Source: Sediminicola sp. YIK13
GTDB lineage: Bacteria > Bacteroidota > Bacteroidia > Flavobacteriales > Flavobacteriaceae
Direction: 5' to 3'
DNA length: 64,000 nt
NCBI RefSeq assembly: GCF_001430825.1
Contig: NZ_CP010535.1
Span: 248,001 to 312,000 of the forward strand
The position numbers were made by a program, and so were the translations under genes. Each line of letters begins with the position of its first letter. The stretch's first letter is position 1. A model generated the notes under the pieces. It did no database searches. It saw only the letters and a list, made by a program, of their open reading frames with translations, and was not told the DNA's origin. Below are positions 1-64,000 of this stretch, one piece after another.

Positions 1-293
1 ATAGCTTCCCAGGGGATGGTTTTATTTTTGAAGTGAAAGGGAAGGAATCTATAGTGTATGCCCCTTTCATCGATCTCCGTTTTTAATTGAAGTTGGTAGA
101 ACAACAAAAGGGTAAGTGCAAGAACCACGATGACTATCAATTGCCCAGCAGTATCCTCGGGTAAGACATTGCCCACTGCAGTTTTTGCTACAAACCATTG
201 GTACAAAGAATATAATAGGAATGCCAATAGGCCCAAAGATGCGAGTCGCATGGGCCATTGATTAAATTTTTGTGTCTCTTGAAAAACCCTCAT
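1..293 (-). CDS. Membrane protein, C-terminal part outside the window
   Basis: An open frame reads leftwards from an ATG at 293 to the window edge without a stop, so the gene is partial and about 97 residues are visible. The N-terminus (MRVFQETQKFNQWP) is followed by two hydrophobic segments at about residues 16-33 and 50-66, then a polar stretch ending in KTIPWEA. The layout, two membrane helices followed by a soluble domain opening with an IDERGIHYR-like strand, resembles small uncharacterised bacterial membrane proteins; I do not assign a family. It starts only 3 bp after the stop of the SPFH gene at 297, so the two are probably co-transcribed. Confidence 0.7.
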   Translation of the reverse strand, partial: MRVFQETQKFNQWPMRLASLGLLAFLLYSLYQWFVAKTAVGNVLPEDTAGQLIVIVVLALTLLLFYQLQLKTEIDERGIHYRFLPFHFKNKTIPWEA

Positions 294-296
294 GAA

Positions 297-1157
297 TTAA
301 TGGTTTAAGGTTCCTGCATTTACAATGGGTGAGGCATCCTTGTCTGAACATAATACCACCATTAGGTTACTGACCATGGCCGCTTTACGTTCATCATCCA
401 GATCTACCACTTGTTTTTTGCTCAATTCTGACAAGGCCATTTCCACCATACTAACGGCACCCTCCACAATTTTGTGCCTTGCCGCCACAATGGCCGTTGC
501 CTGTTGTCTTTTAAGCATGGCATTGGCTATTTCCTGCGCATAGGCCAAATATCCTATTCTTGCTTCTAAAACTTCAATACCCGCCATGGAGAGTCTTTCC
601 TGTACTTCCTTCTCCAAGTCTTCACTCACTTCATTTACACTGGAACGTAGCGTAATATCTTCCTTATGACCCTCATCGGCAAAATTATCGTAGGGGTACA
701 TGCTGGCTAATTTGCGAACGGCAGCATCGGTTTGTACACGAACAAAATTTTTGTAATCGTCCACATCAAAGGCAGCCTTATAGGTATCAGTGACCCGCCA
801 AACCAAAATAGTGCTGATCATGATCGGGTTGCCCAATTTGTCGTTGACCTTGAGCCTTTCACTATCAAAATTACTTGCTCTCAATGAAATTGCCTTTTTT
901 GAATAAAATGGGATGACCCAGAATAGCCCATTTTTCTTAATGGTTCCCACATACTTTCCAAACAATAGCAAAACCCTTGAGTTGTTGGGGTTCACTAACA
1001 CAAAACCTGGCAGCATGAAAAGGGCAAGGAGAATACCGATACCATAAATGAGGGACTCATTAGTGATCAGTAAAATGGTGCTTCCAATAGCAATAATAAA
1101 AAACAGCAATAGCATGATATAGCCATTGAACGGAACTAGATTTTTTTCGTTAGTCAT
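297..1157 (-). CDS. SPFH/band 7 family membrane protein
   Basis: 286 residues. Two hydrophobic helices at about 12-32 and 36-56 precede an SPFH (stomatin/prohibitin/flotillin/HflK) domain at about 58-235, beginning with the characteristic FVLVNPNNSRVLLLFGKY strand and containing the IMISTILVWRVTD segment. A helical region rich in E, A, K and R follows, ending with KRQQATAIVAARHKIVEGA, as in stomatin-like proteins that oligomerise along the membrane. Family members scaffold membrane microdomains or control proteases; no substrate can be inferred here. It forms a tight pair with the downstream membrane protein. Confidence 0.88.
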   Translation of the reverse strand: MTNEKNLVPFNGYIMLLLFFIIAIGSTILLITNESLIYGIGILLALFMLPGFVLVNPNNSRVLLLFGKYVGTIKKNGLFWVIPFYSKKAISLRASNFDSERLKVNDKLGNPIMISTILVWRVTDTYKAAFDVDDYKNFVRVQTDAAVRKLASMYPYDNFADEGHKEDITLRSSVNEVSEDLEKEVQERLSMAGIEVLEARIGYLAYAQEIANAMLKRQQATAIVAARHKIVEGAVSMVEMALSELSKKQVVDLDDERKAAMVSNLMVVLCSDKDASPIVNAGTLNH

Positions 1158-1252
1158 GCAAGTAAATTTAAATTGATATTATTATGATATCATAAAGATA
1201 TAATAAAAAAGCAAATATCAAAATTAAAATACTGAATTTAAGCGTGTTATTA

Positions 1253-3499
1253 TTAATTGCTGTTGTTCTTAAACTTTTTTGTTTTATTGGGGTTTTTGAA
1301 CAGGCGTTTAAAAAACCCATCCCTTTTAATAGGTTCACAATCCAATTGATCCAATACTGTTGGGCTCGGGTTTTCGAAACGAGCCTGGGTGATACCATTA
1401 AATTGTTTTTCCTTGTTCAATTTCTGCAACCATAGGGCGAAAATTGGTAATGCCGCATTGGCTCCCTGACCTAAACTGGTGCTTTTAAAGCCTATTTCAT
1501 AGGTGTCCAATCCTACCCACGTAATACTTACGAGCTTAGGGGTTATGCCAACAAACCAGGCATCCTTATTGTTTTGGGTGGTACCTGTCTTACCTGCAAT
1601 GGCATTGGTTAGGTTGTATTTTGATCTAATTCTGGCTGCAGTTCCTTTATCAACCGTTGCTTTCATCATTTCCAAAAGTAGCATGCCCGTTTCTTTTGAG
1701 AAGGCAGGTTGTTTTGCGATGACGGGTTGAAAGTTTGCCAAAATAGAGTCTTTGGTATTGGCAATATGTGTGATGGCAAATGGGGTTACGGATTTACCAG
1801 CGTTCACATAACTGGCATAGGCCCCAATTAGTTCGTTTATTTTTATTTCTGCGGTACCCAGTGCAAGTGAAGGAAGGTGGGGTAGATTACTTGTTATTCC
1901 CATCTTTTTGGCTTGCCCGATAACATTTGGGATGCCGGTTTCTTCCAACACTTTAACGGCCACCGTATTTATGGAATTACTCAAGGCCTGTTCCATGGAA
2001 TAGTTTAGATAGGTCTCATCTTCCTTTCCGGAATTGCTGGGAGACCAACCTTCCAAATTATCATAGGCAACCTCCTGGGCGGAAAAATAGGTACAAGGGG
2101 CAATGCCTTTTTCTATGGCAGCCGTATATACGATGGGCTTAAAAGTAGAACCTACCTGTCTTTTGCTTTGGGAAATATGGTCGTACTTAAAATATTTGAA
2201 ATTCACACCGCCGATCCAAGTCTTTACAGCTCCCGTAGTGGGGTCTATGGACAAGGATCCGGTATTAAGGAATTTCATATAATGTTGAATACTGTCAATG
2301 CTACTCGCTTGGAGGGTCTTTTCTCCTTCCCAGTCCATCAGTGTCAGTGTATGTTTCTTATTAAGGCTATCCAAGATTTGTTCTTTACTTAGCCCATTCC
2401 GTTCTAAACTTTTATAGACAGGGGAATTTTGAATTTTTTTCTGGATCAGTTTGGTGTCTTTTAGCCATGGCGCATTGGAGCCATAACTTTTTTCAAAGCT
2501 CTGTTGTAATGCCTTCATGTGCTCTGTCATAGCTTCTTCTGCCAACACCTGCATTTTATAATCCAAGGTGGTGTAAATTTTCAAGCCGGAGGTGTAAATA
2601 TTGTATTCTGCCCCGTTGGAGTTTTGTTCTTTTACCCATTGCAGGAGCTGTTTCCTGACCTCCTCCCTGAAATAGGGCGCTATCCCATCATTGTGGTCAA
2701 AATCCCTATAATCTAACCTTGTGGGAAGCCCAGAAAGAGAATCTTTTTGTGTTTTGGTCAGATAGGAGTTGTTGGCCATGGCCTGTAATACCAAGTTGCG
2801 TCTATTGAAGCTGTTTTCCGGAAACACCCTTGGGTTGTACCCGTAAGTTGCTTTGAGCATCCCTACCAGGGTGGCAGCCTCTTCTACCTTTAGGTCTTTG
2901 GCTTTCTTATTGAAAAATTTTAGGGAGGCACTTTCAATTCCAAAGGTATTATCTCCAAAGGAAACGGTATTTAGATAAAGGGTAATCAATTCCTCCTTAG
3001 TGTAAAGATCTTCCAGCCTAGAGGCTACCATCATCTCCTTTACTTTGTCTACAGCCAAACGTAGTTTGCCGTTTGGGACTCTTGGATATAGGTTCTTGGC
3101 AAGTTGTTGGGTAAGGGTGCTCCCTCCTCCTGCCGATTGGTCTTGTAATAGAATGGTCTTGAATATAACCCTCAACAAACTGGGATAGTCAATTCCATGG
3201 TGCCCATAGAAACGTTCATCCTCAATGGCTACCAAGGCATCTATTAGGTGTTGGGGCAGGTCATTGTACGTAATCGGTTGCCGATCAAACAAGTAATATT
3301 TTCCAATGAGCACACTATCGGCCGTATACACCTCTGAAGCCCTTTGGTAATTAAATTCTGAAAGGTCTTTTTTGGTTGGAACTTTTCCCCATGCTCCTAT
3401 ATAGATGCTTAGAAGGAACAATATGAATACCAGTGCCAGTGCCACTGTAATTCGAATCACTATTTTCAGTACCTTATTTTTTATTGGTTTGGAAATCAA
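1253..3499 (-). CDS. Bifunctional penicillin-binding protein 1A
   Basis: 748 residues. A cytoplasmic N-terminus and one membrane helix (about 12-33) precede a GT51 peptidoglycan glycosyltransferase domain with catalytic Glu93 in EDERFYGHHG and the GGSTLTQQLAKN motif at 125-136. The transpeptidase domain has all three active-site motifs: STFK (Ser451), SIN (509-511) and KTGT (637-640). The protein polymerises lipid II and crosslinks peptides in the periplasm. The length fits PBP1A. The start is a TTG: a TAA stop lies in frame five codons upstream, and the next in-frame ATG falls inside the glycosyltransferase domain. The C-terminus is Lys/Asn rich, common in this group. Confidence 0.95.
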   Translation of the reverse strand: MISKPIKNKVLKIVIRITVALALVFILFLLSIYIGAWGKVPTKKDLSEFNYQRASEVYTADSVLIGKYYLFDRQPITYNDLPQHLIDALVAIEDERFYGHHGIDYPSLLRVIFKTILLQDQSAGGGSTLTQQLAKNLYPRVPNGKLRLAVDKVKEMMVASRLEDLYTKEELITLYLNTVSFGDNTFGIESASLKFFNKKAKDLKVEEAATLVGMLKATYGYNPRVFPENSFNRRNLVLQAMANNSYLTKTQKDSLSGLPTRLDYRDFDHNDGIAPYFREEVRKQLLQWVKEQNSNGAEYNIYTSGLKIYTTLDYKMQVLAEEAMTEHMKALQQSFEKSYGSNAPWLKDTKLIQKKIQNSPVYKSLERNGLSKEQILDSLNKKHTLTLMDWEGEKTLQASSIDSIQHYMKFLNTGSLSIDPTTGAVKTWIGGVNFKYFKYDHISQSKRQVGSTFKPIVYTAAIEKGIAPCTYFSAQEVAYDNLEGWSPSNSGKEDETYLNYSMEQALSNSINTVAVKVLEETGIPNVIGQAKKMGITSNLPHLPSLALGTAEIKINELIGAYASYVNAGKSVTPFAITHIANTKDSILANFQPVIAKQPAFSKETGMLLLEMMKATVDKGTAARIRSKYNLTNAIAGKTGTTQNNKDAWFVGITPKLVSITWVGLDTYEIGFKSTSLGQGANAALPIFALWLQKLNKEKQFNGITQARFENPSPTVLDQLDCEPIKRDGFFKRLFKNPNKTKKFKNNSN

Positions 3500-3663
3500 T
3501 GTTTTAAATTTTTATGTCGCAAGATGGCGCAAAAAAAGCAAAATCCTTAGACCATTAACAATACCTTAATGTATGATTCTTTATTTTTGTCCAAAGGTAT
3601 AGCGTCATCGTACATAGATGTGCTACTATTGCATATTTTCTTAATTCGATAACAAAACAAAGC

Positions 3664-4434
3664 ATGAAAAAACTCACTTTTTTGGTATTCTTGGTAGTCC
3701 AATTCTCTTTTGGCAATGACCTCTTCTGGGGTAAAACAGGACATAGAACCGTAGGTGAAGTTGCTTCGCAACATCTTAGCGGGAAGGCAAGGAGAGCTAT
3801 AAGGGAGATCTTAAAAGGAGAAAGTTTAGCACTGGTTTCCAATTATGCGGATGATATTAAATCGGATCGTAGTTATTCAAAGTATGGCCCATGGCACTAT
3901 GTAAATTTTCCAATGGACAAAAGATACGGTGAGGTGGAGCCAAGTACCTATGGGGATTTGGTCAAGGGTATAGAAACCTGTATTGCCATTGTTAAGGACG
4001 AGAACAGCTCCGATGAAGATAGGGCCTTTCACCTAAAAATGTTGGTGCATTTCATAGGTGATCTCCACCAGCCACTACATGTTGGACGGGAAGAGGATAG
4101 AGGAGGTAACAATATTCAATTACAATGGTTTGGGAAAGGGACCAACCTGCACAGGGTTTGGGATAGCAATTTGATCGATGAATTTGGGATGAGCTATACC
4201 GAACTGGCAGGTAACCTGCCAACACTTTCCAAAAATGAACGCAAGGCTATCCAAGAAGGAGATGTTTATGATTGGGTAGAAGAATCCCAAGATTTGGCAA
4301 AAGAAGTTTATGATTCAGTTGAGGTAGGTGAGAAGTTGGGATATGAATACAGTTATAAATATACCAACACCGTCCGTAAGCAACTTCAAAAGGGCGGACT
4401 TCGTTTGGCCAAAGTATTGAACGATCTTTTTTAA
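3664..4434 (+). CDS. S1/P1-type nuclease, secreted
   Basis: 256 residues with a clear signal peptide (MKKLTFLVFLVVQFSFG). The mature N-terminus carries the Trp (Trp22, in FWGKTGHRTVG) whose backbone and side chain help bind zinc in S1/P1 nucleases. Further expected zinc ligands are visible: WHY near residue 78, HFIGDLHQPLHVG around 135-147, and LHRVWDSNLID around 165-175. The family degrades single-stranded DNA and RNA with three zinc ions; here it probably scavenges nucleotides or phosphate in the periplasm or outside the cell. It is a stand-alone gene, divergent from the PBP gene. Confidence 0.93.
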   Translation: MKKLTFLVFLVVQFSFGNDLFWGKTGHRTVGEVASQHLSGKARRAIREILKGESLALVSNYADDIKSDRSYSKYGPWHYVNFPMDKRYGEVEPSTYGDLVKGIETCIAIVKDENSSDEDRAFHLKMLVHFIGDLHQPLHVGREEDRGGNNIQLQWFGKGTNLHRVWDSNLIDEFGMSYTELAGNLPTLSKNERKAIQEGDVYDWVEESQDLAKEVYDSVEVGEKLGYEYSYKYTNTVRKQLQKGGLRLAKVLNDLF

Positions 4435-4506
4435 TAAAGTCCAACACTAGGTAATAGGGTTACAGGCATGTCTTGATAATTTTTCTGAGAATTAACTTAA
4501 TGTTTC

Positions 4507-5106
4507 TCAAATGATCACCCTATAGGTAAGGTTGATGCGTTCTGAGACAGGTTTGGCCGTTTTGGGTATTTGATGCAACCAGTGGTGTTGTGTGGTACCC
4601 TTCATCAACAGTAGGCTGCCATGCTCCAGTAACAATTTATGCTTTAATTCCTTGTGTTGTCTGTGCTTTAAATGGAAATAGCGTTCTTGGCCTAGTGTTA
4701 TGGATGCTATAACCGGATTTTCTCCCAATTCCTTTTCGTTATCTGCGTGCCAACCATTGCTATCCTTGCCATCCCGGTAAAGATTTAAAAGGCAGGTGGT
4801 AAAACTATTTTTTGAAAGAACTTCAATCCTCTCTTTGATGTCCAATAATTCCACGGTGAAATCATGAGGTTGCATGGTGATGTTCGAATAGGAATAGGGT
4901 TTGCTGTTATTGCCATATAGTGCAGTGAGCCTAGGCTGGGCATGGGTCTTGCCAAATATTTTAATTTTGTCCTGTTGCCAGGGGACGGTATTTTTGAACA
5001 CCTCAAAATAGGTGTCCGCTTCCATGGGATCTAAAAAGTTTGGATAATAGGTGATATCCGCATCAGGAAGCACCAATTTTTGAGGCTCAGTAAACAAATT
5101 TTGCAT
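4507..5106 (-). CDS. AlkB-like Fe(II)/2-oxoglutarate dioxygenase
   Basis: 199 residues, typical for the ALKBH2/3-like bacterial group. The iron facial triad is visible: His120 and Asp122 in GWHADNEKELG, and His178 in HHWLHQIPK. The 2-oxoglutarate-binding arginines lie in SERINLTYR (190 and 196), and RLTALYGNN matches the conserved nucleotide-recognition region. Family members oxidatively remove alkyl groups from DNA or RNA bases. The start overlaps the stop of the upstream AraC gene by 1 bp (TAATG), so translation is probably coupled. The substrate (DNA repair or RNA) is not determinable. Confidence 0.92.
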   Translation of the reverse strand: MQNLFTEPQKLVLPDADITYYPNFLDPMEADTYFEVFKNTVPWQQDKIKIFGKTHAQPRLTALYGNNSKPYSYSNITMQPHDFTVELLDIKERIEVLSKNSFTTCLLNLYRDGKDSNGWHADNEKELGENPVIASITLGQERYFHLKHRQHKELKHKLLLEHGSLLLMKGTTQHHWLHQIPKTAKPVSERINLTYRVII

Positions 5107-6017
5107 TATTGTAATACGGCTTTTAATTGGTTGCGATACTCTGATGGATTTTGTCCTGTGAAGGCCTTGAATAGTTTATTGAAATGGGAAAAGTTGTTAA
5201 ATCCGCTTTCAAAACATACGTCTGTAATGCTAATTGGTTTTTCTGCCAATAATTTGGAGGCATGTACCAATCGATACTCATTGACAAACTGTGTAAACGT
5301 TTTATTGGTGATCTTCTTAAAATATCGGCAAAAGGAAGGCACAGTCATACTTGCTAAATCCGCCACTTCTTCCAAAGTAATCTCCTCTTTAAAATTAGTT
5401 TTAACGTGATTGAAGATAACATTGATCCTGTCATTGTCCTTTACCTCCGTTTCCAAAGAAAACCCTGCGGCATTCAAAACCTTAAAATCTTGCGAATTCC
5501 CTAATTCATTTAAGATATTTAAAATGGAAAGCAAGCGCTGGAAATCGGTCTGGTATTCCAGAATTTCCATTTTTTCCCCAATCTTACGTTTTGTATTCCC
5601 ACTAAAGGCAATGCCACCCTTGGCCATTTCAAAAAGTTTTTGGATTTTTTTCATCTCAGGAATACCAAAAAAATCGGTCCCCAAGAAATCAATTTTCATT
5701 TGAACCACAGTTTCACTGGTATTGCCAGTGAGTTTATCCGTAAAGCCGCAGTGCGGAAGATTGGAACCGATCAATATAAGGTCTCCATCGGTATAATAGG
5801 ATACGTGGCTTCCAATTTGGCGCTTTCCACTACCCCCATTGACATATACCAGTTCTATTTCAGGATGATAATGCCAGATATGGTTTTTATTGGAAAGATT
5901 GGCATCAAATTTCTGATAGGTAAAAGAATGCCCAAAATCAGGTTCGATGGCTTCGAATGCAGGTTTCTGTTTCATCATAGAATTCACTTTCATTGTAAAT
6001 TTAGATAAGGTATTCAT
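5106..6017 (-). CDS. AraC family transcriptional regulator with cupin sensor
   Basis: 303 residues. The N-terminal half has a cupin-like fold signature (HIWHYHPEIELVYVNGGSG, then LILIGSNLPH) typical of AraC sensors. The C-terminal ~100 residues contain both AraC helix-turn-helix motifs: ITLEEVADLASMTVPSFCRYFKK and ISITDVCFESGFNNFSHFNKLFK followed by the FTGQNPSEYR signature. It is a DNA-binding activator or repressor responding to a small ligand, perhaps a sugar. It overlaps the AlkB-like gene by 1 bp. It is not an Ada-type methyltransferase regulator, because no Ada cysteine domain is present. Confidence 0.93.
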   Translation of the reverse strand: MNTLSKFTMKVNSMMKQKPAFEAIEPDFGHSFTYQKFDANLSNKNHIWHYHPEIELVYVNGGSGKRQIGSHVSYYTDGDLILIGSNLPHCGFTDKLTGNTSETVVQMKIDFLGTDFFGIPEMKKIQKLFEMAKGGIAFSGNTKRKIGEKMEILEYQTDFQRLLSILNILNELGNSQDFKVLNAAGFSLETEVKDNDRINVIFNHVKTNFKEEITLEEVADLASMTVPSFCRYFKKITNKTFTQFVNEYRLVHASKLLAEKPISITDVCFESGFNNFSHFNKLFKAFTGQNPSEYRNQLKAVLQ

Positions 6018-6192
6018 CTCAATTCAAAACAAAATTACCTAAAATATGTGCTGGATTAACAATTACTATGTTATGCTTGTGTTAAAGGGGTAAAATAGCA
6101 CATAAATAGGAGAAATGAGGTGTAGTGGGGGGAAGTGTATGGCCGTAAATTTGTGGTATAGATGAATTAGTAATCTTAAAATCTAAGAAATT

Positions 6193-6573
6193 ATGAAAAA
6201 AGCATTGAATATTACAGCAGTATTGGCCTTTATGTTAACTACAGTAGTAAGTACGGCCAAAGAAGTTAAAACGGGTTCAGATGAAAATAATGAGGTAAAA
6301 CCTTTAGTTCTTAATCTGGATGCAAATGAAATCATTAAACCAACTTTCCGTACAAAAGGAAAAATGGTATATATGAACCACTTGAACCTTGACGGTAAAA
6401 AAGTAGAGGTAAGGGTTCAAGATGATTCAGGGAATGTAATTTATACAACTACCTTCAACGAGTCAGTAATTGTAGAAAAAGCATTTAATTTTGAACAAGC
6501 AGATGCAGGTCTTTACAAGGTAATCCTTAAGGAAGGTAATAAGACGTATTACGAGAATGTTCTTGTAAAATAG
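6193..6573 (+). CDS. Small secreted protein with beta-sandwich-like domain
   Basis: 126 residues with a signal peptide (MKKALNITAVLAFMLTTVVSTA). The mature part ends with alternating strands and the pattern DAGLYKVILKEGNKTYYENVLVK, which resembles the G-x-Y-x-V...G...Y strand pairs of DUF3244 and type IX secretion C-terminal domains; family assignment is therefore tentative. There is no enzymatic motif. It is monocistronic, preceded by ATTATG-AAAAAA at the start, and ends just before a strong bidirectional hairpin terminator. Confidence 0.72.
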   Translation: MKKALNITAVLAFMLTTVVSTAKEVKTGSDENNEVKPLVLNLDANEIIKPTFRTKGKMVYMNHLNLDGKKVEVRVQDDSGNVIYTTTFNESVIVEKAFNFEQADAGLYKVILKEGNKTYYENVLVK

Positions 6574-6602
6574 TTTAGTTTAGAGTCAGTTAATTTTATT
6601 CC

Positions 6603-6632
6603 AAAAAAAAGGGGCTAGTTAGCCCCTTTTTT
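6603..6632. terminator. Bidirectional terminator overlapping the DUF885 stop codon
   Basis: GGGGCT and AGCCCC form a stem at 6611-6626 with A-runs on the left and T-runs on the right, so it can stop both convergent genes. The TAG of the minus-strand DUF885 gene (6615-6617) and its last codons lie inside the hairpin. Confidence 0.85.
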
Positions 6633-8411
6633 ATTGGATGATATCCACCCATTAATTTTTTCTTCCAATAGGGCCAAAGGAACACATCCTGTTTCCAAAA
6701 CTTGGTTGTGGAATTCTTTAATATTAAAATCTTTTCCCATTTCCCTTTCTGCTCTTGCGCGTAGTTCCAATATTTTAAGTTGCCCTATCTTATAGGAAAG
6801 CGCCTGACCTGGATTGGCCATATAGCGTTCTATTTCTGACGTAATTGCTTCTTCAGATTCTGCTTCATTATCCAATGAGTATTTAATGGCCTGTTCCCTA
6901 GTCCAATCTTTGGCATGAAGTCCAGTGTCCACGACCAGCCTCACTGCCCTATGCATTTCTGCCCCTAGCATTCCAAAATACTGGTAGGGATCTTGGTATA
7001 GTCCCAATTCTTTGCCCAAAGACTCTGTATACAAGGCCCACCCTTCACCATAAGCACTGTACCAAAGGGTTTTTCTGAATTTAGGCAAATCCTCGTTCTC
7101 CTGTGTCAGGGAAATTTGAAAGTGGTGTCCAGGAATGGCCTCGTGCAAGAATAAATCTTCATCAGAGTACATATTATATTTCGTTACATCTGGGATGGGG
7201 ACATAGAATACTCCTGGTCTAGTGCCGTCCAAAGATCCAGGATTGTATTCGGCACTGGCAGAAGCCTCTCTAAATGCTTCGGTACGGCGGATCTCAAATG
7301 GAGTTTTAGGTTGATGTTCAAATAGCTGATCCACTTGTGGCTTCATTTTCTCATGAATGGCTTTAAAATTATCTATGACCTGCTGTGGGTCAGTAAAAGG
7401 CATCAATTCTTTCTTATTTCTGACATAATCAAAGAAAGCCTTAAGAGTACCGTCAAAACCAACTTGCTGTTTTACTTTCTCCATTTCCATAGAAATGCGT
7501 TCTACTTCATCCAACCCTATTTGGTGGATTTCTTCGGCCGTCATATCTGTTGTTGTATACAGCTTTATGGAATAATCATAATAGGCCTTTCCATCTGGTG
7601 TAGCTTCGATTCCACTAGTCGTACGGCCAGCGGCAAGATATTCCGTACCCATAAAATCATATAGTTTTTGATAGGCGGGAATAATCTTCTCTTTTATCAT
7701 CACGGTATACGCATCCGTAAGTCTCTTTTTGTCCACATCATTGAAATCGTCCGGGAATTTCTTTACCGGTGCGAAAAATAAATGTTGATCAAGGTCTTTG
7801 GTTGTTAATGTTTCCAATTGTGGCACCACCTTTTGGATCAAGGATTTAGGAAGCACATACCCTTTTTCTATCCCTTCTCTCATACGCTCTTCAGCAGTGG
7901 CCATCCAAACGACATAACTATCCAGTCTCTTTAGCCAATTCTCGTAATCTTTTACTGTCTTGAATGGCTGTGCACTTGTACCTCCGGCATATTGGCCCAT
8001 GGTCAATTGTACGGTCCACATTTGATTGATGGGAGTTAGGTCTTCCCTAAACTCCATACGTTCTAAATTCCTGTTACATTCCCATTCCAAGATAGCCTTG
8101 CTCATTTTTTCACTATCGGAAAGCGCTGTGTCCTGAATAGTGCCCAATGCATCCTTATATTTTTGGTAATATGCTTTTTCCATTGCCTTATAATCCTCCG
8201 TCAGGTTGTTCAGGAAAATATCATTGTATCTATTGTCACCCTCCGAGGTGGCTTTAAGGGGATATAATTTTAATCCATCTTCGTGATAGTTGTTCAATAA
8301 AGTTCCAAAAGCCTCGTTTTTGGCCATAGCATCTTCTTTTAATGGTTCTGGTTTGTTTTTACAGGCGGTCAATGCAAGGATCCCAAAGATTAGGATAAGA
8401 TATTTCTTCAT
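6615..8411 (-). CDS. DUF885 family peptidase-like lipoprotein
   Basis: 598 residues, normal length for DUF885. It begins with a lipoprotein signal peptide (ILALTACKNKPE, lipidated Cys17). The metal-binding motif HEAIPGHHFQ lies at about residue 428, followed by the conserved EGWALYTESLG and the C-terminal PGQALSYKIGQLKI block. These features are shared with gluzincin-like DUF885 proteins, which are predicted zinc peptidases. It is probably located in the periplasm or outer membrane, with peptide degradation as the likely role. The substrate is unknown. Confidence 0.9.
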   Translation of the reverse strand: MKKYLILIFGILALTACKNKPEPLKEDAMAKNEAFGTLLNNYHEDGLKLYPLKATSEGDNRYNDIFLNNLTEDYKAMEKAYYQKYKDALGTIQDTALSDSEKMSKAILEWECNRNLERMEFREDLTPINQMWTVQLTMGQYAGGTSAQPFKTVKDYENWLKRLDSYVVWMATAEERMREGIEKGYVLPKSLIQKVVPQLETLTTKDLDQHLFFAPVKKFPDDFNDVDKKRLTDAYTVMIKEKIIPAYQKLYDFMGTEYLAAGRTTSGIEATPDGKAYYDYSIKLYTTTDMTAEEIHQIGLDEVERISMEMEKVKQQVGFDGTLKAFFDYVRNKKELMPFTDPQQVIDNFKAIHEKMKPQVDQLFEHQPKTPFEIRRTEAFREASASAEYNPGSLDGTRPGVFYVPIPDVTKYNMYSDEDLFLHEAIPGHHFQISLTQENEDLPKFRKTLWYSAYGEGWALYTESLGKELGLYQDPYQYFGMLGAEMHRAVRLVVDTGLHAKDWTREQAIKYSLDNEAESEEAITSEIERYMANPGQALSYKIGQLKILELRARAEREMGKDFNIKEFHNQVLETGCVPLALLEEKINGWISSNKKGAN

Positions 8412-8529
8412 GGTACTTTTTATTTACAGATGGATTCTTTTATAAAATTATGGTAATTTCAATAAAATTTAAGCGTAAAATAGGGTTGCCCTACTGGGTA
8501 ACGGTACTATGCCCAAATATTGGCTTTAG

Positions 8530-9162
8530 TTATAAGTGCTTTTCTAAACTTTCTCTCTTTTTTAAGGGTAAAGCCGGGTTGTTTATGGCAAGTTGTAGCA
8601 GCTCACGGGATTTTACTTTGGCGAACAAAAGGTCGTAAAACTGTTGGGTGGTTAAGCTGTTTTCAGATTGTTTTACCAAGACCATGCTGTCCCCTTTAGA
8701 AACCAAGCCCTCCTCCAGAACTCTTACATAGGTTCCAGGATGGGATCTATCAATAAATTGTTTTATAATGTTCTGGGTTTTGAATCGAATACCGAGTTTA
8801 TAGCAAGGTTCTCTCGGTTGGGAAACCTGGACCAATGCGCTACCAATCCTATAAATATCACCAATGCGTAATTGGGATTCCTCCAATCCTTCAACAGTCA
8901 GGTTTTCACCAAACATCCCCCAATCCCAGTCCAGGGTAGGGTATAATTGTTTCCAATATGCATATTCTTCGACAGAAAAAAGGTAACAGGCCTTATCCGT
9001 GCCGCCATGGTGCTTTCTATCCACAACTGTATCATTTCCTACATCAGTTTTCCCTAGAAAAATAGGTTCTGCTGACGGCGTTTTGAAAATCCCTGTTTTT
9101 TCTTCCTTTCCATGCCATGTAATAATGGTGCCCTTACTTATATTGGTCGCAATTACTTTCAT
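8530..9162 (-). CDS. MOSC domain protein, YiiM type
   Basis: 210 residues. It contains MOSC-domain landmarks: PIFLGKTDVGNDTVVDRKHHGG near 35-55, WGMFGENLTVEGL around 80-93, RIGDIYRIGSALVQVSQPREPCYKLG around 98-125 with the conserved Cys that may bind a sulfur ligand, and the 3-alpha YiiM-type C-terminal helix region. MOSC proteins bind molybdopterin or carry sulfur; YiiM-type members are linked to reduction of N-hydroxylated compounds. It sits downstream of the DoxX gene on the same strand with a 63-bp gap. Confidence 0.9.
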   Translation of the reverse strand: MKVIATNISKGTIITWHGKEEKTGIFKTPSAEPIFLGKTDVGNDTVVDRKHHGGTDKACYLFSVEEYAYWKQLYPTLDWDWGMFGENLTVEGLEESQLRIGDIYRIGSALVQVSQPREPCYKLGIRFKTQNIIKQFIDRSHPGTYVRVLEEGLVSKGDSMVLVKQSENSLTTQQFYDLLFAKVKSRELLQLAINNPALPLKKRESLEKHL

Positions 9163-9225
9163 TGGAAATTAGTATTGATTCTCTTTGTTAGGAATACGTG
9201 TTTTTTAAACTGTACCTTAAAGTTA

Positions 9226-9585
9226 CTAAAACTGCAGATACCATAAAGCCCAAAACATTAATACAAATTGCAGTGGAATACGAAATACCAAGACCCATAC
9301 AGGGATACCTGCACCGGCTTTTTTTCCAGATAGCATGTAAAAATGGACCAGTAAGAATACGGCAAGCATAGCTACAATTCCAAAGATGGAAAGATCTTTT
9401 GTTTCTTCAAAACAGAGTCCTATTGCCAATATAATCTCAGCAATTCCACTCAAGTACACCAATAATTTATGGTGTGGAAGATATCTGGGCATTATTCTTA
9501 AATAAGCCTTTGGTTTTATAAAATGCATGATGCCCGCAAAAAAATACATCGCGGCCATTAGATACAGATGCCATGGGTAAATCAT
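9226..9585 (-). CDS. DoxX-like membrane protein
   Basis: 119 residues with four predicted membrane helices. The N-terminus YLMAAMYFFAGIMHFIKPKAYLRIMPRYLPHH and the LVYLSGIAEIILAIGL segment are typical of short DoxX/MauE-type membrane proteins. The exact role is unknown; relatives participate in redox or quinone-linked functions. It starts just after the htpG terminator and may be co-transcribed with the MOSC gene. Confidence 0.85.
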   Translation of the reverse strand: MIYPWHLYLMAAMYFFAGIMHFIKPKAYLRIMPRYLPHHKLLVYLSGIAEIILAIGLCFEETKDLSIFGIVAMLAVFLLVHFYMLSGKKAGAGIPVWVLVFRIPLQFVLMFWALWYLQF

Positions 9586-9602
9586 GGGATGAATATAACA
9601 AT

Positions 9603-9639
9603 AAAAAAGGGACTACTTTTCAAAGTAGTCCCTTTTTTT
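9603..9639. terminator. Terminator downstream of htpG
   Basis: An 11-bp perfect stem (GGGACTACTTT, 9609-9619, with AAAGTAGTCCC, 9622-9632) is flanked by A and T runs, so it can act in both directions. It mainly serves the minus-strand htpG gene ending at 9659. Confidence 0.9.
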
Positions 9640-9658
9640 CTATACCATTAAAAGCTGC

Positions 9659-11545
9659 TTACTTGATGATTTCGTAACTCCTTTTGATAAAGTTGGTAAG
9701 TTCCTCACCTTTAAGCAATCCTTTGGACAAACGAGCCAGATCCAGGGATTGATTGATCAATCGCTCTTTCTTCTTTGCCGTTTTTGTATTTAGGATCTCA
9801 TTTACAAGATCGGAATTGGTGTTTACAATCAGATTGTACATTTCTGGCATATTGCTCATTCCAAACATTCCGCCTCCACCGGTCTGTTGCATTTCTTTCA
9901 TCCTTCTTAAAAACTCTGGTTCAGTAATAATGAATGGTGCCGCAGCACTATCCATTGCCTCCAATTGAACGGTATAGCTTTTATTTTGGATGACCTCTTC
10001 CAATACAGTCTTTAATTGCTCTTTTTCCTCCTCGGATAATTTGGAGATTTGTGTATCCTCTTTTTTAATCAAGTTGTCCAAATGATCGGCATCAACCCTT
10101 GCAAAGGATACATTTTCTTTGGAAGTCTCTAATTTCTGCATCAAGTGCGATACAATTGGAGAATCTAACAATAAGACCTCAAAACCTCTGGCTTTGGCAG
10201 TTTCTATATAACTGTGTTGTGCTTCTTTGTTGGATGCATAAAGGATTACCAATTTACCATCCTTATCGGTATGGTTGTCCTTTATTTTTTCTTGTAACTC
10301 TTCGAAAGTAAAGAATTTGCCATCCACAGTTGGATAGAGCGCAAATTTGTCTGCCTTTTCGAAGAATTTATCTTCTGATAGCATCCCGTACTCAATCACG
10401 ATCTTGATATCGTTCCATTTGGCCTCAAAATCCTCTCTATTGTTCTTGAACAGGGAGGATAGCTTATCCGCCACTTTTCTAGTGATGTATGACGCTATCT
10501 TCTTAACTGCACCATCTGCCTGCAAGTAAGAGCGGGAAACGTTCAAAGGAATATCCGGTGAATCGATAACTCCTCTCAACATGGTAAGGAATTCTGGGAC
10601 GATACCTTCTACATTATCCGTAACAAATACCTGGTTTTGGTATAACTGAATACGATCTTTTTGAACGTTGAGGTCGTTTGTCAATTTAGGGAAGTATAGA
10701 ATACCCGTAAGGTTAAAAGGATAATCTACATTCAAATGTATGTGGAAAAGGGGCTCTTCAAATTGCATTGGATATAGTTCCCTATAAAACCCTTTGTAAT
10801 CCTCATCTTTTAAATCGGCCGGCATTTTGGTCCAGGCTGGATTTGGATTGTTGATGATGTTGTCCACCTCTTGGGTAGGAGCCTTGTCTTCTTCTTTTGC
10901 ACCTTCTGGTTTGGGAAGGGTTTCTGTTTTGGTTCCAAACTTAATCGGAACCGGCATAAACTTGTTGTATTTGCTCAAAAGCTCAGAGATCCTGTTCTTT
11001 TCCAAGAACTCTGTAGAGTCCTCTGCAATATGAAGGATAATTTCCGTTCCGCGCTCAGTTTTATCACTTGGTTCTAGGATAAAGTTAGGAGAACCGTCAC
11101 AGGTCCAATGGGCCGCTGGCTCATCTTTATAGCTCTTGGTGATGATCTCTACTTTTTCTGCCACCATAAAGGCTGAGTAAAAACCTAGACCGAAATGACC
11201 AATGATTCCAGAATCCTTTGCAGAATCCTTGTACTTGTCCAAAAATTCCTCGGCGCCTGAAAAGGCTACCTCATTGATATATTTCTGGACCTCTTCTTCG
11301 GTCATTCCCAAACCTTGATCGATAATATGGAGCTTTTTCCCTTCTTTATCAATTTTGATTTCAATGATTGGGTTGCCATATTCCACTTTCGTCTCACCTA
11401 TCGTTGTAAGGTGCTTTAACTTTAAAGTTGCATCTGTGGCATTTGACACCAATTCCCGTAAAAATATTTCGTGATCGCTGTATAAGAATTTCTTAATCAA
11501 CGGAAATATGTTTTCAACGGACACATTAATCTTACCTGTAGCCAT
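9659..11545 (-). CDS. htpG: Hsp90-family chaperone HtpG
   Basis: 628 residues, full length. The N-terminal GHKL ATPase motifs are all present: FLRELVSNATDA near 27-38, DQGLGMTEEEV near 76-86 and GIIGHFGLGFYSAFMV near 113-128. The middle domain contains the NVSRSYLQADGAVKKI segment and the C-terminal dimerisation domain ends with LTNFIKRSYEIIK. It is a cytosolic ATP-dependent chaperone. A Met/Gly-rich loop (TGGGGMFGMSNMPEM) lies near residues 560-575. It is transcribed alone, with a strong terminator downstream and a long upstream region shared with a small RNA candidate. Confidence 0.97.
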   Translation of the reverse strand: MATGKINVSVENIFPLIKKFLYSDHEIFLRELVSNATDATLKLKHLTTIGETKVEYGNPIIEIKIDKEGKKLHIIDQGLGMTEEEVQKYINEVAFSGAEEFLDKYKDSAKDSGIIGHFGLGFYSAFMVAEKVEIITKSYKDEPAAHWTCDGSPNFILEPSDKTERGTEIILHIAEDSTEFLEKNRISELLSKYNKFMPVPIKFGTKTETLPKPEGAKEEDKAPTQEVDNIINNPNPAWTKMPADLKDEDYKGFYRELYPMQFEEPLFHIHLNVDYPFNLTGILYFPKLTNDLNVQKDRIQLYQNQVFVTDNVEGIVPEFLTMLRGVIDSPDIPLNVSRSYLQADGAVKKIASYITRKVADKLSSLFKNNREDFEAKWNDIKIVIEYGMLSEDKFFEKADKFALYPTVDGKFFTFEELQEKIKDNHTDKDGKLVILYASNKEAQHSYIETAKARGFEVLLLDSPIVSHLMQKLETSKENVSFARVDADHLDNLIKKEDTQISKLSEEEKEQLKTVLEEVIQNKSYTVQLEAMDSAAAPFIITEPEFLRRMKEMQQTGGGGMFGMSNMPEMYNLIVNTNSDLVNEILNTKTAKKKERLINQSLDLARLSKGLLKGEELTNFIKRSYEIIK

Positions 11546-11684
11546 ATTTTGAAATAGTTTTAAATTTTATGTAGAACCTATGTCAAAAAAAATACCATAC
11601 TGTGTATTAGTGACAAACTGACACATAGCGAAGGGTGAATATGGCCATTCAAAAACATTAACAAATTATTTTGTTTAATTATTA

Positions 11685-11714
11685 TTGTAAATAAGTAAAC
11701 AAGTATTATCTTTG
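11685..11714 (+). promoter_or_regulatory. Bacteroidota promoter of the small RNA candidate
   Basis: The -7 box TATCTTTG (11707-11714) matches the TAnnTTTG consensus exactly, and a TTG at 11685-11687 lies 19 bp upstream, where the -33 element belongs. No protein gene starts until 11905. Confidence 0.65.
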
Positions 11715-11717
11715 AAG

Positions 11718-11823
11718 TGTTACAGGGAAAAAATGCTATGAAAAAGAATTATTTCTGTAACAAGTTTGTTTATTTATTGGTTAGGTTGTTTAAAAAGCGT
11801 GTTCACTCGAACACGCTTTTTTT
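11718..11823 (+). ncRNA. Candidate small RNA with two hairpins
   Basis: A transcript starting just after the -7 box at 11707-11714 would be about 105 nt long. Its 5' end forms an 8-bp stem, TGTTACAG (11718-11725) with CTGTAACA (11755-11762). Its 3' end is a perfect 11-bp terminator stem (11794-11804 with 11809-11819), ACTC loop, and a T-run to 11823. A frame of 44 codons from the ATG at 11738 would run through the terminator, so translation of a peptide is unlikely. This is inferred from structure only; no known RNA family was recognised. Confidence 0.55.
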
Positions 11824-11875
11824 GTGCATGTGTATCATTTCATATATGTTTAACACATTTCTGTTTAAATAATAG

Positions 11876-11883
11876 TATTTTTG
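11876..11883 (+). promoter_or_regulatory. -7 box of the TetR-like gene
   Basis: TATTTTTG matches the Bacteroidota -7 consensus. Transcription would start near 11888-11890, which places the alternative TTG start at 11881 outside the mRNA and supports the ATG at 11905. Confidence 0.6.
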
Positions 11884-11904
11884 TATAAACAAAATAACAT
11901 CCTT

Positions 11905-12564
11905 ATGCCAGCAAAAGCGAATACTAAGAAAATAACAGAAGATGCCATTATAGGTGCTTATATGGATTATGTTCTTGAGCATGAAGTAGTGCCCAAGTCC
12001 ATCTACAAATTCTGTAAGGACAATAAAATAAAGGAAGAAGAATTTTATAAATTTTTCGGATCTGTGGAAGGCTTGCAGAAGGCAATTTGGTTAACCTTCT
12101 ACAAGAATACAGAAGCCTTGATAAATAAGAATGAAGATTTTGGTTCTTTTTCCAACAAGGACAAAATGCTTACTTTCTTCTTTACCTTTTTTGAATTGTT
12201 GACCCTCAATAGAAGTTACGTGCTTTTTACATTGAATGAAAATAAGAACATGCTTAAGAACATGGAACAATTAAAGGGCCTTCGACAGCATATAAAATCG
12301 TTCGCAACGGATTTGATAGAAGAGGGGAATGCCAATAAGACTTCCAAACTAACACAACATCCTCCTAAATTATTCTCTGAAGGGGCCTGGCTACAATTCC
12401 TTTTTCTTTTGAAATTCTGGATGGATGATTCTTCTCCTGCATTCGAAAAAACAGACCTGGCCATTGAAAAGTCGGTAACCACCATTTTTGATGTTTTTGA
12501 CAACACCCCTTTGGAAAACATCTTGGACTTTGGAAAATTTCTGTACAAAGAGAACTTTTCATAA
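11905..12564 (+). CDS. TetR-like transcriptional regulator
   Basis: 219 residues from the ATG at 11905, chosen because the promoter box at 11876-11883 precludes the upstream TTG. The N-terminus (KKITEDAIIGAYMDYVLEHEVVPKSIYKFCKDNKIKEEEFYKFFGSVEGLQKAIW) has the three-helix TetR arrangement, with FYKFFGSVEGL replacing the usual FYxHFxxKxxL. The rest is helical, as in TetR ligand-binding domains. It lies 66 bp before the AarF-type kinase gene; the two are found side by side in many flavobacteria, so it probably regulates or is co-transcribed with that kinase. Confidence 0.8.
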   Translation: MPAKANTKKITEDAIIGAYMDYVLEHEVVPKSIYKFCKDNKIKEEEFYKFFGSVEGLQKAIWLTFYKNTEALINKNEDFGSFSNKDKMLTFFFTFFELLTLNRSYVLFTLNENKNMLKNMEQLKGLRQHIKSFATDLIEEGNANKTSKLTQHPPKLFSEGAWLQFLFLLKFWMDDSSPAFEKTDLAIEKSVTTIFDVFDNTPLENILDFGKFLYKENFS

Positions 12565-12630
12565 CTGCACCTTAGATTCAAAGTTGTATTCCTAACCCCT
12601 CGGCTTTAAAAGGCCTTTAAAACATATTGC

Positions 12631-13938
12631 ATGAAAACATTGGATAGAATTCCTACCGGAAAAATAGAAAGAGCTGGAAAATTGGTTAAAACTGGGGTAA
12701 AAGTCGGGGGAAACTATATGAAGTATTACAGCAAAAAGTTAGTGGATCCATCAATGACCAAGGACGAGCTTAATGAAGATAATGCGGGCGATATATACGA
12801 TGGCTTAAAGAGCTTAAAGGGGAGTGCCCTAAAGGTCGCCCAAATGTTGAGTATGGAGAAAAGCCTTTTGCCCAGTGCGTATGTGGAGAAATTCTCTCTA
12901 TCTCAATTTTCAGTACCCCCCTTGTCGGCACCGTTGGTGAGAAAGACGTTTAAAAAATATTTGGGGAAATACCCCGAGGAGATTTTCGACGAATTTGAAA
13001 AAGATTCAATTAATGCCGCGAGCATTGGGCAGGTCCATAAGGCGGTAAAGGACGGTAAGAAATTAGCGGTCAAAATTCAGTATCCAGGCGTGGCCGAAAG
13101 TATCAGTAGTGATCTGGCATTAGTGAAGCCAGTAGCGATCAGAATGTTCAATTTAAAAGGAAATGATTCTGACAAATATTTCAAGGAAGTTGAAAATAAA
13201 TTAATAGAAGAGACCAATTACATATTGGAACTGCAGCAAAGTAGGGAAATTACGGAAGCCTGTGGCAACATCCCCAATATGGAGTTTCCAAAATATTATG
13301 AAGAACTTTCAAGTGAACGGATACTCACTATGGATTGGATGCATGGCAAACACCTGAGTGAGTTTACAAAAACCGATTTCGATGAAGGTTTGGGAAATAC
13401 CTTGGGACAGGCCCTTTGGGATTTCTATATGTTCCAAATCCATGGCTTGAGAAAGGTACATGCCGACCCACATCCCGGTAATTTTTTGGTCAGTGAAAGG
13501 GCAACCTTGATCGCTATAGATTTTGGCTGTATCAAAGAGGTGCCCAATGAATTTTATATCCCCTATTTTGAGCTTGCCAAAAAAGAAAATATAGAGAATG
13601 ACGCTATTTTTATGGAAAAGCTTTACGAATTGGAAATCCTATCGGAGTCCGATTCTCCAGAGGAATTGAAATTCTTTAAGGCACTGTTCAAGGAATTGTT
13701 GACCATTTTTACATTACCCTTTAATGAAGAGCACTTTGATTTTGGGGCTGATGAATTCTGGACTAAAATCGCCAATTTAAGCGAACGATATTCCAAGGAT
13801 CCCCAGATAAGAAAAATGAACGGAAACCGTGGGTCCAAACATTTTCTGTATCTAAACAGAACCTTTTTTGGGCTGTACAATTTACTTCATGATCTCAAGG
13901 CCAAGGTAGTGGTCAATAATTTCAGACAATACATATAA
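12631..13938 (+). CDS. AarF/UbiB (ABC1) family atypical kinase
   Basis: 435 residues. Hallmarks of the ABC1/UbiB family are visible: the KxGQ-like motif as LKGSALKVAQMLS near 63-75, the alanine-rich loop equivalent in INAASIGQVHKAV near 130-142, the catalytic KVHADPHPGNFLV near 275-288 (Asp and Asn), and the metal-binding IDFGCIKEVP near 298-307. Family members are ATPases or kinases supporting quinone or lipid metabolism. It follows the TetR-like gene and ends at a palindromic terminator. Confidence 0.9.
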   Translation: MKTLDRIPTGKIERAGKLVKTGVKVGGNYMKYYSKKLVDPSMTKDELNEDNAGDIYDGLKSLKGSALKVAQMLSMEKSLLPSAYVEKFSLSQFSVPPLSAPLVRKTFKKYLGKYPEEIFDEFEKDSINAASIGQVHKAVKDGKKLAVKIQYPGVAESISSDLALVKPVAIRMFNLKGNDSDKYFKEVENKLIEETNYILELQQSREITEACGNIPNMEFPKYYEELSSERILTMDWMHGKHLSEFTKTDFDEGLGNTLGQALWDFYMFQIHGLRKVHADPHPGNFLVSERATLIAIDFGCIKEVPNEFYIPYFELAKKENIENDAIFMEKLYELEILSESDSPEELKFFKALFKELLTIFTLPFNEEHFDFGADEFWTKIANLSERYSKDPQIRKMNGNRGSKHFLYLNRTFFGLYNLLHDLKAKVVVNNFRQYI

Positions 13939-13940
13939 AA

Positions 13941-13971
13941 AAAGCCCCGATTTAAATCGGGGCTTTTTTTT
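13941..13971. terminator. Bidirectional terminator between convergent genes
   Basis: A perfect 20-bp palindrome, GCCCCGATTT/AAATCGGGGC (13944-13963), has an A-run on the left and a T-run on the right. It separates the plus-strand ABC1 kinase from the minus-strand S9 peptidase. Confidence 0.9.
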
Positions 13972-16417
13972 AATCTTTTCCCATCAGAGGGGCTTCTATA
14001 ATTTCTTCTTTTTGTTTTACATATTTTTCCAGCCACTGGTCCTGTTCCCAAAGTAGGTGCAAGATGCTTTCTTTGGCCCTGTAGCCATGACTTTCCTTTG
14101 GTAGCATTACCAATCGTACGGTTGCCCCCAGGCCTTTTAGGGCGTTGAAATAACGTTCACTCTGCATAGGGTACGTCCCAGAATTATTGTCTGCCTCCCC
14201 ATGGGTCAATAATAATGGGGTTTTCATTTTATCGGCATGCATAAAGGGCGACATGGTGTAATACACTTCTGGAGCTTCCCAATAGTTCCGTTCTTCGCTC
14301 TGGAACCCAAAAGGGGTCAGCGTTCTATTGTAGGCACCACTTCTGGCAATCCCTGCCGCAAATAGATCGGAATGGGAAAGTAGGTTGGCCACCATAAAAG
14401 CACCATAACTGTGTCCGCCAACGGCCACTTTTGTTCTGTCTATATATCCCATGTCATCAACAGCATCTATGGCTGCCTTGGCATTGGCTACCAACTGGGT
14501 CCTAAACGTGTCGTTTGGTTGTGCGTCTCCCTCACCAATGATAGGAAAGGCGGCATCATCCAAAACTACATACCCTTTGGTGACCCAATAAATAGGAGAT
14601 CCCCAACTTGGGTAGGTAAATTCATTAGGGTTTTGGGTATTCTGTGAGGCACTGTTCTTGTCCTTATATTCTCTGGGATAGGCCCATAAAATCATTGGCA
14701 TTTTTTCTTTTTTTGTCTTGTCATATCCAACAGGTAGGTACAAGGTCCCCGTTAATTCCAAGCCATCTTCTCTTTTATAGGTAACCACCTCCTTGTGTAC
14801 ATTTTGTATACTTTTGAAAGGGTTTTCAAAAAAGGTGAGCTGCTGTGGCGCCTTTTTGCGTATAAGGTTTTTGTAGTAGTAATTTGGATATTCGCTTTTA
14901 GATTCAATGCGCACCAGGAGCTGGTCCTTTTCCGGATGGTATTCCACTAAAGTCTCTTTTTTGTCCGTTAGGGTAGATTGGTAAAGACGGGATTTTGCTT
15001 GAGAAATCAAGTTGATTTTATCCACGAATGGGAACTGTCCTTTTTCTGAAAATCCGTCACCCATCAGAAATGCGTTGTTCTTACTGTCCAAGGCCAGCAC
15101 ATTTACCCCATACTCATTCCTTCTGGTCACAAATTCCCCTGGATCGTTGTATACGTCTTGGTAATTACGGTCTGAAATTATTATTGGCGTTTTGGAGGCA
15201 TTGGAGGGATCAAAAACATAGGCCTTTGTATTTCTTGTATTCCACCAACGGTCGTAAGCAATAGCTATTCCATCATTGCCCCACTGTACTCCTCTGAACC
15301 TATTAATGGTCTTCAGTAGGCTTTTGCCTTCTCCTTTAAAAGGGGCTTCTAATTGAAATATCTCGTCCCTAAAAGCCACTTCGTTTTCAGGATCTCCTCC
15401 ATCCAATACCTGGGCATAAATTAAGGTGGCAGGTTTGTCATTTCTCCAGCTGATATCCCTCATTCCGGTGCGTTCTGCCATAAATCCCTGGGGAAGATCC
15501 TCGATCAAAGGCACTTTTAGTATTTCATGTACCAAGCTGCCATCGTTCTTGTAAATAGTAGTGGTAGATGGGAATCTGTAATAGGGAACCAAATAAGAAA
15601 AGGGTCGGTCTATTGTCTCAGCCATAATATAAGAACCGTCTGGGGAAAAACTTAAAGAACTGTACATATCAGGGCCTTTCCATAAGGAGGCATTTCCGTT
15701 GAGGTCTACCTTGTGCAATTCCGATAGGGCCAGTTGTTCAAAGTTAAATTCGTCATTCGGATTTTTCAACAGATCCTGGTAGGTCCTATTCTGTGCCTTT
15801 TTTCCGTCATTTGAAGAAATGGTAGGTCCAACGGGAACGGCCTCACTAACATTGATCAATGGTTTTCTAGCGGACGGAAGCATTTTCACCAAGATGGAAT
15901 TTCCATCCTTGAACCAGTTGATAACGTCCCTCATGTTGGCATTTACATTGGCCTGGGTGATTTTTTTAACCGAAGCTTTTTCCAAATCCAAAATCCATAT
16001 TTCAACGCCGGTTTTTGTTGTATTGGTCACCGCAATTTTGGATTGGTCCGGAGACCAGCTGAAATTTGCCAGCCTTGGGTTTTCAGGCAGTCCACTCACC
16101 TGCGTTTCTTGAGAAGCAGAAGTAGGCTTTATTTTTATATTATTGTAGTAATTGGTGCGGCTTCCAATATTCGTTTTTGGGTTGATACGGAGTCCGGCCA
16201 GTCTCAATTCGTCTTCAGAAAGTTCTTCGATGGTCTTATATGCATCCCTGTAGAGCATTACCATATGTTTGCCATTATCCGTAATCAGTACGGTTGGCGC
16301 CAAGGGGGCGTCAACTAATTTTAATATTTCCTCCGAAGGTTTCTGGTACGTTAGGCTTTCCTGTGAATGTCCGGAGAAAACGAGGAACATCAAAAGTAAG
16401 GGTAAGAATTTTTTCAT
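13970..16417 (-). CDS. S9 family prolyl oligopeptidase-like serine peptidase, secreted
   Basis: 815 residues with an N-terminal signal peptide (FLPLLLMFLVFSGHSQ). A seven-bladed propeller region occupies roughly residues 60-530 and contains PDQSKIAVTN- and SFSPDGSYIM-type repeats. The C-terminal alpha/beta hydrolase has the nucleophile in GGHSYGAFMVAN, the acid in THGEADNNSGTYPMQSERY and the His in PKESHGY. The TYPSWGSPIYW segment resembles plant and bacterial glutamyl endopeptidases of the S9D type. It is probably a periplasmic peptide-degrading enzyme. Confidence 0.92.
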   Translation of the reverse strand: MKKFLPLLLMFLVFSGHSQESLTYQKPSEEILKLVDAPLAPTVLITDNGKHMVMLYRDAYKTIEELSEDELRLAGLRINPKTNIGSRTNYYNNIKIKPTSASQETQVSGLPENPRLANFSWSPDQSKIAVTNTTKTGVEIWILDLEKASVKKITQANVNANMRDVINWFKDGNSILVKMLPSARKPLINVSEAVPVGPTISSNDGKKAQNRTYQDLLKNPNDEFNFEQLALSELHKVDLNGNASLWKGPDMYSSLSFSPDGSYIMAETIDRPFSYLVPYYRFPSTTTIYKNDGSLVHEILKVPLIEDLPQGFMAERTGMRDISWRNDKPATLIYAQVLDGGDPENEVAFRDEIFQLEAPFKGEGKSLLKTINRFRGVQWGNDGIAIAYDRWWNTRNTKAYVFDPSNASKTPIIISDRNYQDVYNDPGEFVTRRNEYGVNVLALDSKNNAFLMGDGFSEKGQFPFVDKINLISQAKSRLYQSTLTDKKETLVEYHPEKDQLLVRIESKSEYPNYYYKNLIRKKAPQQLTFFENPFKSIQNVHKEVVTYKREDGLELTGTLYLPVGYDKTKKEKMPMILWAYPREYKDKNSASQNTQNPNEFTYPSWGSPIYWVTKGYVVLDDAAFPIIGEGDAQPNDTFRTQLVANAKAAIDAVDDMGYIDRTKVAVGGHSYGAFMVANLLSHSDLFAAGIARSGAYNRTLTPFGFQSEERNYWEAPEVYYTMSPFMHADKMKTPLLLTHGEADNNSGTYPMQSERYFNALKGLGATVRLVMLPKESHGYRAKESILHLLWEQDQWLEKYVKQKEEIIEAPLMGKD

Positions 16418-16688
16418 GTATTAAATTTTAAGTTGGTATAATAGTGTGAGCAGCGAAAGTGCTACCATGTAATTATCCGTCAATGTACTAAAATACGTAG
16501 CCTTTAAATGTTGTAAAAACGTTAAAACAGGGTAATGCGGTTGAAATTCACGATTAGCCATGCGGAACAATGAAAATTTAAACCGACTTTATTTTTTATC
16601 TTTTATATGGATTACCGTCAATCTTTATTATCTTGACAAACGGATATAGAAAAGCTTCATATTACCGAAAAAACTAACAAACCTTAAA

Positions 16689-17696
16689 ATGTACAATTCA
16701 AAAATTATAGGATTAGGGTACTATGTACCAGAAAATGTGGTGACTAATGATGATCTTTCCAAGCTTATGGATACCAATGATGCTTGGATTCAAGAACGCA
16801 CGGGAATCCAAGAGCGTAGACATGTTATCAAAGGTGAGGATACCACCACTTCTATGGGGGTAAAAGCCGCTAAGGTGGCCATTGAACGGGCTGGAATAGA
16901 TAAAGATGATATTGATTTTATCATTTTTGCCACCCTAAGTCCAGATTACTATTTTCCTGGTCCAGGAGTTTTGGTACAGCGCGACCTAAATATTAAGACA
17001 GTGGGTGCATTGGACGTTCGTAACCAATGTTCGGGATTTGTCTATGCCCTATCCGTGGCAGATCAATATGTGAAAACCGGGATGTATAAGAATGTTTTGG
17101 TCATTGGTTCCGAACTGCACTCCCACGGTTTGGATATGACTACTAGGGGAAGGGGAGTTTCCGTTATTTTTGGGGATGGGGCAGGAGCCGCCATCATCAG
17201 TAGGGAAGAGGATACTTCCAAGGGGATATTATCAACCCACCTACATTCAGAAGGCCAACATGCAGAGGAATTATCCTTAATAGCTCCAGGAATGGGAAAA
17301 CGTTGGGTCAACGATATCATTGCAGATAATGACCCTAATGATGAATCGTATTTTCCATATATGAACGGACAGTTCGTATTTAAAAATGCAGTGGTCCGTT
17401 TTAGTGAGGTAATCAATGAGGGGCTTGAAAAAAATAACCTAAAAACCACGGATATTGATATGTTGGTGCCCCACCAGGCAAACCTTCGTATTTCTCAGTT
17501 TATTCAAAAGAAGTTTGGATTATCAGACGATCAGGTTTTCAATAATATTATGAAATATGGGAATACTACTGCTGCTTCCATTCCTATTGCTTTGACCGAG
17601 GCTTGGGAGCAAGGCAAGATAAAAGAGGGAGATGTAGTGGTCCTTGCCGCTTTTGGTAGCGGATTTACCTGGGGCAGTGTCATTATTAAGTGGTAA
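16689..17696 (+). CDS. 3-oxoacyl-ACP synthase III family protein (FabH-like)
   Basis: 335 residues. The thiolase-fold triad is complete: Cys114 (RNQCSGFVYA), His262 (VPHQANLRI) and Asn292 (YGNTTAASIP). The C-terminal GSGFTWGSVIIKW is the usual FabH end. These enzymes condense acyl-CoA with malonyl-ACP to start fatty-acid or polyketide chains. The gene is monocistronic, away from the fab/rpmF cluster, so it may be a second FabH with a special acyl preference; this is inference. A TATCTTG sequence about 50 bp upstream may be its -7 element. Confidence 0.93.
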   Translation: MYNSKIIGLGYYVPENVVTNDDLSKLMDTNDAWIQERTGIQERRHVIKGEDTTTSMGVKAAKVAIERAGIDKDDIDFIIFATLSPDYYFPGPGVLVQRDLNIKTVGALDVRNQCSGFVYALSVADQYVKTGMYKNVLVIGSELHSHGLDMTTRGRGVSVIFGDGAGAAIISREEDTSKGILSTHLHSEGQHAEELSLIAPGMGKRWVNDIIADNDPNDESYFPYMNGQFVFKNAVVRFSEVINEGLEKNNLKTTDIDMLVPHQANLRISQFIQKKFGLSDDQVFNNIMKYGNTTAASIPIALTEAWEQGKIKEGDVVVLAAFGSGFTWGSVIIKW

Positions 17697-17732
17697 GAAT
17701 GCCATTGACTGTTTTCAGAGAGATAATAAAAA

Positions 17733-17764
17733 GAAAACCCGAAGCAGATGCTCCGGGTTTCTTC
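17733..17764 (+). terminator. Terminator hairpin after the FabH-like gene
   Basis: AAACCCG (17735-17741) pairs with CGGGTTT (17754-17760), with an inner AGCA/TGCT stem. A-rich sequence on the left and T-rich on the right allow use in either direction. Confidence 0.75.
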
Positions 17765-17822
17765 ATTGATAAGCCATACTAAACACTAACCATTAACTAT
17801 AAAAATATAGCCTTATCAATGA
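17763..17822. repeat. 11-bp inverted repeat with 38-nt spacer
   Basis: TCATTGATAAG (17763-17773) is exactly complementary to CTTATCAATGA (17812-17822). It abuts the terminator at 17735-17760. On the minus strand the order is hairpin followed by terminator and T-run, as expected of a small RNA, but I find no convincing promoter upstream on that strand. Confidence 0.4.
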
Positions 17823-17909
17823 CTTGATTTCGAATTAGTCCCTCCCAAGGGACGAAAATTTTATTAAAAATTAGGCAACGTTAACATTATTTAACACTGA
17901 TATTAACAT

Positions 17910-18269
17910 ATGAAGAAAACACTTGTTTTTGGTGCATCATTAAAGCCCAATAGGTACAGTCATGTGGCTGTAAAACGCTTATTGGCCAATCAGATTGAAA
18001 CAGAAGCTTTTGGACTTAAGGAAGGGCAAATCGACTCAGTTTCAGTAAAGACCGACCTTAAAAATATCAATGACATACATACGTTGACACTGTATATAGG
18101 ACCAGAAAGACAGGAGTCTTACTATGACGGTATTTTGGCCCTTTCCCCAAAAAGGGTAATTTTTAATCCGGGCACGGAAAACCCAGAATTATACGATCTT
18201 TTAGAGAAAGAGGGAATAGAGGTAGAAGTGGCCTGTACCTTGGTGCTATTGGGAACTGGTCAGTATTAA
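17910..18269 (+). CDS. CoA-binding domain protein, YccU type
   Basis: 119 residues, the usual length. The N-terminus KKTLVFGASLKPNRYSHVAVKRLL is the nucleotide-binding strand-loop-helix of the CoA-binding Rossmann fold, and the C-terminus VEVACTLVLLGTGQY is conserved in this group. Family members bind CoA-like ligands; the physiological role is unknown. The gene stands alone between a terminator and the convergent SSF symporter. Confidence 0.88.
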   Translation: MKKTLVFGASLKPNRYSHVAVKRLLANQIETEAFGLKEGQIDSVSVKTDLKNINDIHTLTLYIGPERQESYYDGILALSPKRVIFNPGTENPELYDLLEKEGIEVEVACTLVLLGTGQY

Positions 18270-18285
18270 TTAATACCTGAATCAA

Positions 18286-19746
18286 TTATTCCTTGATTCG
18301 AATCAGCCACAACCCGAAAAAGGTCAATAGGCCATTTATGGGCAGTAATTCGTAACCCACCGCATAACCCCCAATATATTCCATCGGGATATTGGCGATT
18401 CCTACAATGATCAGGACAGAGGCAATGGCCACTATCCAAACATACCGATCCATGATTTTGTATTTGGTAAAGATGCCAAATGCGAATAAACCCAAGAGTG
18501 GGCCATAAGTGTATGTGGCAACCGTAAGTAGGCCGTCTATAACATTTTTATCAAGTACATATTTGAAGATTATGATCACAATGATCAATAGGATACTCAT
18601 TCCAACATGTGTTTTCTTACGGATGCTCTTTTGAATGGCTTCCGGACGCTTCTCAATATTTAAAAAGTCCACACAGAAGGAGGTGGTCAAGGCAGTCAGG
18701 GCACTGTCGGCGCTACTGTACGCGGCGGCAATAAGGCCTAGCATAAAAGTGACGGCCACGGTAATTCCCAAGCCGTTGTTGAGTGCTATTTCGGGAAACA
18801 GTAAATCGGATTTAGGTGACCCGTCCATCAAAGGAATGGCGATATTGAATTTGGCTGCGTATATAAAAAGAAGGGCTCCTAGAAGCAAAAAGATAAAGTT
18901 AACGACCACAAGGACCACCGTAAAGGAGATCATATTCTTCTGGGCGTCCTTCAAGGATTTGCAGGTGAGGTTCTTTTGCATCATGTCCTGATCAAGACCC
19001 GTCATACAAATGGTAATGAACATTCCGCCAATGAACGATTTTACAAAGTGGGTCTTATTGAATAATGAATCGGTAAATAAGATTTTATTGTACTGTTTCA
19101 ATTCATCCGAAGCCAAGAATTCAGTAAAGGTCCACCCCATTTCCTGATTGATAAAATAGATGCACAATCCCACGGAAACAAGCATAAACAAGGTCTGTAA
19201 GGAATCTGTCCAAACAATGGTCTTGATACCACCTCTAAAGGTGTAGATCCAGATCAATAGAATGGATAGGATCACGGTCATTTCAAAAGGCACGCTAAGC
19301 TCATCAAAAACAAACTGTTGCAACACAATGGCCACCAAAAATAGTCGGAACGCCGAGCCAAGTACCCTGGATATAAAGAAAAAGAATGCGCCGGTCTTAT
19401 AACTCACCTGTCCAAAACGTTGCCCCAAATACTCATATATAGAAGTAACATTAAGTTTATAATAGATGGGCAGGAGGACATAGGCTATTACAAAATACCC
19501 TACGAGATACCCAAATACCACCTGCATGTAGCTGAATTGGGAGGCTTCTACCCAACCTGGAACCGAAATAAAAGTAACCCCAGATAAAGAGGCTCCGACC
19601 ATCCCAAAGGCCACCAAGAACCAAGGCGATTGTTTGCCCGCTTTGAAGAAGTCGTTGTTGGAATCATTTTTTCCGGTAAGATAGGAGATGAATAAAAGCA
19701 CTAAAAAATAACACCCAATGAGGATCAGGATATGCGTGGCGGTCAT
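18286..19746 (-). CDS. Sodium:solute symporter family transporter
   Basis: 486 residues from the ATG at 19746 ([14 protein letters not shown]); an upstream in-frame ATG at 19767 overlaps a promoter-like TACTTTG sequence and is less likely. About 13 membrane helices are predicted. SSF features include the [20 protein letters not shown] segment in TM2, YEYLGQRFG after TM3, and [17 protein letters not shown] in TM8, which carries the Na2-site Ser pair. It imports a solute with sodium; the substrate cannot be read from the sequence. Confidence 0.92.
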
Positions 19747-19800
19747 AAAAATAAATTTGCATCGCAAAGTACAAAAAGATAAAACATAAATCTAAAATCG

Positions 19801-19808
19801 TAATTTTG
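19801..19808 (+). promoter_or_regulatory. -7 box directly in front of recR
   Basis: TAATTTTG matches the consensus and ends 4 bp before the recR ATG at 19813. Transcription would start at or next to the start codon, which suggests a leaderless mRNA. Confidence 0.6.
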
Positions 19809-19812
19809 TCCT

Positions 19813-20433
19813 ATGGAATTTTCTTCGAAATTATTGGAAAATGCAGTTTATGAAATGTCTCAATTGCCGGGCATTGGTAAACGGACTGCATTGCGGCTTG
19901 TGCTTCATATCTTAAAGCAGCCCAGTGAGCAGACGTTAAGACTCACATCAGCCCTGCAACGTGTAAGGAACGATATTAAGTTTTGTTCCAACTGTCATAA
20001 TATTTCCGATGTAGCTTTGTGCGAGATTTGTGCCAATCCTAAAAGGGATGAGAGCCTGGTCTGTGTGGTGGAGGACATCAGGGATGTCATGGCGATAGAA
20101 AATACAGGACAATATAAAGGACTCTATCATGTTTTGGGTGGTAAGATCTCTCCAATGGAGGGCATAGGGCCACAAAATCTGACCATTTCATCTTTAATGA
20201 CCAAAGTGAAAGAGGGAATCATAAAGGAATTGATCTTTGCGCTGAGTTCCACTATGGAAGGCGATACAACCAATTTTTATATTTACAAACAGTTGGAAGG
20301 GACAGAGGTAAAAACATCTACTATTGCCCGAGGTATCGCTGTGGGTGATGAATTGGAATATGCAGATGAGGTCACCTTGGGGCGAAGTATTATTAACCGT
20401 ATCCCTTTTGAGAATTCATTAAAATCGTCCTAA
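19813..20433 (+). CDS. recR: Recombination mediator protein RecR
   Basis: 206 residues, standard length. The helix-hairpin-helix [20 protein letters not shown] is at 15-34, the C4 zinc finger ([16 protein letters not shown]) at about 58-73, and the Toprim domain follows, opening with [15 protein letters not shown]. RecR acts with RecO and RecF to load RecA at gaps. The gene diverges from the SSF symporter and precedes the E2 gene. Confidence 0.96.
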
Positions 20434-20483
20434 GAAACAAACTAAAAAATGGGATTAATATAATTGTAAGGTCTTTTTTTTAG

Positions 20484-20491
20484 TATTTTTG
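20484..20491 (+). promoter_or_regulatory. -7 box of the E2 gene
   Basis: TATTTTTG lies 38 bp before the ATG, with a TTG at 20464-20466 in the -33 region. Confidence 0.55.
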
Positions 20492-20528
20492 CAAATTATC
20501 AAACCAAATAAGCATACAAAGTATCAAT

Positions 20529-21878
20529 ATGTCAAGATTCGAATTAAAATTGCCGCAGATGGGCGAAAGTGTTGCAGAGGCAACCCTGACCTCATGGTTA
20601 AAGGAAGTTGGTGATACCATTGAAATGGATGAAGCCGTTTTTGAGATAGCTACTGATAAGGTAGATTCCGAAGTTCCTAGTGAAGTGGATGGTGTTTTGG
20701 TGGAGAAATTGTTTACTATAGATGATGTGATCAAGGTGGGACAGACTGTCGCCATCATAGAGATCGCCGGGGACGGCCAAGATGATGATGAGGGTGGCTC
20801 CGCAGCAAGCAAGGAGGAAGAAGTACCGCAACAAGTGGTGGAAGAATTGGAAGACAATATGGAAGGGGCAAAGGAAACTACGGCATCTCCCGCAATGGCT
20901 TTTGACGAGTCCGATAAATTTTATTCCCCTTTGGTAAAAAATATAGCCAAGCAAGAGGGTATTTCTGTTGCCGAATTGGATACCATAAATGGTACAGGTA
21001 AGGATAATAGGGTCACAAAAAATGATATTTTGGAGTATGTGGAGAATAGGGCTTCGGGCAAACAAGCCCCCGTTTCAGATCCACAGCCTGCAGTAGCAAA
21101 ACAAGAACAAACAGTTGCGGCTAAAATGGCCGAGGAGAAGCCAAAAGCCACCCCAGTTCAGGTTGGCAGTGGTGATGAGGTAATCCCAATGTCCCGTATG
21201 GGGAAACTCATTGCCCAGTATATGACCGCGAGTATTGCTACTTCGGCCCATGTGCAGAGTTTTGTGGAGGTAGACGTTACCAATGTGGTGAACTGGAGAA
21301 ATAAAGTGAAGAACACTTTTGAGAAAAGGGAAGGAGAGAAACTTACGTTTACTCCTATCTTTATGGAAGCCATAGCCACAGCATTGAAGAAGTATCCAAT
21401 GATGAATATTTCTTTGGATGGCGACAATGTTATTAAAAAGAAAAACATCAATTTGGGAATGGCAGCTGCCTTGCCAGATGGAAACCTTATTGTTCCGGTG
21501 ATAAAAAATGCGGACCAGTTGAATTTGGTTGGGATGGCGAAAGCGGTAAATGATTTGGCCAATAGGGCCAGGAACAATGCCCTAAAGCCAGACGAGATCA
21601 AGGAAGGCACATACACCGTAACCAATGTGGGTACTTTTGGCAGTGTTTTTGGAACACCCATTATCAATCAACCACAGGTAGGGATCATGGCATTGGGAGC
21701 AATTCGCAAGATTCCTTCTGTTATTGAAACTCCAGAAGGGGATTTAATAGGTATCCGGAGCAAGATGTATCTTTCCCATAGTTATGACCACAGGGTGGTA
21801 AATGGAGCCTTGGGAGGAATGTTCGTTAAGGCCGTGGCTGATTATTTGGAGGCCTGGGATGTGAATAGGGAAGTATAG
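20529..21878 (+). CDS. Dihydrolipoamide acyltransferase, E2 of a 2-oxoacid dehydrogenase complex
   Basis: 449 residues. The lipoyl domain (about 1-80) has the lipoylated Lys44 in EIATDKVDSEVP. An acidic/Ala linker leads to a peripheral subunit-binding domain (about 135-172, with VAELDTINGTGKDNRVTKNDI), then the acyltransferase core from about 220. The core active-site motif is SYDHRVVNG: His421 is present but the usual Asp of HxxxDG is Asn425, a variant I believe recurs in Bacteroidota E2 proteins. It is probably the branched-chain or a pyruvate-type complex; the E1 and E3 genes are not adjacent. Confidence 0.92.
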   Translation: MSRFELKLPQMGESVAEATLTSWLKEVGDTIEMDEAVFEIATDKVDSEVPSEVDGVLVEKLFTIDDVIKVGQTVAIIEIAGDGQDDDEGGSAASKEEEVPQQVVEELEDNMEGAKETTASPAMAFDESDKFYSPLVKNIAKQEGISVAELDTINGTGKDNRVTKNDILEYVENRASGKQAPVSDPQPAVAKQEQTVAAKMAEEKPKATPVQVGSGDEVIPMSRMGKLIAQYMTASIATSAHVQSFVEVDVTNVVNWRNKVKNTFEKREGEKLTFTPIFMEAIATALKKYPMMNISLDGDNVIKKKNINLGMAAALPDGNLIVPVIKNADQLNLVGMAKAVNDLANRARNNALKPDEIKEGTYTVTNVGTFGSVFGTPIINQPQVGIMALGAIRKIPSVIETPEGDLIGIRSKMYLSHSYDHRVVNGALGGMFVKAVADYLEAWDVNREV

Positions 21879-21901
21879 TAATTGTTGTTAATATATTGTA
21901 A

Positions 21902-21930
21902 AATGCTCCAGGTTACTGGGGCATTTTTCG
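21902..21930 (+). terminator. Terminator after the E2 gene
   Basis: AATGCTCCAG (21902-21911) pairs with CTGGGGCATT (21916-21925) around a GTTA loop, followed by a T-run. Confidence 0.85.
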
Positions 21931-22097
21931 TTTGCAATACTATTTCTAAAAGGAAGGAATTGGACAGCTATAATTCTTTCTTGGAAGTGATTATTGGAAT
22001 AACTTAACAAAATATTAGGGGGCACTTCGCATGTCTTCTTCGTTTAAAACTGTGTCAAACCTTATCTTTAGCGGATAAACAAAATAGTTTTACTTTA

Positions 22098-22223
22098 ATG
22101 ATTTCTCCTCTCCCGATGAAGAAATGGCTCCGCCTTTTTTCAATAGTTCTACTGCCAATAACCCTTTTTTCCCAGAACGAATCCATAAAAATGTTTCTCG
22201 TCTTTGATGCAAATAGGGGTTAG
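22098..22223 (+). CDS. Small ORF with a signal-peptide-like N-terminus
   Basis: 41 codons (35 if the second ATG at 22116 is used). The product, MKKWLRLFSIVLLPITLFSQ followed by only about 15 residues ending FDANRG, looks like an intact export signal attached to almost nothing. The remaining 426-bp gap shows no continuation in any frame. It may be the stump of a decayed secreted-protein gene or a genuine small exported peptide. No database family was recognised. Confidence 0.3.
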   Translation: MISPLPMKKWLRLFSIVLLPITLFSQNESIKMFLVFDANRG

Positions 22224-22277
22224 TCGGGTATTGGTCGAATTAAAACAGTAATCTTTTCATCCTCTATTTCTAAAAAC

Positions 22278-22285
22278 TATCTTTG
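22278..22285 (+). promoter_or_regulatory. -7 box of the exonuclease gene
   Basis: TATCTTTG, a perfect consensus match, 18 bp before the ATG at 22304. Confidence 0.65.
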
Positions 22286-22303
22286 TAGAAATCATATATA
22301 AGG

Positions 22304-23080
22304 ATGCAATTAAACCTCACAAGGCCCATCTGTTTTTTCGATTTGGAAACAACAGGAATCAATGTGGCAAAGGACAGAATAGTAGAGATTTCTATTTTAA
22401 AAGTATATCCCAACGGGAATAAGGAGAGTAGGACATGGTTGGTGAACCCAGAAATGCCAATTCCTGCAGAAGTGGTTGCCGTTCATGGTATTTCCGATGA
22501 GAAGGTGGCTAATGAGCCTACTTTTAAGGAGCTGTCCAAGGAAATTTACAGCATGATCAAGGATTGTGATCTTGGAGGTTTTAATTCCGATCGCTTCGAT
22601 ATTCCGTTGCTGGCGGAAGAAATGCTTCGGGCAGAGGTCGATTTTGACATGAAGAGTACTGTTTCTGTGGATGTTCAGACCATTTTCCACAAAATGGAAA
22701 AAAGAACCCTAGCAGCCGCCTATAAGTTTTATTGTGATAAGGAACTGACCGATGCCCATAGTGCGGAAGCCGATACCAATGCGACTTATGAGGTGCTGTT
22801 GTCCCAATTGGATCGCTATCCGGAATTGGATAACAATATTAAAAAATTGGCAGAGTTTTCCACGCACAGGCAATTTGTAGATTTTGCCGGTTTTATTGCA
22901 TTGGATGAAGACGGAGAAGAAATTTTCTCCTTTGGGAAGCACAAGGGCAGAAAGGTGCATGATGTCTTGGAAAAAGAGCCAGGGTATTTTGGTTGGATAT
23001 TGAATGCCGATTTTCCATTGTATACCAAAAAAGTGCTCACTCAAATAAAACTGAGTAAGCTCAATAATAAATTAGGGTAA
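22304..23080 (+). CDS. DnaQ-like 3'-5' exonuclease (DEDDh)
   Basis: 258 residues. The exonuclease fold at about 9-175 has FFDLETTG (Asp13 and Glu15), GFNSDRFDIPLL (third acidic site) and the DEDDh His/Asp in AHSAEADT. The C-terminal ~60 residues (IALDEDGEEIFSFGKHKGRKVHDVLEKEPGYFGWIL) match the small putative quorum-sensing-regulated/DUF3820-like appendage often fused to such exonucleases. It probably trims DNA or RNA 3' ends. It begins the run leading to the FAH-Hpt-cinA genes. Confidence 0.9.
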   Translation: MQLNLTRPICFFDLETTGINVAKDRIVEISILKVYPNGNKESRTWLVNPEMPIPAEVVAVHGISDEKVANEPTFKELSKEIYSMIKDCDLGGFNSDRFDIPLLAEEMLRAEVDFDMKSTVSVDVQTIFHKMEKRTLAAAYKFYCDKELTDAHSAEADTNATYEVLLSQLDRYPELDNNIKKLAEFSTHRQFVDFAGFIALDEDGEEIFSFGKHKGRKVHDVLEKEPGYFGWILNADFPLYTKKVLTQIKLSKLNNKLG

Positions 23081-23163
23081 ATACAATCTTTGTCCTTATT
23101 TTGGCGAATCCTATTTTAAATATCAAAAGGATATTCTGTAGTGTCAAATATTGAATCAAGAGC

Positions 23164-23775
23164 ATGAAAATCATCTGTATAGGTCGCAATTATGCCGACC
23201 ATATCAAAGAATTGAATAATGAAAGGCCTACAGATCCGGTGGTTTTTATAAAGCCAGATTCTTCGGTTCTACCCAAAGAGCAGGATTTTTACATACCTGA
23301 ATTCACCAAAGATGTCCATTATGAAGTGGAGGTTTTGGTGAAAATCAAGAAGGTGGGGAAGCATATCGAAGAAAAGTTTGCCCATACCTATTATGACGAG
23401 GTTGGACTTGGGATAGATTTTACTGCCAGGGATGTACAATCTGCCTTAAAGGAGAAAGGTTTGCCCTGGGAAAAAGCCAAAGGTTTTGATGGTGCCGCCG
23501 TGGTGGGGAAATGGTTGCCCAAGTCAAATTTTAAGGATTTGAACAATTTAAATTTTTCGCTCTCCAAAAACGGGGAATTGGTACAGGAAGGAAATACTAG
23601 TATGATGCTGTGGAAGATAGATGAGATCATCGCCTATGTGTCTACCTATTTTATGCTGAAAAAGGGAGATATTATTTTTACGGGAACCCCTGCCGGTGTA
23701 GGAAAAATTGAAACAAATGATTACCTTTCAGGTAAGCTTGAAAACGAAGAGTTATTTACGGTAAAAATAAAATAA
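23164..23775 (+). CDS. Fumarylacetoacetate hydrolase family protein
   Basis: 203 residues, the compact FAH type. Metal-binding and active-site segments are visible: the N-terminal KIICIGRNYADHIKE, then VHYEVEVLVKI with the acidic ligands, GIDFTARDVQ, and FTGTPAGVGKI. Family members hydrolyse C-C bonds or decarboxylate beta-keto acids such as oxaloacetate with Mg or Mn. Its stop overlaps the start of the Hpt gene by 1 bp. Confidence 0.92.
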   Translation: MKIICIGRNYADHIKELNNERPTDPVVFIKPDSSVLPKEQDFYIPEFTKDVHYEVEVLVKIKKVGKHIEEKFAHTYYDEVGLGIDFTARDVQSALKEKGLPWEKAKGFDGAAVVGKWLPKSNFKDLNNLNFSLSKNGELVQEGNTSMMLWKIDEIIAYVSTYFMLKKGDIIFTGTPAGVGKIETNDYLSGKLENEELFTVKIK

Positions 23776-24113
23776 TGATTTACAGTTTAGACAAATTAAA
23801 TGAAATGGCAGAAGGGGATGAGGAATTTATCAACTCTGTAATAGCTGTATTCTTAGATGAGGTGCCCACCGATTTGGAATTATTGGAACAGGCTATCGAG
23901 AAAAAGGATTATGGCAATGTGTATCAATTGGCACATAAAATAAAGCCAAATGTTGACCTTTTAGGGATGGAGCAGACCCGAGCGAATGCCTTGGAGATAG
24001 AAACTCTGGGAAAAACCGAAGGTAGTGGAGATGCCATCGATAAATTATTTCCCTTATTAAAAAATGATATCCATCAAGTGGTATCCGAGCTTAAGAAAGA
24101 CTTCAATTTATAA
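23775..24113 (+). CDS. Histidine phosphotransfer (Hpt) domain protein
   Basis: 112 residues, a stand-alone four-helix Hpt domain. The phospho-accepting His is in [17 protein letters not shown] at about residue 55. It can shuttle phosphoryl groups between a hybrid sensor kinase and a response regulator, but no kinase or regulator is adjacent. It overlaps its neighbours by 1 bp on both sides (TAATG), so it is translated together with the FAH protein and CinA. Confidence 0.88.
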
Positions 24114-25360
24114 TGCTTGCAGAAATCATAACCATTGGGGATGAAATCCTAATTGGGCAAATTATTGATACCAATTCTGCTTTTATCGCTCATGAGCTAA
24201 ACCAAATAGGGGTTTCTGTCTATCAGATCACTTCCGTACAGGATGAGCGCAAGCATATTCTCAAGGCTTTTGAGGAAGCCGAGTCCAGGGCAGATGTAAT
24301 AATTATCACGGGAGGCCTAGGGCCTACCAAGGACGATATTACCAAACGGACCCTTTGTGAGTATTTTGGGGACACCCTTGTGGAGAGCAAAGAGGTGTTG
24401 GATCATGTAGAAGAGCTTTTCAAAAACTATATTTCCACACCAATTTCAGATATGAACCGCAGACAGGCATTGGTGCCTTCCAGGTCCACGGTATTAAAGA
24501 ATGCCTATGGAACGGCTCCAGGGATGTGGATAAAGCACAATGGTAAGGTATTTGTATCTCTACCCGGAGTGCCTTTTGAAATGAAGAGCCTTATACGGAA
24601 CGAGGTAATCCCCAGAATTGTCAACGAGTTCCATAGACCTTTTATTCTACATAGAACGTTGATCACTTACGGAGTGGGCGAGAGCGCCATTGCAGAAAAA
24701 ATAGAAGATTGGGAGAACGCACTGCCGCCCTTCATTAGGTTGGCCTATCTGCCCAATCTTGGGAAGGTGAGGTTGCGGTTGACGGCCAAGGGCACGGACA
24801 AGGAGGGCATAGGCATGGCCGTTGATGAGGAAATCCAAAAACTTCATGGCATCATTGGGGATATTATCTTTGGAGAGGACCAAAATGGCGCTTTGGAAGA
24901 AGTCGTAGGCAAAATACTGGCCAAAAAGAAATATACGTTGGCCACGGCGGAGAGTTGTACCGGAGGGGCCATTGCAGAGCGAATTACTTCTGTACCAGGA
25001 GCTTCAGCTTATTTTAAGGGAAGTGTGGTCAGTTATGCCACGGAAGCCAAAATTAAGGTGCTCCAGGTGCCCGAAAAGATGATAAATGATGATTCTGTGG
25101 TCAGTGAAGCCGTTGCAAAGTCCATGGCGCAGAACGTAAAGGAACTTTTTAATACAGATTTTGCAATTTCTACAACTGGGAACGCCGGACCCACAAAAGG
25201 AGATTCTGATGCAGATGTAGGAACGGTGTATATTGCAATTGCCTCACCATCTGGTGTTTATGCTGAGAAATTCATGATGGGGAACCATCGGGAACGTATC
25301 GTTCAGAAGTCCGTGAACAAGTCTTTTGAGCTTTTGCAAAAAGAAATTCTAAAATTCTGA
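24113..25360 (+). CDS. cinA: CinA family protein (NMN deamidase/ADP-ribose pyrophosphatase type)
   Basis: 415 residues, full length. The N-terminal molybdopterin-binding-like domain (about 1-170) has [19 protein letters not shown] and the [12 protein letters not shown] loop. The C-terminal CinA domain (about 255-410) has [23 protein letters not shown], with the Ser nucleophile of NMN amidohydrolases, and [12 protein letters not shown]. The protein recycles pyridine nucleotides. It is last in the three-gene overlapping run and is followed by the ribosomal-protein promoter. Confidence 0.94.
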
Positions 25361-25368
25361 AAAAAGAA

Positions 25369-25400
25369 TTTTGCCTTCCCATAAAAAAGATATAAATTTG
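25369..25400 (+). promoter_or_regulatory. Promoter of rpmB-rpmG-DUF4295
   Basis: -33 TTTTG (25369-25373), 19-bp spacer and -7 TAAATTTG (25393-25400) match the Bacteroidota consensus. The leader to rpmB would be about 27 nt. Confidence 0.75.
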
Positions 25401-25433
25401 CATCCTGTTTAAAATCACACTAAAAGTAGCGAA

Positions 25434-25670
25434 ATGTCAAAAGTTTGTGAAATTACTGGAAAGAAAGCTATGTTTGGTAACAACGTCTCTTTTTCCATTA
25501 ACAAAACCAAGAGAAGATTTGATGTAAATCTTTCTAAGAAACGTTTTTATATCCCTGAAGAAGACCGCTGGGTAACCCTAAAGGTAACTTCTAAGGCGTT
25601 GAAATCCATCAATAAAAAGGGGATATCAGCAGTTATAAAAGAAGCAAGAGCAAAAGGATTGGTTAAGTAA
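25434..25670 (+). CDS. rpmB: 50S ribosomal protein L28
   Basis: 78 residues. The N-terminus SKVCEITGKKAMFGNNVSFSINKTKRRFDVNL and the RWVTLKVTSKALKSINKKG segment are diagnostic for bL28. It heads a three-gene ribosomal cluster (L28, L33, DUF4295) that precedes ftsY in Bacteroidota. Confidence 0.98.
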   Translation: MSKVCEITGKKAMFGNNVSFSINKTKRRFDVNLSKKRFYIPEEDRWVTLKVTSKALKSINKKGISAVIKEARAKGLVK

Positions 25671-25691
25671 TCCGTAAATAAAAAGATAACA

Positions 25692-25874
25692 ATGGCAAAG
25701 AAAGGTAATAGGATCCAAGTTATTTTGGAGTGCACGGAGCATAAAGAATCCGGCATGCCTGGTACTTCTAGGTATATCACTACCAAGAACAAGAAGAATA
25801 CTCCAGATAGGATGGAAATTAAGAAATTCAACCCTATCATGAAGAAAATGACAGTTCATAAAGAAATAAAATAA
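25692..25874 (+). CDS. rpmG: 50S ribosomal protein L33
   Basis: 60 residues. It shows the bL33 pattern ([42 protein letters not shown]). Only one of the zinc cysteines of C+ forms is present, so this is the zinc-free type. It starts 21 bp after rpmB. Confidence 0.98.
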
Positions 25875-25880
25875 TACGTC

Positions 25881-26036
25881 ATGGCAAAGAAGACCGTAGC
25901 GAGTTTACAGACAAGCTCAAAAAGATTAACCAAAGCCATTAAAATGGTAAAGTCGCCAAAAACTGGTGCTTATACTTTTGTGGAATCAGTAATGGTTCCT
26001 GAAATGGTAAACGATTGGATGGCAAAACAGAAATAA
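25881..26036 (+). CDS. DUF4295 family small ribosome-associated protein
   Basis: 51 residues, starting 6 bp after rpmG: AKKTVASLQTSSKRLTKAIKMVKSPKTGAYTF followed by VESVMVPEMVNDWMAKQK. It is the short Lys-rich protein always found after rpmG in Bacteroidota (DUF4295), thought to be a lineage-specific ribosomal or ribosome-associated protein. No enzymatic motif. Confidence 0.92.
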   Translation: MAKKTVASLQTSSKRLTKAIKMVKSPKTGAYTFVESVMVPEMVNDWMAKQK

Positions 26037-26056
26037 TACTTGCCAAAATATATTTT

Positions 26057-26087
26057 AAAGCTACTTTCCATCGAAAGTAGCTTTTTT
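26057..26087 (+). terminator. Terminator of the rpmB operon
   Basis: A 12-bp stem AAAGCTACTTTC (26057-26068) / GAAAGTAGCTTT (26073-26084) with a CATC loop and a T-run. Confidence 0.92.
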
Positions 26088-26094
26088 ATTTTCA

Positions 26095-26102
26095 TATCTT
26101 TG
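26095..26102 (+). promoter_or_regulatory. -7 box of ftsY
   Basis: TATCTTTG, a perfect match, starts 8 bp after the terminator T-run and 23 bp before the ftsY ATG at 26125. Confidence 0.65.
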
Positions 26103-26124
26103 GGTAATAGAAGTAGTATAACAA

Positions 26125-27087
26125 ATGAGTTTATTTAAAAAGATATTTTCTTCCGAAAAGAAGGAAACCCTGGATAAGGGTTTAGAGAAGTCCAAGACCA
26201 GTTTTTTTTCAAAATTGGGAAAAGCAGTTGCCGGTAAAACCAAGGTAGATGATGATGTTTTGGATAATCTGGAGGAAGTATTGGTCACTTCGGATGTCGG
26301 AGTGAATACTACCCTTAAAATTATCGAGAGAATAGAGGCCAGGGTATCCCGTGATAAATATATGGGTACTGATGAACTTAATGTGATCCTCCGTGAAGAA
26401 ATTGCAGGCCTTTTATCCGAAACCAATGTAGGGGAGGAGACAGAGTTTGTAGTTCCCAAGGACAAAAAGCCCTATGTGATCATGGTGGTTGGTGTCAATG
26501 GGGCCGGTAAGACCACCACTATTGGGAAATTGGCCCATCAATTCAAAAAACAAGGTTATAAGGTTGTACTGGGTGCCGCGGATACGTTCCGTGCGGCGGC
26601 GATAGATCAATTACAAGTTTGGGCAGACCGCGTAGATGTGCCCATCGTAAAACAGGCTATGGGGAGTGATCCTGCTTCGGTCGCTTTTGATACCCTAAGT
26701 TCTGCCATGAAACAAGATGCCGATGTGGTAATTATAGACACCGCGGGTCGCTTGCACAACAAGGTAAACCTGATGAACGAGCTTACCAAAGTGAAAAGGG
26801 TAATGCAAAAGGTGGTCGCAGATGCACCCCATGATGTCATGCTGGTACTCGATGGCTCTACAGGTCAGAATGCCTTTGAACAGGCAAAGCAGTTTACCAA
26901 GGCTACCGAAGTAACCTCTTTGGCAGTTACGAAATTGGACGGCACCGCCAAAGGTGGTGTGGTCATTGGAATCTCCGATCAGTTTAAGGTCCCTGTTAAG
27001 TATATCGGGGTTGGTGAGGGTATCGAAGATCTTCAAATATTTAATAAGTACGAGTTCGTCGATTCATTTTTTGGTGGTAAAAATTGA
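26125..27087 (+). CDS. ftsY: Signal recognition particle receptor FtsY
   Basis: 320 residues. A short basic N-terminus precedes the N domain and the GTPase G domain: P-loop GVNGAGKTT (123-131), DTFRAAAIDQLQ, DTAGRLHN and TKLDGTAKGG, ending GVGEGIEDLQIF. It docks the SRP-ribosome complex at the membrane. The acidic A domain of E. coli FtsY is absent, as usual in this phylum. The stop TGA overlaps the TTG start of the next gene. Confidence 0.97.
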   Translation: MSLFKKIFSSEKKETLDKGLEKSKTSFFSKLGKAVAGKTKVDDDVLDNLEEVLVTSDVGVNTTLKIIERIEARVSRDKYMGTDELNVILREEIAGLLSETNVGEETEFVVPKDKKPYVIMVVGVNGAGKTTTIGKLAHQFKKQGYKVVLGAADTFRAAAIDQLQVWADRVDVPIVKQAMGSDPASVAFDTLSSAMKQDADVVIIDTAGRLHNKVNLMNELTKVKRVMQKVVADAPHDVMLVLDGSTGQNAFEQAKQFTKATEVTSLAVTKLDGTAKGGVVIGISDQFKVPVKYIGVGEGIEDLQIFNKYEFVDSFFGGKN

Positions 27088-27938
27088 GGTGCCTCCTATC
27101 CATACTACTCATTCTCTTGGCGCTACCAAGCGCTGCACAAATCATACATCCTAAAGCCAGTCCTTTTTCCCTAGTGGAGCAGGAGGTCGGCCTATCTATA
27201 ATTTCCGTAGCTTATTCACGTCCTGGCGTTAGGGGGAGGACCATTTTTGGTCACCTCGTACCCTATGACCGTATTTGGCGGGTTGGGGCCAATGAGTCCA
27301 CCAAGATCACCTTGGATACGGACATGAAAGTCCTTGGCAATTCCTTGGCCAAAGGAACCTATGCCCTTTATGCTTTTCCACAGGAGGACAAATGGGAAAT
27401 AGTATTTCATACCAATACTACCCACTGGGGCGATGGCAGAACGGACTATGACCCTTCGGAAGATGCGCTAAGGGTAACCGTCATCCCCGAAAGAATCCCT
27501 TATTTCCAAGAGAATTTTTTAATCACTTTTGATGCGATGACCCATAACAGTGTGGAAATGATCTGGATTTGGGAGCAGACCAAAGTTGTGATTCCAATGA
27601 CAGTGGATACCCATGGTGCCATGCTCAGTGAAATCAACAAACAACTACAAGAGAATCCAACGGCACAAACCTATTATGAAGCAGCTCGTTATTATCAGGA
27701 ACAGGGCATGGAGCATCCCTTGGCCCTCGAATATCTGAATAAGGCCATTACCCTAGGAGGCGACACCTATTATTTTTACAGGGTAAAATCTTTGGTTGAG
27801 GCCGCTTTGCTCGATTATAGGTCGGCTATAAAATCTGCCCAAAAATCCATGAAATTAGCAGGGTTTGAAGGGAAGGATGAGTTTGTCCGGATAAACCAGG
27901 AGAATATTAAGAATTGGAATACATTAATTAAAAACTAG
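27084..27938 (+). CDS. DUF2911 family secreted protein
   Basis: 284 residues. A signal peptide (RCLLSILLILLALPSAAQ) is followed by the DUF2911 domain: ASPFSLVEQEVGLSIISVAYSRPGVRGRTIFG, RVGANESTKITLDTD, then LAKGTYALYAFP. The C-terminal ~90 residues are helical, with tetratricopeptide-like repeats (ALEYLNKAITLGGDTYYFYRVKSLVEAALLDYRSAIKSA). The start is TTG at 27084, overlapping the ftsY stop (TTGA); an in-frame TAA at 27078 rules out anything upstream. The function is unknown. Confidence 0.85.
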   Translation: MRCLLSILLILLALPSAAQIIHPKASPFSLVEQEVGLSIISVAYSRPGVRGRTIFGHLVPYDRIWRVGANESTKITLDTDMKVLGNSLAKGTYALYAFPQEDKWEIVFHTNTTHWGDGRTDYDPSEDALRVTVIPERIPYFQENFLITFDAMTHNSVEMIWIWEQTKVVIPMTVDTHGAMLSEINKQLQENPTAQTYYEAARYYQEQGMEHPLALEYLNKAITLGGDTYYFYRVKSLVEAALLDYRSAIKSAQKSMKLAGFEGKDEFVRINQENIKNWNTLIKN

Positions 27939-27943
27939 CACTT

Positions 27944-29626
27944 ATGAAAAGACTCTTTATTTTGGTATTGGCACTAGTAGCCTTGGGATTTACGTCATGT
28001 AAGCAGAAACAAGAAAAGACCCCCGAGCCTGTAGTGCTTTGGGAGGCCTATAATGATTCCGCCGAAGTAGCAGCCAACGCAGATCATGAGATAGGGAGAA
28101 TGCGGTACAAGCTGATCCAATCCAAAGTGCTGGACAAAAATGAGGTGTTTTTGCCGCTCTATGATGAAGTTTCCAAGTTTTCCGATACCGAATACGAAAG
28201 TCTCAAACCCTTGGTCATGGAACAGGATATCCCCACCTTGCAAACACATATCAGGGAGGGCAAACTGAGTTATGAAAAGTTGGTGCTTTTCTATCTGAAA
28301 AGAATTTATAAATACGAGCTTGATAATACCACTACATTGAATACGGTCTTGGCCTTGAACCAGGATGTTGTTGCTGAAGCCCGTAAAATGGACGAGTTCC
28401 TCAAAAAATATCCAAACGAAAAACACCATCCCATTTATGGCATGCCCATCTTATTGAAGGACAATATCAATACCAAGGGGATGAAGACTACGGCAGGATC
28501 TATTGCTTTGATGGACAATGAGACCGATGATGCTTTTATCGTGCAACAATTAAAGAAGAACGGTGCCCTTATTTTAGGAAAGGTCAACCTAAGTGAGTGG
28601 GCCTATTTCCTTTGCTCAGGTTGCCCTGTAGGCTACAGTGCCGTTGGGGGTCAGACCCTGAACCCATATGGAAGAAAAGTCTTTGAAACCGGTGGGTCCA
28701 GTGCAGGGAGTGGTACTTCTGTTGCTGCCAACTATGCGGTAGCGGCAGTGGGGACTGAAACTTCTGGTTCTATTTTATCCCCTTCCAGTCAAAATTCTGT
28801 CGTGGGCTTAAAACCTACTATTGGCCTTTTGAGCCGTACGGGGATCGTTCCTATTTCCAGCACCCTGGATACTCCTGGTCCTATGACCAAAAACGTAGTA
28901 GACAATGCCGTTTTATTATCGGCCATGTTGGGGAAAGATCCAGCGGATATGAAATCCGTTGCGGCTACTGCCGATTACATGAATGCGGTTACCAATAATT
29001 CCCTTAAAGGGAAGCGCTTGGGGGTGTTCTCTAACCTTATGGAAGAAAATGAGATTTATAAGAATACGGTGGAGAAGCTAAAAAGTCTTGGGGCCGAAAT
29101 TGTGGTTTTTACCCCGCCAACAGTTCAAATGGAAGGCTTCTTGAGTATTTTGAACATTGATATGAGGAACGACTTACCGAACTATCTGAACACCCAAGTA
29201 AGAAACAAGGACGCCGTAAAAATTGGCAGTATTCAGGATGCCATCGCCTTCAACAACATGGATTCTTTGGTGCGTATTCCTTACGGGCAGGCCCTGTTTG
29301 AAGGGATTGTGGCAGATTCTACCACTGCTGAAGGCTTGGAAGAAATAAAAAATAGATTGGAAAAAACAGGAAGGGCCTTTTTTGATACGGCCTTGGATTC
29401 CAAAAATTTGGATGCTATTCTTTCCATCAACAATTATCATGCAGGTTATGCCGCAGTGGCCAAATATCCGGCCTTAACGGTCCCAATGGGTTATAAGGAA
29501 ACGGGAGAGCCCATTAGCCTTACCTTCATAGGTAAATCTTTCCAAGAGGATAAATTACTGGAACTGGGTCGCGCTTTTGAAGTGGGTACCAAAGTCCGTA
29601 AAACACCGGAGGCTTTTAAAAACTAG
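27944..29626 (+). CDS. Amidase family lipoprotein
   Basis: 560 residues. Lipoprotein signal peptide with Cys19 in GFTSCKQK. The amidase-signature triad is present: Lys in PILLKDNINTKG (about 167), cis-Ser and Ser nucleophile in the GGSSAGSGTSVAANY segment (about 246-260). The closest type is peptide or indoleacetamide-like amidases; the substrate is unknown. It is anchored in the envelope and follows the DUF2911 gene by 5 bp, likely the same transcript. Confidence 0.92.
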   Translation: MKRLFILVLALVALGFTSCKQKQEKTPEPVVLWEAYNDSAEVAANADHEIGRMRYKLIQSKVLDKNEVFLPLYDEVSKFSDTEYESLKPLVMEQDIPTLQTHIREGKLSYEKLVLFYLKRIYKYELDNTTTLNTVLALNQDVVAEARKMDEFLKKYPNEKHHPIYGMPILLKDNINTKGMKTTAGSIALMDNETDDAFIVQQLKKNGALILGKVNLSEWAYFLCSGCPVGYSAVGGQTLNPYGRKVFETGGSSAGSGTSVAANYAVAAVGTETSGSILSPSSQNSVVGLKPTIGLLSRTGIVPISSTLDTPGPMTKNVVDNAVLLSAMLGKDPADMKSVAATADYMNAVTNNSLKGKRLGVFSNLMEENEIYKNTVEKLKSLGAEIVVFTPPTVQMEGFLSILNIDMRNDLPNYLNTQVRNKDAVKIGSIQDAIAFNNMDSLVRIPYGQALFEGIVADSTTAEGLEEIKNRLEKTGRAFFDTALDSKNLDAILSINNYHAGYAAVAKYPALTVPMGYKETGEPISLTFIGKSFQEDKLLELGRAFEVGTKVRKTPEAFKN

Positions 29627-29638
29627 TACGGGATATTC

Positions 29639-30766
29639 CTATTCCATTAGGGCATTGATTTGGGTCCAAATTTCGCAATCGAAGGAGGTGGGCCCCAATT
29701 CAGTGTTATTGGCGGCATCCCCCATACGAACAATAACCAATCCCATACTGGGAACCACATATAATTTTTGGTCATTGGCACCCAAACCGGCAATAAGGTC
29801 GTCCGGGGCATTGGGTATTAATTTTCCTTTAAAGGAGTCTTCGGATCCCGGGACTCTATAATTGTCTTTTCCATTGATCCACCACAAATACCCATAGGCA
29901 GGGTTCAATTCTTGTGTTGTAGAGGTCATGGCCCCAAAATAGGCCTTGTCTGTCATGATGGGAGTTTCATCCCATGTGCCTTCATTCAGATTCAATAACC
30001 CAAAGCGGGCCATACTCCTTGCCGTACTAAAATACAGATTCAGGTAGCCTGTCTTTATCCAGGATCCTTGCATCCCTATTCTGTCCCTAATTTTAGCATT
30101 GAAATAGGCCTTAAAATCCTGCTGTACCGCTCCCGTAATAATATTGTCCATAAGGGTATAAGGGGCATTGTGGTAATACCAGAAGGTATCCGGTTCATTT
30201 TTATACAAGAGACATTCCTTATCGGTGCAAAAATTATTGGCCACAGTATAATCTAGGCCCGAGGTCATGGTCAGGTGGTTTTTTACAGTGATCCGAGCTT
30301 CCTGCTCCGGAGTTAGGCTACTCCATCCCACGCCCATATATTCGTTGGAGGCAGCATCCAAGGATAGGAATCCTTCCTCTTGGGCCAAACCGGCGGTAAA
30401 AGCGGTTAATGTTTTGGCAGCCGAATTCCAAGTGTGGTTCTGGGATGCAGAAAATCCATTGAAATACTGTTCCAGGACGATCTTACCATCTTTTAGAATG
30501 ATAAAAGCCTTGGTGTTGTTTTCTTCCAAAAAGGTATACAAAGGAGCAACTACGCTCTCGTTCCATTCTAGGGATTCCAAGGTTGCGATGTCCCATGTAT
30601 CACTGTTCATAGGTGGAAAATAGAGACTGTGTGTTTCAGGTTCCGGTTCCGGGATGGGGATGGGAGCAGGCTCTGTAATAGGATCTAGTTCGGGTTCCGT
30701 GTCCTTGGAACAACTCACAAAAGTGAGGAGGGTGCACAAAAAAAGCAGTAACGTTTTGGTTTTCAT
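29639..30766 (-). CDS. Beta-lactamase family serine hydrolase lipoprotein
   Basis: 375 residues. Signal peptide with lipobox (LLTFVSCSKD), then a Pro/Glu-rich linker (about 24-45, PITEPAPIPIPEPEPE) and a class-C-like serine hydrolase domain. The nucleophile motif SAAK is in TWNSAAKTLTAFTAG at about 123, and TSGLDYTVANN follows. Typical members are esterases or D-aminopeptidases. It is convergent with the amidase gene, with 12 bp between the stops. Confidence 0.9.
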   Translation of the reverse strand: MKTKTLLLFLCTLLTFVSCSKDTEPELDPITEPAPIPIPEPEPETHSLYFPPMNSDTWDIATLESLEWNESVVAPLYTFLEENNTKAFIILKDGKIVLEQYFNGFSASQNHTWNSAAKTLTAFTAGLAQEEGFLSLDAASNEYMGVGWSSLTPEQEARITVKNHLTMTSGLDYTVANNFCTDKECLLYKNEPDTFWYYHNAPYTLMDNIITGAVQQDFKAYFNAKIRDRIGMQGSWIKTGYLNLYFSTARSMARFGLLNLNEGTWDETPIMTDKAYFGAMTSTTQELNPAYGYLWWINGKDNYRVPGSEDSFKGKLIPNAPDDLIAGLGANDQKLYVVPSMGLVIVRMGDAANNTELGPTSFDCEIWTQINALME

Positions 30767-30864
30767 GGCTGTAGGTTTTTATTTCAATAGGTAGTCTGGG
30801 TATATATAATAACGCAGAAACGTTAATATTAGTCTTATTTTGATGCCATTCTTTTATCAAATCG

Positions 30865-30872
30865 TACTTTTG
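30865..30872 (+). promoter_or_regulatory. -7 box of rimO
   Basis: TACTTTTG lies 19 bp before the rimO ATG at 30892. Confidence 0.6.
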
Positions 30873-30891
30873 CACCCTATTTAGAAAAAAC

Positions 30892-32193
30892 ATGCGGACA
30901 AAAACACTTAAAAAGAATAAAATCAACGTAGTAACCCTAGGGTGTTCCAAAAATGTGTACGATTCAGAAGTACTTATGGGACAGTTGCGTGCCAACGATA
31001 AAGAGGTGGTACATGAAGAGGAGGGGAATGTTGTTGTCATCAACACCTGTGGTTTTATTGCCAATGCCAAAGAGGAGAGTGTAAACACCATTTTGGAATA
31101 TGTGCAAAAAAAAGAAGCCGGACTAGTTGATAAGGTTTTTGTGACCGGATGTTTAAGTGAGCGCTATAAGCCAGACTTACAAAAAGAGATTCCCAATGTG
31201 GACGAATATTTTGGGACCAGTGATCTACCCAATCTATTGAAGGCTCTTGGAGCCGATTATAAGCATGAGCTGATCGGGGAACGATTGACGACCACCCCTA
31301 AAAATTATGCCTATTTAAAAATAGCCGAAGGTTGTGACCGACCTTGTTCCTTCTGTGCCATTCCCCTGATGCGTGGAAAGCACAAGAGTACCCCTATTGA
31401 AGACCTTGTTCAGGAAGCTGAGAAATTGGCTGCCAAAGGGGTGAAGGAATTGGTATTGATCGCCCAGGATTTAACCTATTATGGGTTGGATCTTTACAAA
31501 AAGAGAAACTTGGCAGAGCTGTTGAAGGAACTGGTAAAAGTTGAGGGGATCGAATGGATCCGTTTGCACTATGCCTTCCCTACAGGGTTCCCAATGGATG
31601 TATTGGATGTGATGAACCAGGAGCCAAAAGTATGCAACTACTTGGATATTCCTTTGCAACATATCGCGGATCCTATCCTGAAAAGTATGCGTCGTGGGAC
31701 CACTAAGGCCAAAACGACCCAATTGTTACAGGATTTCAGGGCTACCGTACCAGAAATGACCATCCGTACCACCTTGATCGTGGGATATCCTGGGGAAACC
31801 GAAGAGGACTTCCAGACCTTAAAAAGTTGGGTAGAAGAAATGCGTTTTGAACGTTTGGGATGTTTCACCTATAGCCATGAGGAAAATACACATGCCTACA
31901 ATTTGGAGGACGATGTGCCAGAAGATGTAAAATTGGAACGCGCTGCCGAGATTATGGAGCTACAGTCCCAGATCTCTTGGGAGCTGAACCAGGAAAAAGT
32001 AGGACAGACCTTCCGTTGCATTATCGACCGTAAAGAGGGACCTTACTTTGTAGGTCGTACCGAGTTCGATTCTCCGGATGTGGACAATGAGGTACTTATA
32101 GATGCTGCGAAACACTACGTAAAAATAGGGGAGTTCACCAATGTGAAAATTACCGAAGCGGCAGATTTTGACCTGTACGGCGAACCTGTGTAA
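30892..32193 (+). CDS. rimO: Ribosomal protein S12 methylthiotransferase RimO
   Basis: 433 residues. The three cysteines of the N-terminal UPF0004 domain are in TLGCSKN, NTCGFIANA and VTGCLSERYKPDL. The radical-SAM cluster is CDRPCSFC, and a TRAM domain ends the protein. It methylthiolates Asp of uS12 using two 4Fe-4S clusters. Its 3' end overlaps the convergent EamA gene by 44 bp. Confidence 0.96.
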   Translation: MRTKTLKKNKINVVTLGCSKNVYDSEVLMGQLRANDKEVVHEEEGNVVVINTCGFIANAKEESVNTILEYVQKKEAGLVDKVFVTGCLSERYKPDLQKEIPNVDEYFGTSDLPNLLKALGADYKHELIGERLTTTPKNYAYLKIAEGCDRPCSFCAIPLMRGKHKSTPIEDLVQEAEKLAAKGVKELVLIAQDLTYYGLDLYKKRNLAELLKELVKVEGIEWIRLHYAFPTGFPMDVLDVMNQEPKVCNYLDIPLQHIADPILKSMRRGTTKAKTTQLLQDFRATVPEMTIRTTLIVGYPGETEEDFQTLKSWVEEMRFERLGCFTYSHEENTHAYNLEDDVPEDVKLERAAEIMELQSQISWELNQEKVGQTFRCIIDRKEGPYFVGRTEFDSPDVDNEVLIDAAKHYVKIGEFTNVKITEAADFDLYGEPV

Positions 32194-33106
32194 CATTGGA
32201 TTTACGTTTATGCCGCATTTTTAATAAAGGGAGCCAGTGGCTCCTTTTTATTGTTATAGGCTTATTGTAGAAGGTAATTCGGATTCCAAAAAGGAGAACA
32301 ATCCCTCCCAAGATCATCTGTAGGGTAATAATCTCATCCAAAAAGACCCACGCCAAAAAAGCGGTCAACAAAGCCTGACTCAACATGGCCAAAGACACAC
32401 GGGTGGTTCTCATATATTGCAGGGCATAGCTCACCATCAACCAGGCCAATAATTGGCATACCACTGCCTGTAAGGAGAGTACCATCCAGCCCATCGTGGA
32501 GAACCCGCCAAAAGGCTCGCCCCACGCCAAGCTCATAATCCCTAAAAAGACGGAGGAGGCCATTAGGCTGTAGGTCATAAAGGTAACAATGGAGATCTTG
32601 GCGAGTACTTCCTTGCTTATCAGGAGGTAGGCCGAATAAAAGACGCCAGATAAGACTCCACAAATAAATCCGATATCAAAGGAAAGGGAGGCAAACACCT
32701 CAAAACCTACCAGGGCAACCATCCCTAGAAGGGAAATGAGGGTGCCAATCCAGAAATTCTTGGTGGGTTTGTTCGTTAAAAACAAAAAGGTGGCAACGCC
32801 CACCCATACCGGGGAAAGGTTTGTCAGTAGCGATGCCTGTGTAGCAGTGGATTCCAGGATAGCGATATTCCATGCTGCCACATCCGATCCAAATAAGATG
32901 CCGCCCAAGGCAGTTAACAGCAGTATTTTTGTTGAGGGCATGCCCAACTGTTTGGTATACCATGCATAGGGCAGAATAAGCACAAGGGCTATGGCCATGC
33001 GGTAGAAGGCCGAGATCAAACCGGGGGCCAGTTCCATCTTTATCAAAAGCGGAAAAACGGATACACAGAGTATTCCTATGACTAAGGCTAATCTTGGCTT
33101 GTTCAT
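32150..33106 (-). CDS. EamA/DMT family transporter
   Basis: 318 residues, ten predicted membrane helices arranged as two EamA repeats (about 5-135 and 150-285), with LGGILFGSDVAAWNIAILESTATQASLLTNLSPVWVGVATF typical of the first. It is a drug/metabolite exporter of unknown substrate. After the last helix (GIRITFYNK) the frame continues for about 35 basic residues through the rimO terminator and into the end of rimO. That tail is unusual and may reflect loss of the original stop codon. Confidence 0.9.
   Translation of the reverse strand: MNKPRLALVIGILCVSVFPLLIKMELAPGLISAFYRMAIALVLILPYAWYTKQLGMPSTKILLLTALGGILFGSDVAAWNIAILESTATQASLLTNLSPVWVGVATFLFLTNKPTKNFWIGTLISLLGMVALVGFEVFASLSFDIGFICGVLSGVFYSAYLLISKEVLAKISIVTFMTYSLMASSVFLGIMSLAWGEPFGGFSTMGWMVLSLQAVVCQLLAWLMVSYALQYMRTTRVSLAMLSQALLTAFLAWVFLDEIITLQMILGGIVLLFGIRITFYNKPITIKRSHWLPLLKMRHKRKSNVTQVRRTGQNLPLR
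32226..32249 (+). terminator. rimO terminator inside the EamA coding region
   Basis: GGAGCC-AGT-GGCTCC with flanking A and T runs lies 30 bp after the rimO stop. The same bases encode part of the C-terminal tail of the convergent transporter. Confidence 0.7.
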
Positions 33107-33218
33107 GGGCGGTAATAAGCGGCTAATGTAGTAAAAATAGGAATTGGTAAATGCGATTTTTATTGCCTGACGGACTGCATAATAGCATACTATTTCTTTG
33201 TGGTGACCGGCTTTTTTT

Positions 33219-33226
33219 TAGTTTTG
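33219..33226 (+). promoter_or_regulatory. -7 box of the ABC-F gene
   Basis: TAGTTTTG lies 19 bp before the ATG at 33246. Confidence 0.6.
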
Positions 33227-33245
33227 CAGCTCCAAAGAAAAAAGT

Positions 33246-34883
33246 ATGATTTCCGTAGACCAAATTGCAGTAGAATTTAGTGGGGATACACTCTTTAGTG
33301 ACGTGTCCTTCGTGATCAATGAGAATGACAAAATTGCCCTAATGGGGAAGAATGGGGCTGGGAAATCTACCATGATGAAGATCATCGCCGGGGAGCAGAA
33401 GGCCACCCGTGGGCATATCCGTTTTCCCAAGGATGCCGTGATCGCCTACTTGCCACAGCATTTGCTCACCAATGATAACTGCACCGTCTTTGAAGAGGCT
33501 TCCAAGGCCTTCAAGGAAATCTTTGAAATGCGGGACGAAATGGACCGCCTGAACAAGGAACTGGAGACGAGGACCGACTATGAGTCCGACGCCTATATGA
33601 ACATCATAGGCAAAGTGTCCGACCTTGGGGAGAAGTACTACGCTTTGGAAGAGATCAACTATGAGGCCGAAGTGGAAAAGGCCCTGAGGGGACTTGGTTT
33701 TAGAAGAGAAGATTTTGGGAGGCTGACGAGCGAGTTCAGTGGGGGATGGCGTATGCGTATTGAGCTTGCGAAGATCTTGTTGCAAAAGCCGGACTTGATC
33801 CTTTTGGATGAGCCTACCAACCACGTGGATATAGAATCTGTGATCTGGTTGGAAGATTTCTTATTGAACAAGGCCAAGGCCGTTGTGGTCATTTCCCACG
33901 ATAAGACCTTTATTGACAATATCACCAATAGGACCATAGAGGTGACCATGGGCCGTATCTATGATTACAAGGCCAACTATACGCACTACCTGCAATTGCG
34001 GGAAGACAGGCGTGCCCATCAGATTAAGGCATACCAGGAACAGCAAAAATTTATTGCGGACAACCAACAATTTATAGACAGGTTCAAGGGAACCTATTCC
34101 AAGACCAACCAAGTGACCTCGCGGGAGCGTATGTTGGAGAAGTTGCAGATCATTGAGATTGATGAAATAGATACTTCTGCCCTAAAATTACGTTTTCCTC
34201 CTGCTATCCGCTCGGGGGATTATCCCGTAACGGTAAACGGACTGACGAAAAAATATGGGGACCATGTGGTGTTCCAGGATGCCAATATGTCCATCAGTAG
34301 GGGAGAAAAGGTCTCCTTTGTAGGTAGGAACGGGGAAGGAAAATCTACCATGATCAAAGCCATTATGGGCGAGATCGATTTTGAGGGGGAATGTTCCCTT
34401 GGCCATAACGTAAAAGTGGGGTATTTTGCCCAGAACCAAGCATCGCTATTGGACCCAGACCTGACCATCTTCCAGACTGTGGATGAGGTGGCCGAAGGGG
34501 ATATCCGTACCCAGATCAAAAATATCTTGGGGAGGTTTATGTTCGGCGGGGATGATCTGGAGAAAAAGGTAAGCGTCCTCTCCGGAGGGGAAAAAACCCG
34601 ACTGGCGATGGTAAAACTCTTGTTGGAACCGGTAAACCTGTTGATTCTGGATGAGCCTACCAACCATTTGGACCTGAAGTCCAAGGACGTATTGAAAGAA
34701 GCGTTGTTGTCCTTTGATGGTACCCTGATTCTGGTGTCCCACGACCGTGACTTCCTACAAGGCTTGAGCCAAAAGGTATTTGAGTTTAAGGAGAAGAGGG
34801 TGATAGAGCATTTTGAGACCATTGATGCCTTCCTGATCCGTAACCGAATTGAGAATTTAAAGGAGATAGATCTAAAGGCCTAG
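33246..34883 (+). CDS. ABC-F family ATPase (YbiT/EttA-like)
   Basis: 545 residues, two ABC domains in one chain with no membrane segment. Domain 1 has GKNGAGKSTMMK, the signature SGGWRMRIELAK and LILLDEPTNHVD; domain 2 has GRNGEGKSTMIK, LSGGEKTRLAM and LLILDEPTNHLD. The charged linker DRFKGTYSKTNQVTSRERMLEKL between them is the P-site tRNA interaction motif of ABC-F proteins, which relieve stalled ribosomes. The last 60 bp are present again, degenerated, at 36639-36705. Confidence 0.95.
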   Translation: MISVDQIAVEFSGDTLFSDVSFVINENDKIALMGKNGAGKSTMMKIIAGEQKATRGHIRFPKDAVIAYLPQHLLTNDNCTVFEEASKAFKEIFEMRDEMDRLNKELETRTDYESDAYMNIIGKVSDLGEKYYALEEINYEAEVEKALRGLGFRREDFGRLTSEFSGGWRMRIELAKILLQKPDLILLDEPTNHVDIESVIWLEDFLLNKAKAVVVISHDKTFIDNITNRTIEVTMGRIYDYKANYTHYLQLREDRRAHQIKAYQEQQKFIADNQQFIDRFKGTYSKTNQVTSRERMLEKLQIIEIDEIDTSALKLRFPPAIRSGDYPVTVNGLTKKYGDHVVFQDANMSISRGEKVSFVGRNGEGKSTMIKAIMGEIDFEGECSLGHNVKVGYFAQNQASLLDPDLTIFQTVDEVAEGDIRTQIKNILGRFMFGGDDLEKKVSVLSGGEKTRLAMVKLLLEPVNLLILDEPTNHLDLKSKDVLKEALLSFDGTLILVSHDRDFLQGLSQKVFEFKEKRVIEHFETIDAFLIRNRIENLKEIDLKA

Positions 34884-34938
34884 GAGGCACTGCATCCTTT
34901 TTAGTTAATCAACCTTTACGAAGCTGGTGATGGATTTG

Positions 34939-35742
34939 TTAAAAATCCATCACACTGTCCAGCCCTCTTTTAAGGCCTTTAAAAGTACCCACTTTTTCTA
35001 TGGCCAAGAGGGCACCTTGTACATAGGGTTCCGCACTGGCACCAGAATCGTGCCTCAGGGTAAGTTTCTCGTCCTTGAGCCCAAAGATGGCCTCTATGGA
35101 AATAACATGACCGGGAAGTCGCACCGAATGAACCTGCACCCCTTCCAACCGGGCACCCCTACTTTCTTTGATGCCCACAAGATCAGCTTCGGAAACGAAT
35201 AAGGTAGATTCCTGTACGTTCGACAACCGATGTGCCAATTCCCTGGCAGTACCGCTGGGGGAGTCTATTTTGGACTCGTGGGCATAATCTATGAGTTCGT
35301 AATTGGGAATATACTTGGCCGCCATTTCTGAGAATTTTTGCAGCAGTACCACGGTAAGGGCAAAATTCCCTACCGCCAAGACGGAAGCGTTGGCTGCTGT
35401 TGCTGCCTCCCCGATTTTTTTATAGTCCTGCTCCGTGAGGCCAGAGGTGCCTATGACCGTATTGATGCCTTTGTTTAGGGCTGCCAGCACATTTTTCATG
35501 GCACTGTCCGGTTTGGTGTATTCTACCAGCACATCAAATTGTAGTTGCTCCAGGGCAGCATCAATATCCGCAAAAATGGGGATATTCCCTGGACTGAGTT
35601 CCAGGACTTCGGCTAGGTTGTCGCCGGCCTTTTTTCTGGCAATGGCCCCGACCAGTTCAAAACCTGGATGGTTCACCAGCCCTTTGCTCAACGCGGAGCC
35701 CGCCCAACCGGTGGCACCCGCAATACATACTTTGATTGGCAT
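34939..35742 (-). CDS. DapB-like dihydrodipicolinate reductase family protein
   Basis: 267 residues. The nucleotide-binding loop is GATGWAGSAL and the C-terminal domain has the substrate motif SKIDSPSGTA (compare KVDAPSGTA of DapB). In DapB the motif starts HHxxK; here the aligned residues are Ala-His, so one of the two histidines is missing while the Lys remains. NGVT-type cofactor loop IGTSGLTE is present. It is probably a paralogue outside lysine synthesis or a divergent DapB; no lysine genes are nearby. Confidence 0.82.
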   Translation of the reverse strand: MPIKVCIAGATGWAGSALSKGLVNHPGFELVGAIARKKAGDNLAEVLELSPGNIPIFADIDAALEQLQFDVLVEYTKPDSAMKNVLAALNKGINTVIGTSGLTEQDYKKIGEAATAANASVLAVGNFALTVVLLQKFSEMAAKYIPNYELIDYAHESKIDSPSGTARELAHRLSNVQESTLFVSEADLVGIKESRGARLEGVQVHSVRLPGHVISIEAIFGLKDEKLTLRHDSGASAEPYVQGALLAIEKVGTFKGLKRGLDSVMDF

Positions 35743-35759
35743 AATAATGTCTTTTTAAA

Positions 35760-36035
35760 TTAGTACGGATGTTTTTTCCTGAAGAACAGTTGGAACCCAA
35801 TGGGGATCCTGATCCTAATTTTATGGGTTGCTTTATAAATGTTGTACAAATGGTACATATGCAATATGGAAAACAGGAGTCCGGCCACAAAAATAGGGGT
35901 GGCGTCAAAGAGGATTCCATAGACCATATACATGATGTTGGAGGTAAGGTGCCACCATCTAAACGTTTGCATGTTCTTCCTAGAAATTGCAAAGATCCCT
36001 GTTGCCAGGGCCAGATAACCCAATACCTCAATCAT
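35760..36035 (-). CDS. Small membrane protein, CBU_0592/YgjV-like
   Basis: 91 residues from the ATG at 36035 (MIEVLGYLALATG), chosen because it overlaps the MarR stop (ATGATTGA) and upstream starts would reach far into the MarR gene. Three hydrophobic helices at about 4-18, 30-47 and 48-66, then a basic C-terminus (RIRIPIGFQLFFRKKHPY). It resembles small inner-membrane proteins of unknown function. Translation is probably coupled to the MarR regulator upstream. Confidence 0.75.
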   Translation of the reverse strand: MIEVLGYLALATGIFAISRKNMQTFRWWHLTSNIMYMVYGILFDATPIFVAGLLFSILHMYHLYNIYKATHKIRIRIPIGFQLFFRKKHPY

Positions 36036-36513
36036 GGTAATAGTTGTTAAGGGTTCGTTCCTTAAAATTGCTTTCGGCAACTTTTTGTTCCAATTTTTCC
36101 AGAAGGGCCATAAACTGCGGGTTGTCTTCCAGGAGATCGTCTATGGTCTGTATGCCTGCTTTCCAATACGCTTCCAGTTTAGGAAGTTCTTTATGGGCCT
36201 TTTCCGATAATTGCAACTGTTGTTTTCTGCTATCCTCGGCATCTGTTATGGAGGTGATATACCCCTTTTTCTTCATCTTGTTGATGAGTTTGACAATGCC
36301 GGGATGCGACAATTGTAGGGCCTCCGAAATTTCGGTGATGGTGAGGGTGTCGTTCTTTTGAAACAGCAAAAAGATCATGTGCCAATTGGGCTCAATCTCC
36401 AGGCCTTCGGAATTGTAGAAGTCCCTGGTGCTGTAGAGGAGGGAGTCGCTGAGCCGTTTTAGGCGGCTGGTAAGTCCGGAGACCCCTATTTCCATTAAAA
36501 AATCATTTTCCAT
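36028..36513 (-). CDS. MarR family transcriptional regulator
   Basis: 161 residues. The winged helix is clear: LTITEISEALQLSHPGIVKLINKMKKKGYITSITDAEDSRKQQLQLSEKA (about 55-105), with dimerisation helices on both sides. The N-terminus before it is longer than minimal MarR proteins. Two palindromic sites directly upstream (36526-36567) suggest autoregulation. It shares an overlap with the downstream membrane protein gene. Confidence 0.93.
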   Translation of the reverse strand: MENDFLMEIGVSGLTSRLKRLSDSLLYSTRDFYNSEGLEIEPNWHMIFLLFQKNDTLTITEISEALQLSHPGIVKLINKMKKKGYITSITDAEDSRKQQLQLSEKAHKELPKLEAYWKAGIQTIDDLLEDNPQFMALLEKLEQKVAESNFKERTLNNYYHD

Positions 36514-36525
36514 ATCCTAATATAC

Positions 36526-36567
36526 GTTACTGGTTACGCAAATGTAATTAATAATGTAACTAGTTAC
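36526..36567. promoter_or_regulatory. Paired MarR-type operators
   Basis: A perfect 12-bp palindrome GTAACTAGTTAC (36556-36567) and an imperfect copy GTTACTGGTTAC (36526-36537) lie 30 bp apart centre to centre, about three helical turns. They sit 13 bp upstream of the MarR start, so repression by the MarR product is likely. Confidence 0.7.
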
Positions 36568-36638
36568 GTAAAAAGTTTTATTTATTTTCTGAGATAGATA
36601 AAAAGGGGTTAGGGGGAGAGGGGAACAGGGATTATAGG

Positions 36639-36705
36639 GACCAAAAATACCTTCCTGGTTCGTAACGGGATTGGGAATTTAAAGGAGATTGATCTGAAGG
36701 GGTAG
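36639..36705 (+). pseudogene. Degenerate copy of the 3' end of the ABC-F gene
   Basis: Twenty-two codons ending in TAG (36703-36705) read T-F-L-V-R-N-G-I-G-N-L-K-E-I-D-L-K-G, against T-I-D-A-F-L-I-R-N-R-I-E-N-L-K-E-I-D-L-K-A at the end of the intact ABC-F gene (34827-34883). About 50 of 60 bases match in the same orientation. There is no start and nothing else of the gene. It lies upstream of the AT-rich ATPase gene and may mark the end of an inserted segment. Confidence 0.75.
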
Positions 36706-36777
36706 GGGGAATGCACGATTCGGCTATGAGCAGCAGCCTCCTTCATGGCAATTGCTTATAGATTTTGTTGTATACAG

Positions 36778-38277
36778 TTATCTGTTAATTTCTTTGACTC
36801 CCTTTTCTATTAAAAATTTAATCACAGGATTTTGGACTTGATAAGTTTTTGCGCCATTTTCTGTTTCCCCAATGTAATGAACTAAACCATAATTTTGCAC
36901 TATCTTGATGTAATTTATTGCTGTTGGTGTGCTAACTTTCGCAATATCCACATAATCTTTTGTTTTAATTTCCAAGCTGCCAATTTTCAAAATTCTATTT
37001 ACATTAACTAAAATGTCCTCTTTAGAACCTTTTTTACTGGGGAAGACAGCATAAAATTCAAAGTCTTTGCAATAATTTACTTGACCTTCTTCCACCGCTT
37101 TTTTTGTAATTGAATTTGATGTAGAATCAAAATTATTTTGTGTGTCATAAATAACTGAAAGTTGGCGAAATAAATATCTTGGTGAGTTATCACTCAAATC
37201 AATTAATTTATTAATTGTTTGTTCAGGGAAGATATCATTCGCTTTTACTTTACGGTCACTGAAATGCTCAATTCGCTTTTCTAAAATTTCATTTAGCTTT
37301 TTAGGCGACCAATTTATATTAAATGGTTTGATTTTGTCGAAACGAACTCCTAATTGGTCAAAATCATTTTTAGTGGCATCCCATAATCCAATAACAATTG
37401 AATAATTTTCAGATAAAAGGAGTGTAGTGTCGGTTAGTAAATCTTTTAAAAATGTTGTTATTGATTCTATACCTTGCCCTAAAGCTGTGTACTCATCAGC
37501 CCTATCAAATAGTATGGTTGTTGTCTTAAAACCTGACTTGTTTATAAGTTGCGTTAAGTCAATCCATATTAACTTAAGTGCTTTAGCATCTTCCAAAAAC
37601 TCACTAGGATTTTCTGATTTTCTAATGGTCTCCAACTCTAATTCGGGCAAGTAGTTTTTATATAATCCTGTTGTGTTTGAATCTGGAAGTCCAAATGATT
37701 TACGTACAAAATCTGAAGCTAATTCGAGACCACCTCCAAGCAGAAGGTTTATCGGCTTATTAAATATATTATTGTAAATATTCTTAAATAAATTTTTTGA
37801 TTTGAATTTTGTTGCTTTGTCATAATATTGTTCGTATTCTCTTAAGCTAAGGCTCTTAAAGAACTCAGCAATAATGAATGATAATTTCTCCTTGTCATTT
37901 TTGTCTAGATTTCTTAGCAGGTTGGGGTTCTTGGAAATAGTCGCACAGTAAAGCTTTATCGTTTCGTTTATTATCAATTTCAGGAAATGCTTCTTGTTGT
38001 TTTTTACTGGAACACCTTCGAAATCATCAATTAGTATTGCGAAAACATTGTTTTCCTCAATTTCTCGTTTTATTTTATAAATTAAGGCTGTTTTGCCAAT
38101 TCCCCTTGCACCAATAATAAATCTACTTCTGTTTTCAATAATGTCAGATCGCAGGCTGTTATAGTTGTTTGGATATATGAAAATTTCGTCAAGAAACTTT
38201 CTTTCTTGTTCAGCGGAAAACGTAGAAAATGGATTCTTTTTAAATTTTAGTCTTTCAAATAATTCCATATGGTTCAT
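36778..38277 (-). CDS. P-loop ATPase with C-terminal winged helix, accessory
   Basis: 499 residues (a second ATG three codons in is also possible). It opens with a helix MELFERLKFKKNPFSTF and a Walker A GARGIGKTAL (56-65); Walker B is ILFDRADEY (255-263), with Asp-Arg-Ala-Asp instead of the usual D-[DE]. A region predicted to be winged helix (about 435-499) contains IKTKDYVDIAKVSTPTAINYIKIVQNYGLVHYIGE. The layout resembles the ORC/STAND-like P-loop ATPases found in accessory and defence contexts, but no partner makes this certain. The base composition is clearly more AT-rich than the core genes. Confidence 0.75.
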   Translation of the reverse strand: MNHMELFERLKFKKNPFSTFSAEQERKFLDEIFIYPNNYNSLRSDIIENRSRFIIGARGIGKTALIYKIKREIEENNVFAILIDDFEGVPVKNNKKHFLKLIINETIKLYCATISKNPNLLRNLDKNDKEKLSFIIAEFFKSLSLREYEQYYDKATKFKSKNLFKNIYNNIFNKPINLLLGGGLELASDFVRKSFGLPDSNTTGLYKNYLPELELETIRKSENPSEFLEDAKALKLIWIDLTQLINKSGFKTTTILFDRADEYTALGQGIESITTFLKDLLTDTTLLLSENYSIVIGLWDATKNDFDQLGVRFDKIKPFNINWSPKKLNEILEKRIEHFSDRKVKANDIFPEQTINKLIDLSDNSPRYLFRQLSVIYDTQNNFDSTSNSITKKAVEEGQVNYCKDFEFYAVFPSKKGSKEDILVNVNRILKIGSLEIKTKDYVDIAKVSTPTAINYIKIVQNYGLVHYIGETENGAKTYQVQNPVIKFLIEKGVKEINR

Positions 38278-38474
38278 TTAGTTCAGTACAACGGTTTGTT
38301 TATAAAACGTAGCGTACAAAAAGACGCTAACTTTTAGGATAAACACAGAAGCGATTAATGATGTTTTTTATAATTCAGATTACTATTGTGATGATGGTCT
38401 TTTCAATTAAGCACGAACCATCTGGTTTAGAATTTATAAGCTATTTTTAATACATTGTGTTGCGAGTAGTTATA
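38278..38474. other. AT-rich spacer with a short hairpin
   Basis: No gene is visible. TAGCGT (38310-38315) and ACGCTA (38324-38329) form a small hairpin 33 bp upstream of the ATPase start. The general look resembles spacers between mobile accessory genes, but no recombinase site could be defined. Confidence 0.3.
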
Positions 38475-39101
38475 TTAACAACCTTCATCTTCATCTTCTT
38501 CATCTTCTTCATCTTCTTCTTCTCTTCCTTTGCAAATTTTTAAAATTTTCTTTTTTTCTTTTTCTAAAAGTTCAGGTAATTCAGAAACGGTTTCTACTAT
38601 AAAATTATGTCCGTGAATAGAATTCAGTTTTTTATTGTCATCATTTTCTTTTAGTAACTTTAAGTCCTCAAGAATCCATTCTGTTCCCTCTCTAATCATT
38701 TCAGGTTTTTTAAGTTCTATTTGAGTTTTTAGAAATTTAGCAAGCCAATAAATTGAATGTGAATAAAGTTCATTATTGCGAGCAGAAATTGCCATAGAGC
38801 GAGCAACATCTCCTTCTATAACGAGAACGTTTTCTTTGTAATCTTTAATTTTTTTATTAATCTTTACCTCTAAATCAATTTCTAATTGTTTTAAAATTTC
38901 CTTTTTTTCTTTCTCAAATTTCTTTTCTACTCTATTATGAATTTCTTTCTTTGCCCCGCTTTTATTCCACCACCAAGTTGCACCGAGTAGAATAACAACT
39001 ATTCCAAGTAATACCGTTATAAATATTGTATGATTTGAGATTTCTTGTTCTAAAAGAGTCCTATAGATTTCTCCAATTCTATCTGTATTACTTTCCTTCA
39101 T
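38475..39101 (-). CDS. Membrane-anchored coiled-coil protein with acidic tail
   Basis: 208 residues. One membrane helix (about 25-45) is followed by a long Lys/Glu-rich coiled coil (about 55-95, KKFEKEKKEILKQLEIDLEVKINKKIK) and a mixed region. The last 17 residues are nearly all Glu and Asp before a terminal Gly-Cys. I do not recognise the family. It lies upstream of, and on the same strand as, the P-loop ATPase and shares the AT-rich composition, so the two may have arrived together. A copy of the ~66-bp upstream element ends 73 bp before its start. Confidence 0.6.
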   Translation of the reverse strand: MKESNTDRIGEIYRTLLEQEISNHTIFITVLLGIVVILLGATWWWNKSGAKKEIHNRVEKKFEKEKKEILKQLEIDLEVKINKKIKDYKENVLVIEGDVARSMAISARNNELYSHSIYWLAKFLKTQIELKKPEMIREGTEWILEDLKLLKENDDNKKLNSIHGHNFIVETVSELPELLEKEKKKILKICKGREEEDEEDEEDEDEGC

Positions 39102-39173
39102 ATTATTTTTTTATACACAATTTGCGCCTAAAGCAACTCATGCCTTTAATCCAACGTTGAACATATTATAAAA

Positions 39174-39239
39174 AGCAATATAGAGTATATGACCTCTAAT
39201 TTTCGCTAAAATTCTATGTTTTTGTAAGAAGTTATTAAC
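39174..39239 (-). repeat. Covarying-hairpin element, copy 1
   Basis: One of three diverged ~66-bp copies (others at 51487-51553 and 52569-52635). It shares the AGCAATATAGAG block, the CTATGnTTTTG-like block and the GAAGTTATTAAC end. The central hairpin here is AATTTT (39198-39203) / AAAATT (39208-39213), loop CGCT. On the minus strand, the TATATTG near its downstream end resembles a weak -7 box. It lies 73-138 bp upstream of the coiled-coil gene start. Confidence 0.65.
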
Positions 39240-39378
39240 TTGTAGGAATGGTGGGTAGAGTAGTGTAAATGGTTGGTTTTGGGTTACAATTTGCATGTTG
39301 TTTATCGAGCATTACAAAGAAGCGGATAACAACTCAATTTTCCTTACGGTTTCCCGTAATAGGGAAGAGAATATTTAA

Positions 39379-39818
39379 TTGTCAGGTTGAGCCTTTCGAC
39401 TTCGCTCAAGACAGGCTGCGTCGTAACCTTTGTGACACGGAGCGTTGATTTGAAGCGGTGCCACTGTCCAGACCTCTCGACTGCGCTCGAGGGGACAGAA
39501 ATAAAGGTGGCGGTGACACTGTCCAAACCTCTCGACTGCGCTCGAGGGGATAATAAAAAGGTGGTGGTTCCACTGTCCAGACCTCTCGACTCCGCTCGTG
39601 GAGACAAATAAAGGTGGCGGTGCCACTGTCCAGACCTCTCGTCTGCGCTCGAGGGGACAAAAAAAGGTGGTTGTACCACTGTAAAGACCTCTTCACTGCG
39701 CTCGAGGGGACATAAAAAGGTGGCGGTGCCATTGTCCAGACCTCTCGACTGCGCTCGAGGGGACATAAAAAGGTGGCGGTGCCATTGTCCAGACCTCTCG
39801 ACTGCGCTCGAGGAGACA
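39379..39818. repeat. Intergenic hairpin-repeat cluster 1 (type B once, type A tandem x7)
   Basis: A type-B unit (39379-39439) is followed by seven type-A units with a 53-55-bp period (unit starts near 39451, 39506, 39560, 39613, 39666, 39719, 39772). Each type-A unit contains TGTCC...CTCGA-CTGCG-CTCGAG...GGACA, which folds into a hairpin. Frames across the cluster encode only repeated PLDCARGD-like peptides in several frames, which is a by-product of the repeats and not a protein gene. Copies 6 and 7 are nearly identical. Confidence 0.85.
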
Positions 39819-39825
39819 AAAAAAA

Positions 39826-39868
39826 GGCAGCCTGGACATGTAGATGCCCAAGCTGCCTTTTTTTTAAT
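39826..39868. terminator. Terminator of the HPF gene
   Basis: GGCAGC (39827-39832) pairs with GCTGCC (39852-39857), with A and T runs on both sides. It serves the minus-strand HPF gene ending at 39884 and separates it from the repeat cluster. Confidence 0.8.
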
Positions 39869-39883
39869 ATTAGTGTTTTGCTA

Positions 39884-40198
39884 TTAGTGTTGTTGCATTT
39901 TTCCAACAATGGTCCCCACTGCGGATTTTATTTTATCAATTGCACCTATTACTGCCTGATCTACTGAGTCTGCCTGATTGGTGACGGCAATGGGTTGCTT
40001 GCCCTCAATTCTGGCCTCAATTAAACAGGAGATATCATTGATGCCATCTTTTTTTCCATTCTCATCTTTCAAGTGTACCTCAATTCTGGTAATATGGGAA
40101 TCGAACCTTTGCAGGGCTTCTGCAATTAGGGAGGAAAAATATTCTTCACTTCTCTGTTCCCCTGAAATAGTCTTGTCGGTATTAATTTGAATTGTCAT
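39884..40198 (-). CDS. Short-form HPF/RaiA-type ribosome hibernation factor
   Basis: 104 residues, one sigma-54-modulation/S30EA domain: TIQINTDKTISGEQRSEEYFSSLIAEALQRFDSHITRIEVHLKDENG, then CLIEARIEGKQPIAVTNQADSVDQAVIGAIDKIKSAVG. It binds the 30S subunit in stationary phase or stress. It is unusually placed, flanked on both sides by the repeat clusters, within 120 bp of a terminator at each end. Confidence 0.9.
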   Translation of the reverse strand: MTIQINTDKTISGEQRSEEYFSSLIAEALQRFDSHITRIEVHLKDENGKKDGINDISCLIEARIEGKQPIAVTNQADSVDQAVIGAIDKIKSAVGTIVGKMQQH

Positions 40199-40224
40199 AT
40201 GCTATGTTTTTTGCTTAAATTTCT

Positions 40225-40257
40225 AAAAGGCTATTTAGCGAAGCCAAATAGCCTTTT
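40225..40257 (-). terminator. Terminator of the 61-residue protein gene
   Basis: AAAAGGCTATTT (40225-40236) pairs exactly with AAATAGCCTTTT (40246-40257). It lies just downstream of the minus-strand gene ending at 40303. Confidence 0.8.
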
Positions 40258-40302
40258 AATTTTGTGTAAGGTACTCCTTTATCCGGTGTGGATAGGAAGT
40301 AT

Positions 40303-40488
40303 TTAGTTTCTTTGATCATCTCCTGGTCTAGGCGACTTAAATACATCTAATCCCTCTTTTCTATACTCCATCACTTGTTTCTTGATAAACTCACGGAACT
40401 CCTTATTGCTCTGATCGTCCTGTTTGGAGAATTCAGCTACTGTTTTTGTTATCCCTTTTGACTTTGTATTCAAAAAAGTTGTACTCAT
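40303..40488 (-). CDS. Small hypothetical protein
   Basis: 61 residues: STTFLNTKSKGITKTVAEF followed by a charged helical segment (FREFIKKQVMEYRKEGLDVFKSPRP). No signal peptide or membrane segment. It has its own terminator 3' and starts just after an AT-rich upstream region, so it is probably expressed. Not recognised; possibly a stress or stationary-phase protein given its place beside HPF. Confidence 0.6.
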   Translation of the reverse strand: MSTTFLNTKSKGITKTVAEFSKQDDQSNKEFREFIKKQVMEYRKEGLDVFKSPRPGDDQRN

Positions 40489-40720
40489 AAAAAATTGTTT
40501 TAATAGTTAGTTTGCAGTTTAAAAATTTAATAATGAAATTTTATTAATACCATCTTAAAATCCGGAGAATAAGTTAACAATTGGCATACCCAAAAGTGAG
40601 GTAACTACTTAAAAATAAGGCTATTGGTTTGTCTCCCAGTGTCTTAGGCGGCTGAGGTGTTTAAGGTAAAGATTTCCCATAATGGGAGGAAATTGTGGGA
40701 GAAGGGGGGAGGTAAAAAAA
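40489..40720. other. Spacer, nothing recognised
   Basis: This AT-rich spacer between the 61-residue protein gene and repeat cluster 2 contains no frame with coding character and no clear hairpin. Confidence 0.4.
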
Positions 40721-41222
40721 AGGCAGTGGTGCCACTGTCCAGACCTCTCGACTGCGCTCGAGGGGACAGAAATAAAAGTGGCGGTGCCACTGTCAGGTTG
40801 AGCCTTTCGACTCCGCTCAAGACAGCCTGCGTCGAAACCTATGTGACACGCAAGGTTGGTTAATGGTGTCACTGTCCAGACCTCTCGACTGCGCTCTAGG
40901 GGACAGGAGGGAAATGTTTCGTTGTCAGGTTGAGCCTTTCGACTCCGCTCAAGACAGGCTGCGTCGAAACCTATGTGACACGCAAGGTTGGTTAATGGTG
41001 TCACTGTCCAGACCTCTCGACTGCGCTCGAGGGGACAGCTGTAAAATGTTTCGTTGTCAGGTTGAGCCTTTTGACTCCGCTCGGGGGAACAAAAGGAAAT
41101 GTTTCGTTGTCAGGTTGAGCCTTTCGACTCCGCTCAAGACAGGCTGCGTCGAAACCTATGTGACACGCAAGGTTGGTTAATGGTGTCACTGTCCGGACCT
41201 CTCGACTCCGCTCGAGGGGACA
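40721..41222. repeat. Intergenic hairpin-repeat cluster 2 (alternating types A and B)
   Basis: Order: A (from 40721), B (40789-40850), A (40864-40905), B (40922-40981), A (41000-41038), hybrid (41054-41091), B (41107-41166), A (41185-41222). Type B starts TGTCAGGTTGAGCC and ends ACCTATGTGACA, with TGTCA/TGACA and TTCGAC/GTCGAA complementary arms. The hybrid joins the left half of B to the right end of A (GCTCGGGGGAAC). The spacers CGCAAGGTTGGTTAATGGTG are also repeated, so A-B pairs were duplicated as larger units. Confidence 0.85.
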
Positions 41223-41235
41223 GTAGGCAATCCTG

Positions 41236-41388
41236 TTACCTTTTAGGCATTCGAAATTGTATCATCAGGGAGGACACTATCTTTACCGTACCAATGGTAA
41301 TTACGGCATACTCCACATCAAACAGATCCGCTATGATTCTGGAAAGAATGGCACCTTTTAACTGCTGCCATTGTAGGTAGCTACTAGA
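41236..41388 (-). pseudogene. Start-less open frame, possible gene remnant
   Basis: Fifty-one codons open on the minus strand from a stop at 41389-41391 to TAA at 41236-41238, without a Met start. The peptide LKGAILSRIIADLFDVEYAV followed by ITIGTVKIVSSLM has coding-like composition, and the fragment sits between the TSUP stop and repeat cluster 2. It may be the 3' remnant of a gene disrupted by repeat insertion; chance is also possible. Confidence 0.25.
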
Positions 41389-41400
41389 TCAAATAGTAAT

Positions 41401-42177
41401 TTATATCAGACCGGCACCAAGCGCAAGGGATATAAGAATCAACATGATGGCCACGATAGACTGTAAGGATTTAAGGGTTACCTTTTTTAGAAGTTTATTA
41501 CCTAGGTAGGCACCCGTAATGGCGGATATGGTGGCAATAACCACTAAGGGTAGGTTGTCTATAAGACCTGATTTTGAAAACCTGGTCGCATAAACCCCCA
41601 ACCTCGTAAAATCCACAAAAGTGGATACCACCACGGAGGTCCCTATAAAAACTTCCTTTGATAATCCGGCCTTAATTAAAAAAGCACTTCTCAAGGCCCC
41701 TTGATGCCCGGAAAGTCCTCCAAAAAATCCGCTCAGAGCACCGCCCAGGGGTAATTTTCCTTCTGAAAATTGGAGTCGCTGAAACGAGGGCAACAAATCC
41801 ATTAGCGCAAAGAAAATGAGCAAGATGGAAATAATGAATTTCACCGGATATACTTCATAGGTGTTTCCCAAAAATTGATATGAGAAAATAGCCTTGGCAT
41901 CTGGGATATGAAGTAGAAGCCATGCCCCAAAAAAGGCAAAAACAACGGCCGGGACTCCAAATTTTAGGAGTACTCTTTTATTAGCATGCTTACCTACCAA
42001 TATTATTTTAAAGATATTGTTGAAAAAATGGACCAAGCCAGTCAATGCTATGGCCAGTTCCACAGGAAAAAAGAGCATAAATACGGGGGTAAGTATGGTC
42101 CCCAGCCCAAAACCGGAGAAAAAGGTTAGAATGGCGACCAGGAAAGATACTATTGCTATTAGGATTGTCTCCATATG
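41401..42177 (-). CDS. TSUP family (TauE/SafE) anion exporter
   Basis: 258 residues from the ATG at 42177 (METILIAIVSFLVAIL); five codons of upstream extension are possible. Eight predicted helices, with the first TSUP repeat FLVAILTFFSGFGLGTILTPVFML and the second GALSGFFGGLSGHQGALRSAFL. The GLSGxQGA motif is typical. It exports sulfite or another small organic anion; which one cannot be told. Confidence 0.9.
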   Translation of the reverse strand, partial: HMETILIAIVSFLVAILTFFSGFGLGTILTPVFMLFFPVELAIALTGLVHFFNNIFKIILVGKHANKRVLLKFGVPAVVFAFFGAWLLLHIPDAKAIFSYQFLGNTYEVYPVKFIISILLIFFALMDLLPSFQRLQFSEGKLPLGGALSGFFGGLSGHQGALRSAFLIKAGLSKEVFIGTSVVVSTFVDFTRLGVYATRFSKSGLIDNLPLVVIATISAITGAYLGNKLLKKVTLKSLQSIVAIMLILISLALGAGLI

Positions 42178-42350
42178 AATCGAGGGCTGCAATTCATGGA
42201 TAACCGTTATATTCTAGATAATAACGGATGCCATAGATTGATTTATGATATCAATATAGCAATTAATGCCCTTGACGACCAAAAAGAAATGGAAATGAAC
42301 GACCTATTTTGAAAATGTAATTGGATGTGGCCTTTGTCATCAATTGTTGT

Positions 42351-42944
42351 TCAATTTAATAGTCGGTAATGGATTGGTATTCCTTTTTCCAACCAAATAA
42401 TTTCTATATATAAGTTTCCATTTTCATTTAGTTTACCCAAGGTTAGCTTAGGGTCAATGGGTGAAGAACCATGTGGTAAAACTGTACGCCATTGAAAACC
42501 TTCCCAGGCGCTATTAAAACCATTTTCCTTGTCTGAGACTGTTATTTTCTTGATGATACTGAGGGATTGGTCATTCAAATAGGCTGAAGTTGAAGAAAGG
42601 TCAATACGGATGATGGGTGCAAAACTATCTTCAATAGGTCGAAGGTTCAATATCGAGTCTTTGTAGTTTATGGAGAATGCAATAGATCCCGATTTGACGA
42701 ACTTTAATTCAGGAAGAATATGCTCTTGTTCCAATTCTATAATTTGTATTTTTCCGTTTTCATCTTTTAGAACCCTTGTTTTGGTTTTAATGGGAACTAA
42801 CTTGTTCTCCATCAATTTAAAGGAGTATTCTCCATCAGCAAACTCATTGCCAATAAACTTATGAAGTTCCATTTTTAGCTGTTGTGAAAAGCCATATGAC
42901 ATGTTCAACAGAAAGACAAGAAGTATTAGTGATGCGTGTTTCAT
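42351..42944 (-). CDS. Hypothetical exported protein
   Basis: 197 residues with a signal peptide (KHASLILLVFLLNMSYGFSQQ). The mature part is beta-rich without known motifs. I do not recognise a family. It stands alone between the TSUP and DoxX genes. Confidence 0.65.
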   Translation of the reverse strand: MKHASLILLVFLLNMSYGFSQQLKMELHKFIGNEFADGEYSFKLMENKLVPIKTKTRVLKDENGKIQIIELEQEHILPELKFVKSGSIAFSINYKDSILNLRPIEDSFAPIIRIDLSSTSAYLNDQSLSIIKKITVSDKENGFNSAWEGFQWRTVLPHGSSPIDPKLTLGKLNENGNLYIEIIWLEKGIPIHYRLLN

Positions 42945-43231
42945 TGTTTTCCATTTGAGGTTAACCTAACTTTTGATAATTAGCTTATTTGTTCTACCAA
43001 CAATTCAAGGATAATATCTGATGACTTAATAATATCCAAGCAATATCTCCATGGTTCCATCTGAATGGAAAGTGTTTTCTTTGATGGTGATAACAGGTCT
43101 TAAATCATTTTTAAAATATTTCTTAGAATAAATTATTGCTTCCTATTTTAGAATAAGATAGCTAATAAATAAAAGCAAAACGTTCATAACAGACTGTATT
43201 ATCAGTTTGTGATAATGCGTGTTTTATGTAA
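42945..43231. other. Intergenic spacer with no recognised feature
   Basis: AT-rich, without coding character on either strand; no clear promoter or terminator. Confidence 0.4.
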
Positions 43232-43738
43232 TTAGGTTATTTTTCTGCTAATTAGATGGTCTAGTCCAATTTTTCCAGAACCAAAAACCAAAGCATAAAT
43301 ACTGACCCATAAAAATCCCAACGCGGGAAGAATTGGCCAAACCCCTTGTTCCAGTACCTTTGGCCATTGCTGAAAGAAGATAGCTGTTAACATTGTCAGA
43401 CCAATCATTAGTCCCCAAAATCTAGTGGCCAATCCCAAGGCTAGAAAAAGGCCTCCAATCGCTTCACTTGCGGCACCCAGCCAAGCAAACAACCAAGGAG
43501 CTAAGCTAAATGGGATCCCAAATTTTGCCACATCCTCAGGAAACCAACTAGCTACTTCGAACAATGCAAGTGGCTCCTCTGAGTTGGACCATGGCATTCC
43601 AAATTTACTAGAGCCAAAGTCGAGGGTCAATAACAGTCCACAAAGTATCCTGGGAATAGCAAATAAAATATTTCCCCATAAAGAGGTAATGGCTATTGGT
43701 TTTAGATTCCATTTTGTGAAACTTTTTAAAAAACGCAT
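43232..43738 (-). CDS. DoxX family membrane protein
   Basis: 168 residues from the ATG at 43738 (MRFLKSFTKWNLKP); ten more residues upstream are possible but less likely. DoxX landmarks: FAIPRILCGLLLTLDFGSSKFGMPW, then LAPWLFAWLGAASEAIGGLFLALGLATR and TMLTAIFFQQWP. Four helices. A role in redox or sulfur metabolism is known for DoxX proteins in some organisms; not demonstrable here. Confidence 0.85.
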   Translation of the reverse strand: MRFLKSFTKWNLKPIAITSLWGNILFAIPRILCGLLLTLDFGSSKFGMPWSNSEEPLALFEVASWFPEDVAKFGIPFSLAPWLFAWLGAASEAIGGLFLALGLATRFWGLMIGLTMLTAIFFQQWPKVLEQGVWPILPALGFLWVSIYALVFGSGKIGLDHLISRKIT

Positions 43739-43883
43739 ATCAATATGTTTTATCAGATACAAGGGCACCCGACAGATTAATTTTATGAAAGATACAACAA
43801 CTTATAATTAGGTTTTTAAAGGCTAAGGTCAAAGGATTGAGCAGAAATCTCTTTTTTTAGGGTGCATGAAAAATTCTTCTTTG

Positions 43884-44255
43884 CTATTTGGGCGTTTTAT
43901 TGGGAAAGCTAAGTTTCCGTTCTTCCCTTATTTCACCAATATGGTAATAGGCTATTATTTCTAATATGAGATTGTCTTGAACATAATACCATTCACTCAC
44001 CTCCATAGAAAAATCGCCCTGGGTGGTAGTGTAGCGCACGCCGGCCCTGTTCTCGCCATATAGGGCTTCGTGCAGTTCAAATTTATGTCCTAAAAATTTA
44101 TCCTTATTGGTGGCCACCAACTCTAAATACGTTTTTTTGCCTACTATGGTGCCAAATGGACTGCTATGCTTGAAATTTTCAGCTATGGGGAGGGAATTAA
44201 AATCTCCGGATTCCCATAGATCGAACCATCTTTTTACCAAATCTTTTATCCCCAT
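43884..44255 (-). CDS. SnoaL-like domain protein
   Basis: 123 residues. KDLVKRWFDLWESGDFNSLPIAENFKHSSPFGTIVGK is the usual SnoaL/NTF2-like beginning, and a beta sheet with EWYYVQDNLILEIIAYYH follows. These fold proteins act as cyclases, isomerases or binding proteins; no catalytic residues can be assigned. Its start is 3 bp after the VOC gene stop, so the two share a transcript. Confidence 0.85.
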   Translation of the reverse strand: MGIKDLVKRWFDLWESGDFNSLPIAENFKHSSPFGTIVGKKTYLELVATNKDKFLGHKFELHEALYGENRAGVRYTTTQGDFSMEVSEWYYVQDNLILEIIAYYHIGEIREERKLSFPNKTPK

Positions 44256-44258
44256 TGT

Positions 44259-44630
44259 TTATACGTGCTGATCAATTAAAATGGCATTGCCGTCTGGATC
44301 CGTCAAAACAATACTCGCTGGTCCATTTGTACTTTCATCTGCTTCTTGGTTAAGTGGGATGCCGTTTTTCTTTAAGGATTTTTGAATTTCCCTGACATCA
44401 TCAAAACTGTCCAGTTTCTTTGCGTTGGTATCCCAACCTGGATTAAACGTTAAAATATTATTTTCAAACATGCCCTGAAAAAGTCCGATCAGGGAGTGTT
44501 CATTTTTCATAATGAGGTAATTTTTTTCAAGGTCCCCTGCAAAAACAGTGAATCCCAATTTCTCGTAAAAATCCTTGGATACCTTTATGTCCTTAACATT
44601 AAGGCTAACTGAAAATGCTCCTAATTTCAT
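44259..44630 (-). CDS. VOC family protein (glyoxalase/bleomycin-resistance fold)
   Basis: 123 residues: KLGAFSVSLNVKDIKVSKDFYEKLGFTVFAGDLEKNYLIM, then the C-terminal GPASIVLTDPDGNAILIDQH with the typical DPDGN signature. The metal ligands of glyoxalase I cannot be fully matched. Probably a lyase or dioxygenase-like enzyme; it is first in a two-gene unit with the SnoaL-like gene. Confidence 0.9.
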   Translation of the reverse strand: MKLGAFSVSLNVKDIKVSKDFYEKLGFTVFAGDLEKNYLIMKNEHSLIGLFQGMFENNILTFNPGWDTNAKKLDSFDDVREIQKSLKKNGIPLNQEADESTNGPASIVLTDPDGNAILIDQHV

Positions 44631-44769
44631 AACAGTGATTTTTTTTGGTTCCTATTAGAACCTCAAGTTATGATTTTATGGAGAATAACTGGATGCGAAC
44701 AGTGGATTTGTTGCAAGCCAATAAATATATCGAGGGTAGTCCATATTGGAAGTCCAAAGAATTTAAAAC

Positions 44770-44837
44770 CGCTCGAGGGGACATTAAAAGGTGGCGGTGC
44801 CACTGTCCAGACCTCTCGACTGCGCTCGAGGAGACAG
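44770..44837. repeat. Intergenic hairpin-repeat, single type-A copy plus partial copy
   Basis: A right half-unit (CGCTCGAGGGGACA at 44771-44784) is followed by one full type-A unit (44790-44837). It is the third locus of the repeat family in this window, upstream of the VOC gene and downstream of the DUF1059 gene. Confidence 0.8.
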
Positions 44838-44896
44838 GAATGTGCCAGAGGAAACTATAAGTACTCCTCTTTCTAATTTTTACGCTGGCTTTTCCT

Positions 44897-45136
44897 TTAT
44901 TCGTCCTTAGACAGGGCATCAAATTCTTTTCTTTTAGAAGCGAACCATTCTTTTAAGGCATCAGGGGTTGTCATGAGTTGTTTCATTTTTTTCATGGCGT
45001 TCAGATGTGCCTCATCCCCTTTTTGGAACATTTCCATCCCGTGTCTTTTGCTCATTTCCTCTATTTCCTCAAAGGTATTGGCCTTAAATTCTTTGGAACA
45101 TGCCCCTCCCAGTTGTTTGCAGGTCATTGTTTTCAT
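44897..45136 (-). CDS. DUF1059-like small protein
   Basis: 79 residues starting KTMTCKQLGGACSKEFKANTFEEIEEMSKRHGMEMFQKGDEAH, which matches the DUF1059 pattern of two cysteines (CKQLGGAC) followed by a helical half. No function is known. The Cys pair suggests a metal site. It stands alone between the repeat copy and the RidA gene. Confidence 0.85.
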   Translation of the reverse strand: MKTMTCKQLGGACSKEFKANTFEEIEEMSKRHGMEMFQKGDEAHLNAMKKMKQLMTTPDALKEWFASKRKEFDALSKDE

Positions 45137-45173
45137 AATAGATTTTTACCAATTCTTTTCAAGTTATAAATAA

Positions 45174-45689
45174 TCAATCCATTTTATGTACTTCCATCTC
45201 AATTTCAATCATAAATTCTGGAAGCGCCAGTTCTTTTACACCAAGCCAAGATCCGGTCGGAAAATTATTGGTATAAATCGTACCTCTGTATGCGCCATGC
45301 TCCAACAATAAAGGCATATTAGTGGTGAAAATATTTTCCACGATCACATCATCAAAGGTGCAACCATAATGTGTCAATATTTTTTCCAGATCGGTATAGC
45401 AATTTTTCATTTGTTGTTCAAAATCACCCACCGCTGTAGGATTTCCTTCATTATCCATACTTACTGCTCCAGATATTTTGATGTCATTGCCAATTTTTAC
45501 AGCATGCGAATATCCATAAGCTTTTTCGATTTCGGGGCGTAGGTTGAAGTATTCTGGCTGTTCTATTTTGACCGCTACTTCTTCTTGTACTTCTTTATCA
45601 GCTTCTTTACACCCATGAATAGAGATACAAACTAGGCAAAGTGTCATCAACAAGGTTTTTGGATGCAAAATAAGGTTAAATGCTTTCAT
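45174..45689 (-). CDS. RidA/YjgF family lipoprotein
   Basis: 171 residues. A lipoprotein signal (CLVCISIHGCKEADKE) precedes the RidA core: PEIEKAYGYSHAVKIGNDIKISGAVSMDNEGNP, CYTDLEKILTHYGCTFDDVIVENIF, then GSWLGVKELALPEFMIEIEMEVHK. The catalytic Arg of true RidA enamine deaminases is not evident in its usual place, so the protein may be a non-enzymatic RidA subfamily member. Unlike most, it is predicted to be exported. Confidence 0.85.
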   Translation of the reverse strand: MKAFNLILHPKTLLMTLCLVCISIHGCKEADKEVQEEVAVKIEQPEYFNLRPEIEKAYGYSHAVKIGNDIKISGAVSMDNEGNPTAVGDFEQQMKNCYTDLEKILTHYGCTFDDVIVENIFTTNMPLLLEHGAYRGTIYTNNFPTGSWLGVKELALPEFMIEIEMEVHKMD

Positions 45690-46004
45690 AATATTGGTAG
45701 ATTAGCTGGTGCCTACTCTTTCGGTTTTCGGCTTCCCCGTTTGTCTATAGCAGACAAAAGGTTTTAGAACATTGTAAACAGAACCACAAAGCAACCAAGC
45801 GAAGTGATTCGCTGATGATTGAAGAACTTCTTAAAAAGAGGGAATATTAATTGATTAAATATAGCGAATATTTTCCAAAAAAATTGACTAAACCGTTCTT
45901 TGTGAGCATTTTGGGTTTCATTACGGAATTGAATGCAGATTACATAAATTCCCACCCAGTTGCACAGGGCATAAGACCATTAGACATCTGTTGCTACGGT
46001 CTGT
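45690..46004. other. Spacer without a convincing gene
   Basis: An open plus-strand frame at 45851-46096 and a minus-strand frame at 45764-45955 exist, but neither has signal, family motif or coding bias. A frame ending S-D-S-L-M-I-E-E-L-L-K-K-R-E-Y at 45840-45849 looks like a possible gene tail. No hairpin or promoter was recognised. Confidence 0.3.
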
Positions 46005-46832
46005 TTAATTCAGGTATTTCTGCAGAGCTTCCTCAAATAAAGGATCACTTGGTCTTAATTGGGCGTTGGAGAGGATTTCTCCTTCTGGGGAAATGATCAC
46101 ATATTTGGGAAGGGTCACCAGGATAACAGGAGAGTTTTCAATTATGTGCTTGGAATACGTCAATGAATAGAATGGATTCCCTTCTTTTTGACCCAACCAA
46201 TAATGGTTTCCTATCCAATTCTTATCTTTTAAAAATCCTTTCCAACCTGTAAAATCTTGATCAACAGAAATAGTAATGAACTCTACATTGTCAGCAGCAT
46301 GTTTTTCGGCTAATTGTTTAAAAATAGGAGCTTCTTCCAAACATGGGGCACACCATGTGGCCCAGAAATCTATGATGATGTATTTTCCCCTAAAAGATTC
46401 TATGGCTACGGTACCATCGTCAATCGACAAAAATGATCCGTTGGGCACGGGTTGTCCTTCCATGACCGATTCCAATTTAATAAATTCATCTTCTTTTGGA
46501 GCGTTGTATTTTAACTCTTCCAGGGTCAAAGGCATCATTACCAATGCCTTTACCATTCCGCTTTCATCAAAATACAATTGTTGTTTTACTTTTTTGGCAT
46601 TTATCAAGGAGCGAAAGTCTTTAGGGCTCACCAATTCTCCTTTTAGATCGTAGATGGGGATAAACTTTACATTGTACGTTATTGTTCCCATCTTTTCCAA
46701 TTGGGAGGCAGAATAGAGCGTTAAATCAACTATTTTGTTTTTTAACTCAGGGCTGTAACCTTTTGTATCAGAGTTGGTGCACGAAATAAAAAATATACTA
46801 GCGACTAATAAAAGTAGTTTGGAGCTTTTCAT
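46005..46832 (-). CDS. TlpA-like thioredoxin-fold lipoprotein
   Basis: 275 residues from the ATG at 46832 (MKSSKLLLLVASIFFISCTN), which gives a perfect lipoprotein signal; 26 upstream codons are not needed. The redoxin domain has FWATWCAPCLEEAPIF with the CxxC pair, followed by VEFITISVDQDF and SPEGEILSNAQLRPSDP. It reduces disulfides or assists cytochrome maturation in the periplasm. The N-terminal ~110 residues before the redoxin domain are of the DUF4369-like type. Confidence 0.9.
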   Translation of the reverse strand: MKSSKLLLLVASIFFISCTNSDTKGYSPELKNKIVDLTLYSASQLEKMGTITYNVKFIPIYDLKGELVSPKDFRSLINAKKVKQQLYFDESGMVKALVMMPLTLEELKYNAPKEDEFIKLESVMEGQPVPNGSFLSIDDGTVAIESFRGKYIIIDFWATWCAPCLEEAPIFKQLAEKHAADNVEFITISVDQDFTGWKGFLKDKNWIGNHYWLGQKEGNPFYSLTYSKHIIENSPVILVTLPKYVIISPEGEILSNAQLRPSDPLFEEALQKYLN

Positions 46833-46992
46833 AATTGTTCCTTTGTCGCAACCTTTTGTTAATGGGTTACCATAAGGGAATATAGAAAATATTATACAAA
46901 CTAACGGCATGGAATTAATAATACACGCATAAACTTTTAAGAGGCAGGCATTAAACTATGTCCTCAGGACAAAAATTTAAGCGTTATTTACT

Positions 46993-47877
46993 TTATTGAA
47001 GCGAAAAAACCTCATAGGTTCTGGTCCATTCCGTGACCTGTCCAGCTTGAAGCGAAATGCTGTGGAACAGTTCTGGACTTATCACATGCGTCCATCCCCA
47101 TAGATTAATACTATGGGTTGGAAAATTACCTGTTTCTCGAATCCCAATCTTGCTACTGTTATTTAGAAGTTCCCATTGTGCGGGAACCGATTGGCCTCCG
47201 GATAGGTTGCTAAAAAAGAATTGTTCTTTGGGTGTACCTAGGAATGAAAAATCGCTTTTACCGAGCACCACTTTCCTTTCTGGGTTCACCGTTTCCCCAA
47301 AATGGTCGGGCTGCAGGGAGAATGAAAATTTTAAATGATAATTACAGCCTATCAAATCTTTGTCCACCTTTAAAAAGTTGTGATTGTATTCACTGGTTTC
47401 AATGCATTTTTTACCTGTATTCCTTAATCGATAACCAATCCTAAAACCATTTGACAATAGCTCAATCTCCTTGTGTAAGACATACCCGTAATCATTATGA
47501 AGCCTAGAAGTACAGGTAATGGATATTTTAGTATCGTTTTTGGTGACTTTAAATTCGGCGGGCTGCACCTCGTAGGCCCTTTGGAAGTCGTAGGTGTCCG
47601 AATCTTTTCGTATGAGCCCCACGCCAATCTTATGAAACCAATCTCCAATCTCTGTCCCCTCAAATCCTAGTGGGGAGTCGATGCCAAATTCATTGTAAAA
47701 GCCCTTGCCCATATGTTCTCCTGCCTTAATATCGGTTCGCTCCACCCCAGTAATGGCGGTTTTGTTAAAAGTAACGGTTGTTATTTTTCCGGTCCAGTCG
47801 AAGCGGGATCCCACATAATTTTCCGTAGGCAGGTAAATCTGTAATTCCAAAAGATCATTTCTAAGGGTATGGGGCAT
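46993..47877 (-). CDS. Galactose mutarotase-like (aldose epimerase-fold) protein
   Basis: 294 residues. Beta-sandwich pattern with YVGSRFDWTGKITTVTFNKT, EFGIDSPLGFEGTEIGDWFHKIGVGLIRKD and TSEYNHNFLKVDKDLIGCNY fits the galactose mutarotase-like superfamily, uncharacterised subgroup. The catalytic Glu of GalM is not in its usual context, so the activity is uncertain. It is not linked to sugar genes here. Confidence 0.75.
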   Translation of the reverse strand: MPHTLRNDLLELQIYLPTENYVGSRFDWTGKITTVTFNKTAITGVERTDIKAGEHMGKGFYNEFGIDSPLGFEGTEIGDWFHKIGVGLIRKDSDTYDFQRAYEVQPAEFKVTKNDTKISITCTSRLHNDYGYVLHKEIELLSNGFRIGYRLRNTGKKCIETSEYNHNFLKVDKDLIGCNYHLKFSFSLQPDHFGETVNPERKVVLGKSDFSFLGTPKEQFFFSNLSGGQSVPAQWELLNNSSKIGIRETGNFPTHSINLWGWTHVISPELFHSISLQAGQVTEWTRTYEVFSLQ

Positions 47878-48396
47878 TTGGCGTTTTTAAGGAAGGCTAA
47901 AATAATGGCATATTTTTAAAGTACAGCATTGCTGGGCAAGATTCTTTTGTCGTTTTCGGTCATGGAATAGCGTCTAAAGTTACCTATCTATTATTTCAAT
48001 GGAATGATTTGAACCAGCGACATGTCCTAACCCCATTGCTCCCGAAATTGATTGGTAAAAGTAATTCCGCTTTTTTTAATTTGCGAAATTAATATCGCAA
48101 AATTCAGCTATCCCTTGGGCGCTATTTTTCAATTAAGATGGGGCAATCAGAAAAATATTGATAGACATTATCTTTAAATGTTCTAACTACTGTGTTGTTA
48201 GCCCCTAAATGGAACAATTTATTGTCATCGGGTTTTTAACATAATAAGTGGTTACAGCGTATGAAGTCATTCTAAAACAGCTCACACCCCTGCACTGAAT
48301 GAAGTTTCTCCGCTGATGCTTTTAGTGTGGAGTCCAACTTTTTTTTTTTGTCCAATACTTTAAGTAGTGGAAATTAATTTAATGGATCTAAATGCC
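47878..48396. other. 520-bp spacer, with a tRNA-like fragment
   Basis: No gene. The minus strand at 48005-48030 reads GTTAGGACATGTCGCTGGTT then CAAATC, resembling the variable loop and T-arm of a tRNA, but the 3' half of the T stem does not pair and no acceptor arm exists. CTAAC (48183-48187) and GTTAG (48197-48201) could form a small hairpin. A run of ten T lies at 48341-48350. Confidence 0.3.
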
Positions 48397-48960
48397 TTAC
48401 TGGATAAGGCTGGCTTTTTTACCTTTATAAGAAGAGTATAGCAATAGTGCTAAAACTGCAAGACAGCTAGCAATAAAAATTCCTATCAGATACATTTGCT
48501 CTGGTGTAGCCCAAAGAGCAAGTAGCAATGCTCCAAAAGAAATAATTCCTCCCATAATGGCAAATCCTAATTCGTTATAAAACAAGGCATAGGGAAAAAA
48601 GTGTGCGCCGGTAATGATCACATATCCCATGATAAAATAATCAGGAAGATAAATCAAAATAAAAATAAGAAAGGGGAAGTAAAATAGTTGGGCAATATTT
48701 AACCATAGGCCCAACGGCTGTAGCGGATTGTCCTTAATTTTCCATTGTGTCTTCAAGATTTTAGACATAACAAAAGCTAAGGGCAGCATAAGGCCACCGA
48801 CAATAAAGGTAAGGACGCTTTTGTCATAAGAAGAAAACGGAAGGGTCCATACAAATGTAATTATCAGCCATATCAAAGTTGCGGCAAGGATAAAATCAAG
48901 CCCATTTTTGGCTTTTAGGGATAATTCCAATTTTAGTTGATTTAGGTCGGTTTTGGTCAT
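48397..48960 (-). CDS. Membrane protein, DUF7010-like
   Basis: 187 residues with six predicted membrane helices after a charged N-terminus (KTDLNQLKLELSLKAKNGLDFILAATLIWL). The N-terminal LELSLKAKNGLDFI pattern fits what I recall of the DUF7010 family, but this is uncertain. Function unknown. It starts 17 bp after the DedA gene stop, so it belongs to the same transcript. Confidence 0.7.
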   Translation of the reverse strand: MTKTDLNQLKLELSLKAKNGLDFILAATLIWLIITFVWTLPFSSYDKSVLTFIVGGLMLPLAFVMSKILKTQWKIKDNPLQPLGLWLNIAQLFYFPFLIFILIYLPDYFIMGYVIITGAHFFPYALFYNELGFAIMGGIISFGALLLALWATPEQMYLIGIFIASCLAVLALLLYSSYKGKKASLIQ

Positions 48961-48976
48961 TTTATGGTGGTTTTAG

Positions 48977-49675
48977 TTAGATTTTTGTGGTCATTTTTTT
49001 TAGTAGTCTCTTCAGCAACGAGAATAGCAATGGTAAGGTTGTAATTATAATTAGACTTAAAAATATAATTCCGTAATTGTTTTTTACCCAAGGGATCTCA
49101 CCAACAAAATAACCTGTCAAGAGAAATATTGTAATCCAGGCCACAGCTCCCGTAATGGTGTTTTTCATAAAGCTATGGCGCTCCATGCGAACAATCCCAG
49201 CTAAAAATGGGATATAGGTACGGACTATGGGAAAAAACCGCCCGATGATAATGGCTCGTCCCCCATGTTTGGCATAAAATTCTTCCGCCTTTGGAACATG
49301 GGCCATTAGATAGTTTTTAATGAGGTAATTGTTGCTCTGCTTTAGTCCTGCACCCATGGTCATACCCACATAGAAGTTGATGGTATTTCCTACTATTGCG
49401 GCGGTAATGAGCAAAACCAATAATACCCACACATTCATTTCTGTAGAGGCAGCAACCACTCCGGCAGAAAATAGCAATCCGTCTCCTGGTAAAAAAGGAA
49501 AAACGATCAGCCCCGTCTCCAGCATAATAATTAAAAAAAGGATAAAGTAGGCCTTATAAATATTATCGGCCACTAGGGAGATGAGGGCATCATCCGTATG
49601 AAGGATGAAATCTATGAGTTGATCCATGAAATGATAAATTGCACCAGGGAAAAGTACAAAATAGCTGTACTTCAT
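48977..49675 (-). CDS. DedA family membrane protein
   Basis: 232 residues (an internal Met ten residues in could also be the start). The VTT/SNARE-associated domain motifs are visible: LETGLIVFPFLPGDGLLFSAGV and the RFFPIVRTYIPFLAGIVRM segment with its conserved Arg, which faces the lipid headgroup pocket. DedA proteins are proposed to flip undecaprenyl phosphate or phospholipids. Co-transcribed with the small membrane protein downstream. Confidence 0.92.
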   Translation of the reverse strand: MKYSYFVLFPGAIYHFMDQLIDFILHTDDALISLVADNIYKAYFILFLIIMLETGLIVFPFLPGDGLLFSAGVVAASTEMNVWVLLVLLITAAIVGNTINFYVGMTMGAGLKQSNNYLIKNYLMAHVPKAEEFYAKHGGRAIIIGRFFPIVRTYIPFLAGIVRMERHSFMKNTITGAVAWITIFLLTGYFVGEIPWVKNNYGIIFLSLIIITTLPLLFSLLKRLLKKMTTKI

Positions 49676-49709
49676 AAGAAAAAGTCAGATATATTTTTTG
49701 ATGAACTTT

Positions 49710-51422
49710 TTAATAGCCTATTGCAGCTCCGTCTGGACTTGAAGAGTCAGAAGCTCCAATCATGATATTATTTTTTGCGTCTAGTTGAATTCCCATTAGG
49801 GAACCCAATGAATTTACTGGGACTAAGGTATGGTTCATGTCTTCTAGGGCCTTTCGGGTATCTGGCGATAGAAGCGTACGTTCATATTCAATTTGATCGG
49901 GCAACCACTGGTGATGAATTTTCATAGCTTCGATCGCCTTATCTACCTGCATATCGTAGGCTAGTACATTCAGCACCGTCTGAAAAACGGTATTGATAAT
50001 GGTCCTTCCTCCAGGGCTTCCAATAATTAGATAGGGTTTCCCATCTTTGGCCACAATGGTAGGAGTCATGCTGGAAAGCATTCTCTTTTCGGGCTGAATT
50101 AGGTTGGGATCTGTTCCAATTTGACCCGAACTTGTAGTAAAACCGGGTTGAGGATTAAAGTCGCCCATTTCATTATTAAAAATAAAACCTAGCTTCTTGG
50201 CACCCATTCCTGAACCATATGAATGTTCTAAGGTGTAGGTTAGGGATACAGCGTTACCCTCTTTATCCATCACAGAAAAGTGAGTGGTGCTGCTGCCATC
50301 GTACATCTGCCCAAATTTGGTTGTATCACTTATGGAGGCTTTTGTCATATCAATATTTTCAAAACGGGTTTTGGCAAATGATTTGGAAGTCAGTTTATCC
50401 AATGGTGTGTCTAAATTAAAATCAGAATCTCCTAAATGTTCTGCTCTATCAGCAAAGGCTCTTCGCATGGCTTCCGCAATCAAATGCACGTATGCCGCAG
50501 AATTGAATTCTATGGAATCCAGATTGGCCAATTCCATTAGATTCATCATTTCTATGAGTGCCACGCCTCCTGAACTTGGTGGAGGCATGGAATAGATATC
50601 GTAACCTTTAAAATTCCCTTTAATCGGTTTCCTTTCAATGGCTGTGTAGCGTTCAAGATCTTTCAATGTGATCAGACCTCCATTTTCTTTAATAAACCGG
50701 ACAATCTCTTTGGCAACAACCCCTTTGTAAAAACCATCTTGACCATGATCTCGGATTTCCGTTAAGGTATTGGCCAGCTCAGGTTGTTTCCACAATTCTC
50801 CAAACTGTGTGGGTTCACCATTGGCATTTTTAAAGTAATTTTTCAGAAAAGGAACAGGGGAGTTGGTTTCAAAAAATGTGGCCGCGTTAAAAAGGTCCCA
50901 GGTAAGCGGGAAACCATTTTCGGCTATATCAATAGCGGGCTGAATCAAATTTTCCCAAGGCAGGCTCCCATATTTTTGATGCGCAAGATACAGTCCGGCC
51001 ACTGTTCCAGGTACTCCCACTGATTTAGCACCAATGTGATTGACATTGGACTCCATTCCGTAGAGGTTCATTCCTTTTGCAAGATTCCCAGCATCATCTA
51101 GAAACATATTTGGTGATGCCTTTATTGGTGCTTTTTCCCTAAAGTCAATGGTGGTAGTTGTTCCTGAAGTATTCATAAATACCAAAAAACCTCCACCTCC
51201 AATATTCCCCGCTGATGGATGGGTGACGGCTAAGGCAAATGCCGTTGCTATAGAAGCATCAATTGCATTTCCACCTTTTTTTAGAATATCTACCCCAACC
51301 TGGGAAGCTATTTTGCTACTTGAAGCTACCATGCCGTTTCTGGCATAAACCTGACCAAACATGTAATGTCCATGGATGAAAACTACAAGGAGAACTATAA
51401 AAAAGGGTGCTTTGTATTTCAT
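49710..51422 (-). CDS. ggt: Gamma-glutamyltranspeptidase
   Basis: 570 residues from the ATG at 51422 (MKYKAPFFIVLLVVFIHGHYMFGQ, a signal peptide). Frames upstream exist but run into the repeated upstream element. The autoprocessing Thr and hallmark TTHFSVMDKEGNAVSLT are at about residue 374, and the glycine loop GSPGGRTIINTV and EAMKIHHQWLPDQIEYE are typical. It hydrolyses glutathione and other gamma-glutamyl compounds in the periplasm. A copy of the ~66-bp element lies 65-131 bp upstream. Confidence 0.94.
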   Translation of the reverse strand: MKYKAPFFIVLLVVFIHGHYMFGQVYARNGMVASSSKIASQVGVDILKKGGNAIDASIATAFALAVTHPSAGNIGGGGFLVFMNTSGTTTTIDFREKAPIKASPNMFLDDAGNLAKGMNLYGMESNVNHIGAKSVGVPGTVAGLYLAHQKYGSLPWENLIQPAIDIAENGFPLTWDLFNAATFFETNSPVPFLKNYFKNANGEPTQFGELWKQPELANTLTEIRDHGQDGFYKGVVAKEIVRFIKENGGLITLKDLERYTAIERKPIKGNFKGYDIYSMPPPSSGGVALIEMMNLMELANLDSIEFNSAAYVHLIAEAMRRAFADRAEHLGDSDFNLDTPLDKLTSKSFAKTRFENIDMTKASISDTTKFGQMYDGSSTTHFSVMDKEGNAVSLTYTLEHSYGSGMGAKKLGFIFNNEMGDFNPQPGFTTSSGQIGTDPNLIQPEKRMLSSMTPTIVAKDGKPYLIIGSPGGRTIINTVFQTVLNVLAYDMQVDKAIEAMKIHHQWLPDQIEYERTLLSPDTRKALEDMNHTLVPVNSLGSLMGIQLDAKNNIMIGASDSSSPDGAAIGY

Positions 51423-51486
51423 AATTAGTATTTCTAACGTTTGTATGAAGTTACTGTGTAAATCTTTAGGCAATTGATAATCAGAT

Positions 51487-51553
51487 AGCAAGATAGAGCA
51501 TATGACCTCATTCTATTAGATAGAAATCTATGATTTTGTGCGAAGTTATTAAC
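51487..51553 (-). repeat. Covarying-hairpin element, copy 2
   Basis: Diverged copy of the element at 39174-39239. Its hairpin is TTCTAT (51511-51516) / ATAGAA (51520-51525), 24 bp into the element as in copy 1 but with a different stem sequence. Reading towards the gene, it ends in TATCTTGC, which resembles a -7 box, 65 bp before the ggt ATG. Confidence 0.65.
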
Positions 51554-51618
51554 AGAGGGGGCAGGGGAATTGTGGATGTAATATACTTGTGAACTGCTCC
51601 CGTGGTAGCTTTAGCGTA

Positions 51619-51665
51619 TCAGTCGTACTTAGGAACGGACAGGCCAAAATACTCATTGATAGTGG
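51619..51665 (-). pseudogene. Remnant of the 3' end of the intradiol dioxygenase gene
   Basis: 43 of 47 bases match the last 47 bp of the intact gene (52700-52746), including the stop. The peptide is T-I-N-E-Y-F-G-L-S-V-P-K-Y-D versus T-T-N-E-Y-F-D-L-P-V-P-K-H-D. Nothing upstream of it is homologous. It is therefore a fragment and lies in the same orientation as the intact gene 1.08 kb away. Confidence 0.8.
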
Positions 51666-51762
51666 TCCCGCTTAATCTTCCCACTTCCAGTCAATTTAAT
51701 TCATCTCGTCAGAATAGTTCAGCCTATTGGATTGGTCCATTTTATAATTTTCATAGGTCTCC

Positions 51763-52036
51763 TTAACACATTAATTTGTTTTCGGTTTCCATTTCCAAAA
51801 AAATCACTGTTGGTTTAAATTCAGCAATTCTTTGAACCAATTATTTTAAATCAGTCATTTCTTTAGGGTCTTTTAAATCTATCATGGCGGAATTGGCATC
51901 CGTAGTCAGACTTAAATAAGCAGTACCAAAATTCAGGACTTTAATTTTTGATTCTTCATCTGATTTTGCCTGTCCTAATACAGAGAATGAAAATTGAATA
52001 AAAAAGTAGGGTTCAAAGGGATTGTTTTATTTTCAT
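51763..52036 (-). pseudogene. Decayed secreted protein gene, DUF5694-like
   Basis: Reading from the ATG at 52036, six codons are followed by a frameshift into FIQFSFSVLGQAKSDEESKI and VLNFGTAYLSLTTDANS, which looks like a signal peptide and the opening strand of DUF5694 (TraB-like) proteins. An in-frame TAA at 51841 interrupts D-L-K-*-L-V-Q-R-I-A-E-F-K-P-T-V-I-F-L-E before another stop at 51763. The gene is also truncated, since most of the domain is missing. Clear pseudogene, low certainty on the family. Confidence 0.65.
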
Positions 52037-52145
52037 AAAAAGGAGAGTGGATACTTACAATGACTAAAAGAATATATTTTATAAGAATTCTTCAAACTAG
52101 AAAGAGCGTCTTCCATAAGGTTGATAAAACCTGATAAAATATGAA

Positions 52146-52490
52146 TTATTCTTTAACAGGAAGCTGATATACTTCTTTGTCAGCACTATTAATTAAAAGT
52201 ACTGCGCCAACAGTAGCTAACGTTAATCCTCCAGCCAATCTAAGAACAGAGGTCTTTTTTCTTTTGGCCTTATCAATTTTCGATTTAGGCAATTCCATAA
52301 TATTTTCAGTGATTTCAACAAAAATGCTATTTTCATTAACGCGCTGACATCTTGTTTCGAATCTTTGTCCGTTCAAAAGAGTTAATTCATAAGTTTTTCC
52401 CGTTTTTATTTCAGATATACTTACAGGTTGGTAGATTTGACAGCTTTGCATTAAAAGTATAAAAAGCACTAGTATATTTAATTTTTTCAT
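52146..52490 (-). CDS. Small lipoprotein, unknown function
   Basis: 114 residues from the ATG at 52490 (MKKLNILVLFILLMQSCQIY), giving a lipoprotein signal with Cys17; an upstream in-frame ATG at 52544 adds an implausible segment. After a beta-rich part (TYELTLLNGQRFETRCQRVNENSIFVEI) there is one hydrophobic helix (RLAGGLTLATVGAVLLIN). Not recognised. A copy of the ~66-bp element lies 79-145 bp upstream, as for ggt and the coiled-coil gene. Confidence 0.65.
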   Translation of the reverse strand: MKKLNILVLFILLMQSCQIYQPVSISEIKTGKTYELTLLNGQRFETRCQRVNENSIFVEITENIMELPKSKIDKAKRKKTSVLRLAGGLTLATVGAVLLINSADKEVYQLPVKE

Positions 52491-52568
52491 AAAAATGAGG
52501 TCTAGGTTACATGAGTATGGAATACACCATATAATGAAATACAATCTTTTTTGCCTTATTAATAAGAA

Positions 52569-52635
52569 ACCAATATAGAGAATATCTCATCATCTTTTAA
52601 GATAACATTCTATAATTTTAGAAGGAATTATCAAC
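52569..52635 (-). repeat. Covarying-hairpin element, copy 3
   Basis: Most diverged copy. Its hairpin is ATCTT (52592-52596) / AAGAT (52599-52603), at the same position as in the other copies but again with a different stem. CTCTATATTGG near the downstream end resembles a -7 box. It lies 79 bp before the ATG of the small lipoprotein gene. Confidence 0.6.
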
Positions 52636-52699
52636 TCGCTAGGATAAAGATAGCAGATGACTATTTCTAGTTGACAACACTTTAAAGGTTACAATAAGA

Positions 52700-53914
52700 T
52701 CAGTCGTGCTTAGGAACGGGCAGGTCAAAATACTCATTGGTAGTGGCGTCCAAGGTTTGGGAGAGCTTCAAAAAATTTTCCGTAGTGGGTTTGAGGCCCA
52801 CATATTTATCTATAATAGTGCGGTATTTGTATATGATAAAGGTATTTTCCACCTTGGGATCCAATTTGTTGAGGTGTATCTCACTGCCCTTATCCAAAAA
52901 GGAAGGTACAAACGTAAGTGCCAAATGTTCCAAATTCAATTCCTTGCCCACCTGTTCCAATTCCTTGATTCTTTTTTCTTTGGTATACCCTTGGTCATTT
53001 CCATAGACAAAATAGGCTTTTAGATATTTACTTCTATTACGGCTTTCCTGTTCCAAATAGGTCAACCAATTTTTGATGTCCTCCCAATTGGGATTGTTGC
53101 CCACGAAGTAGATAATACCGTGGTAACGCCCGTACTTGCAAACGGGACAGGTTTTGGTACCTTTATCTGGGCCCCAGGCATGGTATGGGGCAAAAGAGGG
53201 CTGATCTTCCCCAATTTCCAGTCCAGATTGCTGGGCCGAAGCCGGTTTTTCTGGATAATTAGGGATGTTCAACCCCAAGACAATATTGTGTTCGGCAATC
53301 TGAAGGTCATCGGAAATCAGGACCCTAAGCTTTCCACTACCACCCCTATTTTCAGGCGGATTCTTTTTCCAGGCAGGAAGCAGCAAAGGATCATCGTCAA
53401 AAACAAATTCGTCTATATAGTATTCATCGGGGATATTGGGTTCTTTGATGGCCATATGGATATGGGCGGGCATTACCGCTTTAGGGTAGGGCGCTGGCCT
53501 AATGGTATATATGGCATAATGTCCCTTGTCATCGGTTTTTACCCAGCCCCTTAAGTGTCCATGTCTTCTCGCTTTGGGCTCCATTCCCTCAACAGGGGAG
53601 TAGTATCCTTCGGCATCCGTTTGCCAGTAATAGATGATCACATTGGGGGCCGGTATTTTACCGCCAAGTTTATAAACAGTACCTGTAATAAGTAATTTTT
53701 GCCCTTTTTCGGTCCATCCGGCGCTGGTATCAACCGCAGCGATATTTTTCGGCATCCCAACGTACATCAGCTCACAACCATCGCAACCCCCGCCTACGAC
53801 TGCTTGACTTTGGTTTGGGGAGGATACAGGTGCTTTTTTTTGGGGCTGCCCATTGCAACTGCAAAGCATGGCAAGGAATGTAAAGAGAATATAAAATGGT
53901 GCCGAATTTTTCAT
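52700..53914 (-). CDS. Intradiol ring-cleavage dioxygenase-like lipoprotein with C-terminal CxxC domain
   Basis: 404 residues with a lipoprotein signal (FTFLAMLCSCNGQ). The dioxygenase domain (about 45-215) has the Fe(III) ligand pattern of protocatechuate dioxygenases: Tyr in GYYSP, then Tyr in RPAPYPKAVMPAHIHMAI, with the H-x-H pair. The C-terminal ~150 residues contain CPVCKYGRYHGIIYFVGNNPNW, a thioredoxin-like CxxC start, fused to it. It is an exported protein, unlike classic cytosolic ring-cleaving enzymes; the substrate is unknown. Confidence 0.85.
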   Translation of the reverse strand: MKNSAPFYILFTFLAMLCSCNGQPQKKAPVSSPNQSQAVVGGGCDGCELMYVGMPKNIAAVDTSAGWTEKGQKLLITGTVYKLGGKIPAPNVIIYYWQTDAEGYYSPVEGMEPKARRHGHLRGWVKTDDKGHYAIYTIRPAPYPKAVMPAHIHMAIKEPNIPDEYYIDEFVFDDDPLLLPAWKKNPPENRGGSGKLRVLISDDLQIAEHNIVLGLNIPNYPEKPASAQQSGLEIGEDQPSFAPYHAWGPDKGTKTCPVCKYGRYHGIIYFVGNNPNWEDIKNWLTYLEQESRNRSKYLKAYFVYGNDQGYTKEKRIKELEQVGKELNLEHLALTFVPSFLDKGSEIHLNKLDPKVENTFIIYKYRTIIDKYVGLKPTTENFLKLSQTLDATTNEYFDLPVPKHD

Positions 53915-53987
53915 AGATGGAGGTTTTGGTTCACAGTACTGCCACTAAATGAGAAAAACATACCCTCTAAATTACGGAATTTGTAGA

Positions 53988-54425
53988 TTATCCCTGTCCT
54001 TCCACAAATTGCTTAAATGCCTTTAGATATTTCATGGTTTGCTTTTTAAAGGCCCAGGGCATCAAAAATGCAAAATATTTCATCATGCCCTTGAATTCAA
54101 ATTCCTGTTCAGAAATGTATCTGGTTTTTGTATCTGAGATTTTCTCGAATTTGTTTTTTACAATATTAAAGACGCCGTCGGCTTCATAGGTACCACTAAA
54201 TTCTTGGGGTAGTTTGCGTACAGTGATCGTCTCTATCATCTCTATATCGCGCTTTCCCATTTTATAAACTAACTTGGATCTCGCCCCAACCTCTCCGGGG
54301 GAACCACTCAGATTTTCAAAACTCTGAAGGCCTTCCATCCATTCCTTTAAATTGTCTGGATTGTCAAAAAGTGCAATGACCTTATCAATTGGCCTATCTA
54401 TGTCTATGGAAATGGTATATTTCAT
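53988..54425 (-). CDS. SRPBCC family protein
   Basis: 145 residues from the ATG at 54425 (MKYTISIDIDRPIDKVIALFDNPDNLKEWM), six bases after the next gene's stop at 54431. The N-terminal DRPIDKVIALFDNPDN and the helix-grip strands (GTYEADGVFNIVKNKFEKISD) define the START/Bet v1-like SRPBCC fold that binds hydrophobic ligands. It ends with a basic helix. Two-gene unit with the membrane protein upstream. Confidence 0.88.
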   Translation of the reverse strand: MKYTISIDIDRPIDKVIALFDNPDNLKEWMEGLQSFENLSGSPGEVGARSKLVYKMGKRDIEMIETITVRKLPQEFSGTYEADGVFNIVKNKFEKISDTKTRYISEQEFEFKGMMKYFAFLMPWAFKKQTMKYLKAFKQFVEGQG

Positions 54426-54430
54426 AAGTT

Positions 54431-54868
54431 CTATAGGGTTAAATTGCTTCTTTTTCTGTGGAGTCCCAAAGCTAATTTTCCGCCAAACCATGCCATGGGA
54501 ATATACGCGCCCACCAGATCCAGGACAATAAACCAAGAAGGGGCGGGCAGTAGAAAGCTATTTATGATACCGCCCAACATAAAGGCAGCACCAATCCCAA
54601 AAGCATACCTCATTTTGTAGGTGGCGGCAATCAGTGCCGCCAATAAGGCGCCGGCAAATGTGCCCAGCGCATGGGCCAGGAACGGGAAAATAAAATTTTT
54701 GGCCTCAAAGAGGTGCATGGAAGCTCTTAGACCTTCCATAGTAGTGACATCTGCACCCTCGGGCGGTGGGATAACATCGCCTCCGGACATAATGAGCCCC
54801 ATGTTTACAACACTACCTATAACGAGCCCTAAAAGGACTGCTAGTACATTTCTGATGGCTTTTTTCAT
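54431..54868 (-). CDS. Four-helix membrane protein
   Basis: 145 residues with four predicted helices (about 5-24, 55-77, 82-104 and 112-130). The pattern GSVVNMGLIMSGGDVIPPPEGAD followed by FLAHALGTFAGALLAALIAA is conserved among uncharacterised Bacteroidota membrane proteins. No function is known. It sits in an operon with the SRPBCC gene. Confidence 0.72.
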   Translation of the reverse strand: MKKAIRNVLAVLLGLVIGSVVNMGLIMSGGDVIPPPEGADVTTMEGLRASMHLFEAKNFIFPFLAHALGTFAGALLAALIAATYKMRYAFGIGAAFMLGGIINSFLLPAPSWFIVLDLVGAYIPMAWFGGKLALGLHRKRSNLTL

Positions 54869-54906
54869 AAGGAGAAGTTTTTGGTTTATCGGTTGGTACT
54901 TTTGTG

Positions 54907-56538
54907 TTATAAGGGTAGCACCACTATAAAGGTAGTACCTTTGCCGGGAATACTGGTAAATTCTATACTGCCTTTTAATAGTTCTACGTATTGAAAAACA
55001 ATATTGAGGCCAAGCCCTGTGCCTGCAATATGGGTAGAATTGCTACCTCTAAAATATTTGCTGAAAATCTTCTTTTGGTCCACAAAAGGAATTCCTATCC
55101 CCGAATCCACAATAGACAGGACCATATTATGTTCTTGCAGTTGCGTTTTTATTTGAATTTCTCCTTCGGAATATTTAATGGCATTTGATAGCAGGTTTAT
55201 AAATATGCCCCCGTATAGGTTTACATCAATATTGATTTCGGTAGAACCTTGATGAGTATAGTTTAAATTTTGTCCCTTTTTGGTTATGGCGCTAATTTCC
55301 GTAAGAAGGGCATTAGTAAGTTTCTTGATATCGGTAGTTATTTTTTGGGTATTGACCTTACCGCCTTCAATTTTTCCTATGGTAAGAAGGTCATCCAAGA
55401 TTTGTACAAGATTGATTACTGCAGACCGTATCTTATCTAATTGCAACTGTATATGTTCTAGTTTTCCCTTTTGTATATATTTCTCAATAAGGGTGGCAGA
55501 AAGGCCGATGATGGTCAATGGGGTACGGAACTCATGGGAGGTAATAGAGACAAAATTTGATTTTAACTCGCTAATTTTCTTTTCCCTTTCCAAGGAATTA
55601 ATTAGTTCGGCAGTGCGTTCCTTAACCTTTTCTTCCAAGGACAAATTCAAGGCCTGTAGTTTGTTTTCTGCAAGTTTTAAGGTAGATATATCTTGTATGG
55701 TCCCTTTCAAACTGTACATCTTAGCGGCTTTTTTAAAATCAGGCTGACAGATAATGACAACCGTTTTATTTGCTCCATTTGGGAGATTCAGCTTTACGTT
55801 CAATTGAAATGGTATTCCCTTCTGGGTTGCTTTTGAAAGGGCCTTATCAAGTTCCATCCATTCATGGGAAGAAATTAATTTTTTAACATGGTTAAAGGTA
55901 GGATCCTTGAGATGGGATTCGAGACCAAAAATACGGTACATCTCTTTGGACCAATGAAAGCGTTTGGTTTTGGGTTCATATTCCCAACTACCAACCATGG
56001 ATAAGCGTTGGGCTTCATGTAATTTTGTCTCGATTTCTTTTGTCTTTTCATTCACCTTCAAGAGTTTATCAAAGGCTTTTTGTTGTTCAGTAGTATCTTG
56101 TACTGTGCCGATCATACGGACCAGGTTACCCTTGGAATCCTTGAAACACCTACCTCTGGTAATAACAGAAATAACCGAGTTGTCTTTTTTAACAATTCTA
56201 TTTTCCAAATAGAATGTTGTTTTATTATTAACCGCCTCCTCCAGGGCCTTAACATAAAATTCTTTGTCTTTTTCATGGACGTGATGTAGTGCGAGTTGAT
56301 AGGAGGGGACTGCTTCATTGGGTTCCAATCCCAACATTTGGTACATCATATCTGACCACTCTACGGTGTTGGTCACAAGATCCCAATTCCAACTTCCGAT
56401 ATTGGAAAGTTGTTGGGTATGATTCAACATATGTTTATAGTAGCCAACTTGCAAATGGTATGATTCCGCAGCATCTAGCTGTGCTTCTAGCTCCTTTATC
56501 CTATGCTCTAGTGAATCTATAGTTGGTTTAATTTCCAT
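54907..56538 (-). CDS. PAS-domain sensor histidine kinase
   Basis: 543 residues without membrane segments. Two PAS domains (about 45-165 and 180-295; SNIGSWNWDLVTNTVEWSDMMYQMLGL and SMVGSWEYEPKTKRFHWSKEMYRIFGL) are followed by HisKA with SHEFRTPLTIIG (phospho-acceptor His about 336) and a HATPase_c domain with INLLSNAIKYS, VDSGIGIPF and GTGLGLNI. It is a soluble sensor; the signal and the partner response regulator are not encoded next to it. A short coiled coil precedes the first PAS. Confidence 0.93.
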   Translation of the reverse strand: MEIKPTIDSLEHRIKELEAQLDAAESYHLQVGYYKHMLNHTQQLSNIGSWNWDLVTNTVEWSDMMYQMLGLEPNEAVPSYQLALHHVHEKDKEFYVKALEEAVNNKTTFYLENRIVKKDNSVISVITRGRCFKDSKGNLVRMIGTVQDTTEQQKAFDKLLKVNEKTKEIETKLHEAQRLSMVGSWEYEPKTKRFHWSKEMYRIFGLESHLKDPTFNHVKKLISSHEWMELDKALSKATQKGIPFQLNVKLNLPNGANKTVVIICQPDFKKAAKMYSLKGTIQDISTLKLAENKLQALNLSLEEKVKERTAELINSLEREKKISELKSNFVSITSHEFRTPLTIIGLSATLIEKYIQKGKLEHIQLQLDKIRSAVINLVQILDDLLTIGKIEGGKVNTQKITTDIKKLTNALLTEISAITKKGQNLNYTHQGSTEINIDVNLYGGIFINLLSNAIKYSEGEIQIKTQLQEHNMVLSIVDSGIGIPFVDQKKIFSKYFRGSNSTHIAGTGLGLNIVFQYVELLKGSIEFTSIPGKGTTFIVVLPL

Positions 56539-56750
56539 TTATATCTTTACAATTAATTATTGGGGTCTCGATGTTCTTCATGTCACTTCTTTTTGGGTGA
56601 AATGTGAATTGAACGGAAATTTTGTATGGCGGAGGTACTTAAAGATATAAAATATTCTCTATATATGCTTATATGAGTAAATTATCTCTTACAGCGGACA
56701 AGATTCACCCAAATAATTGAAGAGGAGATTACATATTCAATTGCCACATG

Positions 56751-57188
56751 CTATGAAATAGTGGCGTAGATTATTAATATCCCAAATAGGAGGGATAGGG
56801 GAGATATGATTCGGATAACCGTTGGGTTTAAAATCGCTGCACATTTTAATGCGTACTGATGGTGCAACCTTCTGGGAACAAAATAGAGTACAAGGGAAGT
56901 GGCCAACATAAACCATCCCAAGACAAGGAATAGCATAGGGTAGTTGGAAAAATCGGCATAAAGGACCAAAGCAGCTGCCGGGACCATCCGAAGGGTTATT
57001 TCCATATAATTGATGAGGGGGGTACTGCCAGCTTTGCTAATAGTTGCCCTGGCCTTAGTAGGGTATAGGAGCATAAGAAATGCAACTCCAATGAGGAATA
57101 TTCCAAATAAAATAAGGATCCATTTAGAAAGAAACACCATAGTCCTATGCTTAGGTTCCCTCAATATAGTCAAAAATGAATCAAGCAT
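56751..57188 (-). CDS. Four-helix membrane protein, unknown
   Basis: 145 residues, four hydrophobic helices at about 23-42, 65-82, 86-104 and 125-143. No known family was recognised. It lies just before the cspA terminator. Confidence 0.68.
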   Translation of the reverse strand: MLDSFLTILREPKHRTMVFLSKWILILFGIFLIGVAFLMLLYPTKARATISKAGSTPLINYMEITLRMVPAAALVLYADFSNYPMLFLVLGWFMLATSLVLYFVPRRLHHQYALKCAAILNPTVIRIISPLSLLFGILIIYATIS

Positions 57189-57228
57189 AAACAGCTAAAG
57201 ATTACGTTAGCTCATTTTTGGGCATAAA

Positions 57229-57256
57229 AAAAGCCTATCAATCGATAGGCCTTATT
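57229..57256. terminator. Terminator between cspA and the membrane protein gene
   Basis: AAGCCTATC (57231-57239) / GATAGGC (57244-57250) with AATC loop, flanked by an A-run. On the minus strand it follows the cspA stop. Confidence 0.8.
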
Positions 57257-57274
57257 TCTAGAAAAGAAATGAAG

Positions 57275-57469
57275 TTAGTCAATAACTTTTACGTTAACCG
57301 CGTTCAATCCTTTTTTTCCTTGCTCCAATTCAAATTCAACTTCGTCACCCTCACGGATTTCGTCGATCAAACCTGATACGTGTACAAAATGTTCTTTGTT
57401 AGATCCTTCTTCAGTTATGAAGCCAAATCCTTTTGCATCGTTGAAAAATTTTACTGTTCCTGTACTCAT
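57275..57469 (-). CDS. Cold-shock domain protein CspA family
   Basis: 64 residues, one OB-fold cold-shock domain. RNP-1 is KGFGFI and RNP-2 is HFVHVSGL, both intact. Binds single-stranded RNA or DNA and acts as an RNA chaperone. It is monocistronic, with a terminator downstream. Confidence 0.96.
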   Translation of the reverse strand: MSTGTVKFFNDAKGFGFITEEGSNKEHFVHVSGLIDEIREGDEVEFELEQGKKGLNAVNVKVID

Positions 57470-57555
57470 TATAAAAATTAATTAATTACTAAATAGTTGA
57501 CAAAGATCGTATTAATAAATTAGATTTCTCTGATTTAAATCATATGATTTTGTTT

Positions 57556-57996
57556 TTATGCGCTTTTTTTCGATTTTCTATATAAATATGAATTGAAAAT
57601 GTTCCTCTTGGCAAAACGCATTTGCTTGTCAGAGTTGATCATCTTCACATAAATATTCTTTGTCACCCCAAAAAATTCGTACGTATTGCCGTCCAAAAAG
57701 GTGATTTCCATTAACAAGCCTTTATGCGTAAAATCCGCAATTCCAGATTCATTGGTGGTTATCTTGTATTCTTCTAAATTGGCTTCCTTGGTTTCTGGTG
57801 CAATACTCACCAAAAAATGGTATCCATCTATGATTTTTTGACTCTTTACCTGAGCCTCTTCAAACAAGGCATCTTCCTTCTGGAATTTATCCGGGTGCCA
57901 TTCTTTTACTAAATTTCTATAGGTTGTTTTTAGCTGTTTTAGGTCTATATCCTTATCAACGTTGAACAATTTCCTGTATTCATTAATACGCTTCAT
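57556..57996 (-). CDS. DnaJ-domain protein with C-terminal KTSC domain
   Basis: 146 residues from the ATG at 57996 (MKRINEYRKLFNVDKDIDLKQLK). The J domain is complete with HPD in EWHPDKFQ. After a short linker, the C-terminal half (GLLMEITFLDGNTYEFFGVTKNIYVKMINSDKQMRFAKRNI) matches the KTSC domain. It probably directs DnaK/Hsp70 to a nucleic-acid or stress-related client; KTSC domains are linked to RNA metabolism. Confidence 0.88.
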   Translation of the reverse strand: MKRINEYRKLFNVDKDIDLKQLKTTYRNLVKEWHPDKFQKEDALFEEAQVKSQKIIDGYHFLVSIAPETKEANLEEYKITTNESGIADFTHKGLLMEITFLDGNTYEFFGVTKNIYVKMINSDKQMRFAKRNIFNSYLYRKSKKSA

Positions 57997-58198
57997 GCAT
58001 TCTCCTTTTATTAATCCCAATCAGGCCTCTATAAATAATTGGTTATGAGTGGAATACCGACAATTTTTTTTTTAACTGGGCGCAAAGCTACTCCTAATTA
58101 TTGATCTGACCTATTGCGATTGGAAGATTTATTTTTTGTAGATAATTTAAACCTTTAATAGGTGCTTTGTGGATATGCATTTTGCATATTTGAAGACA

Positions 58199-58714
58199 TC
58201 ACATATTTACAAATTCCAGGCCTGCATTGGGAAATTGGCGTAAATCGTGCTCCGTTTCGTTCAGGAGGATACCGTGTTCCAAGTAAGCCTTTAGGTTGGC
58301 CAGCCAAAAAGTCCAACCATTGCTACACCCAAAATGGATTTGCATTTTGCTCTTTTCGTCCGTGGGAATGTTGTATTGCTTCAGGGTGACCAATATACTA
58401 GAGCCCTTTTCGTGCAGTGTTATGGCTACACGGCAATCTCCGGCAAAGCTTATTTCCAAAAAATCCTTGCCGTTAGCATTCAGAACGGTCCCTTTTTCCT
58501 GTCCGTCCCAATTGTGCCATTCCCAGGTATACGTATCCCCTTGTTGAATGAAGTCGGACGCGTTTCTCACTTTAGCATCCTTTCCAAGGTATTCTGCACT
58601 TTTCAAGAACCAGGACATGATGCCCGCAGTAGTGGCCCAGCACCAGTATATTTTTTCCAAGGGAGCCTTGATATATATTTTCTTGGTAAAGGAATCAAAG
58701 GTCAGTAGTTCCAT
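58199..58714 (-). CDS. SRPBCC domain protein, AHSA1-like
   Basis: 171 residues. KIYIKAPLEKIYWCWATTAGIMSWFLKSAEYL is the AHSA1/SRPBCC opening, and LKQYNIPTDEKSKMQIHFGCSNGWTFWLANLKAYLEHG is its conserved end. Ligand unknown. The 5' end overlaps the upstream serine hydrolase gene by 20 bp. Confidence 0.9.
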   Translation of the reverse strand: MELLTFDSFTKKIYIKAPLEKIYWCWATTAGIMSWFLKSAEYLGKDAKVRNASDFIQQGDTYTWEWHNWDGQEKGTVLNANGKDFLEISFAGDCRVAITLHEKGSSILVTLKQYNIPTDEKSKMQIHFGCSNGWTFWLANLKAYLEHGILLNETEHDLRQFPNAGLEFVNM

Positions 58715-59891
58715 AGGTTCCGTTTTTTATGGATAATTGCAGCTGGTAGAGCTCCCTGCCCAATTCGGCGAGAAAAGGGATGCCCACCGATTCATACTCG
58801 TATTGGTCATCATTAAAGATGCCATCCTCGTTCACCAAAATAGTGGCCGTGATCAAAAATTCAATGTCGTTTTTTGTATCTTTAAGATACGCACAATCTG
58901 TTAAGGCACCATAGGCATATCCCACTTTATTGTAAATTTTCAGGGTCTTCGGGATTGGCTCTTTTGTATCACCGTACATAAAGAATTTTCCATAGCTGTC
59001 ATAAAATTCCCTTGTGTTATAGCCCACTTCTCTTGGGAGAGCACTCATGGCCTTCAAAAGCCGCTGTCGTTGTTCCTTGTTAATATGGAACTGCTCTTTT
59101 TTTGAAAATAATTCCGGAAACATAATACGTTTCAGTACAGCGTGCTGGGCTTCAATAGGGTAATAGTTTTTAAGGCCAAAATCAAAGGGTTCCATTACAA
59201 GTTCACCATCATGATAATATCCCTTTCCTTTTTTGATACTGTTCAGGGATAACGGTCTTGGGGCTTTGTTGTAGGATCGCGTCCTATTCATGAGGGTGCT
59301 GTCATTCAAATACACTACAAGTGGCCTGGTAGTGGTTCGGTCCGCATTTTCTGTTGATAAACGGTGGGAGATACGAATAGGTACAATGCCCTTATTTTCC
59401 AATCGGTTGTTGATCTCATCCGTGCCCAAAAACTCGAATAACCGGTTATAGGCATCGTTATCGCTAGCCGCGAATATTTTGATGATTTCCTCGGCAAAAG
59501 TGGTCGTGATGGTATCCCCTTCCACAAAAAAACGGGTATCCATGGTAAGGGTGTCGTTCTCGTTCAGTTTTTCCAAGGCCAGGACAGCAATGGGCAACTT
59601 GACGGTACTGGCAGGATAAAAATAATTTTCCGCATTAACCTGAAAATCATGGTCATCTAAAATAACACTATCATTTCTTCTGGTTACCGCAGTAAAAAGG
59701 ACCTGTACTTCGTACTTCGAAATGCTGTCCATTACCCTTTTTATATTCAGATGGTTGGATTGGAGGACATAGGCCAAAGGATCCACTGGAGGAGAAGGAG
59801 TATCTTCCTTGCAGCTGAAGGTCGTTAAAAGGATCCAAAAGGCAAAGAGGTATTTGTGGCTCAAAGCGATAGGTTTAAATTTTAAAGGCAC
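58695..59891 (-). CDS. Class A beta-lactamase-like serine hydrolase lipoprotein
   Basis: 398 residues. A lipoprotein signal (FAFWILLTTFSCKED) is followed by a class-A-like domain: nucleophile in YPASTVKLPI (STVK, about residue 98), SDN in FAASDNDAYNRLFE (about 150). The start is GTG at 59891, because no Met codon is found before the catalytic domain. It may be a D,D-peptidase or esterase; true beta-lactamase activity is not established, since the KTG-like motif is not clearly recognisable. It heads a unit with the SRPBCC gene. Confidence 0.85.
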   Translation of the reverse strand: MPLKFKPIALSHKYLFAFWILLTTFSCKEDTPSPPVDPLAYVLQSNHLNIKRVMDSISKYEVQVLFTAVTRRNDSVILDDHDFQVNAENYFYPASTVKLPIAVLALEKLNENDTLTMDTRFFVEGDTITTTFAEEIIKIFAASDNDAYNRLFEFLGTDEINNRLENKGIVPIRISHRLSTENADRTTTRPLVVYLNDSTLMNRTRSYNKAPRPLSLNSIKKGKGYYHDGELVMEPFDFGLKNYYPIEAQHAVLKRIMFPELFSKKEQFHINKEQRQRLLKAMSALPREVGYNTREFYDSYGKFFMYGDTKEPIPKTLKIYNKVGYAYGALTDCAYLKDTKNDIEFLITATILVNEDGIFNDDQYEYESVGIPFLAELGRELYQLQLSIKNGTYGTTDL

Positions 59892-59906
59892 CGTTGCTAG
59901 TGGGGA

Positions 59907-60149
59907 CTAGTCTTCATAAACTTCCCCCCTATGTGGTTTTAAGGCATCACGGACCTGTATCATTTTGGATTCGTCTACCACCAAAAAGGCAATACTGTGC
60001 ATTTCGCTATACGTCTTGTAACCGGTGATGCCCAAATCCAATTTCTCGGCAATGATATAATCCGTTAAGTGTACCTCGTGGTGTTCTGCTGTTTTAGCGG
60101 CAGTGGGACCTCTAAAGTCCCAAATCAATTTAATTCTTCGGTTGCTCAT
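59907..60149 (-). CDS. Conserved small protein of flavobacteria
   Basis: 80 residues from the ATG at 60149 (MSNRRIKLIWDFRGPTAAKTAEHHEVHLTDY). It has a mixed alpha/beta pattern (GITGYKTYSEMHSIAFLVVDESKMIQVRDALKPHRGEVYED) that resembles ferredoxin-like ACT-type small proteins. No motif. It starts next to a conserved gene unit and is probably co-transcribed with the serine hydrolase. Confidence 0.72.
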   Translation of the reverse strand: MSNRRIKLIWDFRGPTAAKTAEHHEVHLTDYIIAEKLDLGITGYKTYSEMHSIAFLVVDESKMIQVRDALKPHRGEVYED

Positions 60150-60274
60150 GGGTATTAAGGAACTAGGTCCCAAATGTTTTTTTCTGTTGGCAATGGCTTA
60201 GTGTTTCTAAACATTTGTTAAAAATAGTTGATTTTTAGCAGAAAATCAGAACTTGCACAGCGATGGTTATTTGT

Positions 60275-60282
60275 TACTTTTG
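60275..60282 (+). promoter_or_regulatory. -7 box in front of the SurA-like lipoprotein gene
   Basis: TACTTTTG ends 4 bp before the ATG at 60287, implying a start of transcription at or near the start codon, as for recR. Confidence 0.6.
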
Positions 60283-60286
60283 CAGG

Positions 60287-61180
60287 ATGTTTTTTATAAC
60301 ACGACATTTCATTAAACTTTTCACCCTGATTTTAGCGGTTGCGATTCTTTTATTAGGAGCCTCATGCGAGGGGATCTGGAAAAAAAAGAAGGATAATGGG
60401 GCTATTGCCCGTGTTGGGGAAGTGTATCTTTATCAGGAGGATATCGCACCACTTATTACGGATAACATGTCTAAAGAGGACAGTGCTTCCTTTGTTTCCA
60501 ATTATATAAATATTTGGGCATCCAAGCAATTGTTGCTCTCAAAATCAAAAATCAACTTACCGGTAGATAAATTGGCGGAATTTGATAAACTGGTAGACGA
60601 TTACAGAATAGATCTATACACCAGGGCATACAAAGAAGCTTTGGTACAACAGGCGCTGGATACTATTGTAAATGAAGAAGAGCTGTTCGCATTCTATGAG
60701 AACGAAAAGGAGAATTTTAAGTTGAGAGAGAAACTCATGATGATCCGTTTTGTGGAAATTCCTCCACAGTTTATGAAAAAGGACGCCCTAGCAGAAAAAA
60801 TAAGACGATTCAATAAAAGAGATCAAGCTTATCTCGACTCAATTAGTGTGCAGTTTAGAAAACTAAACCTGAATGATTCTGTATGGGTAAAGGTGTCCAG
60901 GATCGTTAAGGAAATTAATCCCTTAAACCTTGAAAATGAGGAGCAGTATTTAAAAAAATCACAATTTTTTGAAATACAGGATTCATTAGGGGTATATTTG
61001 GGCAAGGTAATTGATGTGCTTGAGGTGAATGATACTGCGCCACTATCCTTCATAAGACCTTCAATTAGGCAGGTGCTGATGAATAGAAGAAGGTTGGATT
61101 ATATGCGAAAGCTGGAAACCGAGATTATTGATGAGGCCGTAAAAGAAAAAGAATTTGAGATATATGTACAAGATGAATAG
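60287..61180 (+). CDS. SurA/PpiD-like envelope chaperone lipoprotein
   Basis: 297 residues from the ATG at 60287 (MFFITRHFIKLFTLILAVAI), as the -7 box eliminates the upstream start. Lipobox GASC. The N-terminal core (AIARVGEVYLYQEDIAPLI, then VSNYINIWASKQLLLSKSKINLPVDKL) matches SurA N-domains, and the rest is helical without an obvious parvulin domain. It is probably a chaperone for outer-membrane protein assembly. It overlaps the next SurA-like gene by 8 bp. Confidence 0.82.
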   Translation: MFFITRHFIKLFTLILAVAILLLGASCEGIWKKKKDNGAIARVGEVYLYQEDIAPLITDNMSKEDSASFVSNYINIWASKQLLLSKSKINLPVDKLAEFDKLVDDYRIDLYTRAYKEALVQQALDTIVNEEELFAFYENEKENFKLREKLMMIRFVEIPPQFMKKDALAEKIRRFNKRDQAYLDSISVQFRKLNLNDSVWVKVSRIVKEINPLNLENEEQYLKKSQFFEIQDSLGVYLGKVIDVLEVNDTAPLSFIRPSIRQVLMNRRRLDYMRKLETEIIDEAVKEKEFEIYVQDE

Positions 61181-62615
61181 GATGATCACATTTTTAACCG
61201 CTTTACTAGTTACAGTAATGGGGTATGCACAGGAAAACGATAAAATGCCCGATACGCAGGTAGAACCACAAGATATTACAGTGGAAGCCAATGTAGGGTA
61301 CAAAAAAGATACCGTAAACAATTTCAAAAGGGTAAAATTGGACGGGGTAGCCGCTGTGGTTGGCGATTATGTTATTTTGGAATCGGATATAGAGAAAACC
61401 TTGATCGATCTTCGTAGTCAAGGGGCCTCAACGGAAGATATAACACGTTGCGGATTGTTGGGAAAATTAATGGAAGACCGTTTATATGCCCACCAGGCTG
61501 TACAGGATAGTATTTTGGTTTCCGATGATGAGGTGAATGCCACCAGTGAGAGGCAGTTGCAATCTCTTGTCTCGCAGGTAGGTTCCATAGAAAAAGTTTT
61601 GAAGTTCTACCGTAAGGATGATGAAGAGAGTTTTAGGGATGAGCTTTTTAAGATCAACAAATTGAGGATGTTGTCCGAGAAAATGCAGCAGAAAATTGTT
61701 GGTGAGATAGAGATTACCCCTGAAGAAGTACGCCAGTTCTTTAATAAGATTCCGGCAGAAGAGCGTCCAGTATTTGGTGCTGAATTGGAAATTGCGCAAA
61801 TAGTAAAGGAACCTAAGGCTCCAGAAGTGGAAAAGCAGAAGGTGATTGATAAGTTGAGAGGTATTAAGGCCGATGTGGAGGACAATGGCGCTAGTTTTAG
61901 TGTAAAGGCCATTCTGTACTCCCAAGATCCAGGATCAAAATCCAAAGGAGGTTTTTACAGCATGACGAGACAGACAGGATTTGTAAAAGAATTCAAGGAT
62001 GTAGCCTTTAGTTTGAGGGAAGGGGAGATATCCGAACCTTTTGAAACTATATTTGGTTATCATATTATCTATATAGAAAAAATAAGGGGACAGGAAGTAG
62101 ATTTGAGGCATATATTGATTGCCCCGGAAATCCCTCAGCAAGCTATGGATGCTGCCAAGGTGGAATTGGATAGTATTCGTCAAAACGTAATTGATGGGAA
62201 ATATTCGTTTGCCGAGGCCGCCCAGAATTTCTCTGATGAAAAAGAAACCAAATTTGATGGAGGTCTTTTGAGGAACCCTACCAATTTTGATTCTCGTTTT
62301 GAATTGACCAAAATGGACCCTACCCTGTACAACCAAGTACGTAACCTAAAGGATAATGAAATTTCCCAGCCTATTTTAGAGGAGGATCCAAGGGGAGGAG
62401 CCCCAAAATACAAGATCATGAAGATTACCAATAGGTATGATGAGCATGAGGCAAACTTTGCCAAAGATTATTTAAAGATCCAGGAGTTGGCACTTCGTGA
62501 TAAGCAGTTTAAAGCTATTGAAAAGTGGATGGCCGAGCATATAGACGAAACCTATATCAGTGTAAACAAGGACAACAAAGGATGCGATTTTGCGAATAAC
62601 TGGGTAAAGGAGTAA
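61173..62615 (+). CDS. SurA-like peptidylprolyl isomerase with two parvulin domains
   Basis: 480 residues from the ATG at 61173, overlapping the previous stop (ATGAATAG); a further ATG at 61182 is possible. Signal peptide (MITFLTALLVTVMGYAQ). The N-terminal helical SurA domain is followed by two parvulin domains, each with the typical FGYHIIYIEKIRG / LRHILIAPEIPQQAMDAAKVELD-like segments. It catalyses proline cis-trans isomerisation of outer-membrane proteins in the periplasm. Second gene of the operon. Confidence 0.92.
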   Translation: MNRMITFLTALLVTVMGYAQENDKMPDTQVEPQDITVEANVGYKKDTVNNFKRVKLDGVAAVVGDYVILESDIEKTLIDLRSQGASTEDITRCGLLGKLMEDRLYAHQAVQDSILVSDDEVNATSERQLQSLVSQVGSIEKVLKFYRKDDEESFRDELFKINKLRMLSEKMQQKIVGEIEITPEEVRQFFNKIPAEERPVFGAELEIAQIVKEPKAPEVEKQKVIDKLRGIKADVEDNGASFSVKAILYSQDPGSKSKGGFYSMTRQTGFVKEFKDVAFSLREGEISEPFETIFGYHIIYIEKIRGQEVDLRHILIAPEIPQQAMDAAKVELDSIRQNVIDGKYSFAEAAQNFSDEKETKFDGGLLRNPTNFDSRFELTKMDPTLYNQVRNLKDNEISQPILEEDPRGGAPKYKIMKITNRYDEHEANFAKDYLKIQELALRDKQFKAIEKWMAEHIDETYISVNKDNKGCDFANNWVKE

Positions 62616-62619
62616 ATGC

Positions 62620-63573
62620 ATGTCAGACGTTGCGTCCATCAATAGGTTAGTAGAAAAACACAAAGCACTAAAGCAAGAAATTGCTAAGGTCATCATTGGC
62701 CAGGATGAGGTGGTCAACCAAATACTATTGTCCGTCTATACTGGTGGACATTCCCTTTTGATAGGGGTGCCAGGACTCGCAAAGACTTTAATGGTTCATA
62801 CCATTGCCCAAACACTGGGTCTCGATTTTAAGAGGATTCAGTTTACGCCAGACCTAATGCCCAGTGATATTCTGGGAAGTGAGATATTGGACCAAAACCG
62901 TAATTTTAAGTTCATCAAGGGCCCGATATTTTCCAATATCATCCTAGCCGATGAAATTAACCGTACGCCACCCAAAACACAGGCGGCCCTTTTGGAGGCC
63001 ATGCAGGAAAGATCGGTTACCATTGCCGGGAACCAATATAAATTGGCAGAGCCTTACTTCGTTCTTGCCACTCAGAACCCTATTGAGCAGGAAGGTACCT
63101 ATCCTTTGCCAGAAGCGCAATTGGACAGGTTCATGTTCGCCATAGAATTACAATATCCGTCCATAGAGGAAGAGATTGAAGTAGTTAAAACTACGACCTC
63201 TGACCATACAGCAACTTTAAATGCTTTGTTCAGTGCCCAAGAGATCGTGGAAGTGCAACATTTGATCCGCAGGATTCCAGTTCCTGATAATGTGGTGGAA
63301 TATGCAGTGCGACTGGTGAACAGCACCAGACCTAATTTGCCGACAGCATCTGATTTTGTAAAACAATATATCGACTGGGGAGCCGGCCCAAGGGCATCCC
63401 AAAATCTTATTTTGGCTGCTAAGGCCCATGCCGCTGTTAATGGTAAATTCTCTCCAGATATAGAGGATGTAAAAGCCATAGCTTGGGGCATACTGAGACA
63501 CAGAATCATCAAAAACTACAAGGCAGAGGCCGAAGGGATCTCCGAAGATGATATAATTCTGCGTTTGCTTTAA
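62620..63573 (+). CDS. MoxR-type AAA+ ATPase
   Basis: 317 residues. Walker A GVPGLAKTLMVHTIAQ (about 46-60), Walker B ADEINRTPPKTQAALLEAMQE (about 110-130), sensor 1 VLATQNPIEQEGTYPLPEAQLDRF, and the arginine-finger region are all present. It starts 4 bp after the PPIase stop. MoxR ATPases act as chaperones of metal-containing or membrane complexes, often with von Willebrand A domain partners, which are not in the window. Confidence 0.95.
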   Translation: MSDVASINRLVEKHKALKQEIAKVIIGQDEVVNQILLSVYTGGHSLLIGVPGLAKTLMVHTIAQTLGLDFKRIQFTPDLMPSDILGSEILDQNRNFKFIKGPIFSNIILADEINRTPPKTQAALLEAMQERSVTIAGNQYKLAEPYFVLATQNPIEQEGTYPLPEAQLDRFMFAIELQYPSIEEEIEVVKTTTSDHTATLNALFSAQEIVEVQHLIRRIPVPDNVVEYAVRLVNSTRPNLPTASDFVKQYIDWGAGPRASQNLILAAKAHAAVNGKFSPDIEDVKAIAWGILRHRIIKNYKAEAEGISEDDIILRLL

Positions 63574-63771
63574 TCCAAATACGCTTAATTCAATCGTTAT
63601 CGTAAGCGAATATGCTTATTTCTTTCTAAAAAATTAACAAATTCATTTTTTTGTGAACCTTTCATTGATTTTTCAATGAAAATGATATGAATCGTGCTCT
63701 TAAAATTTCGTTTGCCTATTCTATTTTATTATTTTTGTTGAATTGCAATAACCTAAACACAAAACAATATA
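63574..63771. promoter_or_regulatory. Upstream region of aconitase with inverted repeat and -7 box
   Basis: TTTCATTGA (63660-63668) and TCAATGAAA (63673-63681) form a 9-bp inverted repeat without a following T-run, thus more likely an operator than a terminator. TATTTTTG at 63730-63737 is the -7 box, and a TTTG at 63712-63715 can be the -33 element. Confidence 0.5.
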
Positions 63772-64000
63772 ATGGCATTTGACATCGATATGATCAAGGG
63801 ATTGTATTCCAATATGGCCGAGCGCGTTGATAAAGCACGTGAGATCGTTGGAAGACCACTGACCCTTTCGGAGAAAATTTTATATTCCCATTTATGGGAT
63901 GGAAATCCTACAAAGGAATTTAAAAGGGGCAAGGACTACGTTGACTTTGCACCTGATCGTATAGCATGTCAGGATGCGACCGCTCAAATGGCCTTGTTGC
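63772..64000 (+). CDS. acn: Aconitate hydratase, 3' part outside the window
   Basis: Open to the window edge, 76 residues visible: [43 protein letters not shown], then [27 protein letters not shown]. The [17 protein letters not shown] opening is diagnostic for the large Bacteroidota/mitochondrial-type aconitase (TCA cycle, citrate to isocitrate). The gene follows the PPIase-MoxR operon with its own promoter. Confidence 0.93.

Follow-up and report, generated by a model that had tools for sequence, protein, structure and literature searches.

SM5 is an alternative promoter box of Flavobacterium psychrophilum with the sequence TAnnTTGY; in the published account (PMC9723704) it lies at -12 to -5 of mapped transcription starts, its conserved bases were mutation-tested at one operon, its genes are described as serving LPS biosynthesis, amino-acid scavenging and gliding, and the published selection includes a lipoprotein and a P-loop protein. 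Within a window of 64,000 nucleotides from Sediminicola sp. YIK13, the whole stretch of DNA analysed, three related copies (c1, c2 and c3) of an element of ~66 bases were found, all on the minus strand and each ahead of a different gene (Table 1). Set against that account (PMC9723704), the element is like an SM5 promoter in the exact TAnnTTGY of c1 and c2, its place before genes and its lack of an exact TAnnTTTG; it is unlike one in the final G of c3, in reaching ~58 bp upstream of the box and in the confinement of its copies to one locus, and the likeness is judged on the box alone. With the sigma-A promoters of Bacteroidetes, whose -7 box is TAnnTTTG, it shares the TA and TTG elements and AT-rich surroundings, but it is one base shorter between TA and TTG.

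Table 1. Coordinates in the window of the three copies, their putative promoter boxes and the neighbouring genes
Feature	Position	Strand	Remarks
Copy 1 (c1)	39174..39239	-	72 bp before ATG of coiled-coil gene
Copy 2 (c2)	51487..51553	-	64 bp before ggt ATG (51422)
Copy 3 (c3)	52569..52635	-	78 bp before ATG (52490) of small lipoprotein-like gene
TATATTGC, SM5-like -7 box of c1	39175..39182	-	exact TAnnTTGY; inferred start ~39170, leader ~69 nt
TATCTTGC, SM5-like -7 box of c2	51488..51495	-	exact TAnnTTGY; inferred start ~51483, leader ~61 nt
TATATTGG, box of c3	52570..52577	-	one off TAnnTTGY, one off TAnnTTTG; inferred start ~52565, leader ~75 nt
Lysine-rich coiled-coil-like protein, N-terminal hydrophobic stretch, behind c1	38475..39101	-	read from sequence
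Anti-phage ATPase, DS41_1 family, next gene on same strand	36778..38277	-	NF053860, 408.9 bits, cut-off 370
ggt, gamma-glutamyltranspeptidase, behind c2	49710..51422	-	PF01019, 7.9e-157
Small lipoprotein-like gene, behind c3	52146..52490	-	putative lipoprotein, read from N-terminus
3' end of intact dioxygenase-like gene (52700-53914)	52699..52746	-	63 bp before c3
Orphan copy of dioxygenase gene tail	51618..51665	-	in-frame stops upstream; 64 bp before c2

The first-pass annotation had described these copies, with conserved 5' and 3' blocks, shortly before the start codons of three different genes, and both points were borne out. Profiles built from two copies found the third in the window (E 3.4e-7 for c1, 4.2e-8 for c2 and 2.6e-4 for c3; these E-values assume a search space of 7.14 Mb, both strands of the genome taken together). 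Over 66 columns, identity was 53/66 for c1-c2, 47/66 for c1-c3 and 45/66 for c2-c3; in the same order it was 24/27, 20/27 and 19/27 in the 5' block, 9/17, 10/17 and 10/17 in the centre, and 23/27, 21/27 and 20/27 in the 3' block. When the genome itself (3.57 Mb) was searched with the profile, only three strong matches were obtained (72-81 bits; the next scored 13.2 bits), all within 13.5 kb, and hence no dispersed repeat with many copies; a plain DNA search with c2 returned c2, c1 (E 3.7e-10) and five weak matches, missing c3. A pattern search allowing up to three mismatches gave four places, namely c1, c2, c3 (3 mismatches) and one other (3 mismatches), and a control pattern gave one. To judge from these comparisons, chance is excluded as the origin of the repeat itself, which may still be a functionless local one.

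Many copies in the genome and its relatives, which had been named beforehand as support, did not appear; beyond the three strong local matches, foreign matches stayed at control level. Across 60 genomes, 36 (own included) had a match at E<=0.1, the best foreign one at 21.7 bits, and among 397 family genomes (our own and 396 others, none of the same genus; 11 candidates scored per genome) the own genome and 8 more reached E<=0.005, the best foreign match again scoring 21.7 bits. A reversed model reached E<=0.005 in 12/397, its best match likewise at 21.7 bits, and the foreign matches were therefore treated as background. Nearer genomes gave matches at E<=0.2 in 13/19 (best 18.9 bits). The best foreign match, before a recO-like gene, was not counted; it ends in an exact sigma-A box. 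At 80 ggt loci (the best 80 of 146, three of them with <400 bp upstream of ggt), the 7 matches up to E 10 scored at most 15.4 bits and none lay directly before ggt; none was found at the 25 of 39 foreign loci of dioxygenase and lipoprotein relatives that were searched, nor in viral contigs with two patterns, and 27 plasmid records and 1 phage record compared with the c2 stretch gave only short matches at E 0.3 or worse. A model built without c3 gave that copy 23.9 bits, so equally distant relatives could escape such a search. The evidence for conservation is three copies in one genome, a point against the promoter reading given below.

The genes behind the copies differ in their distribution. 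With a threshold of E<=0.001, 10 of the 396 other genomes of the family hold a relative of the lipoprotein-like gene, a first contig scan with its protein having found none; for the coiled-coil-like protein, a search of 298 other genomes of the family at that threshold gave no relative. The anti-phage ATPase gene is possibly co-transcribed with the coiled-coil gene from c1. The window also encodes a MarR-type regulator, at 36028-36513. Stops interrupt all three frames in the stretch that separates ggt from the lipoprotein gene, and a 61-residue stop-free piece of this stretch matched no Pfam family.

We give about an even chance to the reading that local duplication has multiplied an SM5-like promoter together with an activator site upstream of it. 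The 3' end of the element would then be a -7-type box, TATnTTG(C), that belongs to the SM5 type (TAnnTTGY) and has an alternative sigma factor as its most likely reader, and the 5' block, GTTAATAACTTC..ACAAAA.CATAGA, ~32-58 bp upstream of the box, is a probable activator site. Transcription would start ~5 nt past the box, giving leaders of ~61-75 nt on transcripts of ggt, of the lipoprotein-like gene and of the coiled-coil gene, the last of which might extend into the anti-phage ATPase gene. We infer the use of the box, the sigma factor and activator acting there, and the arrival of c1. The first-pass annotation had left the choice between a promoter module and a cassette-like leader; the promoter gains support because two of the three copies carry an exact TAnnTTGY at the 3' end, because all copies lie 64-78 bp before a start codon, and because the element is still recognisable where the preceding c2/c3 spacer is not (P 0.557), while the structural side of that proposal fails, as set out below. 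In our judgement, ggt would also suit the amino-acid-scavenging theme of the published SM5 genes (PMC9723704).

The box was compared with other promoter types over the 220 bp before each of the three genes. No exact sigma-A box (TAnnTTTG) was present there, although the genes behind c2 and c3 are preceded by one-mismatch sites. TAnnTTTG was enriched 3.07-fold over shuffles in 756 upstream stretches taken from 80 loci (156 vs 50.8; antisense 81), whereas TAnnTTGY was not (71 seen, 74.0 expected, antisense 82). Nor was TAnnTTGY enriched before ggt homologues (9 sites vs 8.4 expected; 77/80 loci, three being omitted for short upstream sequence), a set with little power, since it lacked sigma-A enrichment as well (6 seen, 6.1 expected). 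At the local base composition, we put the probability of meeting a TAnnTTGY in 220 bp by chance at ~0.2, the copies being non-independent. That the motif is short and unenriched in both upstream sets counts against the promoter, as does the G that replaces the final SM5 pyrimidine in c3. The sigma-54 consensus, GG-N10-GC (-24/-12), was absent from all three of the 220-bp stretches. A scan of 51400-52750 for sigma-70 type sites gave 7 vs 6.0 expected.

Copies c2 and c3 were probably duplicated together with the dioxygenase gene tail, because each lies 63-64 bp after the same tail; the two tails are identical at 44/48 bases and 1,081 bp apart, and orthologues of the dioxygenase-like gene have similar ends. 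A possible but doubtful alternative to a duplicated promoter is a decayed and functionless duplication, in which the locus gained extra copies of an intergenic segment whose recognisable remnant is the 66 bp; it would account for the tail standing in register upstream of c2 and c3, for the crowding of the genome's only three strong matches into 13.5 kb, and for the lack of any relative above control level in other genomes or searched loci. Against such decay, the element aligns between c2 and c3 above the shuffle level where spacer and leader do not (P 0.557 and 0.427, respectively). The contrast between the ends of c1 and c2 (24/27 and 23/27) and their centre (9/17) is a pattern of constraint, and every copy keeps its distance of 64-78 bp from a start codon. 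Two observations on c2 and c3 count against the duplicated promoter: the orphan tail (92%) is better kept than the element (68%), a difference for which uniform decay following a single duplication does not account, and a lenient local alignment continues, gapped, through spacer and leader, although the shuffle test gives it no weight.

All three copies share, without change, ATAGA in columns 27-31 and TCTAT in columns 61-65, two short blocks that form an inverted repeat to which a single local regulator might bind, with or without an SM5 promoter, and the MarR-type gene in the window offers a candidate. We consider such a local-regulon operator improbable, in that 29 columns separate the arms of the repeat, which overlaps the promoter box; being invariant, the two blocks give no test of it. 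The predicted operator could be compatible with the SM5 promoter.

The centre of the copies had been taken as evidence of selection for structure, through hairpins with covarying arms. The strings exist (AATTTT/AAAATT in c1, TTCTAT/ATAGAA in c2, ATCTT/AAGAT in c3), but they are not one hairpin with covarying pairs: the arms are out of register (columns 31-36/41-46, 33-38/42-47 and 37-41/44-48, respectively), and each stem pairs fully in its own copy only. The c1 stem columns pair at 3/6 positions in c2 and 2/6 in c3, those of c2 at 2/6 in c1 and 4/6 in c3, and those of c3 at 1/5 in c1 (one of the five being a gap) and 3/5 in c2; no compensatory changes at aligned pairs were found in the three sequences. 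Hairpin energies were +0.9, -1.4 and +0.3 kcal/mol for c1, c2 and c3, and the quoted hairpin was absent from all three minimum-energy folds. Whole-copy folding was no better than that of shuffled sequence on either strand (z-scores -1.36, -0.48 and 0.13 on the minus strand, and 0.47, -0.31 and -1.12 on the opposite strand). Perfect stems of at least 5 bp occur in 44% of 70-base tiles of the window.

A structured RNA leader or hairpin, its central stem maintained by compensatory change, is very unlikely on these figures, even though a perfect stem of 5-6 bp falls within one common block of 18 columns in every copy, a modest oddity noticed post hoc. The product of the three shuffle probabilities is 5.4e-5, or 8.2e-5 with the two halves shuffled apart, block and thresholds having been chosen post hoc for both; 2 of 68 sliding blocks show stems in all three copies, and AT-rich 18-mers of the window carry stems >=5 in 9.1% and >=6 in 1.6%. 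Were the alignment anchored by hand on the right arm, 4/6 pairs would have both bases changed between c1 and c2. Like Rfam cis-regulatory families the element stands before genes, but Rfam had no match at E<=1 over either stretch, and the centre would lie upstream of the transcript if the SM5 assignment holds. With no further copies in relatives above control level, and no homologues in which to count pairs, the strong claim of selected structure falls. The case carries a caution: short A-T palindromes in AT-rich DNA mimic covariation unless the register of the arms is checked.

Integron attC sites have shared ends, with consensus RYYYAAC and GTTRRRY, and a variable palindromic centre. The copies resemble them in this arrangement, the dioxygenase gene tail recurs after 1,081 bp, and the c1 gene pair contains a defence gene, a typical cargo; a recombination or cassette site, attC-like or the end of a mobile element, that brought the genes in is nonetheless given only a slight chance. 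The core ends frame none of the three copies, and the genome has no integron integrase match (TIGR02249) over cut-off; its 10 partial matches have their like in 14 of 14 control genomes, where the model also matches below cut-off. A Pfam scan of 30 window ORFs, several of them without any match, showed no integrase or transposase family, and the copies, being 68-80% alike, are not recent. Slight, too, is the chance of a locally moving, lineage-specific regulatory cassette with conserved ends and a centre repeatedly rebuilt as a new palindrome, which might place unrelated genes, the anti-phage operon included, under one alternative-sigma switch and let the palindrome set copy-specific control.

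Should the element be a duplicated SM5-like promoter, a defence gene pair, ggt and a lipoprotein-like gene would stand under one little-known flavobacterial promoter class, and the locus would show a promoter spreading via local duplication.

Three related elements on the minus strand, designated c1, c2 and c3 (see table), agree at 53 (c1-c2), 47 (c1-c3) and 45 (c2-c3) of 66 aligned columns. When the window was searched with profiles built from two copies, for a search space equal to both strands of the genome, the third was recovered each time (E 3.4e-7 for c1, 4.2e-8 for c2 and 2.6e-4 for c3), confirming the first-pass annotation's description of three related copies with common end blocks; an ordinary DNA search that used only c2 found c1 and missed c3. 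A profile search of the 3.57 Mb genome returned three matches at 72-81 bits, with the next best at 13.2 bits. Together these searches establish that the repeat is genuine and has three recognisable copies, all within 13.5 kb.

Coordinates of the three elements and of other features in the window
Feature	Coordinates	Strand	Description
c1	39174-39239	minus	~66 bp; shared 5' block and 3' block
c2	51487-51553	minus	~66 bp; shared 5' block and 3' block
c3	52569-52635	minus	~66 bp; shared 5' block and 3' block
DS41_1 ATPase and preceding coiled-coil-like protein	36778-39101	minus	possibly a two-gene defence unit
Gene remnants	51618-52140	minus	all three frames interrupted by stops; lie between the lipoprotein-like gene and ggt
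Dioxygenase-like gene	52700-53914		source of the 48-bp gene tail
~53-bp repeats	39454-39844, 40725-41248, 44793-44862		core CCTCTCGACTGCGCTCGAGGGGACA; both tandem and scattered, 12 copies within 36000-58000; flank two small ORFs on both sides
104-aa protein	39884-40198	minus	between repeat tracts; weak likeness to HPF/YfiA (ribosome hibernation factor), 17.3 bits, below family cut-off 40.9
DUF805b RNA	45710-45741	minus	RF02914, 45.6 bits vs gathering 35.6; immediately upstream of RidA-like gene
RidA-like gene	45174-45689		Ribonuc_L-PSP
64-aa protein	57275-57469	minus	matches PADLOC model CSD_V, 2.3e-13, a name that suggests a cold-shock domain

The central hairpins had been read as covarying. 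Their arms are present, but they occupy differing alignment columns (c1, 31-36/41-46; c2, 33-38/42-47; c3, 37-41/44-48), and each stem is complete in its own copy and in neither of the others. As RNA, the hairpins have energies of +0.9 (c1), -1.4 (c2) and +0.3 kcal/mol (c3, computed with 4 of its 5 pairs because a 2-base loop cannot form), and they are absent from the minimum-energy fold of every copy on this strand. Taken whole, the copies show no folding advantage over shuffled sequence (z of -1.36, -0.48 and 0.13 for c1, c2 and c3 on this strand; 0.47, -0.31 and -1.12 on the opposite strand). Against this, all three copies contain, inside the same 18 columns, a stem 5 bp or longer, with shuffle probabilities that multiply to 5.4e-5 (8.2e-5 with the two halves shuffled separately), a three-copy pattern reached by just 2 of 68 sliding blocks. 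The block and thresholds were picked after the data had been seen; allowing for this, we judge, rather than calculate, the coincidence at ~1e-3. If the copies were lined up by their right arms and not by the alignment, a reading by hand would give two-sided differences between c1 and c2 at 4 of 6 pairs. We treat the palindromes as an oddity; the claim of covariation is not supported.

As first described, the copies precede the start codons of different genes; c1 ends 72 bp upstream of the start of a coiled-coil-like gene, c2 64 bp upstream of that of ggt and c3 78 bp upstream of that of a small lipoprotein-like gene, the start codon being ATG in each case. The closest named ggt relatives are from a Bacteroidetes MAG (82%) and Maribacter antarcticus (81%), with Robiginitalea aurantiaca lower down (77%), which suggests that the family surveyed here is Flavobacteriaceae. 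The coiled-coil-like protein, which has an N-terminal hydrophobic stretch, has no relative among 298 other family genomes; the gene that follows encodes an anti-phage ATPase, assigned to the DS41_1 family by NF053860 (408.9 bits; cut-off 370). Going by its name, NF053860 would be DS-41, listed among the validated systems in the DefensePredictor paper (PMC13092281).

Copies c2 and c3 sit 64 and 63 bp, respectively, past the same 48-bp gene tail (44/48 identical), which places both in what would be one duplicated segment. The tail derives from the dioxygenase-like gene, whose orthologues in other genera have similar C-terminal residues (15 foreign loci); the tail ahead of c2 is an orphan with stop codons upstream of it, and no such tail accompanies c1 in local alignments. 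The gene remnants end in this orphan tail, 92% identical to the intact one, its open frame lost. Between c2 and c3, neither the tail-to-element spacer (P 0.557) nor the leader (P 0.427) aligned better than shuffled sequence, and spacer and leader comparisons involving c1 gave P values of 0.305, 0.109, 0.144 and 0.666; a lenient local alignment of c2 with c3 extends, with gaps, through both. That the element outlasted its spacer and leader argues for constraint upon it, although constraint would leave unexplained why the orphan tail is the best-preserved part of the duplicated segment.

No further strong copy emerged in the genome, and matches in relatives stayed at control level. Among 396 other family genomes, 8 matched at E<=0.005 (top 21.7 bits), whereas a reversed-sequence control model matched 12 (top also 21.7 bits); the detection limit was approximately a copy as diverged as c3. 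No match was found directly ahead of ggt at the best 80 of 146 ggt loci, nor at 25 of the 39 foreign loci that encode relatives of the dioxygenase or the lipoprotein. The element is lineage-specific at the depth tested, in a sample whose other genomes all come from outside the genus. By title and abstract, a narrow search of the open-licence literature gave no counterpart among flavobacterial intergenic repeats with promoters.

The 3' ends of c1, c2 and c3 are TATATTGC, TATCTTGC and TATATTGG. PMC9723704 sorts the mapped starts of Flavobacterium psychrophilum into six motifs. One of them, SM5, has the box TAnnTTGY at -12 to -5, its TA-TTG gap one base shorter than in the sigma-A box TAnnTTTG; LPS biosynthesis, amino-acid scavenging and gliding are the themes given for SM5 genes, and mutating conserved bases confirmed the role of the motif at one operon. 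A narrow full-text search of open-licence literature found TAnnTTGY in that paper alone. Both c1 and c2 match the SM5 box exactly, and c3 is off at the last base; no exact sigma-A box occurs within 220 bp ahead of any of the three genes. In a scan of 756 upstream stretches taken from 80 loci, sigma-A boxes were 3.07-fold commoner than in shuffles, indicating that the scan works, and TAnnTTGY was not enriched (0.96-fold). A rare class may well give such a result, SM4-6 combined accounting for 7% of the high-confidence starts in PMC9723704. Ahead of ggt homologues (77 of 80 loci) neither box was enriched (SM5, 9 sites vs 8.4 expected; sigma-A, 6 vs 6.1). Judged from sequence, the element is most likely a candidate SM5-like promoter region with a putative upstream activator site, which would have been multiplied through duplication.
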